Below, one piece after another: positions 1 through 64,000 of a DNA stretch of 64,000 nt. A model generated the notes under the pieces. It searched no databases. It was not told the DNA's origin and saw only the letters and a list, made by a program, of their open reading frames with translations. The stretch spans positions 23,685,106 to 23,749,105 of the forward strand of contig OX424560.1 of the NCBI GenBank assembly GCA_949152475.1. Direction: 5' to 3'. This stretch comes from Terebella lapidaria (taxonomy: Eukaryota; Annelida; Polychaeta; Terebellida; Terebellidae). Position 1 is the stretch's first letter. Every line of letters starts with the position of its first letter. Position numbers and translations under genes: made by a program.

Positions 1-330
1 TCCCTTTTCACTCTCTGTGATTTAGACAAAGACGAAATTCCAACAGTTACTGATGATAATTCAAAGGTGTGTTTGTGTGCATTGAAGGTGAATGTATATA
101 TCGGTACACACATTATTACACAGATAAACGAAACTAGCCTAAAGGCCTTGGAGGCATTTCAGTGTGAAGCCCGAGAAAAACAAATTGCTGACTCAGGAGA
201 AACATAACTCAAGGGCAAAGATACCCACTGAGACCTCTAAGACATTATGTAATTACATGTAGGTTGAGGACAAAGTTGGTCTGATACAGATGCTCTATAA
301 AGTTTCTGAGAACCACGAGTCCAAAATAAC

Positions 331-413
331 GTCCCTTTCGTTCTATGACACACCGTCCCTTTCGCTCTATGACACACCGTTGACACACCGCACGTAACTT
401 GAGTTACGTGCGG
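331..413. repeat. 24 bp tandem repeat followed by a perfect palindrome
   Basis: Two 24 bp units (331-354 and 355-378, one mismatch) and a partial third are followed by an inverted repeat at 388-413. Its arms CCGCACGTAACT and AGTTACGTGCGG are perfect over 12 bp with a 2 bp centre. The rest of 1-1278 shows no recognisable gene. Confidence 0.7.
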
Positions 414-1278
414 AAGCCGAAAAGTTAAATACACTTTTAATATGCTATCGATTCAATTTCTGATATCAATGACATCAAACAAACACATAACTACTTTCTA
501 GAACTACCAGCCGACTTATAGCATGCATAGAGCGATACCAGACTGATGTCACTAATGGCGTTCGATAAACAAAATAATATGGTCTGACAACTTCTTAGAG
601 TTTGAAAATCATGTTTACGGGCTGTATTATCAGCGATTTTACATTATTTTATTTTACTTTGATTTTACATTTATTTCAGATCTGATTTACACGGCGGGCA
701 CCAGTCGATGGCATCAAATCAGGTGTTAGATTTAGAGTGTATGCGATTGGGAATTTTCTCGGGGAGTGGGACATCATGGAGAATCCTCATAACCTCCAAA
801 TTCTCTATCCATTAGTGGCCTACCTTTCTCGTTTCCATTTGTATCTGGACTATGGAAGTTATTGTTAAATAACGAAGCAGACGCTCATGCAGACGACATT
901 CGGTCAAAGGTCACAATTTGTACTCCGCAGTGAATGTACAGATACACTGGGAAGAAACAGTAATGCGACAAAATTATTTCTTTCTAAAATGGAACATTTC
1001 CGAGACCACTGGGCAACCGTAAAAATTGGATGGCATATTTCACGGACTATTCAAACAACTGTAGGGGCCTACTAGATCTACCCCTGTAATTATAAATGGA
1101 CAGTGTACTAAAAAATAACTTAGTGCATTTGTGTGATAATTTCACGTTTTTGTGATAATCAGACGGACACAATATTTTAAGTACAATGTCCACCGATATT
1201 CAGTTTGTTTTGCTTTGGACTGCAAGTTGACATGTCACTACTATTCTGAATTTAAGGAACTTAGGCAAACTTCAACAT

Positions 1279-1721
1279 TAATCCCCAGCATTATTGCCAT
1301 ACTTCATGATGTGCATAGGCCTACATGTAATTTGTAATTCCTTGTTGGGACTCCGTCATGTGTTTCTGCTGTGAAAGACTATATTTGAACGCCATGAATG
1401 AAAGAAAACTGAAGGATGTTTCATGTTTATTTTACACATGTAACAGTAACTATTTATGAACTTTTGATACATTTTATAGCATTTTTTACCCACATATTTT
1501 TTACCCCATATAATCCCCAGCATTATTGCCATACTTCATGATGTGCATAGGCCTACATGTAATTTGTAATTCCTTGTTGGGACTCCGTCATGTGTTTCTG
1601 CTGTGAAAGACTATATTTGAACGCCATGAATGAAAGAAAACTGAAGGATGTTTCATGTTTATTTTACACATGTAACAGTAACTATTTATGAACTTTTGAT
1701 ACATTTTATAGCATTTTTTAC
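1279..1721. repeat. Perfect 211 bp direct duplication
   Basis: Positions 1279-1489 recur at 1511-1721 without any difference that I can find, separated by a 21 bp spacer. The duplication lies downstream of the kinase gene (it is a minus-strand gene), in or just beyond its 3' UTR. Minus-strand AATAAA signals (TTTATT on the plus strand, near 1423 and 1655) occur in each copy, so polyadenylation sites may also be duplicated. Confidence 0.85.
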
Positions 1722-2737
1722 AACCATGTAAGAATTTGAAAGACAACGAAAAAATCAATAATTGTTACCACTGATATTAGTTTTTCACATAATTTTCGAG
1801 GTTTGAGTGATTACATTATAATGATAGGAATATGTCCACTCAAAGATTATAGTGCAGAAAACACCAAGTAAAGTTTAAACAAAATCATGTTTAAACAGAT
1901 AAATCATGAATGACAGAAAAGTCATTTGTCTTTTAGCATTGATTTTAAACTAACTAGAAAGGCAGACATTTACATTTAGTAATTGGCATATTTTCATCCA
2001 CTGAAAATATCTTGTCAATAGTACATGAGAAAATTCTACCATAATTATCTAAATGCATGAATGAGTATTTACAAATGAATGGCTATTTACAAGTATTTAC
2101 AATCCTGCTCACAGGATTGAATGACGCGACCGATAAATGATTCAGAGGAATCTGTATGAACAGAAAATGGCACAAGTACATTTTACATTTCTGCTTTGAA
2201 GTACGCTCAAATTCGGTAACTCAGAAAACGATTAAATACAGGAAACCAGTGCGTGAGAAATACCAATGCAAGAAACATAATATAAGCGATGACAGTATAA
2301 TCTTAGTTTAGACACAAATACAACTTGTCTTTGTCCAAAAATCATCTCCTACCTTTGAAACATTGGATAGAATGTTCCATTATTTAGTCTAAAGTAATCT
2401 TGCTCTTCAAAAAGCAAACTAATATACAAAAGAAATACACAGATGCTGTACTGGCAAACACAGAAAACTGAACCCTGGTGTGAATATAGAAATCAAAGTA
2501 TGGACTTACTTCGTGTAATAATCTAGACAATAATCTAGCAATTTACATTGATGATAAATTTATCATCACCTCAGGTGTCCAGAAAGACACATCATCGTTA
2601 TTCAAATGCAATGCTCTACACATCCGAAATGATTCTATATGTACAAATGAGGACTTTACAAAATCAAACAGATATAAATAAATACTAACAGAACACACAC
2701 ACACATACTAAATACGAATGCACATAAAGCTGGCTGT
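1722..2737. other. 3' UTR or downstream flank of STK17; nothing else seen
   Basis: AT-rich sequence between the kinase stop codon and the 211 bp duplication. On the minus strand it would be transcribed as 3' UTR. I see no other gene, repeat or structured element. Confidence 0.4.
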
Positions 2738-5700
2738 CTATGTTAAACTTTCGCCTGAAATCCCATCGAGCTTCAAGACGATTTCCGTCAAATTTTCTGT
2801 ACACACTTCCGCCGACATTGACGACAACGATGAACATGACGATGAACAAATTTCTGTACATGACAATGATGACGAAACATTAGCGCCTGACTCAAAACTA
2901 CAGTCTACTAGTTTCCCACAATCCCCTTCAACTGGCGACTCTTGGCTTGCACTTTTCGATGCGACACCGTCAAAATTTAATGTGCATGCCACCTCAGGGC
3001 CGGACAACGGTTGACTTTCGCCGTTCTCGACTGATGTTTGTCGCTTGAAGACTGTGAGGTTGGCGGTGGTTGGGGGTGGGGTCGAAGCCTGGCAGCGGCA
3101 TTTTTTAGCAGGCTCCTCGGCCAAGGTGTCTGGGGAGGGGGTAGTTAGTGCTCTGCGCTGGCCAATTGGAGAGTCAGCTGGTGTATGGTGGAGCCAGGGG
3201 TGCTGAAGGCTATCCCTCGCAGTCATCCGATCTCTGTTAGACAGAAAATATAGGATTATATTAATTATTTCTCTCTTATTATTACAGCTATTATGTAATC
3301 ACTCTGGTATTGTTATGTAATGATTAATATTATTTATTACATGCACTACGCATCATTTTTAGACCTTTTTCTGCCGAAAACAATGGTGTGCGATATTTCG
3401 AAAGTGTGGCATGATGGGATATTTTTTTGACATAAATTTCCCTTTTCAGATTTGTTTTTCATATACGTCATAATCTCTACAGAAGCATAAAATTTGAAAC
3501 CTTGCCAATTATGGAGGGGAAATGTTGACAATACATCATGTCAGAGAAATGTAGATTCACAAAAGACAGAACCAGATATCGAAGTATATTTTTTTTTTAT
3601 TTCAAAGCAGACTTCCTGCTTATTTCAACATCGGTATGATAATTTTGAGAGGTAAAATCCCAAATTAAAAACCACCATACAACGGCAAAATAATTTTTAT
3701 TCAGAGAAATACTCACTCTGGCTCGACTATGAGAAGCTTGCTGATGAAGTCTACAGCCTCCTCGGAGATATTGCCGAAAATATCTTCGGGAAAGTCGAGG
3801 TTCCCCTGTGAAATGTTGAGGAATGTCTCTTGGTTATTTTCACCAGCAAACGGAGAACATCCTGTCAACATCACATAGGTCAGCACGCCAATACTCCTGG
3901 AACAAGGCAAAATATAAACGTTCTTATTTATTTTTAGCTATTTGACAAAGAGTATTCATGAACTAATCACAAAAGATGAACTAAAGACACTCTAATGAAT
4001 GTTTTTTTTTTCTTTGAGTGACAGCAGTGAACTACAGTGAGAAATGTGATATACAAAAATATTTAGCGTGATTTTTCAGAAGATAAAGGGTGTCTTCAGT
4101 TTATATTTTATTTCTATGTGACAATTTTCAACAATCTATTTTTATTTTACAGCGGGTGTGAGAATTTTGAAGTCACTTCATGATTTCTCCCGACAATGCA
4201 GTCCATACATTTTTATTTTTACTCTATCAACATATCTGAATACAACTATTATCTTCACTTTTATCATATTTTTACTTTTTTATACAAAGTATGAATGCTG
4301 GGACTGTTTTTGTGCAGACGCTATTCACGCGAAGGTTATTAAACTGTCTGTTCTTGCATAGCGAAAAAGTCAAGCTGACTCCAAATAATTAGAGAGAAAG
4401 AGACATCCACGAACAAAGACACCAACCATCATAGCGATATCAGCCATGTTCCCATTTCATTCGTAAACACAGCAGTGATATCTGCGTCAAACGTCTGGCT
4501 GACTTTTCTACGATATACAACTTTCCACCAATTTTGTGGCGTCGGAAAAACAATTTAACAAATCACTTTGCACCCCACCCCAACAATTTCCCTTCGGTAA
4601 CCATACTTTTTGTGTTTACTTCTTTTTGCATCCATTCTTTTGACTGCAAGCAAGGTCTTTGCCCTCTGAATTATTTTGCAGATATCATTAGTATTGTCCG
4701 AAAATTGTGCAAAGGGTACATAATTGTGATTATAAATTACTATCGTAATTTTCTTCAGTTCTACGTAAATATCTAGTTGTTATGGAGTGATCAAACCATT
4801 TTCCCGATTTAATCTGTCCTACAAATTGCCCAGATAATTCACTCTACAAACAATAAATACTGTCATTATCTTGATTATGGCTATTTATGTATCCGCAGTG
4901 GTATCAGATGTCGTATAATGGGGCAAAGATAGACAAATTTGGATCTTATCGCTATAAATAAATGATTTGTGAAAGTGGGGCAAATCAATCAAGTAAAGCT
5001 ATGTCTATATTGAATTTCGTACTTGCAATATTTCATCAAAATGAACAAATAAATTGAATTTCTCATCAAAAGATAAATGTATAGGGCTATCTATATAATA
5101 TTTTATATATTGAAATCCAACTTACCACATATCACTTGAAGTATGGATCGGTTCATAGCTCAATATCTCTGGTGCTATAAAACAAAGCAAACACAAATAT
5201 TTTTTTCAATACAAAATACTATATCATTGGATGCACAAAACATCAAACATGTTCTCAGCTAAATTTTACTTCTATTTAATTCAAATTAATTTATTTATAA
5301 CAATGCGAGCGAATTGACACTCACCGACATAGTCGGGAGTTCCGAGGATGTCTCGGACATCTTCGCCTGAGTTGATGTGGCGAGCAAACCCGAGGTCACA
5401 CAGTTTGATGTTACCCTTGCTAGCCGAGGTCAGAAGCACATTCTGGGGCTGTTTAGGTGAAAAATGGGAACTTTACCATATCATACAATGTACAAATTTG
5501 CCACAGGAATATGGTGAACATAAGGCAATAAATAAATAGGGATTTTTATTACTAGTATCTGGCTTCTGGTTGTAGACATGATAAGTACATATATTATCGG
5601 TGTGTCATGAAGCATTCGAATGAAAAACTGTTGGATGTTGACAATTAATTATCTAATTGGCACAGCAAGGAATGTATGATCATCCTTTCAGTCGCTATTT

Positions 5701-8700
5701 AACACTATCAGCTTATGGCTCGTTAAACAGGACAAATTATAGTTTTATTGACTAGGATGTCAGGCGGAAGTTATTGACATCATTATTGATTCAACTGCAG
5801 ACTTGTTGACTCTGTTTATTTAATTATTTATTTATTTAGTCCAGTGACATAATTATCCCGGAGAGCAACAGGGAAGTTTAATTCATTCACAAATGATTTA
5901 CATGTTTATCTTACTAAGTTGGAATGTTGTTTGTTTATCTTGTAGTGGTTCCTACACAAATTACACTGGCTAAAACAACAAACATAAAATGTTCAAACCA
6001 CCAGAAAATGGGCAGTTTCCATTTGATTTATCTACTGTTACTCGCTCAATCCTCAAATTATTCTTACTTGTGACCTAAATTCCAACCCTTTTATGACCTG
6101 TAATTTGCGGAGACTAAGTACCCAGCGCAACTACCAATTTTCACCCAAAAAAGCACATAAAACCCCTTATCGCTACTCTCCACACACACCCAAAAAAGGC
6201 AACAATTTCATCAAAACAAGCCCTGGACTTTACATTTCAGTGTACGTCTACTGTAAAGTGGTCAGGCCATCGAACCTGACCATTTACGTGTAGAAATTCT
6301 TTATCGAAAGTATCTCGGCAGCCTGACGGCAGGTGCCAGTTATGGACTAGCATTGACCCTAGGGGGACATGACTGGCCACAGAAGACCCCCTCTACCCCC
6401 CCCCCCCCCCCCACACACACAAGAAAAGGCTAACTTCTGCTGTATGATTTTATGCTTGACCCGTTGCAAGGTATGACAGATGGTTCACAGCAGAGTTCAG
6501 TGAATTCTCAAAAAATGTGACAGCCGGGTAAAATTAATGTGACATCTTTTGAAAGGTTATTAGCACTGCATGAAAGGGACGACTGTTTATAGTAAATATG
6601 GTTTGCGTCCACTTTTTAATATTTGAAGCTGTTGGCCTCATGTCCCTGCAACATATATCTACTTTTAATTGGCATGTCGTAGATTAGCGTCTGCCAAGGC
6701 GATTGTGGAATTTTATTTACGTGGGTCACGCGTTGTTCATTCGGGTGAACAACCTAATCAACTGGTCAATTTTGTCAAAGTTTACTGTCCACAAATGTCA
6801 TACATATATCAATATCAGTACCCAAAGTTTTGGTATTCTTTGCCCATGAGTAGACAAACCCTATTGAATTAATATACATGCATATGTTACTGTACTGACC
6901 CTCTAATTATAGGTTCTTTACATAAATATCATGCACAAATATATGTGTAATACACAGAATGATAGATATATACTTTTTTGTACATGTAGATCTATGCACA
7001 AATAAAACCTGCTTGAGAGAGTACATAACCACATTATAAGAAGTACTCTTTTACTACAAAGAAAAGCTTGGTACATCGACATCTTTCTCACACCCAATTA
7101 GCATAATACGTTCCAGCTAAAACAACCAGGGATCTATCAGCCAAATCTCTGGTAGAAGGATTCCGTCCTGTTCAAGGCTATAGGTACAATGTGTCAATTG
7201 AAAACAAACGGGGTGTCGAGTGCATCTGCAAGAGCTTTCTTTCAGCCCCCACCACCCCTCCCCCCTTCTCCAAGTACATTTAAATGATATAACAGAACAT
7301 AGAAACTGGAGAAATCTGTCCCAATTGAAGGAACTTCATGAACTCTGCGGGTTTGTGAAGCATTACGGTACATTTGAAATTGACTACAAACAATCTAGAT
7401 GGGTTTTTCAGGGAACCGATACCCGACACTTTTAATTTTCCATCTGCTCTGATTTTACAAGATAAGGCACCTCAGGAATTCAATGTCATTTGTGTTTATA
7501 CGAAACGTTTCAAAGTTGACAGGGGGGACTACCTGAAATAAACCCAATGACCTCGTCACTGAGCACATTCTGTTAAACATGTCAAATTCCTAGAGATTTT
7601 CCCGTTAATCTGCAACGACAGATGCCAACTTGAAGTATTGTTTAATATTTTGCCCTTTATTTGTCATAAAAAAATGCCCTTTGGCATTTCTCAATGCCCT
7701 TATCTTGCACTTTGATATACATAAAATCGCATCCCCCCATTTACTGGCATTTCAAATGTGCTAGTATAAAGCTTTGCATTGTATGGTTGGGTTTCACAAA
7801 GACTATGTTATTGGACATTCAAAATCGCTAGAAAGAACTCGTATGGAAGAATAAACTACATTTACAACTCGAGTACAAAGGCCCTTTCGGTTGAAGTGCC
7901 AAAAGATGGTGATACATACTCTCAAGAATTTAATATACTGGTACTTTACATAACTATGGACTGATTGTGCTACTGGTAACATTGGAAACCCATAAGAGAC
8001 AATGAATAGGTTTCTAGTGGGTAACATCCTATTGTATTCAGGGGTGAATTTGACCTCATTCACCCAAACATGATAGCGGGTGGTCCCTATAGAAGTAAGT
8101 TGCTGGTTAGGTCATTTGTAGGGGTTCGTGGCTCATGCATAATACATGATATATGTCCATTTTGTTCCCAATTGAAGACTAGTGGATTGTTATGATCACC
8201 ATCATTATGACATCAAAGTATGACGGGTTATGTAAGGTTCTATGACTATAGGCAAGGCAACAATCAAATCCCAAATATACTGATGAATTTGGAGTGTGTT
8301 GAGTACAAAGTGATAGCCATCACAGGTGCAAAATGATGCAAAGGGCAGTAAGAACTCAATGACGAAGATAACCATTTTACCCTCGAAACCCACAACGATG
8401 ATACACCGTCACATCGGTGTTTATCATTGTGCGAAATATTTGTATAACCGCAAGGGCCCTGCATGCACCTATACAAATTCAATTTACTGACTCCCTACAC
8501 GGCTATGTCTGTAATTTTACGTGTTTGTAACTCTGTTTGCCCCGTTCTGTCGGTTGCTACCCGCCCAGCGCATTGAAATTGCGGTATAATCTATTCACCT
8601 ACGAAAGGTAGAAGTCTGTATAGCCCCGCATAGAATGACCTCACTGCTTATTCCTGTACGGCATGCTACCGGGTGGTTATTCAGTTATTGCCCTCTTGTG

Positions 8701-11700
8701 AGTGGGTGAAATCTATACCGCTGCAGGTGTGCGAACCGGGCGTAGTTTGAGAGTATTGAAGTTGCAAATATTTCGAGGATTTTTGTTAGTTTGCGTTGGT
8801 GTCGAGAGTATATGTTTACAGTACGCTTAGAGTTCCTGGGATTTTTTTGTGGGATCAAGTTTTGATTTGTATAAAAACTTTCCTGTTTACTACCTGTTTG
8901 CATTGATTTAACAATGTACATTTTACTCGAAACACTCTATTTATATAGAAGACACATAATAGAATACATGTTGTTAAAATCGAGACCCAAAGCCAAAATT
9001 GCAAGAAGTATTTACATGTACCCTTGGAAAGAGGTCAATTTATATGATCTAGTTCTACATTGTTTTATGTACAATTTATCAGTCATGAAGTCGCCATCAG
9101 TTGCCAGTTTTTTCAAAATTCTAATGACGATGTCCCCCAGGCGAGCGGCAGAAAAAGTAACATGAAATGAGCACGCGACAGGAAGAAGCCAAAAATATGG
9201 CAAAAACTGGACACCATAAAAAACACAAACTGTACATGTACACATTGAGGTACAGCCCTGAGGGAAAATTCCGACCCAAACACCTGAAGGATTCAAGGTC
9301 AAAAACGTTGGCCAGAAACTGTCCAGGAACAAACCGCGAGATCAAAAGCGGCCTGCCAACATCAAAACAGCTTTTACAGACTCCAGACGTTGACGATGAA
9401 AATTTACCATGTCCTTTTGGTGGTAGCTTGGCGACAGTGTTTCAGAAAATTTGCAACGATATTGCTGGCAATAAAAGTGATCCCACTGACCTCAAAGACA
9501 AGACAAAAACACATCACGCACTTGACGGGACAGCTATTTGTATCGTGATGTTTGACGCACGAAAAATCAAACCACAAATCCATAAATCGAGGACATTGCT
9601 ATACCATCAAATTTGCAGTGATATTATCAGATTTACTCATATAACAGTAGTAGCATGCGTTTAGATTAACCCTGATTGTTTTGCACTAGGATTTCCGGCT
9701 AATATACAAGGACAATAAGGTGATCCAGTGTGAAAATTGTCCGTGTCATCCTGGGTTGAACTGTCATTCCTCTCATACATGTACATTACATCACATTTCA
9801 AAAGTTTCTATAAATATGAAGAATACATGATATGCACCATACAATGTTGTAAATATTAATTTCCTTTTTGATATTTATCAAACGAAAAATTTTTAAATTT
9901 TCGTCCCTTTCAGTTTACAACCCAGAACTAGTGCAATATTTTATTAATCTGAAAATTTTCATTAAAAGTATAACCATTTCCCCAAAGTCTGGCAACCAGA
10001 CATGTATATGTATTAGTCATAGCAAACAAACACGAACATTTTTTTTCGCTGGTGACATGATATATGCGTGATAAATCGTGTGTGCTTTCAGCTGATTAAA
10101 TACTCGCCCCATGACATAACAGCTAACCATTTACGTTAAAAAAATCCACATTTTTTCTTCATCTTTCTTATTGACAACTTGCCAAATTACAAAGCATGAG
10201 TTGTCATGAGTATCTGTAATAAGTGTCTGTTAGTGACATCATGAGTCGCTGCCGCATAACCACATGCTTGGCAACTTGTACTTCATGGCGTGATGAATTA
10301 TTTCGATTATTGGGAAGAACTGCTCATTATGAGCAGGATTAATCAACTGAGCACGGCAAATTATCGTTTGCCAATGTATGCACTGGTGGTAGTGCATGAC
10401 CGTAATTATTAAGGATGCTTAACAGTCAGGATCGATGCCTTATCAGCTGAATTCTGCTATGTTTTGTTTGGGCTATTGCTCTGCAGTTTAGCATTGGATT
10501 TCGCTGAAAATTGTTGCGTAGGTTCTATACATGACTGCAACATTTGTCCAATGTCCAAATTGAAGACCCAGTCGATAATCATACAGATCCGGAACGTTAT
10601 ACTGCGCCAACTAAATGTAACTTACATAGGAAACAGACAGCGTTTTAGGGTGCAGCTTCTTGACTACAGTCAGAGTACTTATCATAGAACGATAACCTAC
10701 TGCCTGTTTTGGGGTTTACCTCGACACTTGGTGGTAATTTGATGTTCAAAATAACATGTTATATATCATCCGCATTGAAAATACACTGGGTAAAAAAAAT
10801 TGAATGTCAGTCGCAATAATAACGAGTATATCCGTTGGCATTGTAAACTCAACCGCAAACTTTATCAAGAATTCAGCGACTCTATTATTTTCTAAGAGTA
10901 GTATATAAGGAAAATCACAACAACATCTCACTCCTGAGTACAACGTTCTCGACAGCTGAGCATTGACGGTATTTCCCATACGAATAATCCGTTGATCTGT
11001 ACTTAGCGCTTCACTGACCAGCGGCACAAGACATTTTCAGTGTATCGCAATAGATATACATATTTGCACATCAATTTGACATGAATATCGATGGCATACT
11101 TGAAATTGGAGGGTAGGTTATTGATCACAGATATGTGAACTCGTTGCAGTTAAGAAACTGCACCATGTAATGCTTTGTGTACGCAACGTAAGTTACATTT
11201 GTTCTAGCCACATTCAACTCTATTTATATACTAATTTATTAACGGAATCGTCATTCGCTTTTTGGCGTCACCTTCATAGATATATGCAGAATATAAATTC
11301 CAAATTTCATGTAACTTTGTTACGAAACGGCCGAGATATGAACCAAAATTGAACATGGTATTAAACCATTGAAAGCACCGGAACATAACCGATACGCAAT
11401 CTTAAATTTTCCATGTCAAAATGTTCCTCTCACCATGCCGTAATCAGCACGACACAAAAATATCTTTGGTGCGTCATGAGAATCCTAGTGATCATACTTA
11501 TACTAATTAGGATGATGTTTATCATTAAGAACTCTTCCTCGTCTTATCACATTGGTATACAATGAAACGCACTTATAACATAACGTAGATACATATATGG
11601 ACCAAGTTCGATGCATTAGTTCATCAAGTTGTCTCTGCGAAGTAGTTTGATGTCTGGAAAGCCCCTTGATAAGAAGATTTCGCATTGTCAGGCGCTTTCT

Positions 11701-14700
11701 AACTTCTTAGTATCCATACATGTTTACAACGTAAACATAGCATAAAACATAATTTCCAGGACATTTATCAAAACATTCATGACGAAACAAGATCGCGACC
11801 AACACAAGTAGTCGATAGGATGAATCGCAAGAATTTTTATAAATTCAGATTTCTGGACCATGTAATAATTTTGTTTAGAGTCGAGAAAAAATTTTCACAA
11901 AAGTGCTGACATGAGGGTTTACATGTACATATGTAAACAAATATATAAAAGTTAGGACATAGTTTATTATACCTAGAAATGCTGTAGGCTCATGCCCTTG
12001 TGCATGTAGTTTGAATGTTGTTGTGATTTTTTAAAGCGTATGAAGCGTTTTTTTTTTTTTTCAAGGCATGTCTATTGAACTGCGATCATACAAAGACCTT
12101 CAGAATTTTTTTCTCATTGTTAAGACTAAGCTTTAACTCTACAAGTGGGTGGACAAGTTATAGTGATATCATTTACGTCGTGAACAAAAGGATTCACATT
12201 CATTTGTAAAACGACTGCACTGAGAAAATGTCACTGCGCTCTTGTACGAAGCTCTATAAACATGATAAAATGTGCACTGACGAGATACAGTAAGAAACGA
12301 AATAAAACTCATATTGCACCTGAGTGCATCTAACAGGAGCCAAATTTCATGGCATTTGACATCATTTTCATAAAAACGTTGAGTGTTTTTTCCCTTGTTT
12401 TTTTCGTCATCCGTGAATCATCTTTACAACACAGTGACAACCGAAGTCAACATGTTCATAGAATATATGTACACGTACGTAAGTGCGCATCAATGTATCG
12501 TATGCACGGACTTGACTTTTCTCCAAAACGATATCAACGTGAAATATCATCGGCAGCTCAAGGTTACATCTGACGAAACATCAATATTATTGGCAGAATC
12601 AGAGTATATGTAAATATTGGGGATGCATGTCCATAAAAAAAAACTTCCATCATAAATGTAGGAACTGTAAATTCTCCATAATTCACGACTCTCACAGAAT
12701 TCCATAGACACTCACTCTCTCTGGGAGTTCTGTCCATAAAAAAATCAAAGCGACAAACAAAGACGAATCAAAGAGGCGGTGTTGTAAACATTGACGCAGA
12801 ATTCCCAATTATGACCTCTCTAGAACCAATATTAACAGTTCCATTAATGCATTCCCATGGTACTAATCAATAGAATCAATGACCAGTTAATTGACTGTAT
12901 TGATGTGTTCTTCCACAAATCGGTCACGTTTTCCACTTGCGTTGCACTTTTCACCTTCAAGCGCTCTATAAGTTTATGGATAAAATCTCTGCCAAATGCG
13001 GAATTTCTCCTGACTTTTTACAGCTAGAATAATGCGGATGTTCATGTCGAGAACACTTCACTTTTCAAAACTTTCATAACGATTTTTATTTGCTGACGGA
13101 TACCATCACGTTATGCTATGATAAATCCGAATTTACAAGTACCACTCCCTGCGAATTATCTCGTTGGGGGAATTTTGACAGCAACGTGAGTTATTTTTAA
13201 CGTTTACAATGTCGTTCTCAAGAGGGCTAATATCCATGCTTGCATTAGAATCTCACAAGTACTCGACTTGCCAGGCCGTAACTATAAAATGTCTCGCCCA
13301 TCGGACATTTATTTTGAATCATCGTGTGACTTGCAAGATGAATTTATGCCAGTCGGAAATAAGTCCTGTCTGTTACTTGCCCCAAAAGCACGGATTTTCA
13401 AGTGGAAAATGTCCTTCCCTAGCCAAACACATGGTTAGCGAAATATAAATTGAAGTGATGTGCTTATCCCATGTGGATTTTGCACGCGACACAATAGGCA
13501 ACAAATAACTCATGAGCGCAGTTCTTCAATGGCTATGTACATGTATATTGAGGAAAAGTCTGGTCGTAAATTCTGCAAAGGTCAAATGTGATCTATCTTT
13601 AACCATTGTTAACTGTTATAAATACTGTGATAGCGACTCAATTAATAACATTTGCGACACCACCCTGCATGATTGTTATTCGTAACGGGCCAACTGATGG
13701 CATCCATTTGCCTTAAATAACAATCGAAAACACGATTGACAAGGTGACGATATATCTTATTGATCTAATTCTTGATAACGTGTCTTGTATTCTATTTGAA
13801 CATGTTGAACAGAACATACATGTACCATATACATTAGACAATAGAATTATTATACGAAATATAAAATTATATAATACTGGAACAAATGTTACATATGTAC
13901 TTGACTTCAAACTAAATATACTATCAGAGTTTCAAATTATTAATTGTTTACTAATTGATAATTAGCTACCATAGGCTATGACAACTTCTTTCCCATCAGT
14001 GTCCTTCTGACCGCGAATGTAAGATATGGAGGCTCCTGAAGCATCAGTGTAGAGGATGAATTCCCTGTCAAAATTCGGATATGCTAAGATAGGGCTGGAC
14101 GTGAGCTTCAGTTTTAGAAGTTTGAAGGCTTCCTCACAGCGTGAGTCCCATACAAATTTTGCCTGCTTCCGTAGAAGTGCATTTAACGGCTCACATATCT
14201 TGGCGAATCCCTGAATGAATTTCCGGTAATATTGACAGCATCCCAAGAAGCTTCGGATCTGTGTTGCTGATTCAGGTCTAGGGAATGTGTCGATAGCTTT
14301 TGTTTTCTCGGGATCGGTGGAAATTCCATCACTTGATAGAACGTGACCGAGGTACTTTACTTTATTTGCTCCAAAGATGCACTTTGTCGGTTTCAAAGTT
14401 AGATTTGCCTTTCGCAATTGTTCAAAGACTTGTCTCAGATGGGAGATGTGGTCATCAAAACTTGATGAGAATACCAGAATATCATCGGCGTAAGTTAACG
14501 TGAAGATGTAATTAAAATCTTGAAGAACACGTGACATCACAATACCGAAACTAGCTGGTGAATTTGACAGACCATAGGGAGTTCTAGTGTACTGATATAC
14601 ACCATGATGTGTTATAAATGCTGTCTTATGTTTCGTTGCAGGGTCGAGTTCGGTCTGTAAGAATGCTTGTGCCAAATCCAGTGTTGAGAAGATAGTCGCT

Positions 14701-17700
14701 TTTCTCTCTCCAAGAGCGTCAACTACATCTTCATGACGAGGGAGCGGAAAATAGACAGGTTTCACCAATTTGTTGAGACCTCTGTAGTCAATGACTAGTC
14801 TCCATGTGTTGTCAGACTTTTTGACAAGTATTACTGGTGATAGCCAGTCGCTTGTGGATCGCTCAACTATACCCTTGTCCATCAATGACTTCACTTGTCG
14901 TTCTATCTCTTGTTTTTGAGCTGGTGATGTGCGATAGAATCGCGATTTTACTGGCGGATGGTCTCCAGTATCGATCACATGCTTGTATCCCTTGTAGCAT
15001 CCAAGCTCCTCTGTGCATGTTGCGAAGCAATCTCGATGTTGACCGATGAGTGCCATCAATTTGTCGCTTTCAGTTCCTGACAGTGTTTCAGACACTTGAA
15101 CATTTAGATGTTTAGCAGTTTGGATGTAATTATGTTCTGTAGAGACACTGTTAACATGTTGTAAGTTACTGTTGATAGTTTGTGAGTCACTGTTGACATG
15201 TTGTGAGTCACTGTTGACATTCTTGTCTGATGTGATTATGTTCTGAGAGTCGTATTCGAGAAGTCTGGTTACATAGTCTGTACATGTAGCTGTCGTTTTT
15301 GCTGTTGTTGTTGCTACAGCGACTGTATTTCCAGGAATGTATTCTGGTGCTTCTGGGTTAAGTTCGGATGAGTGGATTAGTGGTGCAAACTCTGATAATA
15401 CACTTCAATGACAATTGATGAAAATGAATGAGTAATGATCTTATCATCTCCTAATCGGCCATTCTTCATTCAGATTTCTACTATTTTTTAATGTGATTAA
15501 GTTTCGGACTTTTACATCTCGCTGCAACAATACAATGGTTTCATTTATCGTAATAGCCAATTAGGAATTTTTTCGTTGCTCAACTACATCTAGCCAGTGA
15601 TCCATCATGGAGGAACCCTTCATTTTACAGTAAATCCCGCCTTTTTCACAATGAATAACCTCTCTTATGTAATCATGAGTTTGATATAAAGGACCAACAA
15701 TTGTCGCCAGACGGAATTTTTTCATAGAACATACATGACAAATTGCACGTAAACTCGAGACAATTTCTTCGCAATTCATCATTGGATTCTCCATTCGTGA
15801 AAATATATTAAATCTATATATTTTTTTTTTGCTGATTTTTTTAGCAGTTGCTGATAAAATACCATAGGCATTTGCAATCACATACCCTGGATTAAAAAGT
15901 GATTGATCTTCCAAGTTTATTATCGTCAAACGACTGTTCGAGAGCCACAGAGGGTGTGAAATGTCGACAATGTTGTTGGCGACCACTCAAACTCGCAGTG
16001 AAATGAGCAAAAAATATCGAGAGTAATTTCCTTGGTAGATGACAACTACATGGTTAATATATATTTATTCAGAATCGTTGTTCAGGTGTCATAAACAAAT
16101 CAAAGTAGGGTAATGACTAATGAATTATTCCTATGTATTTAATGAAGAAAGTCCTAAAATTTGATAACCCAAATAGATAGTGAAGTTCACAACTCTTGTA
16201 CACTATATACATGCACATAATTAAACACTAAATAGTAAACTAATTGCACATGATTATAAATGTGATTTAAACCCTGTCTACAAGTAACTGACTGGTAAGG
16301 GTACATTGTACATGACCTGCATATAAGGTTCTCTGCTTGTGTGGAACCGAGTTTGTGGTTTGTTCACAGGGTACAGCAGAGACAAGATAAAATTGACCCG
16401 AGGGCAAAAACAATAACTCAGCAGGAAAATATAGGCAATTGTGGCAGGAAAATTATTTCTTTTAATGTATCTTTCACATGTTTGTACATGTACCCTGCTG
16501 TTCTCAGATGCAAGATCTTACGTTCATGGCTACAGCGATCCTGTTCTTTTTGGTCAGTGCATTGCTTTATGTGTTAATGTCCCTTAGTTTTCAATTCAGC
16601 GAGAGTTAGCGCAGTTTTGTGGTATTGTGATTGGCCAATGTTACATGTGACCATATCGTGAATATATCTATAACGCACATAGCTTCTGGCTGAATGTAAA
16701 CAGTCATCGGTAAGGGATATTGATGTAACTGTGCATTTACAGCCATCCATGTTTATGTACAGAGATAGATGTATATCGTAATATTTATCATACCCACAAT
16801 ACAGATACCGGCAGAAATATTGGTCTTATGTATTTCTGATACCGGTAAAGTCTCGGACATTATGTATTAGCTCTGATTGCCACACACTCCAGAGTGATAT
16901 ACATCTAGATATCAATGTTTCATATTTATATCTTCAACACGGGGTTCCGATCTGTTTATGACACTGCTAGTGTACTAAACTGAAGTTAGCAGATCAATTA
17001 TGTATATAATATTATGTATGTACCAATTGCAAAATTGAATTCATTTTTAACCGAAAAGTTTTGATTGCATAAGAACAAGATTACATTACCCTGCATACAT
17101 GTGACAAGCTGACAGCTAAAACATTTTATTTTAGGGTTTTATTCATCAAATTTTTTCATCAAAGTATTTATGCATGGAACAAAGATTGAATCAGACATCT
17201 TGAGATTTCCATTTTCATTCTCCCATGCACGGGAAAATGTGCTAAACCATTTGTCGCAGAGATATTGCAGGAAAAGAAATCTCACGTGAAGGGGCCTGAT
17301 GGTTTATAGTCAAGTACCAAAAACATCACACCGGGAATGTGTATTATCAAGGGCTAACAGGAGAGAGCAAATCCAATTTACAAACTTTGCAATATGGTTC
17401 TTATTCCGTGTGAAAATTTATTTGACAAATCTCTGACAACACTGGCGATAGATAATATATTCCTCAAAATATAGAGGTTGGAGTAATAGCATGTTGGCCA
17501 AAGGGTGTATCAGCTTGCAACGCAATATATTATGTTCTACAAAGAAACTGGTGTAGCATACATGTATTTCTATATCTGTAAAATTTGAACAATCAACTGA
17601 ATTCCAAGGGAGAGTTTTATTTGACAATAACTAAACATTTTGAGCCCTATGAGGACATCTCATTTGGTTTTCGCCAATTAACAAGTGTAATTTATGTCAG

Positions 17701-20700
17701 AGAGACCTCCCAAAAGATTTGTGAAGTACAGTTCCTGTCTTTGTTTTAGGCAGTGTCAGGCATACCTCCACACAAAAGATTGCGAAGACCTTGCATTCCT
17801 AAAATGCTACTACAAAATGTGCCATTCTCTGTTTTGGGATTGAATAGAGGTTTTCTGACGAAAATGACCCAGTCAATTAGGGTTTGACTTCCATGAAAAA
17901 CCTAAGATTTTTCACCCGGGTGTCTAATGCAAAAAGTTCGGCAGACTTAGACAGCAGGGACCAAATAAAAAAGTTCTTGACAATTTTGGGCACTGTGTTA
18001 GTTAACAGTAGATTTGTTAAGCATATACTAATGTGCTCGAAGGGGTATATTTTTTTCTACAATTTTTACTCGCATATATTATGTCAATGGCAATGAAGTC
18101 AAAAAGCCATCATTCTTCCCAGTGGGCTGATATCCACAAAATGTCAATGCTCTAATCATTTATCGTTTTTCTTCACATCTAAGAAATGTCGCCAGTCTTT
18201 TTCTCTAGGACCCCAACTGAATGCTGATGTTTACTGCCACATACAAGTCTGGCGATTCAATGCGAGGCAGGGCAGGCCACAATCGACTGGACGAATAAAA
18301 TTTCGAGCACTTGATTGTGCATGCGCCTCGCGTGAGACAGGACGAAATACCACAAAACAGGTCAAGCTTGACGAATATCATCTGCTCTTTTGTCAGGCTG
18401 TCTGCAGATTAAAACTATTTTGTTTGATCCGTAAGATTCTTTGCCTGCAAGATTTTTTGTGGATTTTCAGACATTTAAATTTTCTTGTATTGTTGGTAAC
18501 AGCATGTGGCAATATTCCCATCTAAAAACAGAAAATAGACAAAATAAATTTATGATTTAATTCTTTGCTCACATATGTGCATCTTAACCTTAATGACATG
18601 CCCATACCACCAATGATGGGTGTAATTATTTCTATATTACCTGAGGTCAGCAATAGTCCAAGCACATACCTGGACATTAACTGACCCCAGCTGAACTGTA
18701 ATAGCCAATGTGTCCAAGTGCCTTATCAAATACTTTATGTTTATATGGTCAATCCAGCACTCTATCTAGGACTGTAAATAGTTCATATCTTGCATATGAA
18801 GCAGGAATTCACACTCTTTGTTATCGTTTTAGATTTCGGCTGAAAATATGTAGGGTTTTTTATGATCGTAGATTGAATATACAGGTACAATATAAGATAT
18901 ATGGAAATCAATACTGTTTTCCGAAAAAAAATCTCAAATTTTGCAAGTTCTCACATACATTACATATATGACAATAACGCACAAGATAGAAAGCTTGGAC
19001 AAACACTGAAATTTCCCACACATGAAATGTTATTAGAATATTGAGATGACTTCACACCAAACTGTCAACTTCGAAAACAGCCTCGGGTTCTAAAAGACAG
19101 GCTGCCTTCCGAAGGACACACGCACTCTATTGTTTGTCCTTCAAATATTAAGCCCCAATGTCCAGCATAAGCTTTGAATTTCTTTACTTGCAGCAAAGAA
19201 CGAGGCAAGAAAATATCACGCGTTGGAAAAACGGTCACAGGCTTTTGTCAAGTCATTCAAAAAACGTCCAGATAAAAACATCGAGAGAAAAGATCAAAAC
19301 CCTGGAAATCTGCGATGTCACTGCTAGAAAACTGTAAGCGGTTGTTTGCTCTCTGGACTTTTTTTGTTGTTGATGTCAAGGAACGTAATTCTTCAAAAGA
19401 AAATAACCCACCGCGCAAGGTCAAAGGCCCGCAATAATAGAACCACACCCATGGAGCCCCCACAGTTGAGGAAAACAAGAAAATCACTGAGCAAACGCAC
19501 GGGGCACAACAGCGTTCGAGACAAGTTGTAAAACGTAAACTATAATCATCTTTTAGAATGGTCCAAAGTGATTTTTCTCTGCACATTAACGGAAGCAATC
19601 TACACCAACCCTTTTGAAGCCCGCCCCAATCGCGGGGCAAATTAACCCACACCAAAATCACTTGACCTATTCGCTTTCACCTATAATTGGGCATATATTT
19701 CAGGATGTATTTGAGATTGGTATGTGGAATGCGTAGAGTTTCCACAAAAACATACCGCAAACTACGTGTATAGAGGGAAATGGACCACACTGAAATGTCA
19801 AGCGGCTAATTAATGAGCAGGATAGTGCTTGTGCATTGAAGTCTCCATATATAGATAACAAAGGGAAGGATGACCCTTGACCAGGGCTGTCCAACATCAT
19901 TGACACAGGAAGTTTGAACATGTTTGTATTGCATATATCGTATCCACAAGTGCTTTGGCATACTTTGTCTACTAACAATACACATGATAAATGTAGAAGA
20001 ACTCCTATACACGCGTTTTGCTAATTACAATGAACAAAATCAATGAATATAGTGGATTCTGTATGTTCCCTGTTCACTTGTTTAGAAGTGTGTATTTAAA
20101 TAGCATTTTTTCTCACTACATCTATCGGATTATGTTTCTGTGATTATTTTAATCGCTTATGTTCAAAACCATGCAACTACTCACATTGCAAACATGCATG
20201 TTTTAGGTTCATTCAACTTCAATAAATTTGTCCACATCACAACATGACAAAGACAAATTCCACCAACTTTACGATCACATTACATAATGTCACAGGGACA
20301 TGCCCCTAATGAATAATTCATGGCACGAAACAACATGAGGAGAAAATGAACTACCTATATATAAATACTTGACTTCGCACTGTTTATATTTCAAATGTTG
20401 TGAACTGTAACCGCAAAAACACTTTGAAAACTGTTAACTAGCGGGAGAAACTGCAGTTAAATCATGCAAATGTACAGGAACATTTTGTCACGTCAGGTGA
20501 AAATTTTACGATAATGGCTAGTCAAACTAGATTTTATGTGCTTCACGCACGACTCTGTTTAGAAGTGTGCATAATATTCGCATATATTCATATAGTGTAT
20601 TCCAATTATCATAAATTCTGAGAACTTTTGTGCAAACTATCGTACCAGCAATCACGGTATCATTTATTTCGCCACTCTATTAAATATTCACGAAATAAGA

Positions 20701-23700
20701 TTAATAGCCCTATAAATACTCATTAAAATTTTTGCGAAGGTGTTCAAAGATTCAGATAACATTTTTTGTGGGGGGGGGGGGGGGAATCTCTTGCATAATA
20801 TATCAACTGGGGCACAGACTAGACATATGCTCATAAATTATGAAGAAACGGCTACAGCTTGGGGTGATACAAATGTTCAGTGAAATATGTTTTTTCAAGA
20901 AACAATTAAAATTTCAGAGCAAAACATAGGTGCCTCCGGTGAACATTGAGGGTCTTTCCCAATTAATTTCATACTCGTACCATACATTGAAAGTCGAGTG
21001 AATGTACGTGAACAAATGCATACATCCGGATATTTATATACAATACACTGCCCTCACATTAAACGTCAAAGAACCAGTCTAAAAATACCTAATTATCTCC
21101 GAAAATATGCATGAACAAGAACTTTATCATTCAAAATGATCAGAAATAAACACCACGAAAAAACGAATCCCGAAAAGTCCAAACAACTGACTTTACTGTT
21201 GTGCTGGTTATTTTCGACACGCCAGTCAAATACTTCAAAGAACCGCAGGTGGTGGCCAATGAACTTGTTTACAAAACTTCACGTAACAACCTCGGTCGTT
21301 TACTCCTACACAGGCCCAATGTACAGAGCTCAGAAGTTGGTGGATAGTGTCAGAGTAAACTATGAAAATGTGTACAAGTAGATGTAAACAAGTAACTGGC
21401 TACTTTATAAATGAATTCTGGTTACAGAGCTTTATGAATTAAATTTTTTAGTTCTTTAATATCTCTTATACTTAAATCACTGTGTATATTATTTCTGTAA
21501 AATAAATTCATTGCAATATTCTATTTCAAACAAGACACTACTAGTATGTAGTCAAGCAAATGGAGGAGCTAATTGCGGGATATTAATATTGCAACGTCTC
21601 TAACTGTCAACATCCAACTATGTTCCGATATGAATCATTCATTGATATATATACTTACAAAGCAACCAAGAAGTACAAATTAAGGGGGAATTATTAATCA
21701 GCAATTCACATCCATGTAATTTCATGACATGTATATCCCTATATGTACATGTATGTCTATGGTACTGTGTACGCGTGTACAATGTTAGACTAGCCTACCT
21801 TGATGTCGAGATGTACAATGTTTCGGTCGTGCAGGAAGAGTACAGCATCTAGAATCTGTCGCAATAAACGCTTCACTTCCTGTTCCTCGAAACTCTCTTC
21901 CTCCATTACTTTCTGGAAGAGTTCGCCTCCCTCCGCGCTGAAAATAGAAATATAACCGGACATTTACTAATGATTTGTGTTAATTAGTCGTCGAAGTGTC
22001 TACTACATAATTAAAATGGTGAATCATTTCATGCAGAACACAAATTTTCACACGCAGTTTGCTATAATTTTTATTTCATATTGCAGCATTCATTCAATGA
22101 TGACCTCACACATAGGAAATATTATATATGCAGTAAAATTGTAAGTCGTTTCGTTAATAACGAAAGTAGGGCGAACCAACCGCACAATTGTTATCAATAT
22201 TTATATTTGATATTATGTTTACCAAACATATGTATACAATGTCATGTACATAATGTTTTTGTCTGCTTTCTAGATTTCCGCCAAAAATAGCAACGATAAA
22301 TTCTCATGGCCCTTACGATCCAAAACTTTTGCGTTGCATACAACACAACATATGGCTATATTTGGCACCAAGTCAGCCAGTTCAAGACCATCTTAGCGTC
22401 ATCGAGCCTAGTTCTCCACCACTGAATTCTAAAACGAAAATTGCCCCGAGCTAAAAGCATTCTATCAGTATACAAGACCAACGGACCGAAAATCGACAAC
22501 TCCAATGTCTTCTGTCCTGGAAATCTGGTTAGTACGCCTGAATTTGCGCACGCCCTAAAGTTGTTTATTTTATGACAATATCAAGTTATAATTTTTTTAA
22601 ACAGGTAAACACAAAATATCATGATTCAAACCTGTCTGGGAACCTTCCAAAGTCAGACTTGGGGCAAGTGAAAAGCCTGTTTTGAATCTAGAATTGCCAC
22701 TTACTAGATGGGCAACATCAAAAATGCCGACATGGTTGTCTTTTTCCGAAAAGTTGCACATTTGATAGAAATCAAGTGTACTAGAACTTTCTGTACTTAT
22801 TATCATGTTATCAAGATTGTAAAGTGTGTACGTTGAAAATCGAATGTATACCCGTATAGAATAGGAAAGATAATTTCACATCAGTAATCTCCAAGCACAA
22901 GTGTTTTAAATATGTTGCCAATTTTACATCTTTATTGATACATGTATATCATATTTTCACAAGATCTGATATTATTTACTCTATGTTCAATGATATTACA
23001 TCATGAACTATTATGTGATTATTGATTCATTGAATGTGTCCCAGAAAATGGCACAGGACCTTCTCAATTGATTTGGAAAAAGCAATCGGCTCTGATTTAT
23101 AAGAAACCTTTTGACTAATAACCTGCTCCCTCTCTCTGAAGTAAATCCCGATACTCAATTGGAGGGTAGAAAAATGCGAAAGAGAAGGATCCAATCAAGG
23201 TTTCTTTTGATAATACATAAATCTGTCGAGATTTCTAATGAAAGCTTCTCAGGAGTATCACAAGCATGTGTTGAACATATTGAACAGCATCAAGTGGGAG
23301 GAAAATGGATTTTTTTTAGGCATGTTATAGCCTCATAAAACATGAAGAACAATTGCCTTTTCTCTCCTCTTACACGTGTGCACATGTGCACATGTGAACA
23401 TATGGACGTCCCTGGATTTTCTCTCACGTTCTTGAGAATTACTAAAATGGCATGATGCAATTCCCTGCAAATTTCATAACATGGCGTGACCTTTAAGCCT
23501 TCACAATTCATGGTATATGTCTCCCAAAGATAAATATAAGTGCCAACAGTTGTGACACATGTAACTGCAATCCTTTTTTTTTTCTATTCGTGGCCAAGAC
23601 TTCATGACATTTTGCCAAGGCAACGGATGACTCACTGAGTCAATATTTGCATTCAACATCTGTCACGCTACCAGAGAAAGAGACAAATTGTATTGTCTCG

Positions 23701-26700
23701 ATCTGAACAAATTTATTGTTTCTATGAAAGTACTGCCGCTGCAAATTATATTATTGATAATTTATCTAACTACTGATGTTAATTCAATGAAATATAGCTG
23801 GGAATATCAATACATGAGTATGCATTCATTGAGGTCTTGTACATACACATCTTATGCATGCATAACAGTTTTTTGTAGATTACAGTGCAATGTCTAATCA
23901 TGTAACCAACTGTAGACCATCATTATTGCCATACATGTAGTATGTATGTGGTAACAGACACACATAACGAGATAGAAATGTACAGCTCTCGCTACATCTA
24001 CAGTATATATTTCTGTTGGTATCTACGAGAATACAGGAGGAATGTTCCCCGTTATGTAACATTGTCCTGGTTTTATCCCTCTACGAATGTACATGTACTG
24101 GGCAATGTGTCAGTATAGCGATGATCACAAATATTTGCCCCCATCGACCGAACGACCGGCTGTAGGAAGAATGTTTGTCTGCTTCTGGCTGGCAATGATT
24201 ACATAATGTTGCAATGTACATGTACATAACCAACCACCATGCTAGAAATGGTTTGGATATTGGATATTATGAGCTAAGGCTTGTTATCAATTTCATACAC
24301 ATGAACGTAAACAAAAGAAGTCTTGAATCTGTTAGATCAAACCCAAATATGTCAAATTTTTTAAGCACATTTTTGATCTCATTATCATGTACCCGTAAAA
24401 TCAAAATTACTCAGCTAGCAATACACTATTTAAAATCAACCAAATTTGAAAACATGTATGTGAATATCACAAATAAAATTTCAAATTTCAAAGTGTGTCC
24501 GGTACTTACTATTCAGTGACTATGATCAGATCGTGAGTGGTTTCGAAAACTTCGACCATGTCAACAAGACGGGGATGTGTGACCGCCAGGTCCAGCATCT
24601 TGATCTCCTTTAGGACATCGTTCCGACAATCTTTACCCTTCCGGCGTTTCCGCAGGAACTTGGCCGCGTATTTTACACCAGTGACTTTGTGTTGGCATCG
24701 CTTGACCACAGCGAATTTCCCCCTGAAATCAAAACAGCAGTTGAATCAATGTGAAGTGAATTTCTAGAGTAGTTTTCAAATACTTAAGGACACCATGTTT
24801 TTAGTTCAGCTTTTGCTCGACTATCTGTCTGCAAAATGGTGGCTGTAAAGTCTGCTATTTACTGGTAATCATGCTCATTAAAAACTGATTGATAATATTC
24901 AAATTTTCGTGAGTAAAGTGAAGTTTGGCATGTATCGATGGGGTATTTATTCAGCTTGTTTAGCATATTTATTACCGTATACTTAGTACATCAGGATGTA
25001 CATGTACATGTTTAGTACAAGACTCGAGAAGATTGCTCTTAAAACTAAGTGATATAAGTCATCACGAATCGTTAATGGCCGTTTTAAATTTCACCACAGG
25101 AATGTGTGTCCAGTGTACAAATACATGTAAACGAGTAGCCATCAAAATGTACTTCTATTCGTGAGGAGCAAAATGAAACTTGAACTTTGAGCAAACTTCC
25201 GTGTCATTAAAATCCCCATAAAAATGTTTGGTCAAGCTCTTACAAATATTTTACAAAATCAATAAAATCATTCCTGTCACAGGTTGATCAATATATCTGA
25301 TATAACATGACTACAGCCAGCATGCAAAGATTTTTCACACACACAGTCCAGTTCCTCAGGGTTTTTTTTACCAATACATGTAGCAAAATATGACAAAGCC
25401 AAATTTGTCAGCAGGCCTATCTTCTTGCCTCGATTGTCTAGGACCTGTGTATTTACTATTTACCCATAGTTAGAAGTAGATTGATCACGTCGTCTTGAAA
25501 AATCAATCAATCTATATATGGAAGACAATAGCTAGGTTATCAAGATAATGTCTATTTGATGATCAGGGTGCCACCAAAAGCTGTCAAAATCACTCCAACG
25601 TTCACTCAAGTTTGTTGTGTACTCAAGATTTTTGCGAAAATCCTTTACGCAAATGTCAAAAAGCTGGCGCAATTACGTCATTTGATTCTTCGTTACACCT
25701 ACAGGATTCTTTCACACTAATTTGATAATGGCAACAAATTTTTTTTTATAATGTTTTGCAGTAATTTTCAAGAATTGTTCGCATAATGTGGCATTTTTCC
25801 TGCACAAATGTGGCTTGTCAGCATACTTACAAAAACTTAAATGCAGCCTTTGAAGAGCTCCAAAATCATGAAAATTAATGACATGATGATGTTTAGTCTT
25901 TCCCCGTCATTTAATTTTTGATGAAATAAATTTTGAATGAAACTCAGAAAAACTCTGAAATGTAATTTGTAACAGGTGATAAGTTCATGCAGTTTTTATT
26001 CATAATTTGTAGTTTGCAAAGTGCTTTGGTCTGGTAAATTCAATATTGAGTCGAATTTCATAAAATTTACAATTTTAAGTCAACCAAAGTCCAATAAATA
26101 CTAGTATATTGTTTGTCAGAACTAGCTTTGCATATCTTTACAATGAAGTATAAGGTATTGTTGAACGCAGAGTCCAAATAATCTTTCATTTATATTCGTT
26201 TAGTTTTCGAGGCAAAGGTGGCTAATCTAACAGCCAAGCACGAACATGTGACAATACTGTTTGCCTGTAGCTATGACGGTAAACTGGAGACTCCAACAAA
26301 CACAGATCGGAAAGCCGCAAAAATTGGGTGTGAGCGTATAACGCAGATTGTAAAGCTCGACGTCGAGTACATTATCCCCTATTCATATTTGATCAACGCG
26401 ACAAACTCACACCCTAATTTCACATTCATTGCGCCCTACAAAAGCGCATAACCACAGGTATGATCAAACAAAGCCTGAATCATGCCTTCGAAAGCAGCGA
26501 ACAATCTAGACATTTGACAAAAACAAAACTCTCCAAGTTGTTCAAACGAAGTTTTGAAATCAACTTTGCACCGCCCTTGCATACAAGGCAAATATATGGT
26601 AAACCTGGATTGCTCGATTTCGGAAAAACAACTCGAGACTCGGTGTGATTCGATGATAGTTTTCTGGCTAAGTGCCTTCAAATGGCATACTTATGACGTC

Positions 26701-27593
26701 TTCACACTACATGCACATAGATCTAACTCTATATTACGGGCCAATGCACAGGACTGTTTTGTTAGCACCTGGAACATGCACGATGCCTGCCAAGGCAAAT
26801 AACCACCCAAACAAAGCTGAAAGAGAGACATGTCATGTATGGTTTTTGGCTGAGGTTCATGACGAAAGTTTACAATAACAAAACGATACGAAAATATATT
26901 ACGCAGGAAATATCTGTGGATCCTAATCATATACATAAGTATGGCGTTATTGTTAGTAATTATCTTCAAAGTGACTTACTTACTTGTATGTGAAACCAAT
27001 AACAGATTATGTTTACTGGTACTTGTAATAAAATATACAGGAATTTTCTGAATATCAGTACTAATTATGGGAATACAAATTTTCCACTCAAACTCTCCCA
27101 AATCTTACCTTCCTATCTGTTCTTCAACAACATAGTGGTCTGCGAAACTGTCACTTTTTATCCAGGTCTTTTTGCCATTGGCTTGAACGGCACCGTTTGG
27201 CACGGAGGCTTTGGCATCGGGACTTGCAAACCCTATTCCACGGTGGGTTTTTGTCGATCGAACCATCTTCGGTGTACTTCGGGCAGACAACTGTCCATTC
27301 TCATCAGCACCGTCACGAAAGGCGGGATTTGGCATCACCATTTCTGAGGCATCACTGGCTTTTGACAAGTCTACCGCAAGTTTGCCAGAGTCTTCCGAGC
27401 TTTCGGTGGCACTGCAAACCATTGTCTTCGAGTGAATACTTTCAGAGTTGCATAAATCCTTGTTTTCTAAACTTCTAAATGGCGAGGGTCGAAGACTTGG
27501 TGCCTTCTCGTCACAAACAGTTGCAGGAGTAATCACTTTCAGCAAATTTGTTGATTCAGAGCAAACTTCTGAAATGTTGCATACATGATACAT
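2738..27593 (-). CDS. STK17A: DRAK/STK17-type serine/threonine kinase, 7 exons
   Basis: Death-associated protein kinase-related kinase (DRAK), a CaMK-group Ser/Thr kinase linked in animals to apoptosis and myosin light-chain phosphorylation. Coding exons in transcript order: 27593-27109, 24722-24510, 21937-21799, 5448-5325, 5174-5126, 3896-3717, 3233-2738. All junctions are GT/AG and the phases close, giving 561 aa. Residues 1-154 are a low-complexity Ser-rich N-terminus. The kinase domain runs about 155-412: glycine loop IGRGKFAVV, VAIK-type Lys near 183 ([12 protein letters not shown]), helix C Glu near 201, catalytic HLDIKPQN near 275-282, then GTPDYVAPE and [12 protein letters not shown]. 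The HLD-K-PQN form is typical of DRAK rather than DAPK. The metal-binding motif is DLG (297-299), not DFG. The C-terminal tail of about 150 aa is Ser-rich and unrecognised. The start ATG follows an in-frame TAG, but an acceptor-like site at 27569/27568 leaves another 5' exon possible. Invertebrates usually have one gene for vertebrate STK17A and STK17B. Confidence 0.93.
13962..15405 (-). mobile_element. Ty3/gypsy retrotransposon pol fragment (fossil)
   Basis: This is an incomplete, broken copy of a Ty3/gypsy-type LTR retrotransposon. The visible parts are a low-complexity linker with short repeats (about 15100-15405), a reverse transcriptase with the YADD-type active site, and the beginning of the RNase H region. 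No LTRs, gag or integrase are recognisable next to it. The RT still reads well, so the insertion is probably fairly young by the standards of such fossils. It lies in sense orientation within intron 3 of the kinase gene. Confidence 0.93.
15561..15986 (-). other. Unidentified open stretch of 141 codons
   Basis: A minus-strand open frame lies just upstream (in transcription order) of the gypsy fossil. The composition is protein-like in its second half (for example [20 protein letters not shown]), with some resemblance to a hydrolase-type fold fragment, but I cannot name a family. It could be a relic of a mobile element, an exon fragment or chance. Confidence 0.2.
21938..24509. other. STK17 intron 2; nothing else seen
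   Basis: AT-rich sequence between kinase exons 2 and 3. No repeat, gene or conserved motif was recognised. Confidence 0.7.
24723..27108. other. STK17 intron 1; nothing else seen
   Basis: AT-rich sequence between kinase exons 1 and 2. The intron splits the glycine-rich loop codon (AG/G, phase 2). No gene or mobile element was recognised. Confidence 0.7.
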
Positions 27594-27939
27594 ATTAATG
27601 TAGGCCTATTCAATTTTATACATAGTTATTATTCCATGCTCTGACAGTCTGAATTAACACTGCAATGTCAAATCACGCCTTGGCACAAGAATTTACCGAA
27701 CTCATCTATCTAAAATTGCATGTCTCTTTTCTCGCTTTCCCTGATACAGGTGAATGCAAGCCTTTCCATAGAAGAAGCATGGACTCAAATCAAACATTTT
27801 TTCAAAATCAACATCAAGTTCAACGCGTTAAAACTTTCGACTTACCCTTAAACGCCATCTATATCCTACAGCAATACATTGCCAATATGTCAATCCTTCA
27901 GATTTATAACCCAGTATCCTCTCGAAATCACAGTTTCTC

Positions 27940-28100
27940 TATCGGACGATGAAAACACATCTGCCAACTCTGATCGCTTTCACAACTTTTGACAACATCG
28001 ATTGCCCGGTGTCGCAATGTGCTCGAGCCAAGTCGCGCGCTGATTGGCTGACGATTTTGTGTACCGCACTATTAGTGGATTGGCGGTCAGCTCTGAAGCT
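27940..28100 (-). promoter_or_regulatory. Likely STK17 promoter region with CCAAT boxes
   Basis: This is a GC-richer island about 350-500 bp upstream of the kinase start codon. On the gene's strand it contains two CCAAT boxes (28047-28043 and 28083-28079), the binding motif of NF-Y. A short upstream reading frame begins near 27987. No TATA box is obvious. The assignment rests on position and motifs only. Confidence 0.35.
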
Positions 28101-30588
28101 GCTAGCCAAGTTTGGCCCAGATACGGTTTGTAGAAAGATACGGGGCACCTGCTTTTGTTTGAATGGTCGATGGCACACACATGACCATATGTACGTACAT
28201 CAGGAAATGGTTCCATCATAATTGCGTAGATTTATTTCAATTAAAAGTAATTATATATTCTGTGATGACCGTGGGAGCTATATGAATATGCCAATTTATA
28301 TGCAGTTGTATTTTTTCAAACAAATCGTTAACAAATCGTATCAAAGAAGAAACAAAGAAGAAATGATATACCCTAATCTAGTCCCTAATTGGCTCCTGGA
28401 AAAAGTCTAATTTTGTGCCCTGATTAGCACAGATCAACATACTAAAATGTCAAGCCCGTTTCTTACTGGTATTCTTTTATATACATATACATATACTTCA
28501 TATGTAAATTAAGTTTAAATTCTATACATAACATTATTGTTGAGAATCACTGATGTCACGTACTCGTCAACTATTAGGCCTTAATAGATGTATTTGAAAT
28601 GGTAAGGCATTAAACCTGGGTATATTCAGATACTTTGTCGTGATCTTGACATTACTCAAAATAGTTCACGTACGTGTTAACCACTCATGTCATAACTATC
28701 GTTTACACCAAATATACATCTCCTTGATGTCTATCTTCACTAATGTGTGTATATTATCTATTTAATAATTGATGCCATGTTCATTCGTCTTATTTATACT
28801 AATAAATACACCCATAACTGTACTTTCTCAGATTGATGGGCTGATAGCTTCGCTGAAGACGGGACACTGAACTTATGGATCAGCGTGTATCATAACGTTT
28901 CTATAACCTCAGAAATTGACTCTATCAATAGCCGACCTGCATGTCCAATGCCACAAGCTATTTCAGGAAATGATTGTGTTTTGAATGAAATTAAAATGCA
29001 CATCTCGTTCTTGCGGCATGTCGTGTTCATTACTCCAAATAACGAAGAGAAAACTACCAGTGAAAAATTTGCAGAACAAAATTGACTTTCCGCCAGAAAG
29101 GAAAACAGAGGGTTTTGCTTTCATGCAATTATTGATTTGCGATAGAAAAAAAATGAAGTATTTCCGGAAAAAAAAAATAAGCATGTCTCGTACAAAATAT
29201 GACAATTCACTTTCAAATTAGAAGAAATGAAATAACCTTCAAGACACACTCATTACAAAACGTCAATGTGATGTATGTCCACATGTTTGTGGGGTTGTTT
29301 CGAGTAGCAAGTCCTTTACAGGGCAAGACATTTTGGCCAAATGTGTGTTTACATTGTGTATATGTACATTATTTGTGATTCTATGATCTATTTAATATTC
29401 GGTTTCCTCAATATGTGACTTAAATTGTTTCTGACAGTTTCAGCCGAAGGCATTATGGTGACATAGGTATGTATTAATTACAAGGACCTACTTATATAGT
29501 CTTTATTCGTCCGAAGAAATCAATCTTGATTTGTAGGCTATATATCGTATTCTATGAAATTCATCCATTGTATATCAAATGAACGAGTGACAAATAATTC
29601 GAACACAAATCCCAAATCCATGATGATCTAAAACAAAACACACTTGGACAGAAGTTCCTACTCTGGATGTTTTGTTGTCCAAAATGTCCGGGCCAAAACA
29701 TTTTGTAGACAAAATGTTAGTCAAAACATGTAAACCATAGCATTTTATCAAACTGTCCGTTCCCCGATGGGAATGGGTGCTCGATAAAAATGTGGTGAGA
29801 AAAAAATCATAATAATTTAAGTTGGTTCTCCGATCCATCTTCGCCAATCTTGTTTTTTCTTCCATAATTCTTCCACGTTTTGCATTACAAGTATCACTGA
29901 GCTGAGTACCAATATAATTTCTCAACCAGTCTCTTTTAACTTTCAATTGCACCAAAATAAATTCATATTCGGAAAATAGAGTTTAAGTTGATTATGCTTA
30001 CATGTATTATTAATGAAATGTACTGTAACCACCATGGAAAAAAGAAAAGCCGGAAATATCAAACTGGCTACATGTAGAGGGCATTATAATTTGTAACACA
30101 TTATACTGCAAGTCAGTTTTAATTCTGATCTTCCTAAGCCGGACATACCATAGCATTGAGCAGTATGAAAATTGGGGAATTGTTTGGAGATGCACGATTC
30201 TATTGTATAGGCTGTTCACACCTTTTGAGACGCCTCTGCAGTATGTTTTTATCCCCAATCAAGGCTAACCATACAATTGCAATTAAGAACTTGACATGAA
30301 AACAATACTGACCAACGAACGCACGCTTGACACATATTATGCCATTCATATTTTGTTATTAACTTTGTTCCTAAGACAATGGCGGCGTATGGCGCTCATG
30401 AAATGGTTTAGATAGAGTGGTGAGAAATGAAAACACACAAGCACATTTATTCAGTTTTATTTTAGAATCATATTGCCAGAATGTAGAGATCAACTCATTT
30501 GTATTTCGACTGTGACACCATCAGTGTATATGGACCACTCAGACTATAACGAGTACTACTAGTATAATCATGGTGTTCTGTTTCAATT
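28101..30588. other. Intergenic, STK17 to peptide gene 1
   Basis: No coding feature was recognised. There is a small perfect inverted repeat at 29698-29717 (9 bp arms). Two AATAAA signals on the minus strand (TTTATT at 30446-30451 and 30456-30461) sit about 130 nt beyond the stop codon of peptide gene 1 and probably end its transcript. Confidence 0.5.
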
Positions 30589-31503
30589 TTAAACAACGTC
30601 CAAACTTCGCATCTTTGCAATCCACAGGGCCAAATTTTGCTGCATTTCTTCCTCGAGAAGAACGTCCATCAACGATTCCTGCAGAATACCAATAAGTCCA
30701 TTAGTTATAACATAAAATACCAATGTGCTTACCAGACATAAAAAAGAAATTAAAACATGTTAACAAGTGAAACATGTAGGCCTACGTGTAAAGCTGTGAT
30801 GAAACCGTTTAAGGAGGCATCGAGAAATTTGACACTTTAATGGTTACATTTTGAGAGTATTTTTTGTCTTTGCGGATGAGAGTGCCTATTTACTGGTAAC
30901 ATGCACAATATTGTATATATATATTGAAATAGAATATATGTTATTCAGTAGAGTGTACATATTTTTCATGGTGTAAAAGTTCCGGTGTTCTAGTATATTA
31001 ATACATATTATTATCATTCTGTACATTAATCAATGTCTAGCACTCGTCAACTGTGCCTATTAGATAAACTTCAATTGGCAAGGCTTGTTGACATGCCGAC
31101 ATGAAAATCTGAAAAATGCATGAAATAATGTACTAGTATATCAATACATATTATTATCATTATGATGAAGCACAGTTGATTTGAACCATGAAAAATTACA
31201 TGTAATCTAACTCACAAAACGACTGTATTGATACGATGATAGACAATGAAATGATTTTCGAATAAAATATTCGAAACAGGACATTACCTTTTCATCGTCG
31301 AGATCTGCATCTCGATACAAAGCTCGTTGATTTTCCTTCGATTGTGTGTTGAAGATATTCCTTTCCAACGGACGATTTGGTGCCAATCTCGATCTATTGA
31401 CATTTTCTTGCGCGATGCCGTGCTTTGGTCTGACCCAAAAGGGTCGAACGAGGTTATCTTGAAGCAGGAGCACGAATAACAACAACATAAACTTGGGCAT
31501 CAT
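30589..31503 (-). CDS. Secreted peptide precursor 1 (unknown family), 2 exons
   Basis: Exons 31503-31288 and 30678-30589 are joined by a phase-0 GT/AG intron (donor AAG|GTAATG, acceptor CTGCAG|GAA) and give 101 aa. The N-terminus MMPKFMLLLFVLLLQ is a clear signal peptide. It is followed by a basic and Asn-rich middle with single-Arg or Arg-pair-like cleavage possibilities, and no cysteine. Exon 2 encodes a strongly amphipathic, acidic-then-aromatic helix (ESLMDVLLEEEMQQNLALW, then IAKMRSLDVV and stop). Two AATAAA signals follow. A second gene of the same plan lies 2 kb upstream. Signal peptide, small size and absence of other domains fit a neuropeptide or hormone precursor. The C-terminal helix is faintly like class B GPCR ligands, but this is only a resemblance. 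Confidence 0.6.
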
Positions 31504-31942
31504 CCTGGATATACTGATTGATCTTTGCTTTCACCGTTCGGATTTTGAAGTTTTGAAGCTTGCTTCCTGCATATATTAACTGTAAATATTGAACAGAAAC
31601 CGATAAAAATTCTGAAATATCACGAGGGAGCATCTACATTTTATATCTACTCTAAACCTACTTTTTTGTCAAATGACGAATTGGCCATACAAGATCGTGA
31701 AATTTCAATTAAAACAATGTGCGAGATTATACATTATTCACGCGTTTCAAGCATTGCTTTTTGTGGATGAATTGGCAATGACGCCTGGATGTTTTACATG
31801 CGGGCAAATGATTGGTCCACTTGTAGATTGTAATAGGTCACCAGCCAACGTATTTTACATTTCCTGTATCCACGTCATTAATGCCTCATGCCCGGTATTG
31901 TTTTGTCTGACACATGCGCAAATGTAAATTGAAAACATTTAA

Positions 31943-32835
31943 AGTACTAGTATAGTGAAAATATGATGTGAACTTATATGAAAGATCTCATTGATCTGAG
32001 CAAAATGGTTTTTACGGCATGTAGATATCACAATCCGTTCAAAAGTTATAGCAATTTAAAGACTGAAATCGGCAAATTTGCTTTTTCAAAGCAATTTAGC
32101 TAATTAGTATGCAAATGAGATATTCATGACGTCATCGGGGGAAGTTGTTTTAATTAGGTACTTTGATATGTATTATTCATTCATTTAATGTTATGATTAT
32201 TCATCAAAACTCATTCTATACAGATTTTAATATGAATAATCAGTGTTTTCACTTTTTCTTTTGTTGTCAAGGTAACCCGTGACCTGGTATGGCCCATAGC
32301 AACCATGGTTGCTAGGGCCAGAAACCCACTTAGAACAGGGTATGCACAAATAAAAATGGTGCCAACTTGAGCTCTATAATAATTTATTTCATAAATTATC
32401 GACAGAAAGTCTGTGGATAGACTGATTTGGCAGTTAATGGCCATGGCAACCATGGGTGACTACGGCTATAGGGAGCGACTGGTAACCATAGCAACAGTAC
32501 AGTTTGTGTGGATACTGACTATGTATGGTATATAATAATATACACTAGTCAGATCGTCAGAACCTTCAATACGTATCATTATATCGTGGCTTGAAATATC
32601 CTAATTAAAATTTGTTCCCCTCGTGACGTCATGAATTCTCATTATCATCTGATTTGCATATTAATGAGCTGCTAGAACTTTTCAAGTGGCTCCTGTAATG
32701 TAGTGCCGGAATGGCAGTTTCAAATGGCTGTAACTTTTGAACGGATAGAGATATTGATACACCGTAAAGACCATTTTGCTCAGATCATTGAGATCTTTCA
32801 TATAACAAAACATCATATTTCATTTTACTAGTACT
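31943..32835. mobile_element. TTAA-flanked MITE, 893 bp, with long terminal inverted repeats
   Basis: The ends are AGTACTAGTA and TACTAGTACT, each bordered by TTAA (31939-31942 and 32836-32839), the target duplication typical of piggyBac-type transposition. The inverted repeats run at least 115 bp with clear similarity (shared blocks such as GATCTGAGCAAAATGG and CCGTTCAAAAGTTA) and weaker similarity continues to about 200 bp. There is no transposase frame. Each arm carries an octamer ATGCAAAT (32109-32116; reverse 32652-32659) and a CRE TGACGTCA (32127-32134; 32624-32631). The centre holds an 18 bp palindrome TAGCAACCATGGTTGCTA (32297-32314) and an RFX-like X-box at 32481-32495. Confidence 0.85.
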
Positions 32836-33538
32836 TTAATATTACTTGTTGCACAAGTGTGATATATGGGAAGTGCATAAGCTGATGGAAATTGACAAGA
32901 ATCGTGAATGAAACATGAAATTTTAATTCAAATGATGGATACCGAAATATTTAAACAAGCACCATTGTAATTATAAGTTATTTCACTGGCACATAATCGT
33001 TCGAAATTACCGATATTAAAGTCTTACTGCCTCTCAGAAATTACATTCATTTACGTATAATTAGGCTATAACTTTTAATTTTGTGAAATGATAACAGGAC
33101 ATATCAATTTCAACCACCATAGAAATTATATGTTATTATTTTCATCTTAGTTTTGACAGTGAAAAACAACACATGCATGAAAATAAGGTTTCACTACGAA
33201 TTTTAGAGATATGTACAACACGTAAAATAGTTTGCGAGGCATGTGGTGATAATAATTAATTAACGAGCCAATTTTATACAATCAAAATGCCAATTCATTA
33301 CTTTATATTCGATGACTCATCATTGAAATTAATAAATGCACAAAATACGTGCTCATGTAAAATCCTCGACTGTTTTTTCTTTCAGAAACGACCATATGGA
33401 CCGGGGTGTACAAACGAAATCCATGAAACGATATACCTAACTTGCATGCTAAGGTCACAAGTCTTGGAGTTTCTATTAGGCGTAGCCTATTGGAGCACAT
33501 GTGATATCATATATCCGACCATTTCAACATTTCCCCGG

Positions 33539-34009
33539 TTATGATCCTGTGTGTTGGTCCTCTTCTGCCAGGGCACGTAACAACATCAGCAAAACGTATT
33601 CTTGATCTTTGTCGAAGGTCTTTTGCTGCCGAAATGGAATGCAAATGAAATTCTATTTACTTCAATGTGTGGCAGTGTTAAGAACATACAATATGCTAAC
33701 ATTCATAGCATAAATGTCTTGTCTTAAGTTAGATTATTAAAATTGAGATTCACAGTCAAAAAGGATAAAGTTAAGGTGGTGAGGAAGAAAAATATGCTTT
33801 TATACCTTTTCAAGAAACGCCCCGTATTCCAACATCGGTGATTTGACCCTGACGTGGTCACGGATCCATGGGTTCTTCCTCAAAATGTTTTGACCGTCAT
33901 CCCTCGAGATCGGAATTTCAGTATTTCGTTTCCCGTTGGGGAAGCTCAGAAGGAAAGAATTTGCCCCTCCGAAGATAAATATCAACAAAAGTAAAGACAT
34001 TTTTAGCAT
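33539..34009 (-). CDS. Secreted peptide precursor 2 (unknown family), 2 exons
   Basis: Exons 34009-33806 and 33625-33539 give 96 aa. The intron is phase 0, with donor GAAAAG|GTATAA and acceptor TCGGCAG|CAA. It falls after a Glu-Lys exactly as in peptide gene 1. The signal peptide is MLKMSLLLLIFIFGGANS. It is followed at once by FLLSFPN-GKR (33955-33926), a classic amidation plus dibasic cleavage site, so a heptapeptide amide is predicted. The remaining proregion has another basic pair (ILRK) and no cysteine. Exon 2 encodes QKTFDKDQEYVLLMLLRALA and then an acidic tail, again an amphipathic helix. The layout (signal, short amidated peptide, associated peptide) is that of a neuropeptide precursor, but I do not recognise the peptide. 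Confidence 0.6.
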
Positions 34010-34366
34010 GTTTTGTCTATCCCTAGCTCATGAAATGATGTTTTATATCGATCGCACATTTGTTATATACTCCTAGAAATGATGGGTGTGTTTCAAACTT
34101 TGTGAAAATTGAATGCGGGCAAGCTATCCAATGATGGGATGTGGGAGCAATTAAATCATCTGGTCATCATCCAACCCTCAACTAAACGCCCGACAGACAA
34201 TTTAATGAACCAAAATAGTCATATGGAAATATAATCCTCTTTGGACTAATTTCTACATGTGACATGGCACGCAAAACTAGATCTATGTACGTTTTTGGCT
34301 ACAGCGCGTATTATAAAATATGGTAAAATTGTCTGAAGATATCACTGCGATTACTGTATCATGATA

Positions 34367-35000
34367 CAGGGTGGCCCAGAAAAAACCCAACCGAAACATA
34401 CAAGCTCAAGTAAAGGGTATTATGCCATACAATTTCATTCAAATCGATCTTGAGCATCAAAAAAGCGGCCTATCCATAAATATGCACATGATGTTGAACA
34501 AAATGTTTCAACTAAAAATTTTGGTTATAGGTAAGTTTGAATCATTGTATATAGATTCCCACTTGTACATTTCAAAAATGATGAATCAGCAGAAATGTCT
34601 CAACTCAGTGTTGAAGATAAAGATTATCCTGTTGAAAATATGATAAGAGTGTACTTTTGGGAGAAACAATAGTCGCAGCATCAAATGGATATCCAGTACC
34701 AAGAACCATCCAGGAACTGAAGAATAACATCAGCAAGTCATCTTTTTTGTACTCGATAACGATCTCCGAGCAATTTGACGGAGAAAATTATGCGGCGAGA
34801 TTGTGGCCAAAGGCAGACATTTCGAACACTATGTTTACTGAACTTTACTGTCATTGGAAGTCAAATGTTATATCTCAGACGGCGTGTATTTACTTATTTA
34901 TTGTTTTCTTCCATTTCGAATGTGTTTGTCACACTAGGCTGGTATGGCATACCACAGGAACGAGTTTTTGTTTCGGTTGGGATTTTTTGGGGCCACCCTG
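34367..35000. mobile_element. Mariner/Tc1-type MITE, internally deleted
   Basis: Inverted repeats of about 30 bp start CAGGGTGGCCC at both ends and are flanked by TA (34365-34366 and 35001-35002), as in the IS630/Tc1/mariner superfamily. The interior keeps a short stretch near 34657-34740 reading NGYPVPRTIQELKNNI. This resembles the C-terminal tail of invertebrate Tc1/mariner-like transposases. The catalytic core is missing, so it is a non-autonomous derivative. Confidence 0.75.
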
Positions 35001-35448
35001 TACCATGGACCGTTACACTTATATACTGGTCCTAAAACGGAAATAAATAGTGTGAATATAGAATCCGTAAATATTTAATTGATGAAACATTCACTAAGTA
35101 TCCTGCTATTAAATATCAGTATAATTAGTAAATGTTTCATAAATAATCGATATCATTCATATGAATACACGACAAACAGATGAATTTCATGAAAACACTA
35201 TTTATTAAATATTCACATACTTGACTACCATATGTACACTCCCTATAATTTATTTGCATGGTAGACATTATACGTACAAGTATAGGCTTATTCAACGGAG
35301 ATATCTCTGATGTTTTTAAAATCATATGATCAGCGTAATACATGTAGTTAATCAGCATTAATAAGAAACCTAACAACGGAAATAACAGATACAATTTATA
35401 CAAGTACTTACAAGTATCGCAAAAAAATTAACTGATTCAATCATCGTG

Positions 35449-36204
35449 TCATGAAGATGGTTGAGTTTTTGTGCTTTGTTTCTCCTCCAATGACTCCAAT
35501 TTATCTTCCAACTGTAAATCTGGATATACGGTGGGATATTTAGAAACACATTTCTCAAAGGCTGAATGTGAAACCTTGCAAACATTAGGATCGGCTTTTC
35601 CCTTTGGGAACACACATCTAGTGATAAAATTCCTGTACTCCATAGCACAAGGTCCGTAACTCATATTGCCATGACAAGGACAGTTCCAATTTACGTCGCC
35701 ATTTGGAAGGAAATATTCGTGTTTCTCAGCGCCTGTGTGTTGAAAAATGAACGTGCTATATAATCAGATCGAGTAACATCCATTGAAACCATGCAGTTTT
35801 GAATACTTGAGTTCGTTTCAAGGCATGTGAATGTATGTATATTGCCACGATTGATCGTTCCTCGACCCTACCATTTGGCACTACATGTATATTGCCAATG
35901 GTGGGAACTAGAAATCATGGCTGAGGCCTACACTACCGAACTACAAAATATAGGCCCACGAATAGGAGTATACACCGTTGCGTAGCCTAGAGTCGATATA
36001 TACCTTGTGGCTTCTCTCCAAGCGTTGCAGGTTGAACTTTGGCGTCATCATCTTTTGTCAAAAATACCACTCGATCCTTGCCTGAAACATATGGTCAATA
36101 TTTAATTTCGGCCTGCCATAGACATCCAGGTGCCATATGAAACGGTCCAAAATCACAAGTTTTTCTTGAAATATGTACAAACCCTTCGGTTGACAGAACG
36201 ACAT
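35449..36204 (-). CDS. CHCHD4: MIA40/CHCHD4 mitochondrial import oxidoreductase, 3 exons
   Basis: MIA40 oxidises and folds small cysteine-motif proteins entering the mitochondrial intermembrane space, passing electrons to ALR/Erv1. Exons 36204-36183, 36081-36004 and 35732-35449 join with correct phases to 127 aa. The tiny first exon encodes MSFCQPK, matching the human start MSYCRQE. Then come KDRVVFLTKDDD, the redox CPC motif in NWNCPCHGNMSYGPC, and the paired-cysteine helices. The second pair is a normal CX9C (CKVSHSAFEKC), but the first reads CAMEYRNFITRC, a CX10C. KYPTVYPDLQ and a Lys/Glu-rich tail follow. There is no presequence, as expected. A minus-strand AATAAA (35206-35201) lies about 245 nt after the stop. 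Intron positions resemble those of vertebrates. Confidence 0.93.
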
Positions 36205-36305
36205 TTTGTATTAATGTTGTGAAATACACTTTATAATTGAAGATCCCTGAGATATATACACGTATGACTCGAAATTCTGATGTAACAAATTTGTAAACAT
36301 TAGAG

Positions 36306-36345
36306 CACGTGCCTACACGGGCTACATGTGCGAAGGTGAAGGTCA
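36306..36345 (-). promoter_or_regulatory. Candidate CHCHD4 promoter motifs: ERR half-site and E-box
   Basis: About 100-140 bp upstream of the CHCHD4 start codon lie CACGTG (36306-36311) and TGAAGGTCA (36337-36345, plus strand). The second matches the extended half-site TNAAGGTCA bound by estrogen-related receptors, known regulators of nuclear genes for mitochondria. Motif evidence only. Confidence 0.3.
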
Positions 36346-37169
36346 CGGGGTTTTCTCATGTAAAGACACACCACAGTAAACAGTGCTGCGGGTTGTAGGT
36401 TATCAGAAGTCTGAAATTTGAGAGGAAAATAAAGTGGTCTCACAATGAAAAATATGCATTTCATGTGGGTCTGTTATCCGAAATATGATTATCGGCAAAC
36501 AATCTGGCGCTTTTTGCATAAAAAGTTAAGTAACCATACACTAATAAGCAAATTCAAGATTTGCATTATCAGCACATGATTACGTTTGCTCATTCTGAAC
36601 AACTTCATGATATCACTCATTATTTTGAAAACTTAAAATTATTTTTGCCAGATCCGATTAGGTTAGGTTCATGTTATTGTTCAGCATGGAATAATATTTA
36701 TCAAACGTGTAAGAAATATATGTATAGGATTTATTGCAGTGACAAGCTCCAGTGCTAAATATGAATGGGTGTCCATGGTTTTATCTTCTTTATAAAATTT
36801 GTGCAAGACTTCGTTCCTCCTACATTACATTGTGCGTGGGTGGGTTTAGGTTGAGGGGAGAAATGAAAGTGCTTTCAAGATAAATTTAAACATGTACCAC
36901 ATTTATTTACACCGGGACGTAGCTTTATTTTCTGGGGTCCCATGTCGCGAGCAGTATATTTGCTCTACAGCCATCCATGGCCCTCGCCTTCTATAAATAA
37001 TTTTAGAGCATTAAATGGGCAAATGCACATACCCCCGTAATCTTTTGATGGGGTCCAAAACTAGGTAAAGCATATCATATTTTATTTAAACTACAATGAT
37101 CATGCATTTCTGGGTTCAAACTCATGCTTGATGATTAGATCCAGGAGAGCTCTGGAATGCTGTATTAGG

Positions 37170-37580
37170 CATGCGGCATGCCAATACCTCCAGCTTCTGA
37201 GGCCCTTTAGCAGGCCCCAGATCTCAGGCCAACATGGGCTTGTCTCAGCTTGCTTACCGACATTTAACAACTGGGCCTTCCCTCAAAATCCTAAATCTGC
37301 CCCGAATCAGCCAATTAAAAACTCTTTAGGGGCATGAAAGGAAATGGGACAAAGTAAACCTCTAAAACACATCACTGGACATGCATATTCCTTCAGCTTA
37401 TGGGGCCCTTTAGATCGTCGGCCTTCACCACCGTGCTTCACGACATTTCACATCTGGGCTCTCCGACAAAACCCTGGATCCGCCCATATCAGGCATTAAT
37501 AAACTCTACAGAGCCATGGAAATTTGACACAGCAAAACCCCAGAACACACCATCGGGGATGCATAACCTTTCAGTGTTAA
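37170..37580. repeat. Two diverged tandem units of about 205 bp
   Basis: Units beginning near 37172 and 37378 share blocks such as CCAGCTTCTGAGGCCCTTTAG versus a close variant, CGACATTT, CTGGGC and AAAACTCT. A third start appears near 37560. The remainder of 36346-38054 between CHCHD4 and AF10 shows no gene. Confidence 0.55.
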
Positions 37581-38054
37581 AACCTGGACATTCCGTCTCG
37601 AGGCAGACAAAACGCAAAGCAGCTAAAATACGTTGTCTGAAGTGGCCAAAAGCCTATTGCGATCTTTGGGTAAAACCACCACATATAATTGAAATATTAT
37701 CATTCTGTTGAATTTATATCAATAAAATTTCCTCTATCGTCTGTCCAAATGCTTAAATATAGCTAAATATGGGATTTTGACTCGAGTTGGACTTTATTCA
37801 AGTGCTTTACGTGGCCGTGTTAACTTATGTTATATATACCATTGTGTGTCCTCATATTCAATCATGATAACAGCACACAAGCTTTGCCTGATGTTTCCGC
37901 TGAAATTGGTTTCATACCATAATATTGTTTCTATAGGGCGCTTATATAGTTCAATGATAGATCTAGTATTTATACCAGCAATATCACATAAAATACTGTG
38001 ACACCCTTTAAAACACACTATTAGAATGGTAGCCATCCATACACATTTTTAATG

Positions 38055-38091
38055 TTTCCCACAATGCATTGGTGTACTCAATGCGCATGCG
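38055..38091 (+). promoter_or_regulatory. AF10 promoter: ZNF143-like and NRF1 sites
   Basis: TTTCCCACAATGCATTG (38055-38071) is close to the ZNF143/Staf core (TCCCAnnATGC). TGCGCATGCG (38082-38091) is an NRF1 site. Both are typical of TATA-less housekeeping promoters and lie 115-150 bp before the AF10 start codon. The frame between them and that ATG has a stop (TGA at 38113) and no further in-frame ATG, so the first exon probably starts here. Confidence 0.55.
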
Positions 38092-38185
38092 TATTGACCT
38101 TCATTTTGGCTCTGATTTCTTTGTACCGAGTCCAAGATTATTACCCAAATTTCCCATTTATTCTGGTTATTAAGATCAGATTACT

Positions 38186-38209
38186 ATGATGAAAGTTGTA
38201 GCAAAATGA
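38186..38209 (+). CDS. Upstream ORF overlapping the AF10 start codon
   Basis: A seven-codon frame MMKVVAK starts at tandem ATGs (38186 and 38189). It ends in a TGA (38207-38209) that overlaps the AF10 ATG (38206-38208) as ATGA. If the leader starts at the promoter motifs above, ribosomes meet this frame first, and AF10 would need leaky scanning or reinitiation. Whether it is translated is unknown. Confidence 0.4.
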   Translation: MMKVVAK

Positions 38210-41200
38210 AGGAAATGGTTGGAGGATGTTGCGTTTGTTCTGATGAGAGAGGCTGGTCGGAAAATCCCTTGGTTTACTGTGACGGTCATGGCTGCAATGT
38301 CGCCGTGCACCAAGGTTTGACAATTTGGCCTACTTTTTGGCGGGGGTGTCGGGTTGTTGTGTGTATTCAATGTGGATAGCATGTTATGTGAGTGTGCACA
38401 CCACACATGTAATAGAAACGTCTCATAAGCAAGCTATGAGTCTCGTCTGATCTTTAGTTCAGAATATAGTCTCAATTCGACCAGTTTTTTTTTCGGAGTG
38501 TGAAAAATGTCAAGCAATCACACTGATTCTGAATCGACCAGTCCATCTTGGTACCTTGCTTGATCTTATTTGTAGAATGAAAAGTGATGTCCATAAGAAA
38601 CATGATAGACCTCTACTGCCAAATATGACTGAAGACAACTAATTTTATTTTACCTAAATTAATCTAGATCTACTTTGAACTAATATCATAATTATGACAT
38701 ATGGGCCTTATCGTGAAATAGGTCCCGCTTATTTCGTACGTTATGATTTTAGTGTGTACCTCCATCCACCCCCACCACCACCCTCCAGGATTCTCCAAGA
38801 TATAGAAGTTGACTGAAAACATTAAAATGGTGTTACTGTTTTAACTGAATAAGCCTTGTCATAATGTAGCGGGACCTATTTCACGAGAATGCCGACATAT
38901 GGGTTTGAGAAAACACCAACTGTTTATGCTGTTGAACTGCTCCCCCCCCCCACCACCCCCTCTCCCTTCTCAACACATTCCTTCACTCACCCAGTCACTG
39001 ATAACCAGCTGCTAAGTATAGATCTGTATTCTGTAATCCAGTTCTGTTTTGATCAATGCATTCTGATATATTTCTATCGATTATCATTATGTTACCTGTG
39101 TTGCACATGCAAACAATTTCAAATAATTAACACATGACTGCTATTCTCTGGTGGTGTATGGATTTGAGAGCTTTGTATTTCTGTTAAATTTACTTTTCAT
39201 AATTGAATGTACATAAGATGACTACCTATATACTCTGAATCTGCATTTAACGCTACGGGTTCTGTAACTAAACCTCGCCTGTCATATCGTAATCCCTTTC
39301 ATACTGTTCGAAAACTTGCACATCATTTTGTTTTGATGTTGTCCGTAAGAAATAATAATAAAGTTAACAAATGTTTGTTACTAATCTAAATGACGACCAG
39401 TTAAGTTTTATGAGTTAACCATCTACATGTACACTTATATATTGCAGCATGTTATGGGATAATTTCTGTTCCAAGTGGGCCTTGGTTTTGTCGCAAGTGT
39501 GAATCCCAGGAGAGGGCAGCACGTGTGGTGGGTATTTTAAACATTGTTCATGGTATATATAACTTAAAAAACTATGTACAAGTGCATTGTATTATCTGGA
39601 TATAAGTTTGATTTTAGTTTAGTTTCACTTTCAGTTGGTTGTTTATTTTATAAATGGAAAAGGATTTTTTTGTAATAATAGTTGTCGAAACATTATTCCA
39701 GGTGTTGTTGTAGTACATAAATTTAGCAAATCTGTAGATCATTAACCAATGTCTGTAGTTTGTGTATTAATATCTTAATGTAAAATTGGTTGATGCCAGG
39801 TAGTGATACTAACACTTTATAGCTTTATATTGCAATTAAGGTGGTCTCTGTAAGATAAGACTCCATATTCACTGTAAAGGAAAGTCTCGTCTAACAGGAA
39901 GTCCTTTTCACAGGTTCATTCAATTCTAAATTAGTCTTTGGAGAATGAAGAAGTCTTCATAGACAGGGAGGTCTCATTTCGGTTCGATTTCGGATGTGTC
40001 ACATCATGTTGCGACACATACTAGTGTAAATTTTGTACATGTACATTGCGTTTTCCTCACAACATGTACCAGATATTATGAAGCTTTCTACTTCACTGTA
40101 CATAGATAATATTGCCATGTTTACCAGAAGAACCACCTGAAAGGGAGTGCCTGGGCTGGTCTTGTATATGTCACTTGCATAAAATGTTGCATTTGACAAC
40201 CATGACTTCCAGCGAAAACACACAAAAAAACCCACGGTGTATCTAATCTATCAGATAAGAAATACTCACTCTAAAAATTTACCAAAAAAAATTGAGAAAC
40301 AAATCGAAAGAAATGTGTTTTCCCCCCGCTTGTGCCTGTCCATAGGTGGGAGCTGCTAGTCGAAAGTCGCAAAAGCCTGTCAAGCTGACAGACCAGGCTT
40401 TGCCAGCAGCCCAGGCTCTACCTCAACACGAGACCACGGTAAACACACAGTGATTTGACCAACTCGATTTGGATGTCTTGTGTTTTTTGCATGTGTTGGT
40501 GGAATACTGTTTGCGAGTTATAAATGTGGAGAAATATGCAGAAGAAGAAAACATGGAGAAAAGAAAAGAAAATTCAGTTGTAAAGACTATTAGGGGCCAA
40601 TAGGGGGTTTCGCTGAACATTTTGGAAAATAGGATTTATGATTTCAAACATTTTCTGTAGTCCTATCCTTCCTGTTTATCCTTCTCTCTCCTTTGAGTCA
40701 CTATTATAGGATATGTCCCTTTATGAAATAACCATAGGGATATTATCTCCCATTTGTAGAAGTGTGAGCTCTGCCCACAGAAGGATGGTGCGCTCAAACG
40801 GACAGACACAGGAGGTGGGTACTCTATCGTAAAATTACACTATTTATCTGGAGTCCAACAATAAAAGGCATTTGAAATGTCCATATATTCATCCAGTAAA
40901 AAACTTTGTTTTCAAACATCTTTTGTTGCTCAGACTTGTGACTTTTTCGATGTTCTCACAGTTGTATATTTTGACCCTAGGTTGGTGCCATGTGGTTTGT
41001 GCTCTGTTCGTCCCGGAGGCCTGGTTTGGTAATGTCCAAACGATGGAACCAATCATACTCAAGGGTGTGCCACCGGAGAGATTTAACAAGGTATTGTTAA
41101 AGACCTAGTAGCATGCCGATGAAAGTGCTTTTCATTTAGTCCATTATGAATAGTTATCTGTGAATTTGAACGCATTTTACAAATACAATCAATGGGTTTC

Positions 41201-44200
41201 GAGATATTGAATCAAATAGGCACTCCTTCCGTAAATTGCCGAAGATTTTGATCACGATTTTAGTATGGGTCACGTGGTTTGTGACGTCATTTGAGGCAGT
41301 ACTGAAAGTACATGTAGCCAGCAAGGTAAACTGCATGTCGCATATTCATTCTCTTTGTGTATGTTTGGCATTCCAAGTGAACGGGTGAGATGGTTGGAAT
41401 ACGGCATTTCTTGTCTTGATATTTAGAATCAGTACTATTCATTCTACCAGAAGGGAGGTTTGTTGAACTGAAAGATGTCCAGTATTTGTTGGTTTTCATG
41501 TGTTTTCTTTTGAATCTCATGCATTTTGGAGTGGTTTTCTATCTTTGAGATGACCGCCCAAATTATGTGTTTTACGTTTTTGGCCAGCCATCAAAGCACA
41601 TTTTGCCCCAACTGACGTCACGATTACGGAAACTGCCGAAGCTATTTTTTAGGTTACCGGACCTATGGTCCGATAACCTATTGGCATGGCGTTGCGTTCG
41701 TCGTCCGGCGTCCGTCGTCGTCGTCGTCGTCGTCCACATTTTTATCTTTTTTGTTTACGGGCGAATTTTTCTGAAATTTTGCACAAAAATACTTAAAAAT
41801 AATTCAAGAAGGAGGTATTTTTTAGTTTTTTGATTTTCACATTTTTTTCAAAATGGCGGCCGTTTTCGATGAAAAATGCCTGATTTTGGACTTTGGCGGC
41901 CATTTTCTCAAAATCTGTTCAGTAACTTTTTTTCTTTTTGATACATAACACTCCTCATATGTACTCCTATGATGTCTATGAATTTCGTTGCGCTTGAATC
42001 GCTCGAAGTGGGCCATTTTGGCCCAAACTCGGCCCAAATGGGACTTTCCCATGTTAAATTCTCCTATGCTTTATAATGGGACACATTATGCCTAATATCT
42101 CACTCAATATTGATATCAGAGACTAGGAATCAATTGTGGACATATAAGAAATGATATATGCTGAATATTCTCGTGACCTTGAATTTGACCTCTGACCTCA
42201 GTTTCAAGGTCAGAGCACAAAATGGCTTATATCTCGCTTATTATCGACTCTACAGCTTAGGAATCAATTGTGGACATATAGGAAATGATATATGCTGAAT
42301 ATTCTCGTGACCTTGAATTTGACCTTCGACCCCATTTTCAAGGTCATAGGACAAAATGGCTAATATCTCGCTTGTTATTGACTTTACAGCTTAGCTATGA
42401 ATTATGAACAGGAAATGATATATGCAGATTATTGTCATGACCTTGAATTTGACCTTTGACCTCATTTTCAAGGTCACAGGACAAAATGGCTAATATCTCA
42501 CTTATTATCGATTTTACAGCTTAGGAATCAATTGTGGATATATAGGAAATGATATATGCTGAATATTCTCGTGACCTTGAATTTGACCTCTGACCTCATT
42601 TTCAAGGTCCAAGGACAAACTGGCTTGTGGACAAATTGTGGACATGATATAGAAAATGATATACTTTGAATATTTTGATGACCTTGAATTTGACCTTTGC
42701 CCCTTCATTTTCAAGGCCACAGCATAAAATTGCTAATATCTCTCTGATTATTGAATTTACAGCTTAGCAATCAACTGTGGACATGATATATGCTTAATGT
42801 TATATATGCTGAATATTCTCTTGACCTTGAATTCAACCAGTGACCTGGCTAACATCTAAAATATTCAACATTGTCCGGTAACCTATCTTCGGCCCTTGGC
42901 CTAATTTTTCATCAGCATGAGAAGGCGATTGCAATACTGGCTCAATATACTCGATTATATGTCGCTGTTATTAATTACCAATTAACGCGAACATCTTTTT
43001 TATCACCAAATGTCCACAATGCCTTTATCTGAACAGGAATAAAACCTTATAATGGTACCTTGCTACTATGACTTTAAGTGACATTGTGATGGATGAGCTG
43101 AATAAACATTCTGATGCATGAGAAGTTCCCTGCGAAAGAAATGACTATGAAATTCTATATTCTGATCAGGGATGGGGTCAAATACGTATTTGTACTTGTA
43201 TTTGAAATACACTAAATCTTGTATTTGTATTTGTATTTGACGAATGGAGTGATATTAAAATTAGAGCAGAATGTAAGTTTCGCCACAGCATCACAAACCA
43301 ATTCTGACATCGTACATGAACTCTGTTTCAGTGTTGCTATGTATGCGAGGAACAGGGTCGCGAGACCAAGGCACAGACAGGGGCCTGCATGCAGTGCAAC
43401 AAAAACGGCTGCAAACAACATTTCCATGTCACTTGGTAAGTGGGGATATATAAATCTGACCCACTGTTCCAACTTCATCTTCCTTACTTTAAAGCAAAAG
43501 TGTTCATTGCTGAAATCTGGAGAAATCATGCACTGACGGATATTGCTTTGGTTTGCTTCCAGTGCTCAGTCACAAGGTCTCCTTTGTGAGGAGCAGGGCA
43601 ACTACATGGACAACGTCAAATATTGTGGCTACTGCTCACTTCATTATAAGAAACTGGTAGGGATATCAACATAACATCAAGCATAACCATATCTAGTATA
43701 TGAAACCATTTTCTTCAGAAATTTAAGTGGAAACTGCTTCTGATAAAATTCAGCAGATGTTCAATAAATAGTCATTGCCCACGTATTAAATATGTTGATA
43801 ACTTACATGTTCTGTATGTTGAATCACCTGCTTCAGAAGAAGGACAGCCATATTAAGACGATCCCCGCTTTCAAGCCAATACCCGCAGACAATGCCACGC
43901 CGGAGGGTACGCCAGAGAAATCCAATCAGTCTCGGCAGGACAGACGGGTGAGTTCTCAAAGAGTTCACAGGGAAAGTAGCATGAATTACTATTGATCTTA
44001 CTATAGATGAGCATAAGATACTGTTTGTTACAAAAGACAGCAAAGACTCCTAACATTAAAAGTAGTTGGCAATAACTGTTAAAATAAATTGAATTATATC
44101 TTCCTCAGCGAGAGAGACTTGGGAAGTCGCAGATCTCTGAGTCTGCCAACAGTCCACGGACGGGGAATGAGTCTGGCTACCCTCCGGGCTCTGGACAGGG

Positions 44201-47200
44201 TTCTGGTGGTGGGAAAGACTCCGTAACTGACATAAAATCCACGGGGAAGTTCACCACCGCCAATTTCCGAGAGACAACTATTACTCCGAGTCCAGCGCAC
44301 TTTGACTTCTCCTCTCCGGGATCCAGTTCCAGCACGGGTGGCGGCGGTAGCACGCCCACACACGAACGTGAACGCAAGGAAGGGAAGAAAGGCGGTTACG
44401 ATAAGCGATCCAATGATAATATTGACGTGTATGACTCGGATTTCATTGACGCTGATAAACGCAAAGTTGGGATACTTGGAAGTCCGAGCGGGCGGTCTGT
44501 GGCAGCGGCGAAGGAGTCCAAGTTTTCCTCTGTGTATGCGGCGGGGGCCGGCAATGAGAAGCCCTCGAAGTCGGGGCAGTCGACGCCATCTCGAACGCCC
44601 CCGAGGGGAAGCGGACCAGCTTCTACGTCACCGGCCACTTCCACGACTCTCACTAGTGGTAGTTCAGTGTCTAGTACCTTGGGAACAACGACAACAGCCA
44701 TGGCAACCACTGTTACTACGACAACAGCTGGCAGTGGAGTCACTACCTCGACTACCTCTGTGTCGCAATCCGGGTTTTCATATTCATTCAAGAATTTTCT
44801 GAACAGCCACGGCTATCAGGAAGGTGAAAAAGCATCCTCAGATAAAGACATGGATATTCCACCAGCCAAGAGACCAAGATCACGGTAAGATTTAGTCTTC
44901 CATATCGACAGTGAAACTTGGTGAATCATGAAATTAATTAATTATACGACCTAAATTTCATCTTGACAGTTATGTTTGATAAATGAATACATTTCCTGCC
45001 ACAGGTCATCGGAGAAGTCTGAGAAGAAAAAATCCAAGAAAAAATCAGAAAAGCTCCTTGAAGCCGATGAGCCACCGTCTCTGATCCCAGACGTTTCCAT
45101 GGCAACGTCCACAAACTCGACTCCAACCGGTGCCGGCAACAAGGCAAAGACCGTCAAGGACTTGCTCGCGGTGACAGGTCGCTCATCCCCAGTGACTCCT
45201 CCCTCCACTGCCAGCCCTAGCACGTCTGGGACCACCCAGACCGGTCCACAGGGTTCAGGTGGCCCTCCAAGTCAGCCTGGTTCTGGGGGCCGGATCCGCA
45301 AGCCCGGCAAACGGAAGAAGTCTCAGAGTGATGGCTTTGCTTCGGGTGGGATGCCCACTCTGCAACCACAAGGGTTAGTGCGAAGGAATGATTAGTCTAA
45401 GGGCTGAGTGCGGAACTGATACTTTAGGGTAAAGTATTATTTTAGCAATGATAAGTACATAGGAAAAGTGACATGTTCACCTGAAATATAAGTTCCGCAC
45501 TCGGTCCATAGTGACATAACTGTTTCCTATGCTCATAGCATGAACAAACTGAACTGAGATTTGATTGTAATATATAATAACAATTGTGATTTCTAAAACC
45601 TGCTAAACTACAGTTTACAGTACCAAATTGCAGTTAAAATATATAAAATCATGCGGGAACACACTTAGATTACCGGTATATTACTCATTACCAGTATATC
45701 TATATATTGTAGGGTATACGAGAGTAACCCGTTCAGTGGTGGAGCTGGAACCACACCTCTCACTTTGGCCAGCCTCGGCAAACAAGGTACGTCCAATAGG
45801 AACTTAGCAGATGTGCGAATAACTTTGTAATGGTGGTGGATTGTTGACTGTATGTACAGGACTCTAACTTTGGAAATGTTTCGGGGCTTTTTGATAATAT
45901 GACGGTTGCATCTACGTTATGTATTATCTATTCACCTGTAATATGCTACTGTATATAGATACATATATATATATATATATACACCTATATGTATATCAAA
46001 TGGCAGACCTACTGTGAACTGATGATCTATTTCTTTTCATGTATATAGAGTTCCTATAAAACAAATGGCCAAGAAAAATGATATTTGGAACAATTACCTA
46101 TATCTTCATCTCCAAATTTCATTTATTGTGTGAAAAAATGCTTTCGAAGAAAATCTGTAAAAATCACAGATCACGACATCGGTTTCCAGTGGGCTTTCAC
46201 TGCACTGCTATCAAACATACATAATCACTGCTGCTTCATTCTAGTTCACTCTTTCTCTCATTGTTCTTGACCTCCCTGTCCCCTTTGCCCCTTCCGTCCA
46301 ACTCCCACGCCACAAAAATAGCCGAATCCCCCAGTAACAAAGACACGGGTGACGGGCCCCCAATCCTAAGCCAGCAGGTCCCCGCTCCCGCAGAGACCCC
46401 ACCTCACTACGGCCCCGGCCAGACCCCGCCACCTCCCGTCAACCACCACCAGGCCCCGCCCACCTCTGCCTCCACCTCCTCTCTCCCCGAGTCTATCGGT
46501 CTCGGTTCTCGAACCTCTTCTGCTGCACATGCTTCCTCATCACACACGGGCGGACCTACCGAGAGCAAAGGTAGGCATCGCTCATGCTCAACACGCTAAT
46601 CACGAGGTGGTTCTGTCTTACTCGTATTTATCTGTGTAATATATCACTGCCTTGCCTAGAGAGTTTCTAGCATGTGTATAAGCCTATATATAAACGCTTC
46701 ACTGATTGCATTTTGGTTCAATTAATCGCACTTCAATGCTTATATGTGCGAAAAACTATGCATGCATAAAAAAAGCTGTCTATTTGAGTAATAAATTGAA
46801 TATCTGACGAATCACATCATCATGAATATTCATGATCTTCATTGCCTCTAGGTGCAGCCCCAGACCTGACTGAGGGATTGACCAATGGCCCCAGCAGTCT
46901 GATTGGACCTCCCAAACCCTTCAGCTCCGGCAACAAGGGGCTCCTCTCACCTGGCAGAAATGCTGATGGACCGTGAGTCATCTGTTTTACTATTTCCTTG
47001 CCAAGCCATTAGCAACTTTGTTAGACAAAATTTCAAATGAGAAATGAACTACAAATCTTCCTGCCTAACTAATAATGGTGACCTTTGGAACGATCGTTGG
47101 AAATTGTACTGAAGTATGGACTAAATCTATGATAAAATGCTTTGTATTAACTTGAGAATCAAATGTTTTAAGGTATAGTCCTCAAATGTTTGTTGGGAAC

Positions 47201-49932
47201 TCTTAACAATTTTGAATACTACCGGTGGCTGGTGCATTACAAGTTGTATCTATGTTGCTAGGGCCCAGTTGCCGACTAGTATGGAGCAGTTACTGGAAAG
47301 ACAGTGGGACCAGGGCTCACAGTTTCTCATGGAGCAGGGACAACACTTTGACAGTCAGTGTCTCGAGTATCAACTCTTGTACTTTGATTTCATGTATAAC
47401 AACTTCAAAGCAACTAGTAATAACAGTATTAGTTATTTTGGCTTATCTGTAAGCTTTTGAGATACAATACAAGTTTCACATGTTTTGGGCTCAGTTATGA
47501 CTTTTTGTCTCCTTCAAAAAAAAAAAGAATAAATGAGGCTGAAGAGTTTTGGCTTGCTTGATAAACTTGCTGTTGCAATCATGTGTGTTCACCCTTGCTT
47601 TTCCAGTTGCGTCACTGTTGAACTGTCTACACCAGCTGCGCCAAGAAAACCAGCGACTGGAAGAGCACATCAACAACCTGACCGCACGTAGGGACCAACT
47701 GCTTGCTGTCAATGCTCGCCTCTCCCTGCCTTTGACCCCCCTCAACGCCCTCCACCCAGGGAATACCCCTAGCAGTGTAGCCACGCCAACTACTACGGCC
47801 GGCTCGTCTCCTGAAGGTGGCGCCACGTCTAGTCATGTTCGCAACCCGCGCACCAATAGCTTCCTCATGCAGGAACATCAGAACTCGTCTACCACGCAGG
47901 TTTGTGATTGGTTGCAAAATTTTTTCAGGAAATTGTGTGGGCCGGAGAGGGGGTTTTTAAAAGATTTCATTGACATATTCGTAAATGTACTGAATTCTTG
48001 CGAGCTTTAGCAAAATTTGTTGGATATCACAGACTAAGTGTTATCTGTGAGTGATTCAGAATAGCGATTTGTAATATAAAATGCATAAAAATTGCACAAC
48101 TGAATCAAGGAAATGATTGTTTTGTTCATCCAGATTCTCGTTGATACCGGTCAGCGAGTAATTCTTGCCAGTCAGGGGCAGACGAAACCCAAAGTTTACA
48201 AATTATTCCACAGGCAGATTGCAGAAGTTATTGGCTTATTGATCTTTTGTTTCCTCAAATTCTTGTTCGAGAGTTTTTATGGACTTTAAGTAGAATGCTG
48301 GAGAATTGAATCAAACTGTAATGAGCAACTGGAAATTTGACAAGTCTGTTGTGAGTTGTTATTGTTCACGAGTCTGATGTTCGCATGTTTTCTAATTAAG
48401 CAGTTTGTTGACGGTTAGTAATTAAGATATGTTACTTGTTTCAGTTGAGACCCACTGACAAAAATAATTTAGGAATGAAGAAGAAAAAGTAGATTTTAAA
48501 TGTCCTTTCCTCAAAGAATTTATCTTTGCCCTGCCCACGTCAGATATGTCTTCGTGTCAAGTGACTTCAAATAGAAATATGTTTAGCATTTGAAGCGAAA
48601 AACAAGCTATAATCTAATTCAACAAATCACCAGTTGCAGACACATCGTCTCCCCACTTACGATAATACAATCATGAAGACTGCTGTTGATGTGGCATGTT
48701 GTTCACACTCACAGGAGATGCTGTCGGGCCTGAGCGGGCGGACCGTGCTGAGGAGCCCCGCCCACAGCCAAGCCCCACCCCCTTCGAGAAGCCCTGCCCA
48801 CAGTCAAGCAGTGTCATCGAGCTCGACCACTCCTACTCACAATCATCTGCCTCCCCACAGCCACAGCCCAGGTCAGGCTTACACCAAGATACACACCAGA
48901 GGTTTCAAAATTATAGCGGAGATGATACTGAATTTCATGCCAAAGGGTGTATTGTGTATGAAGATTAATTATTTGACTAACTGAAAAATATTAATGTTTA
49001 GCACACAAATTGAGCAAGCCGCCATTGAGTCTCACGCCTCAGATGTCAATATTTCCACACGATGAATTCTCGATTGTCTAATATTCTCTAATCACACAAA
49101 TTTAGCTATATACATTTACTCCATGTCATTATCATACAGTAATGAACAAAACGTAATGGCCGTCTTTTCAAATGGTTTCTGATTGCGTCCACAGCAGCGT
49201 CCACGTCCAGTCATCAGGTCACACAGTCCACCCCGGACACTGCCACCACTGGGTCTACGTCACACCCGACCCACCCCAACAATCCCCCAGGGGTGACGGA
49301 CATCAGCCCCGGGGGTGGCGGTCCACCCCCGCAACACCCACCACCTCTCAGCGAGCAGCAACGTCAGATGTTACAGTTCCAACACCAGCAGCTTATGCTC
49401 AATGCCTCCCTCACACCGGTAAGTGTCGATCTGGCTCTCTTCCACCAGAAATATCTTTTAAAAGTGTCTTATGTGTTTTTGCTCACACTAGCCTACAATT
49501 GACTGAAAAAGTTTTTTGCTGTACTTGTAATATTATTGCCTTTTCATGGATAAATATTTTGACATTTGGTGATGTTTTGATTAAAACTTATTTGCCGTTG
49601 GCACAAAATATTCTACCAGTATATCATACATTATTCAGAAAATCATAGCGCACTTTGGATAAAAAGACTTCCTGTTTAACCACACGTTTCCCTACAAACA
49701 ATATTTACCATGCTATCCTTTACTCATACAGGAACAGAGACAACACTTGATGTACCAGATAGCGGCCAGTCAGCAGCTACCCCCTGGTATCCTAGCGCCA
49801 CACCCTGTCACTGCCTCGTCCACCCCTCTCCGGGCCCCACCACCCCTTGCCCCTTCCCACACAGCTCCCTCCCACACAGCCCCCTCGCACCTGCCCAAGT
49901 CAGCCGACAAAGTATCGAAAGAGAAGAGCTGA
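38206..49932 (+). CDS. MLLT10: AF10/AF17 chromatin reader (DOT1L cofactor), 17 exons
   Basis: AF10 reads unmodified histone H3 around K27 and recruits the H3K79 methyltransferase DOT1L in the nucleus. Exons: 38206-38314, 39448-39527, 40760-40814, 40981-41090, 43332-43435, 43563-43656, 43837-43947, 44109-44884, 45005-45373, 45713-45786, 46322-46570, 46852-46972, 47262-47353, 47607-47899, 48715-48871, 49195-49418, 49732-49932. Phases agree throughout; the product is 1072 aa. Residues 8-181 form the PHD-zinc knuckle-extended PHD module (GGCCVCSDERGW, CRKCESQERAARV, CELCPQKDGALKRTD, HFHVTC). Long Ser/Thr/Pro-rich segments follow, with a poly-Thr run in exon 8 and an AT-hook-like RIRKPGKRKK in exon 9. 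Residues about 757-825 are the octapeptide-motif leucine zipper that binds DOT1L (EQLLERQW, then LHQLRQENQRLEEHI). The tail is Gln/Pro-rich (LSEQQRQM) and ends KEKS, like human QEKS. The start corresponds to an internal Met of human AF10 (MKEMIGGCC). Confidence 0.95.
40346..40438 (+). CDS. MLLT10: Candidate AF10 cassette exon (31 codons)
   Basis: Inside AF10 intron 2 a GC-richer island is bounded by a strong polypyrimidine acceptor (CCTGTCCATAG) and a donor (ACG|GTAAAC). It is 93 nt, open, and phase 0 at both ends. The flanking exons also meet at phase 0, so it can be included or skipped without changing frame. It would insert VGAASRKSQKPVKL and a further 17 residues after residue 63, in the linker between the first PHD finger and the zinc knuckle. 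I know of no such insert in human AF10 or AF17. It is inferred from splice signals, frame and composition only. Confidence 0.55.
41651..42884. mobile_element. Repeat element with GGTTACCGGAC ends and internal satellite
   Basis: It lies in AF10 intron 4. The termini AGGTTACCGGAC (41651) and GTCCGGTAACCT (ending 42884) are inverted. The left end is a near-perfect hairpin (GGTTA-CGGACC-TAT-GGTCCG-TAACC). Inside are a (GTC)n tract (41711-41733), an AAAATGGCGGC YY1-like motif and, from about 42070 to 42850, six units of roughly 110-143 bp. There is no coding capacity. Two truncated relatives lie near 52.8-53.17 kb and 54.2-54.57 kb on the opposite strand. Non-autonomous DNA transposon is the likeliest class. 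Confidence 0.75.
42070..42850. repeat. About 130 bp tandem array rich in nuclear-receptor half-sites
   Basis: GACCTTGAATTTGACC-type blocks start at 42175, 42309, 42439, 42572, 42680 and (diverged) 42823. Most units carry TGACCTTGAA and, inverted, TTCAAGGTC. Three carry a DR1-type TGACCTnTGACCT (42186-42198, 42450-42462, 42584-42596). Confidence 0.85.
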
Positions 49933-52228
49933 CCGAAGGCTAAACAGTGACCGGGCAGCGGCTCGATCGAACGAAGGAGAAAAAAAGGCAGCAAATTTTT
50001 CGAAAGATATTCCAGAGTGAGATTGTTCTTTGTTAGTGTAATCCTGAGATGATTGTGTATTCGCTAGTTGTAAAATACTTGTTTGGTATTTTTCGGGTGG
50101 GGCGGGTTTTCATGGAAGGTAATGTAAGCGGGAATTGAGTATATATAGAGAATGTTTGCGGCAAAAGAGAATGTGTGAATATATATTCAGGAGAGAAAAT
50201 CGGTTGAAATCAGGTAGAATTCCTTATGCAAACTTATGCAGTGTTTATAGTAATTATCTTTATTGCTTTAATGTCAATATTGTACCTCTTCGCGTCACTG
50301 GTTTCGTTTGACATTGTGATATTTTTCTTGAGATGCAATGAGAGATACACTGGTGGAATTATTTAGGAAGATTTTGATAGGGCATTTGCTGACTGAGAAT
50401 GATTTGTGCCAGTATGCGTAAAAAATAAGCATGTGGAGTTAAAACATCGATACCGGTAGTTAGAGAAATCCCGAAGTTCGCTAATCTACTTGGTTTTCCA
50501 GTGGGAACTATGGGTTTCGATTTCTTAATGAGTGATGTGCGCTTATTGACGGAACTAGCCGGTAAAAATAGTCAATTTTGAAAGTGCTCAAACGTCTTTG
50601 TACATTGTATTTATGTAATTCTTTGATACTCACTATAACCCCCTCAAGTACAAGAAATAACCTCATGTTGGTGTTGTCCAGGCAAGGTATGTGTGTTGTG
50701 TTTGGTAGACTGGGCTTCTCCATGCACTGGTCAATTGACAATCAGAGTCTGTAATGTTTCGATACTGTTACGTGTTTTCCGTCACTAGTCGAAATTGAGA
50801 TAAGTTTGAAATCTATTTGTATAGTTTCATGAATTTTGTACAAAAAGAGGATTGTTGGTGTTTCGCTGTTAGCGAGAATGAAAAAATTGTTTGCTTTGAT
50901 ACTAAAAACGGACAGTAGTTCTTTGTATGTCAATATCCTTCGCTACGTGGACATAGTTTGTTGGCAATCAGAGTTTATGTATGTTGCAAGAAATCTTTGA
51001 ACATGAAATTCATTAGGACAATCGTTCGCGAAAACTACAGACATATATTTTCAAAATGTTCCTTGCCAATACCAATGTTTATTTTATACATCACCAATCT
51101 AAGCCACACAGTTATTGTATTTTTCACATATATGCCTTTTAATATCATGATTAATGGTATAGGGTATATATATTTTCACTTATCATTTATTGAAATGTTG
51201 ACCTCATTAAATTGTCTCGCCTACCAATGACTATAAAAAAAATGATTTGTGAAATTGATAAGATTTTATCTACTCGTTTTGCCCACTTGTATTTTGTCAA
51301 TTCTATGTATGTCATCAGCCACCGATCTTCGGGAAGGAATTGTGTTGTTTCTCGGCAAATTTTCAAGAAATTTGGTACATGTAAATGCAAACATTTTGTC
51401 GTAAATGTGGGCTGGATGACGGGCAGTCTCGCCCAAAGTCGCTAGTTACATAAAATGTGCTGGTGCCCGCAATTGAAAAAAAAGAAGTTATGAAACTGCG
51501 CGAGTGCACCTATCCCTTATCCAATGTTGGCGAGAGAATTCTCTTGGCAAAGTTGGATAAACATAGGGAATAAAAGCTTACAATGTAGCAGCCATGCGGA
51601 GTTTCGTGCCTTCTTTTTTCCTTCGGAAAAATTTACAGCAATTAGGCACTTTCCTACTCGTAGCAAGGGACTGTGGTCTCATCCACGCTTGCTAGTAACT
51701 AACCCGTTATTTAATTACATATCATAAGCCCTGTGGTTTTGTCATTCAAATAATGCACCGATTACAGATTGTAGGTTCTCTTGTCGGTTCTCTTGATAGG
51801 CATGATTTGTCGCCTTCTTCTATTTAAATTAATAGTTTTGTAGTAATTGCTGTAATGTTTAGCATGATTGCGTAATTGCTGGTGGAAGGTAATTTTGAAA
51901 TTTGAACTGATCATGGCTTCGATATTCATCGGAAGTATTATGAAAAAAAATTCAGGTGATTGAAGAAAACTCGGTGATTGTTCAGGATAAAGCAAGTTTC
52001 AAAACGATAAAGGCAGCATGTTATGTGTTGAATGTTCGTACACTGTGAAATTGTTGTTTCTTTTTTGTCTTGTTTCTTTTCCATCATTGTCCGTCGATAT
52101 CTGAAGTAACTGTGAATATTTTTCGCATGGATATCTATTAATATTTATTCAATGCTTCAAATATTTATCAAGTTCTTCACGTTTGTTTATTATTATTATA
52201 CAGCTGGGGAACCACTTTCTGTTTGTGT
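49933..52228 (+). other. AF10 3' UTR and downstream flank
   Basis: T- and GT-rich sequence after the AF10 stop, typical of a long animal 3' UTR. An AATAAA lies at 51569-51574. No other coding feature or repeat was recognised. Pumilio-type TGTANATA words occur just beyond, at 52251-52258 and near 52373, so the UTR may extend into the duplicated block. Confidence 0.45.
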
Positions 52229-55033
52229 AGGACATTTAGAATTCGTCACTTTTGTACATAGGAATTGTGTTATATTTTACCGACTGTTACCAAAAAAGAT
52301 TGTAAAATGTGTAGACCGTTTCATGATTGTTGTTACTGTAATTCTGTATATGAGAATATTGGCAGCTATTATGTAGATATTTGTACAATTTTGTACTTGG
52401 TTCATTGTACACTTGCTGTACATCAAATTTGACAATATATAATTAATACCATCGTGTTGTGTGTTTTCTGTATACCATTGCCCTTTAAAGATGCTATTCT
52501 TGTTTAGCTTTCTCATACACTAAGCACAGAGCCATAACCCTTTTGTTCCAACCCTCTTAAACTAACTGGCCCATAATAATATCGATCCTGTACGCATTCT
52601 CCCGTACCCACTAACAAAATAGAAGGATCTGAGGTGTGATGGTAGGGCTTTTGCAAGATGAAAAGTATTGTCTTACTAATGAGAGGTGCTCAGAGGAGTC
52701 CAAACGGCTTAGGTTTGTATTATGAGCATATAGTAAGTCATATATATGTTGGATCTTTCAGAGACCTTGGACCTGATTGCAAAAATTTGTCAATGGTGAA
52801 AAAAAATTGCTCAAATGACTTGATTTGGGATGAAAACATTATTTTCTTCAACCCGTCTAAATATCGAAATGGCCGCCACACGCAGACCAGCGATTCAAGG
52901 GTACACAACTTATACACATCACAGGGGTACATGTGCGGAGATCCATGCATCAATTAGAAAAAAAGTTACTGAACAGATTTTGAGAAAACGACCGTTGAAG
53001 TCCAAAATTGGCTTCGTCAATAACGGCTCCCATTTTGGAAAAAAGTGAAAATCTTAAAATAAAATTTTTGTGCAAAATTTCAGAAACATTTGATTATAAC
53101 TGAAGATAAAAATGTAGACAGGCACGCAATGCCACGGCAATAGGTTATTGAACAATTGGGTCGGTAACCTAAAAAACTTTTTGGTCATTTGGTGACTAGT
53201 TGATTGTAGTAGTAGTAGTAGTAGTAATTTATTTCCAAACTATACAAGCATAACATGCCTCAAATAATATCGAATATAATACAGTATAGTTTGTGGTTAA
53301 GACCAAGGCAATTCTTTGCCTGTTGACCCCAAAATAAGCATAGTAACATAAAAATAAAACAGGGATGCTGGGGCTGGACTGAACCTCAGAATAATGATAT
53401 ATAACAATTAAAAACGAGCTACATGAGAGAATGTTGCCCGCGTCCGTCCACGAGCGTCCATCACCCCGGGTGCCCCACGCGTAACTGTTTTTTTTTTTCG
53501 AAGGATTAAACATTTTGATCATACTCAGATATAAAATAGTTTTTCAGACGTGAGTCGAAACCAGTATTAGTTTTTGCATTTTTTAGTTGGGTTGGTAAGC
53601 GTGACCATATTTCAGGTCCTTTGAAGAGGAAGGACATTTAGAATTCGTCACTTTTGTACATAGGAATTGTGTTATATTTTACCGACTGTTACCAAAAAAG
53701 ATTGTAAAATGTGTAGACTGTTTCATGATTGTTGTTACTGTAATTCTGTATATGAGAATATTGGCAGCTATTATGTAGATATTTGTACAATTTTGTACTT
53801 GGTTCATTGTACACTTGCTGTACATCAAATTTGACAATATATAATTAATACCATCGTGTTGTGTGTTTTCTGTACACCATTGCCCTTCAAAGATACTATT
53901 CTTGTTTAGCTTTCTCATACACTAAGCACAGAGCTATAACCCTTTTGTTCCAACCCTCTTAAACTAACTGGCCCATAATAATATCGATCCTGTACGCATT
54001 CTCCCGTACCCACTAACAAAATAGAAGGATCTGAGGTGTGATGGTAGGGCTTTTGCAAGATGAAAAGTATTGTCTTACTAATGAGAGGTGCTCAGAGGAG
54101 TCCAAACGGCTTAGGTTTGTATTATGAGCATATAGTAAGTCATATATATGTTGGATCTTTCAGAGACCTTGGACCTGATTGCAAAAATTTGTCAATGGTG
54201 AAAAAAATTGCTCAAATGACTTGATTTGGGATGAAAACATTATTTTCTTCAACCCGTCTAAATATCGAAATGGCCGCCACACGCAGACCAGCGATTCAAG
54301 GGTACACAACTTATACACATCACAGGGGTACATGTGCGGAGATCCATGCATCAATTAGAAAAAAAGTTACTGAACAGATTTTGAGAAAACGACCGTTGAA
54401 GTCCAAAATTGGCTTCGTCAATAACGGCTCCCATTTTGGAAAAAAGTGAAAATCTTAAAATAAAATTTTTGTGCAAAATTTCAGAAACATTTGATTTTAA
54501 CTGAAGATAAAAATGTAGACAGGCACGCAATGCCACGGCAATAGGTTATTGAACAATTGGGTCGGTAACCTAAAAAACTTTTTGGTCATTTGGTGACTAG
54601 TTGATTGTAGTAGTAGTAGTAGTAGTAATTTATTTCCAAACTATACAAGCATAACATGCCTCAAATAATATCGAATATAATACAGTATAGTTTGTGGTTA
54701 AGACCAAGGCAATTCTTTGCCTGTTGACCCCAAAATAAGCATAGTAACATAAAAATAAAACAGGGATGCTGGGGCTGGACTGAACCTCAGAATAATGATA
54801 TATAACAATTAAAAACGAGCTACATGAGAGAATGTTGCCCGCGTCCGTCCACGAGCGTCCATCACCCCGGGTGCCCCACGCGTAACTGTTTTTTTTTTTC
54901 GAAGGATTAAACATTTTGATCATACTCAGATATAAAATAGTTTTTCAGACGTGAGTCGAAACCAGTATTAGTTTTTGCATTTTTTAGTTGGGTTGGTAAG
55001 CGTGACCATATTTCAGGTCCTTTGAAGAGGAAG
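52229..55033. repeat. 1.4 kb tandem duplication spanning AF10 flank and LINE 3' end
   Basis: Copy A is about 52231-53632 and copy B about 53633-55033. I count roughly six substitutions and one A-run indel between them (about 0.5 percent). Each copy contains AF10 downstream flank, a truncated GGTTACC-type element, a (TAG)n tract and about 430 bp of LINE 3' end. Only copy B continues into the full LINE. The three junctions share just AG (52229-52230, 53631-53632, 55032-55033). Confidence 0.92.
53206..53632 (-). mobile_element. LINE 3'-end fragment in duplication copy A
   Basis: Nearly identical to 54607-55033, i.e. the 3' UTR and last codons of the LINE to the right, beginning (on the plus strand) with the same (TAG)n tract. 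It is a product of the tandem duplication rather than an independent insertion. Confidence 0.85.
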
Positions 55034-57708
55034 CTGTCACATACTGTTTTCCGGGAAATCGGAAATCTGTGCACATCATTACGTTGTCGTGTATTTATTG
55101 AATGCACTCGATCGTTGAGCAAGTAAATGCTACTCAGAGAATTGGGCAATTTGTTATTAATGTGTCGATAGACGAACTGGCACAATTGTGAATTATAAAT
55201 ATCATTTAGATTCAGAATTCTTAATTTTCTGAAAAGGGGCATTGTGTGTGAATTATATGGTGCTTTGGCTACTGCCCTGATACATTTTTTTTGTAGTACT
55301 ACCAGTTTGTTCAGATAAGTTTTACACGCAGAACCCCACAATAAATTGCTAAATATGAAATGGGAGTGGACTAAAGAAAAATATAGCATTCTTAGGTTAT
55401 TTACAGATAAATATTTTTTGGCTATATTCAGGGCATACAGACCGCTTCGGACTTTGTTTACGCATTTATTTATATGTTCGTGCCATTTCAGCTTATTGTC
55501 AATAAAGACGCCTAAAAATTTTACAACACTGACTTGGTTGATTTGACAACCATCTATGATAATATCATTCCCGTTGGTTACTTGCAGATTATCATTGTAA
55601 TAAAAAAGCATGTGATTAGTTTTCGAGACATTTAAAGATAATTTATTTGCTTTAAACCAATCTGACAGAGTATTAAGTTGTATATTCATATTGTTAACCA
55701 TTTCATCAATACTATCAGAGGTGGAATAAATTGTTGTATCATCAGCAAATAGGATGGTATTGGCATTTTCGATAGCTAGGGGAAGATCGTTCGTATATAT
55801 TATAAAAAGAAGGGGTCCAAGTACCGATCCCTGGGGTACCCCACAGATCAAGTCAAGATCCTTAGAATTTACTCCATTGAAGTTTACATATTGTTTACGG
55901 TTTTCAAGATAATTTTTGAACCAATATAACGGTGTTCCCCTTATACCATAATAATTCAATTTTTTTAATAATATTTCATGATCTATCGTGTCGAAGGCTT
56001 TCGACAAATCTAGAAAAACAGCAAGAGTTGGGCAATTATTTTCGAATCCATTTAATACATTTGCTATGAATTGAGTGACGGCATTTGTAGTGGAGCGCTT
56101 AGGTCGAAATCCATACTGATTTTCATAAAATATGTCGTGCATTTGCAAATAATGGTATAATCTTTTATGCATAACCTTTTCCAGGACTTTGGAGATTGCC
56201 GGTAGCAAGGATATCGGACGATAATTGTTAAATAATTGTTTATCATTACTTTTATGGATGGGAATTACTTTAGCCACTTTCATTTTATTGGGTACAATCC
56301 CTTCGGAAAAAGATTTATTGATTATGATTGCTATTGGATATGATAATGATGGACTAAGAGACTTGAGAAGTTTGGTACTGATGTCATCATGGCCAGTGCT
56401 CGTCTTTGGTTTGAAATCACTTAATATCTTTCTAATTTCAAAATCGTCTGTAGGGCTAGTAAAAAATGAACCGGTGTTTTTATTGGGTGTGAGATATTCA
56501 TTAAAAGTTTTATTCGGTTTACTGATCTTATCTGAATATTCTTTCCCAATTGCCGTGAAATAATTACAAAATTCATTACTAATTTTTGTACTGTCAGTTA
56601 TTGTAGATCCGTTTACTATAAAAGAGCTAGCTAATTCGCTTTTATCACTGGTTTTTCCTATCAATGTTTTTATTGTGTTCCAAGTTTTTTGTACATTATC
56701 TTTAAACTTAGTCAAGTTATGGCAGTAATGTTTTTGCTTTGCGATTCTTTTCAGTCTATTGAGAGCATTCCGATAATTTATAAAACGAACGTATGCTGGG
56801 TCATTTGGTGATTTACTAATACTTTTTCTAAACAATTTATCTCTAGTGACGCATGATTTTAGTAGACCGGGTGTCATCCAAGGTTGTCTAATAACATGTT
56901 TTGCAGGGATAATGATTTCCTTTTCGGGTGCGAGTCTATCTAGAGTTTCAGTGACTGTTGAAATTAATTGATCATATGCTGTATTGACAGGTGTATCCAA
57001 CAACTGATCCCAATCGAACTGGTTGAGTGAGTGATTGATTGAGTTTATTTTATTGGTTGTTAATGATCTAGATTTCAGTTTCAGTGCCTGTGTTTTAGCA
57101 ATTTCGTCTTTCTTGTCCACAAGGGCAAAAATTGGCAAATGATCAGAAATATCATATACTAGAATTCCAGAAAGCAAAGAATGAATATCGCGATTTACAT
57201 ATAGGTTGTCAATAATTGTCGCTGATGAGTGTGTTACCCGTGTAGGTCGGGTTATTGTAGGGATTATCCCAAAAGAAGTAAACTGGTCGAGTAATGCCAT
57301 AGTATTAGGGTTTTTATCAATTTTAAGGAAATCAAAGTTTTGGTCTGTACCAATAATAATGTTGTTGATGTTCTTGATTGATTGTACACGACTTAATACT
57401 TGATAATATCTGGAAATTGACAGTGTTTCATTTGTATTCGGTACCCTATATATTTCACCAACAATAACCTTTTTATTGTTATCATGAATAATAGCGAACA
57501 CAGTTTCGAATTCCCCTTCAAAATAACATTCAACATCAATTACTTTGGAAGGGAAAGAGTTATCAATATAAAGAGCGACACCACCTTTTGATTTGTTTTC
57601 ACGATTCTTATAGTAGAAGTTGTATCCCTGTAGAGTATATCGTTGAGCATTTTCATTGGTAAGAAAAGTTTCACATAGCATAATAAAGTGTATTTTTGAC
57701 ATTAGAGC
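54607..57708 (-). mobile_element. 5'-truncated LINE of the Jockey/CR1/L2 group
   Basis: Non-LTR retrotransposon read on the minus strand. Its 5' end is cut inside the endonuclease domain near 57703-57708. It continues through endonuclease and reverse transcriptase to a 300 bp 3' UTR and ends in a (CTA)n tract at 54627-54607. A poly-A tail is absent, as is usual for CR1/L2-like elements with microsatellite tails. The clade cannot be settled by eye. Confidence 0.88.
54907..57702 (-). CDS. LINE endonuclease-reverse transcriptase (ORF2-like), 931 codons
   Basis: An uninterrupted frame. The apurinic-type endonuclease lacks its first few strands: the frame opens at the catalytic Glu region (MLCETFLTNENAQRY), then GGVALYIDNSF, IIIGTDQNFDFL and ISDHLPIFALV. 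The reverse transcriptase follows with NNYRPISLLPAISKVLEKV, QYGFRPKRSTTNAV, FLDLSKAFDTIDHEIL, GVPQGSVLGPLLFIIYTNDL and the active-site box FADDTTIY, then the usual CR1/Jockey C-terminal region (PEIWSRLP). Catalytic motifs are intact, so the insertion looks recent. The missing N-terminus (about 35 residues) makes the copy non-autonomous. Confidence 0.9.
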   Translation of the reverse strand: MSKIHFIMLCETFLTNENAQRYTLQGYNFYYKNRENKSKGGVALYIDNSFPSKVIDVECYFEGEFETVFAIIHDNNKKVIVGEIYRVPNTNETLSISRYYQVLSRVQSIKNINNIIIGTDQNFDFLKIDKNPNTMALLDQFTSFGIIPTITRPTRVTHSSATIIDNLYVNRDIHSLLSGILVYDISDHLPIFALVDKKDEIAKTQALKLKSRSLTTNKINSINHSLNQFDWDQLLDTPVNTAYDQLISTVTETLDRLAPEKEIIIPAKHVIRQPWMTPGLLKSCVTRDKLFRKSISKSPNDPAYVRFINYRNALNRLKRIAKQKHYCHNLTKFKDNVQKTWNTIKTLIGKTSDKSELASSFIVNGSTITDSTKISNEFCNYFTAIGKEYSDKISKPNKTFNEYLTPNKNTGSFFTSPTDDFEIRKILSDFKPKTSTGHDDISTKLLKSLSPSLSYPIAIIINKSFSEGIVPNKMKVAKVIPIHKSNDKQLFNNYRPISLLPAISKVLEKVMHKRLYHYLQMHDIFYENQYGFRPKRSTTNAVTQFIANVLNGFENNCPTLAVFLDLSKAFDTIDHEILLKKLNYYGIRGTPLYWFKNYLENRKQYVNFNGVNSKDLDLICGVPQGSVLGPLLFIIYTNDLPLAIENANTILFADDTTIYSTSDSIDEMVNNMNIQLNTLSDWFKANKLSLNVSKTNHMLFYYNDNLQVTNGNDIIIDGCQINQVSVVKFLGVFIDNKLKWHEHINKCVNKVRSGLYALNIAKKYLSVNNLRMLYFSLVHSHFIFSNLLWGSACKTYLNKLVVLQKKCIRAVAKAPYNSHTMPLFRKLRILNLNDIYNSQLCQFVYRHINNKLPNSLSSIYLLNDRVHSINTRQRNDVHRFPISRKTVCDSFLFKGPEIWSRLPTQLKNAKTNTGFDSRLKNYFISEYDQNV

Positions 57709-57729
57709 GTTGGGGGCGAAGCCCCCAAC
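57709..57729. repeat. Perfect GC hairpin at the LINE 5' junction
   Basis: GTTGGGGGC-GAA-GCCCCCAAC is a 9 bp perfect stem with a 3 nt loop in otherwise AT-rich sequence, lying directly at the truncated 5' end of the LINE. Confidence 0.8.
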
Positions 57730-57966
57730 TCTCTACATGTCTATGTGCTGACTTTTTCATGGAGGTTTCATGCCAACATATCAACGCCCGTTTTGGCATG
57801 TACACGTTTAGATACCTACTTCAAATGAGGATTTTCTTCGTCCTTGACATAAAATCTCTCCAATTAATAGCAAACTTCGAATATACCACAGATATATAAA
57901 GCATAAATCGATGTGTTAGTTTTGAGAAAAATACGAAAAACGCTCAGGTCGTCTTGAAAACGTCAA

Positions 57967-58078
57967 AATGGCGGAGCCGATGGAAATTGACGTTCCCAGA
58001 ATGCAATGCAAATTTTACCGCAATGATGCGTATTTTGGAACACACAATTCTGTTCAGCAATTCGTACATGCATAGATG
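57967..58078 (+). other. Possible gene start (MAEPMEIDVPRMQCK...)
   Basis: A favourable AAAATGGCGGAG start opens a 36-codon frame (MAEPMEIDVPRMQCKFYR and on) with GT donors nearby (for example TTC|GTACAT at about 58065). I cannot identify the protein. It might be a first exon, a gene fragment or chance. Confidence 0.2.
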
Positions 58079-58449
58079 TAAGCTTGCGTGTAGCCTTCTC
58101 TGGCGTTATAAAGTAAACAAAACGATTCGTCTGCAATGCCACGGCTACATTTACCGTAATTTGATGTATTTTATCACATGACAAAGTGTTTCATGCTGGG
58201 TTCATGCGAAGCCTTTTTATTCTGGTCTTTTAATTTGCCTAGTAGTAGTAGGCATGTGTTCTATATCATGATATCAGATGGAGATATTCCTCTTAGTTTC
58301 CAGTATTTTTAAGGATATTTATTGAGGTTCAATATTATTTCAGCAGGTGTATCTGTTTCGTTGATCGATTAAAACAAAAAGTTTACTTATTAGGAATATA
58401 AATGAATGATAATATACGGGAATAAATGGGAATCATGTGGGTTAGGATA

Positions 58450-58490
58450 TGGTAGCATTTTTTTTTTTTTTGGGGGGGGGGGGGGGGGCG
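58450..58490. repeat. Poly-T/poly-G tract
   Basis: A T run followed directly by a G run (about 58459-58488). The surrounding 58199-58600 shows no gene. Confidence 0.85.
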
Positions 58491-58825
58491 GGCTGGCATT
58501 GTGTAAGATACATTCAGCTTTCGTGGTGCTGATGATGTGCTCGAGCTCTAATGTCGTCTCCCGCAGTTAGCTGCATTTTCTTGTTATATTGACGTAGGAA
58601 AGTCTTGCTAATAAAAGTTTCATACTATCAAATTTATCAGGTAAGCTATGAATGTTTATGTGTAAACAACCATATTTATAGTTACCATGTTCAATTTCTC
58701 TTAAATTTTAAATCTCATAATACTCACTATCGTAGTCGAAGTCATCAAGTACGCTTCTTATTGTATCGGGCTGACTCACATTACTCGGAATCTGGTATCG
58801 GTTTTGGTTGCTATCCATTGGGTAG

Positions 58826-58898
58826 GAGACGAGGCTGTGACACGCGTGGGACACCATGGGCGAGAGGTGCAGTGGGAGGACACGGGGAACAACCCCAG
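58826..58898 (+). other. Exon-like GC-rich island
   Basis: Acceptor TTGGGTAG and donor CCCAG|GTAACT bound 73 nt that read DEAVTRVGHHGREVQWEDTG in one frame. The composition stands out from the AT-rich flanks. The family is not recognised. Confidence 0.3.
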
Positions 58899-59224
58899 GT
58901 AACTATGATATATGGCAACATTATGTACAGAGATGAACGTCAAATGTGTCTGCTCACATTAATTAGAAACAACAAAAGGATGCATACTACAGTTAAGTTC
59001 AAGCATTATCAGTAACAAGCAACGACAAAAGCGACCTGAAATACACCAAAGCTATACCACAAATTGGACACATGCAGTGAGCATAGAAATATGTCAATCA
59101 CCCTGTGCCCCCTCCACTCTATTATATGAAAAAGTATTTACACACCAAAAATGTAACAATAACATATATACATTGCGAACAAGTTTGTGTTGTATGTCTG
59201 TGTTTGTATGGATGTACTGTTCAG

Positions 59225-59270
59225 ACGATCCAGACGGTTGGGAGCAAACCCTGTATACCGCATTGAACAG
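59225..59270 (+). other. Second exon-like island
   Basis: Acceptor TACTGTTCAG and donor AACAG|GTATGT bound 46 nt. One frame reads DPDGWEQTLYTALN; the frame that would follow the island at 58826 reads RSRRLGANPVYRIEQ. The two frames disagree on which is real, so the assignment is weak. Confidence 0.22.
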
Positions 59271-59749
59271 GTATGTTAATGTGTGTTAAGTAGCGTGTGT
59301 CTGTAATGTACCTGGCAGTCGAGAGCGGTAAGGTGGGAACGTCAATCACCTGCCGGGGATGTAATTGTTTTACTGATGTCTAACAGTGTAATTCGCATAG
59401 ATAAAGAAAATTTATTCAATCACTAGCATTGATTGAAAACCAAATACTTGTCGATGACCCCCCCCCCCCCCCCAAATAATTGAGGACAGAAAGTCCATGT
59501 AGCTACCGTATTTTGAGATTGGCCAATGTGATACAATTTAAAACTTCGAAAATAATTTTTCTAAAATCCACGTGATAAATTTTCTTATAAGCGTGACATT
59601 CTAAAACGTTTGCAATGCATGTGTATGTATGCTGAGACTGGAACTTAATCACTCAATTGGTTCGAAATATAGGCCCAAAAACGATCCGAAATCCAGTCAC
59701 ATTGGCCTCTGAGGACAAAACGCATGTAAATAGAGCCAAGGTTTGTACA

Positions 59750-60190
59750 TGTATTATGAGCTCATTGAAAGTCAAATATGGTGCATCTTTTGGTGACCTT
59801 GAACTTGACTTCGGGTGACCTTGTTATATGAGTGATTAACATCAAAGTCATGGTTGACCTGAAGTGTGTAAATTGGGTTCTGCGGACGAAACGCTTAAAT
59901 TTAGATAGAGCTTGGGGTTGTCTTATGGGCATGCATGTATGTTAGAGCTTTTGGTGACCTTGAAATCAGATGAAATTGATTGATAAATCTCAAGATCACA
60001 TTTGACGTGTACTATGTAAGATGACCTTTGGCATACTTGGAAACATATGGTGGACCAGTTGGTGACCTTGGACTTCACATCAGAATACCTGGAATAGTTA
60101 ATCACAATATCACGTTTGATATGACGTTGAGCAATGTGCCTTTGTGAAATGTAACCTTGAATCCAACATGGACTGGAGAATTTCAAGACC
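59750..60190. repeat. Diverged repeat units with TTGGTGACCTTG blocks
   Basis: TTTTGGTGACCTTGAA-type blocks recur near 59790, 59949 and 60059 with irregular spacing (about 110-157 bp), together with phrases for atypical CAAGATCACA or CAATATCACG. A poly-C tract lies just upstream at about 59459-59474. Confidence 0.6.
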
Positions 60191-60456
60191 AGGTATGTCC
60201 TGATATATGTAGGGAACATTTTAACAAAGTATACTCTGAGAAAATAATAATCTCAACGAATTTCCCGTAAGTTACTGCCATATTTTTTTCATAAAAGGAC
60301 CACTAAACTCAGAAAACACCAGACACCCCCCATTTCAAAATACCTAAATTTACCAAATTTTCTCAGGAGCTTGGAGCGCTCCTAAAGACAACCTCTGCTG
60401 TATTATTGTATCCCCCGAACAAAGTTCGGCGGATACTATGGATTTGGCTTCGTCGT

Positions 60457-60510
60457 CCGCGTCCGCGTCCGCGCCCGCGCCCGCGTCCGTGTCCGCGTCC
60501 GCGTCCGCAG
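60457..60510. repeat. CCGCGT-type short tandem repeat
   Basis: A GC-rich hexamer tract of imperfect CCGCGT/CCGCGC units, preceded by the small palindrome CCGAACAAAGTTCGG near 60415-60431. Confidence 0.85.
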
Positions 60511-60520
60511 AGATTTTCTT

Positions 60521-60870
60521 GTGAACGCGCTACAGGCCGCAATTCTCACCCGATCACCATTATTTTTTGCAGGCACATATATAATGGTAAGATCCCGACA
60601 CCAATCGATTTTGGTTGCCGTGGCAACTGAATTGGTCGTTTGGGGACACATTTTGCATTGAAAACAGCCTGTTTGAGACACATGGCTTGTGAACGCGCTA
60701 CAGGCCGCAATTCTCACCCGATCACCATTATTTTTTGCAGGCACATATATTATGGTAAGATCCCGACACCAATCGATTTTGGTTGCCGTGGCAACTGAAT
60801 TGGTCGTTTGGGGACACATTTTGCATTGAAAACAGCCTGTTTGAGACACATGGCTTGTGAACGCTCTACA
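60521..60870. repeat. 168 bp tandem repeat, two near-identical units plus a partial
   Basis: Units at 60521-60688 and 60689-60856 differ at about one base; a third unit starts at 60857 and diverges quickly. Each unit contains GTTGCCGTGGCAAC (60614-60627 and 60782-60795), close to the RFX X-box. The period is a multiple of three, so a minus-strand frame stays open through it. Confidence 0.9.
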
Positions 60871-61114
60871 GATGGCAATTTTTGACGAATCTCGATAATA
60901 TTTGGAAGTGTTGTTGGGAAGGGCTGTCACACGAAACCAATCGTTTTTTAGAATGATCATGTAAATATTAATATGTTAGCAGCCTAACTTATTACAGAAT
61001 TTTGAAATATCCATTTTGACATGTACGATCATTCCAATAGCCTGTACAATGGAAGGTAATGACACTGGTTTCTTGTTCAGAATGGAGAACTGAAGTTTTC
61101 AGTGAAAACAGGAC

Positions 61115-61990
61115 AATATTACTGAATAAGTTAACATTAGTTTTACTAGTTAAGTCTATTATTGTCCACAATAAAAATAGTTAAGACGAGAAACGTTTAT
61201 TATTAAGCTCAACAAGGTAAAGGTTTTGTCCAGTACAGATTTCATGGGTGTAACTGAATAAGTTAACATTATTTTTAATAGTTAAGTCTATTATTGACCA
61301 CAATAAAAATAGTTAAGACAAGAAATATTATTAATTAACCTCAACAAGGTAAATGTTTTGTCCAGTACAAATTTCATTGGTGTAACCCAATAAGTTAACA
61401 TTATTTTTACTAGTTAGGTCTATTATTGACCACAATAAAAATAGTTAAGTCTATTATTGACCACAATAAAAATAGTTAAGATGAGAAATATTTATTATTA
61501 AGCTCAACAAGGTGAACGTATGTCCAGTACAGATTTCATGGGTGTACTGAATAAGTTAACATTATTTTTACTAGTTCAGTCTATTATTGACCACAATAAA
61601 AATAGTTAAGACAAGAAATATTTATAATTGGGTTCAGCAAGGTAAAGATTCTGTCCAGTAGACATTTTATGTCTGTAACCAAATAAGTTAACATTTTTTT
61701 TGCTAGTTAAGTCTATTATTGACCTCAATAAAAATAGTTAAGATGAGAAACAATTATTATTGAGTTCAACAAGGTTAAGATTTTGTCCGGTAGAAATTTC
61801 TGGGTGTAACCGAATAAGTTAACTCTTTTTTTACATGTTAAGTCTATTATTGACCACAATGAAAATAGTTAAGAGAAGAAATATTTATTATTGGGCTCAA
61901 CAAGGTGAAGGCTTTGTCCAGTAGAGATTTTATGGCTGTGATCAAATAAGTTAACATTATTTTTTTGCTAGTTAATCTATTATTGATCAC
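61115..61990. repeat. Satellite array of about 131 bp units (six to seven)
   Basis: AATAAGTTAACATT-type starts occur near 61123, 61254, 61388, 61539, 61680, 61811 and 61943. Other shared phrases are GTCTATTATTGACCACAATA and CAACAAGGTAAAG. Units vary from 131 to 151 bp, with a small internal duplication near 61430-61480. Confidence 0.9.
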
Positions 61991-62009
61991 AATAGCTTTT
62001 TATGAAAAC

Positions 62010-62945
62010 ATTGATCAACTTTTACTTTGAATTTCAACTTGAGACCATGTTTGGCACAAATTATGAGTTGAAATATAACTTATGGTGAAAAATTCGATCT
62101 GGCTCCAATTTCGTCATCTTGAAATGCAGTTTTGGTCAACGTTTACTTTGAATTTCAACTTGAAAGCATGTTTGGCACATATTATAAGTCGAAATATAAC
62201 TTATGGTGAAAAGTTCGATCTGGCTCCATTTTCGTCATCTTGAAATGCAGTTTTGGTCAATTTTTAGTTTGAATTTCAACTTGAAACCAAGTTTGGCACA
62301 TATTATGAGTTAAAATATAACTTATGATGAAAAGTTCGATCTGGCTCCAATTTCTTCATCTTGAAATGCAGTTTTGGTAAACTTTTAGCTTGAATTTCAA
62401 CTTGAAACCAAGTTTGGCACATATTATGAGTTAAAATATAACTTATGACGAAAAGTTCTATCTGGCTCCAATTTCGTCATCTTGAAATGCAGTTTTGGTC
62501 AACTTTTACTTTGAATTTCAACTTAATACCAAGTTTGGCACATATTATGAGTTGAAATATAACTCATGGCGAAAAGTTTGATCTGGCTCCAATTTCGTCA
62601 TCTTGAAATGCAGTTTTGGTCAACTTTTAGTTTGAATTCCAACTTGAAATCAAGTTGGGCAGGTATTATGAGTTAAAATATAACTCATGACGAAAAGTTT
62701 GATCTGGCTCCAATTTTGTCATCTTGAAATGCAATTTTGAATAACTTTTACTTTGAATTTCAACTTGAAACCATGTTTGGCCGTACATGTATTATGAGTC
62801 GAAATATAACTCATGGTGAGAAGTTCAATCTGGCTCCAATTTCGTCATCTTGAAATGCATTTCTGGTCAAATTTTACTTTGAATTTCAACTTGGAACCAA
62901 GTTTGTAAAATATTCAGAGTTGAAATATAAATAGGTGAAAAGATT
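62010..62945. repeat. Satellite array of about 121 bp units (eight)
   Basis: TTTGAATTTCAACTTGAAA recurs near 62025, 62146, 62267, 62388, 62509, 62630, 62751 and 62879, with ATGAGTTGAAATATAACT and TCATCTTGAAATGCAG. Spacing is very regular and divergence moderate. It directly follows the 131 bp array but is unrelated in sequence. Confidence 0.92.
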
Positions 62946-63332
62946 GATCTATCTGTATTTTCGTTATTTTATCAAACATGTCGAATGGAAATTCATATGA
63001 AGAGATTTCAGTGGTGATTTTGAATTCGACCTTCAAACCTCGGAAAATCAGTTGTGACTTGAGATTTAACATTTCTCTGGTAATCTTTTTTAGCCCTTGC
63101 TCTAGTTTTTCACACTTGACAGTGATATATTCGGGGCAACAGAGATGATAGGGCTACGGTAGTACCCACTCAGAGGGGCTAAAATGTGAAATTCATTTGA
63201 TTGTTTCAAGGCTTTTAAGCAATCTTGAATATGACAATATGCATTTGAAAACATATGTAACAAAACCAACACAACGGAGCGCGCCGAAAACGTTCGTTAT
63301 TAACGGTCGCGTGATCACAGAAGACTACTGGT

Positions 63333-63515
63333 GGAGGCACTGTTCGCGGAAGTACCGTTCGCGGAAGCACCACTTGCGGAAGCACCGTTCGCGGAGGTAC
63401 TGTTCGCGGAAGAGTACTCGCGGAAGAACCGTTCGCGGAAGAACCGTTCGCGGATGCAGCCTTCTCCACGTGGTAACGATCGCGGAAGAGTCGTTCGCGG
63501 ACGAGGATGCGCGCG
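63333..63515. repeat. 15 bp CpG-rich minisatellite (GTTCGCGGAAGNACC)
   Basis: About nine copies of a 15 bp unit, each with GCGGAA, lie in order at 63333-63460, and three looser copies follow to 63515. The unit holds an ETS-type GGAA core next to a CpG. The repeat keeps several frames open on both strands, which explains overlapping long ORFs here. Confidence 0.85.
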
Positions 63516-63528
63516 CAGCCACCCTGGG

Positions 63529-63538
63529 TATAAAAGGG
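63529..63538 (+). promoter_or_regulatory. TATA box downstream of the 15 bp repeats
   Basis: TATAAAAGGG sits right after the CpG-rich minisatellite, with a GC-rich stretch following where transcription would start (about 63555-63565). It may be the promoter of a gene continuing beyond the window, or part of a terminal repeat of a mobile element lying mostly outside. No coding frame is evident in 63540-64000. Confidence 0.5.
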
Positions 63539-64000
63539 CGAGTGGACGGCCGCTCAGGGAGCACTGCAACAGCGACATCGACCGTGGGGAGACCGTGGGG
63601 AGGACGACTCCTTCTTCAGGGCCTTTGAGTCAGTGGGATTTCGACTAACTACCTGGAGAAAGCAATCGACTAAACAGGACGGGACGGAGAGAAGCCTTCG
63701 GCGAAGAACTCTTTTAAGTTGTGCCCTCATGCACTATTATTTCAACGTGATCATACAGTGCTCCATGTCTGAACTTCGTATCTGTAGGTCACGTGGGTAA
63801 CTGACAATTCTATTGTAAGTTGCTGATTTGATGTTGATAAATCTTTACGTCTGAGTTGATTCTTGCCTGAGTAAGCCGGTAAGCTACTGAGTGATGCACC
63901 GAAAATAGTGAGCACCTTTTAGTGACGGCTCTCGAATCACAACGAGCGGGAGTTACCAAAGTCTATATGATCAGGAGGCAGGGTTTTTGGGCAGACAAAA

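Follow-up and report, generated by a model that had tools for sequence, protein, structure and literature searches.

The locus appears to carry two neighbouring genes for small secreted proteins in which no family is recognised, and the composition of their exons supports this. Gene A (34009-33539, two exons, 96 aa) and gene B (31503-30589, two exons, 101 aa) lie on the minus strand with about 2 kb between them, positions being those of the window, the whole 64,000-nt stretch of DNA analysed. The reading that we prefer, with a probability of about 50%, is that both are real adjacent annelid genes for small secreted proteins free of cysteine (0 Cys in A, 0 in B), that A is most likely a single-copy proneuropeptide and that B may have either of two roles. 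They share one layout: exon 1 encodes the signal peptide and ends in Glu-Lys, a phase-0 GT-AG intron follows, and the last exon is short (Table 1). A sequence-only reading of this DNA had drawn two minus-strand genes of 96 and 101 aa with these exon sizes and phase-0 introns after Glu-Lys, and coordinates, lengths and layout all match; it had also placed the pair between CHCHD4 and STK17, exons of which indeed flank the locus. The annelid assignment agrees with the order of the mitochondrial genes, compared with that described in PMC2639372; an echinoderm or hemichordate was considered at first and given up in view of this order, and the echinoderm mitochondrial code used in the translation leaves the gene identities unaffected.

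Table 1. Positions of features at the locus of genes A and B
Feature	Position	Strand	Remarks
TATA-like GATATAAAA, gene A	34041..34049	-	~30 bp before the start codon of A; weak
Signal peptide predicted for gene A (ANS^F, residues 1-18)	33956..34009	-	hydrophobic core 3.27
Gene A candidate amidated peptide FLLSFPN + Gly amide donor + Lys-Arg site	33926..33955	-	GKR residues 26-28; putative cleavage and amidation
Gene A coding exon 1 (signal peptide + FLLSFPN-GKR + spacer)	33806..34009	-	68 codons; translation, donor AAG/GTATAA
Gene A intron	33626..33805	-	180 bp, phase 0, GT-AG
Gene A coding exon 2	33539..33625	-	28 codons + stop; helix predicted
Repeat between A and B, outside both genes	31939..32839	-	~901 bp; at least 41 other near-full copies
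TATA-like GATATAAAA, gene B	31639..31647	-	~135 bp before the start codon of B; weak
Gene B coding exon 1	31288..31503	-	72 codons; N terminus signal-like; no dibasic site
Gene B intron	30679..31287	-	609 bp, phase 0, GT-AG
Gene B coding exon 2	30589..30678	-	29 codons + stop; within predicted helix 51-100
Two AATAAA signals	30446..30461	-	downstream of gene B stop

Gene A is probably a proneuropeptide gene with a single peptide copy, as judged from its translation. First of all, the context of its signal-peptide cleavage site appears good by eye, the site itself having been placed by eye with the −3, −1 rule and no dedicated predictor. Second, basic sites follow at GKR26-28, KR27 and RK44, and a G[KR][KR] motif falls within the first 15 mature residues in 294 of 20,000 shuffles of gene A. 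We infer secretion, processing and amidation of the product, as well as any receptor for it. The signal peptide would be removed and a prohormone convertase would then cut at Lys27-Arg28; the basic residues would be trimmed and Gly26 converted to a C-terminal amide, yielding FLLSFPN-amide or SFLLSFPN-amide. The remainder, namely NTEIPISRDDGQNIL and the helical C-terminal part that a cut at Arg44-Lys45 would release, may be spacer or associated peptide. FLLSFPN has no pyroglutamate and, to our knowledge, no family signature. FLLSFPN-amide, as a candidate peptide, and the exact splice junctions are concrete and testable.

Gene B, on the other hand, offers no such sites. Its hydrophobic core scores 3.52 on a simple scale, used in place of a dedicated predictor, with no good cleavage site seen by eye close to that core, and its translation contains neither dibasic nor amidation sites, only RSR37. 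The product would be secreted and would carry a long C-terminal helix. Because there is no standard prohormone site, B may be either a paralogue that has lost its processing or a small secreted protein that acts whole. The proposal that both genes encode peptide-hormone precursors therefore divides: it is plausible for A (signal peptide, seven residues, Gly-Lys-Arg, Arg-Lys site), and for B a hormone role is not supported by the predicted protein. Modelled alone, B reached a mean pLDDT of 68.6 with a confident long helix at residues 51-100; A, modelled with B as its only partner, reached 54.3. The last exons of both are predicted to be helical, as had been claimed, but the amphipathic character attributed to these helices is not above that of shuffles, the observed moment being reached by 408 of 3000 shuffles for A and 2277 of 3000 for B.

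Four known groups of peptides were considered as relatives, GnRH/AKH, bombesin, pleurin and ELH/DH44, and all were rejected, each missing a defining feature in A and B. First, the consulted part of PMC5024129 describes annelid GnRH-2/proto-AKH precursors that yield pQFSFSLPGKWGNamide, gives a pGlu N terminus and a Trp in the peptide as hallmarks of GnRH/AKH/corazonin, and reports that the AKH and CRZ prohormones have a cysteine bridge towards the C terminus. Gene A resembles the annelid precursors in that an amidated peptide ending in ...N-Gly-Lys-Arg would lie straight behind the signal peptide; it differs in having no pGlu, Trp, Cys or intron within the peptide. In fact, neither pGlu nor Trp occurs in FLLSFPN, and the absence of Cys from A and B excludes a C-terminal bridge. 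By eye, the GnRH-2 gene of this genome has an intron within the peptide and a Cys in the part of the spacer examined. Second, pleurin, known from the scallop as IFYTNKEGNDFPRIamide, occurs in brachiopods, nemerteans and some molluscs as a single peptide directly after the signal, with one intron of conserved phase in the gene (accessible parts of PMC5996578 and PMC8557429). Gene A is alike in its single candidate peptide after the signal, one intron and FP near the putative amide, whereas an ending like FPRI-amide is absent, A ending in a putative FPN-amide and B having no amide site. Third, echinoderm bombesin-type precursors, according to excerpts of PMC12002301, are about 100 aa long, with the peptide adjoining the signal peptide and a phase-0 intron C-terminally; the type has a phase-1 intron through the peptide and a PRXN and GPXX-amide or GXLM-amide motif, and its protostome relatives are named as CCHa/EP. 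A and B share the size of about 100 aa and the phase-0 intron in the C-terminal part, the candidate peptide of A likewise adjoins its signal peptide, and 'SLALYIANL' of ArBNP resembles, by eye only, 'NLALWIAKM' of B exon 2. Exon 1 of A and B is, however, unbroken by a phase-1 intron, and PRXN, GPXX-amide and GXLM-amide are all absent. CCHa/EP peptides carry cysteines, whereas A and B contain none. Finally, the last exons show a loose Leu/Glu helical pattern like that of ELH/DH44 (CRF), by eye, but are not flanked by dibasic sites and do not end in Gly. Platynereis has two DH44 precursors, of 13 and 16 copies (PMC3890597, in the section consulted).

Homologue searches agree with the earlier statement that no known family fits both genes. 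Within the HMMER filters and up to an E value of 10, no relative of A or B was found in Pfam, NCBIfam (which covers prokaryotes) or PDB. Nor is there a second copy in the annelid's own 762-Mb genome, where a search with each full protein, up to an E value of 10, gave its own locus only; a query of 35 residues from B matched itself and one stretch at 39% (E 8.7). Pattern stretches resembling A exon 1 in prokaryote genomes (138) and B exon 1 in viral contigs (11) gave no confirmed match, and those resembling A exon 1 in viral contigs (24) gave one. We take this viral match as chance: it spans 18 residues at 61%, was preselected by an 8-residue pattern, and its E of 2e-5 is relative to the candidates only. 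FPN-type peptide strings led in the literature only to papers unrelated by title, and the available parts of PMC6425005, PMC6969523, PMC4200219 and PMC7737342 gave no identification of A or B peptides. Annelid-only families are named in the parts consulted of PMC7737342 and of PMC3890597, the latter listing LEQ, MNC, DLa, SLRFa, QERAS and FVMa. Against the families searched, A and B are best read as putative orphan secreted-peptide genes, which may yet belong to one of these annelid-only families.

Whether A and B are related is a separate matter. The reading that a single fast-evolving peptide gene was duplicated in tandem long ago, the copies keeping lengths, phase and strand as the sequence diverged, is tentative, with somewhat less than an even chance. 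Both genes lie on one strand about 2 kb apart, each with one phase-0 intron, placed after codon 68 in A and 72 in B; the last exons are of 28 and 29 codons, exon 1 ends in Glu-Lys in both, the C terminus is predicted to be helical in both, and GATATAAAA precedes both (4 in the window against 1.72 expected, a count that 14 of 100 shuffles reach). The donor consensus, however, accounts in part for the junction Lys, and prohormone sites occur in one gene and not in the other. The score of mature A against B was reached by 1124 of 3000 shuffles, that of exon 1 past the signal by 2213 and that of exon 2 by 2390; with the signal peptides included, 204 of 3000 shuffles reached the score of the whole proteins. 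BLASTP of A against B gave E 5.4, and no DNA similarity is left between the loci (best E 0.44). Low identity with a matching layout, as first noticed, is thus confirmed, similarity outside the signal peptide being at the level of shuffles while intron count and phase are equal; the old local duplication drawn from it finds no sequence support, with layout, strand and adjacency compatible. Since the mature sequences align no better than shuffles, it is layout and adjacency, and these only, that argue for a shared origin. Duplication would be compatible with the explanation that we favour for gene A. If A and B are duplicates, they exemplify peptide genes that keep their structure after the sequence has become unrecognisable; if not, they are an ordinary lineage-restricted pair of secreted-protein genes.

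It is rather unlikely that A and B are unrelated neighbouring secreted proteins and not hormones, for example of mucus, epithelia or the reproductive tract. The lack of A-B similarity and of a dibasic site in B fits such proteins, and the failure to find relatives is what fast-evolving secreted proteins would predict; the Gly-Lys-Arg so close behind the signal peptide of A, rare among shuffles as given above, and the closely matched layouts speak against it. Annelids still have peptide precursors and peptide receptors that are orphans. A further reading, which we regard as unlikely and more doubtful still, would make A and B the two founders of an annelid family of signalling peptides not yet described, of which layout, phase and a helical C terminus alone survive, A giving FLLSFPN-amide and B a longer, unprocessed ligand.

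The preferred reading requires the exons to be coding, and composition supports both the coding frames and the layout of A and B. The in-frame GC13-minus-GC2 contrast was reached by 2 (A exon 1), 13 (A exon 2), 0 (B exon 1) and 11 (B exon 2) of 3000 stop-free non-coding stretches of the region, and the four exons combined by 0 of 20,000, for a measure picked after earlier results had been seen and with overlapping null samples. Control exons behaved unevenly: the contrast is present in the STK17 exon at 24512-24745 (0/3000) and absent from a CHCHD4 exon (342/3000), and an STK17-like stretch at 27108-27539, identified by eye, gave −0.024, there being no null sample of such length, so that two of the three controls, all known or likely to be coding, lack the contrast. 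In gene A the GC content is 0.306 for the intron and 0.436 and 0.437 for the exons, and in gene B 0.307 for the intron and 0.440 and 0.433 for the exons, an exon level that 9-10% of nearby windows reach. Codon usage, modelled on 30 GPCR loci in full and synonymous-only versions, gives no clear coding support, with summed log-odds of −8.0 (A) and −12.5 (B); per codon these are −0.08 and −0.12, against −0.33 for CHCHD4, +0.25 for STK17 24512-24745 and −0.04 for the STK17-like stretch. Non-coding open stretches reached the score (full/synonymous only) in 2.2%/0.8% of cases for A exon 1, 14.8%/18.8% for A exon 2, 12.7%/19.6% for B exon 1 and 9.1%/24.9% for B exon 2.

Both splice donors are weak (B: AAG/GTAATG), and a strict scan returned no two-exon models on either strand because both fell below its threshold. 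By a crude hand-written matrix, each donor used is the top score within its ORF, and each acceptor shares the top score with one other site in the next 1.5 kb. An unspliced gene A frame would stop one codon past the junction. The rival acceptor of gene B, with its first exon base at 31108, scores equally, but the exon it opens has no triplet contrast (602/3000). Chance should yield roughly one signal-like ORF in each window; a simulation of 1920 kb of strand gave 19 such ORFs, none of which could be extended to a two-exon model with a phase-0 intron, a post hoc result since the threshold was lowered to let A and B in. At real loci a model was found for 1 of 13 signal-like ORFs, and, since the five printed, all below 150 aa, had none, that one is among the eight longer ORFs. 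That A and B are not genes as drawn, being chance ORFs or spliced otherwise, is improbable, for weak donors, chance signal-like ORFs, an equal rival acceptor, codon usage unlike coding and uneven controls are set against the combined contrast of four exons, its lack in the rival exon and a simulation without a comparable model, its thresholds having been chosen so that A and B pass.

AATAAA is absent from the 0.5 kb past gene A, where only the variants AATATA (33309) and ATTAAA (33079) occur; Rfam gave no match in 28000-37000, and ARAGORN, run with the bacterial code, no tRNA in locus L013. Exon 1 of gene B has a second Met at 31500. Copies of the repeat between the genes are 94-100% identical, their number being a lower bound as 40 of 1954 candidates were scored. 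Three more ORFs with hydrophobic starts lie in the window, at 43427 (minus), 12349 (plus) and 56258 (plus).

Two minus-strand genes, here called A and B, are confirmed with the layout that the sequence-only reading had described, each interrupted by one phase-0 intron (180 bp in A, 609 bp in B). Gene A encodes MLKMSLLLLIFIFGGANSFLLSFPNGKRNTEIPISRDDGQNILRKNPWIRDHVRVKSPMLEYGAFLEK before and QKTFDKDQEYVLLMLLRALAEEDQHTGS after its intron, gene B MMPKFMLLLFVLLLQDNLVRPFWVRPKHGIAQENVNRSRLAPNRPLERNIFNTQSKENQRALYRDADLDDEK and ESLMDVLLEEEMQQNLALWIAKMRSLDVV, and cysteine is absent from both proteins. The pair is flanked on one side by a CHCHD4/MIA40 exon (top PDB match 2k3j, E 9e-16; no match in a Pfam search) and on the other by an STK17 exon (top PDB match STK17B, E 2e-20). 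The repeat that lies between them has at least 41 other near-full copies in the genome, a lower bound from scoring 40 of 1954 candidates; because these copies are 94-100% identical to it, with one on contig C13 at 100%, recent movement is suggested.

Features of the window, with positions counted within it
Feature	Position	Strand	Remarks
Gene A, exon 1	34009-33806	minus	96-aa model
Gene A, intron	33805-33626	minus	
Gene A, exon 2	33625-33539	minus	
Gene B, exon 1	31503-31288	minus	101-aa model
Gene B, intron	31287-30679	minus	
Gene B, exon 2	30678-30589	minus	
Repeat, ~901 bp	31939-32839		inverted-repeat-like ends; between genes A and B
STK17 exon	24512-24745		
STK17-like stretch	27108-27539		
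480-codon open frame	13965-15404	minus	Ty3/gypsy-type reverse transcriptase likeness, by eye
Open frames like MLLT10/AF10	38116-50000	plus	PHD-finger start ~38200; divergent from CHCHD4; by eye
Near-identical stretches	52280-53543 and 53682-54944		~1.4 kb apart; both hold the same pair of open frames on the minus strand
941-codon open frame	54910-57732	minus	non-LTR retrotransposon endonuclease/reverse transcriptase look, by eye

We put the probability that both gene models are real at about 85%, and the strongest evidence for this is triplet composition. Codon position 2 is GC-poor in the predicted frame of all four exons, and the contrast between GC at positions 1 and 3 and GC at position 2, a measure picked after exon base composition had been inspected and set against mutually overlapping stop-free non-coding stretches of the region, is reached by 2 and 13 of 3000 such stretches for exons 1 and 2 of gene A, by 0 and 11 of 3000 for those of gene B, and by 0 of 20,000 for the four combined. 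An alternative exon at 31108 for gene B lacks the contrast (602/3000). Among three known or likely coding exons used as controls, the STK17 exon is the only one to pass (0/3000); the CHCHD4 exon fails (342/3000), and the STK17-like stretch has a negative value, obtained without a null sample. Exon GC is 0.433-0.440 against 0.306 and 0.307 in the introns, a level that 9-10% of nearby windows of equal length match. Each gene's proposed donor is the top-scoring one in its ORF, albeit weak in absolute terms, and each acceptor shares the best downstream score with one other site. Codon usage is not coding-like for either gene under a model trained on GPCR genes.

Gene A is probably a proneuropeptide. 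As read from its translation, it is built like a single-copy precursor, with the peptide FLLSFPN directly after the predicted signal peptide, followed by Gly-Lys-Arg and a spacer with one further dibasic site, Arg44-Lys45; 294 of 20,000 shuffles place Gly and two basic residues in a row within the first 15 mature residues. Signal peptidase would remove the signal peptide and a prohormone convertase would cut at Lys-Arg, after which trimming of the basic residues and use of the Gly for amidation would yield FLLSFPN-amide. The AlphaFold2 model of gene A, with B as its only partner, is of low confidence (mean pLDDT 54.3; main helices 58-68 and 74-93).

With HMMER's filters in place and E values up to 10 admitted, neither protein matched Pfam or NCBIfam models or PDB chains, and no second genomic place was found for either in the 762-Mb genome. 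The earlier view of secreted-peptide genes of an unrecognised family is supported in the sense of orphans relative to Pfam, NCBIfam, PDB and the worm's own genome; annelid-only families are also named in PMC3890597 and PMC7737342. A and B probably belong to the familiar class of orphan secreted-peptide genes and are restricted to one lineage. Pleurin precursors can carry a lone peptide behind the signal and have a single intron, but their FPRI-amide ending is absent from both genes. Gene A differs from GnRH/AKH/corazonin in having no pGlu, Trp or Cys, and from the worm's own GnRH-2/proto-AKH gene (locus L051; contig C1, near 6,362,600, minus strand; located by a peptide query at E 0.6), which has an intron inside the peptide and Cys in the spacer portion read. 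That locus encodes two consecutive peptides, QFSFSLPGKWGN-GKR and then SFSFSLPGKWGS-GKR, the second without N-terminal Gln; by eye, the intron interrupts the first inside its first Gly codon. The bombesin type is rejected, its motifs and phase-1 intron through the peptide, as far as the consulted source describes them, being absent; so is ELH/DH44, as the last exons have neither dibasic sites nor an amide.

For gene B, peptide-hormone status is unsupported: its translation has no dibasic site. The signal-cleavage context is poor by eye, and AlphaFold2 without an alignment predicts one helix spanning the exon junction (residues 51-100), with confidence over 71-90, where the block means are 92 and 95. 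Gene B may encode a secreted helical protein that stays unprocessed, or it may be a precursor that has degenerated.

The two genes had also been read as an old local duplication. Their layouts agree closely and they are adjacent, which fits, whereas their sequences are similar only at shuffle level: alignment scores are reached by 1124 of 3000 shuffles for the mature parts (global), 2213 for exon 1 after the signal, 2390 for exon 2 and 204 for the whole proteins with signal peptides. BLASTP found nothing (E 5.4), nor was there residual DNA similarity between the loci (best E 0.44). Duplication, resting on layout and adjacency, is therefore possible but unproven. A shared upstream motif, GATATAAAA, is weak evidence of kinship, with 4 occurrences in the window against 1.72 expected (14 of 100 shuffles reach 4).

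Elsewhere in the window, the two near-identical stretches are apparently a tandem duplication, and a Pfam search of the first MLLT10/AF10-like frame gave no match.

The order on one strand of the worm's mitochondrial contig (C438, 15,973 bp) is nad4L, nad4, a stretch free of long frames at the expected rRNA place, nad1, nad3, nad2, cox1, cox2, cox3, nad6, cob, atp6 and nad5. According to PMC2639372, nad6/cob directly follows cox3 in annelids, pogonophorans and myzostomids; in these groups atp6 stands between cob and nad5, nad3 stands between nad1 and nad2, and nad5 has changed places with nad4L/nad4. Between atp6 and nad5, the non-coding stretch of the contig includes a TA repeat (about 13,200-13,600); by the same account, this is the place of the major non-coding region in Clitellata, Maldanidae and Terebellidae. 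On this gene order the worm is most likely an annelid. Genes were named by eye from translations, with Pfam also identifying cox1 and cox3; no atp8 was identified. In a further stretch, C417:44633-46450 (loci L014/L015; 24% GC), a COX1 frame runs for about 700 codons, includes a large insertion and uses TGA for Trp; a frame that looks by eye like ND1 comes next. This stretch resembles a ciliate mitochondrial genome, so a ciliate associated with the worm may be present in the assembly.
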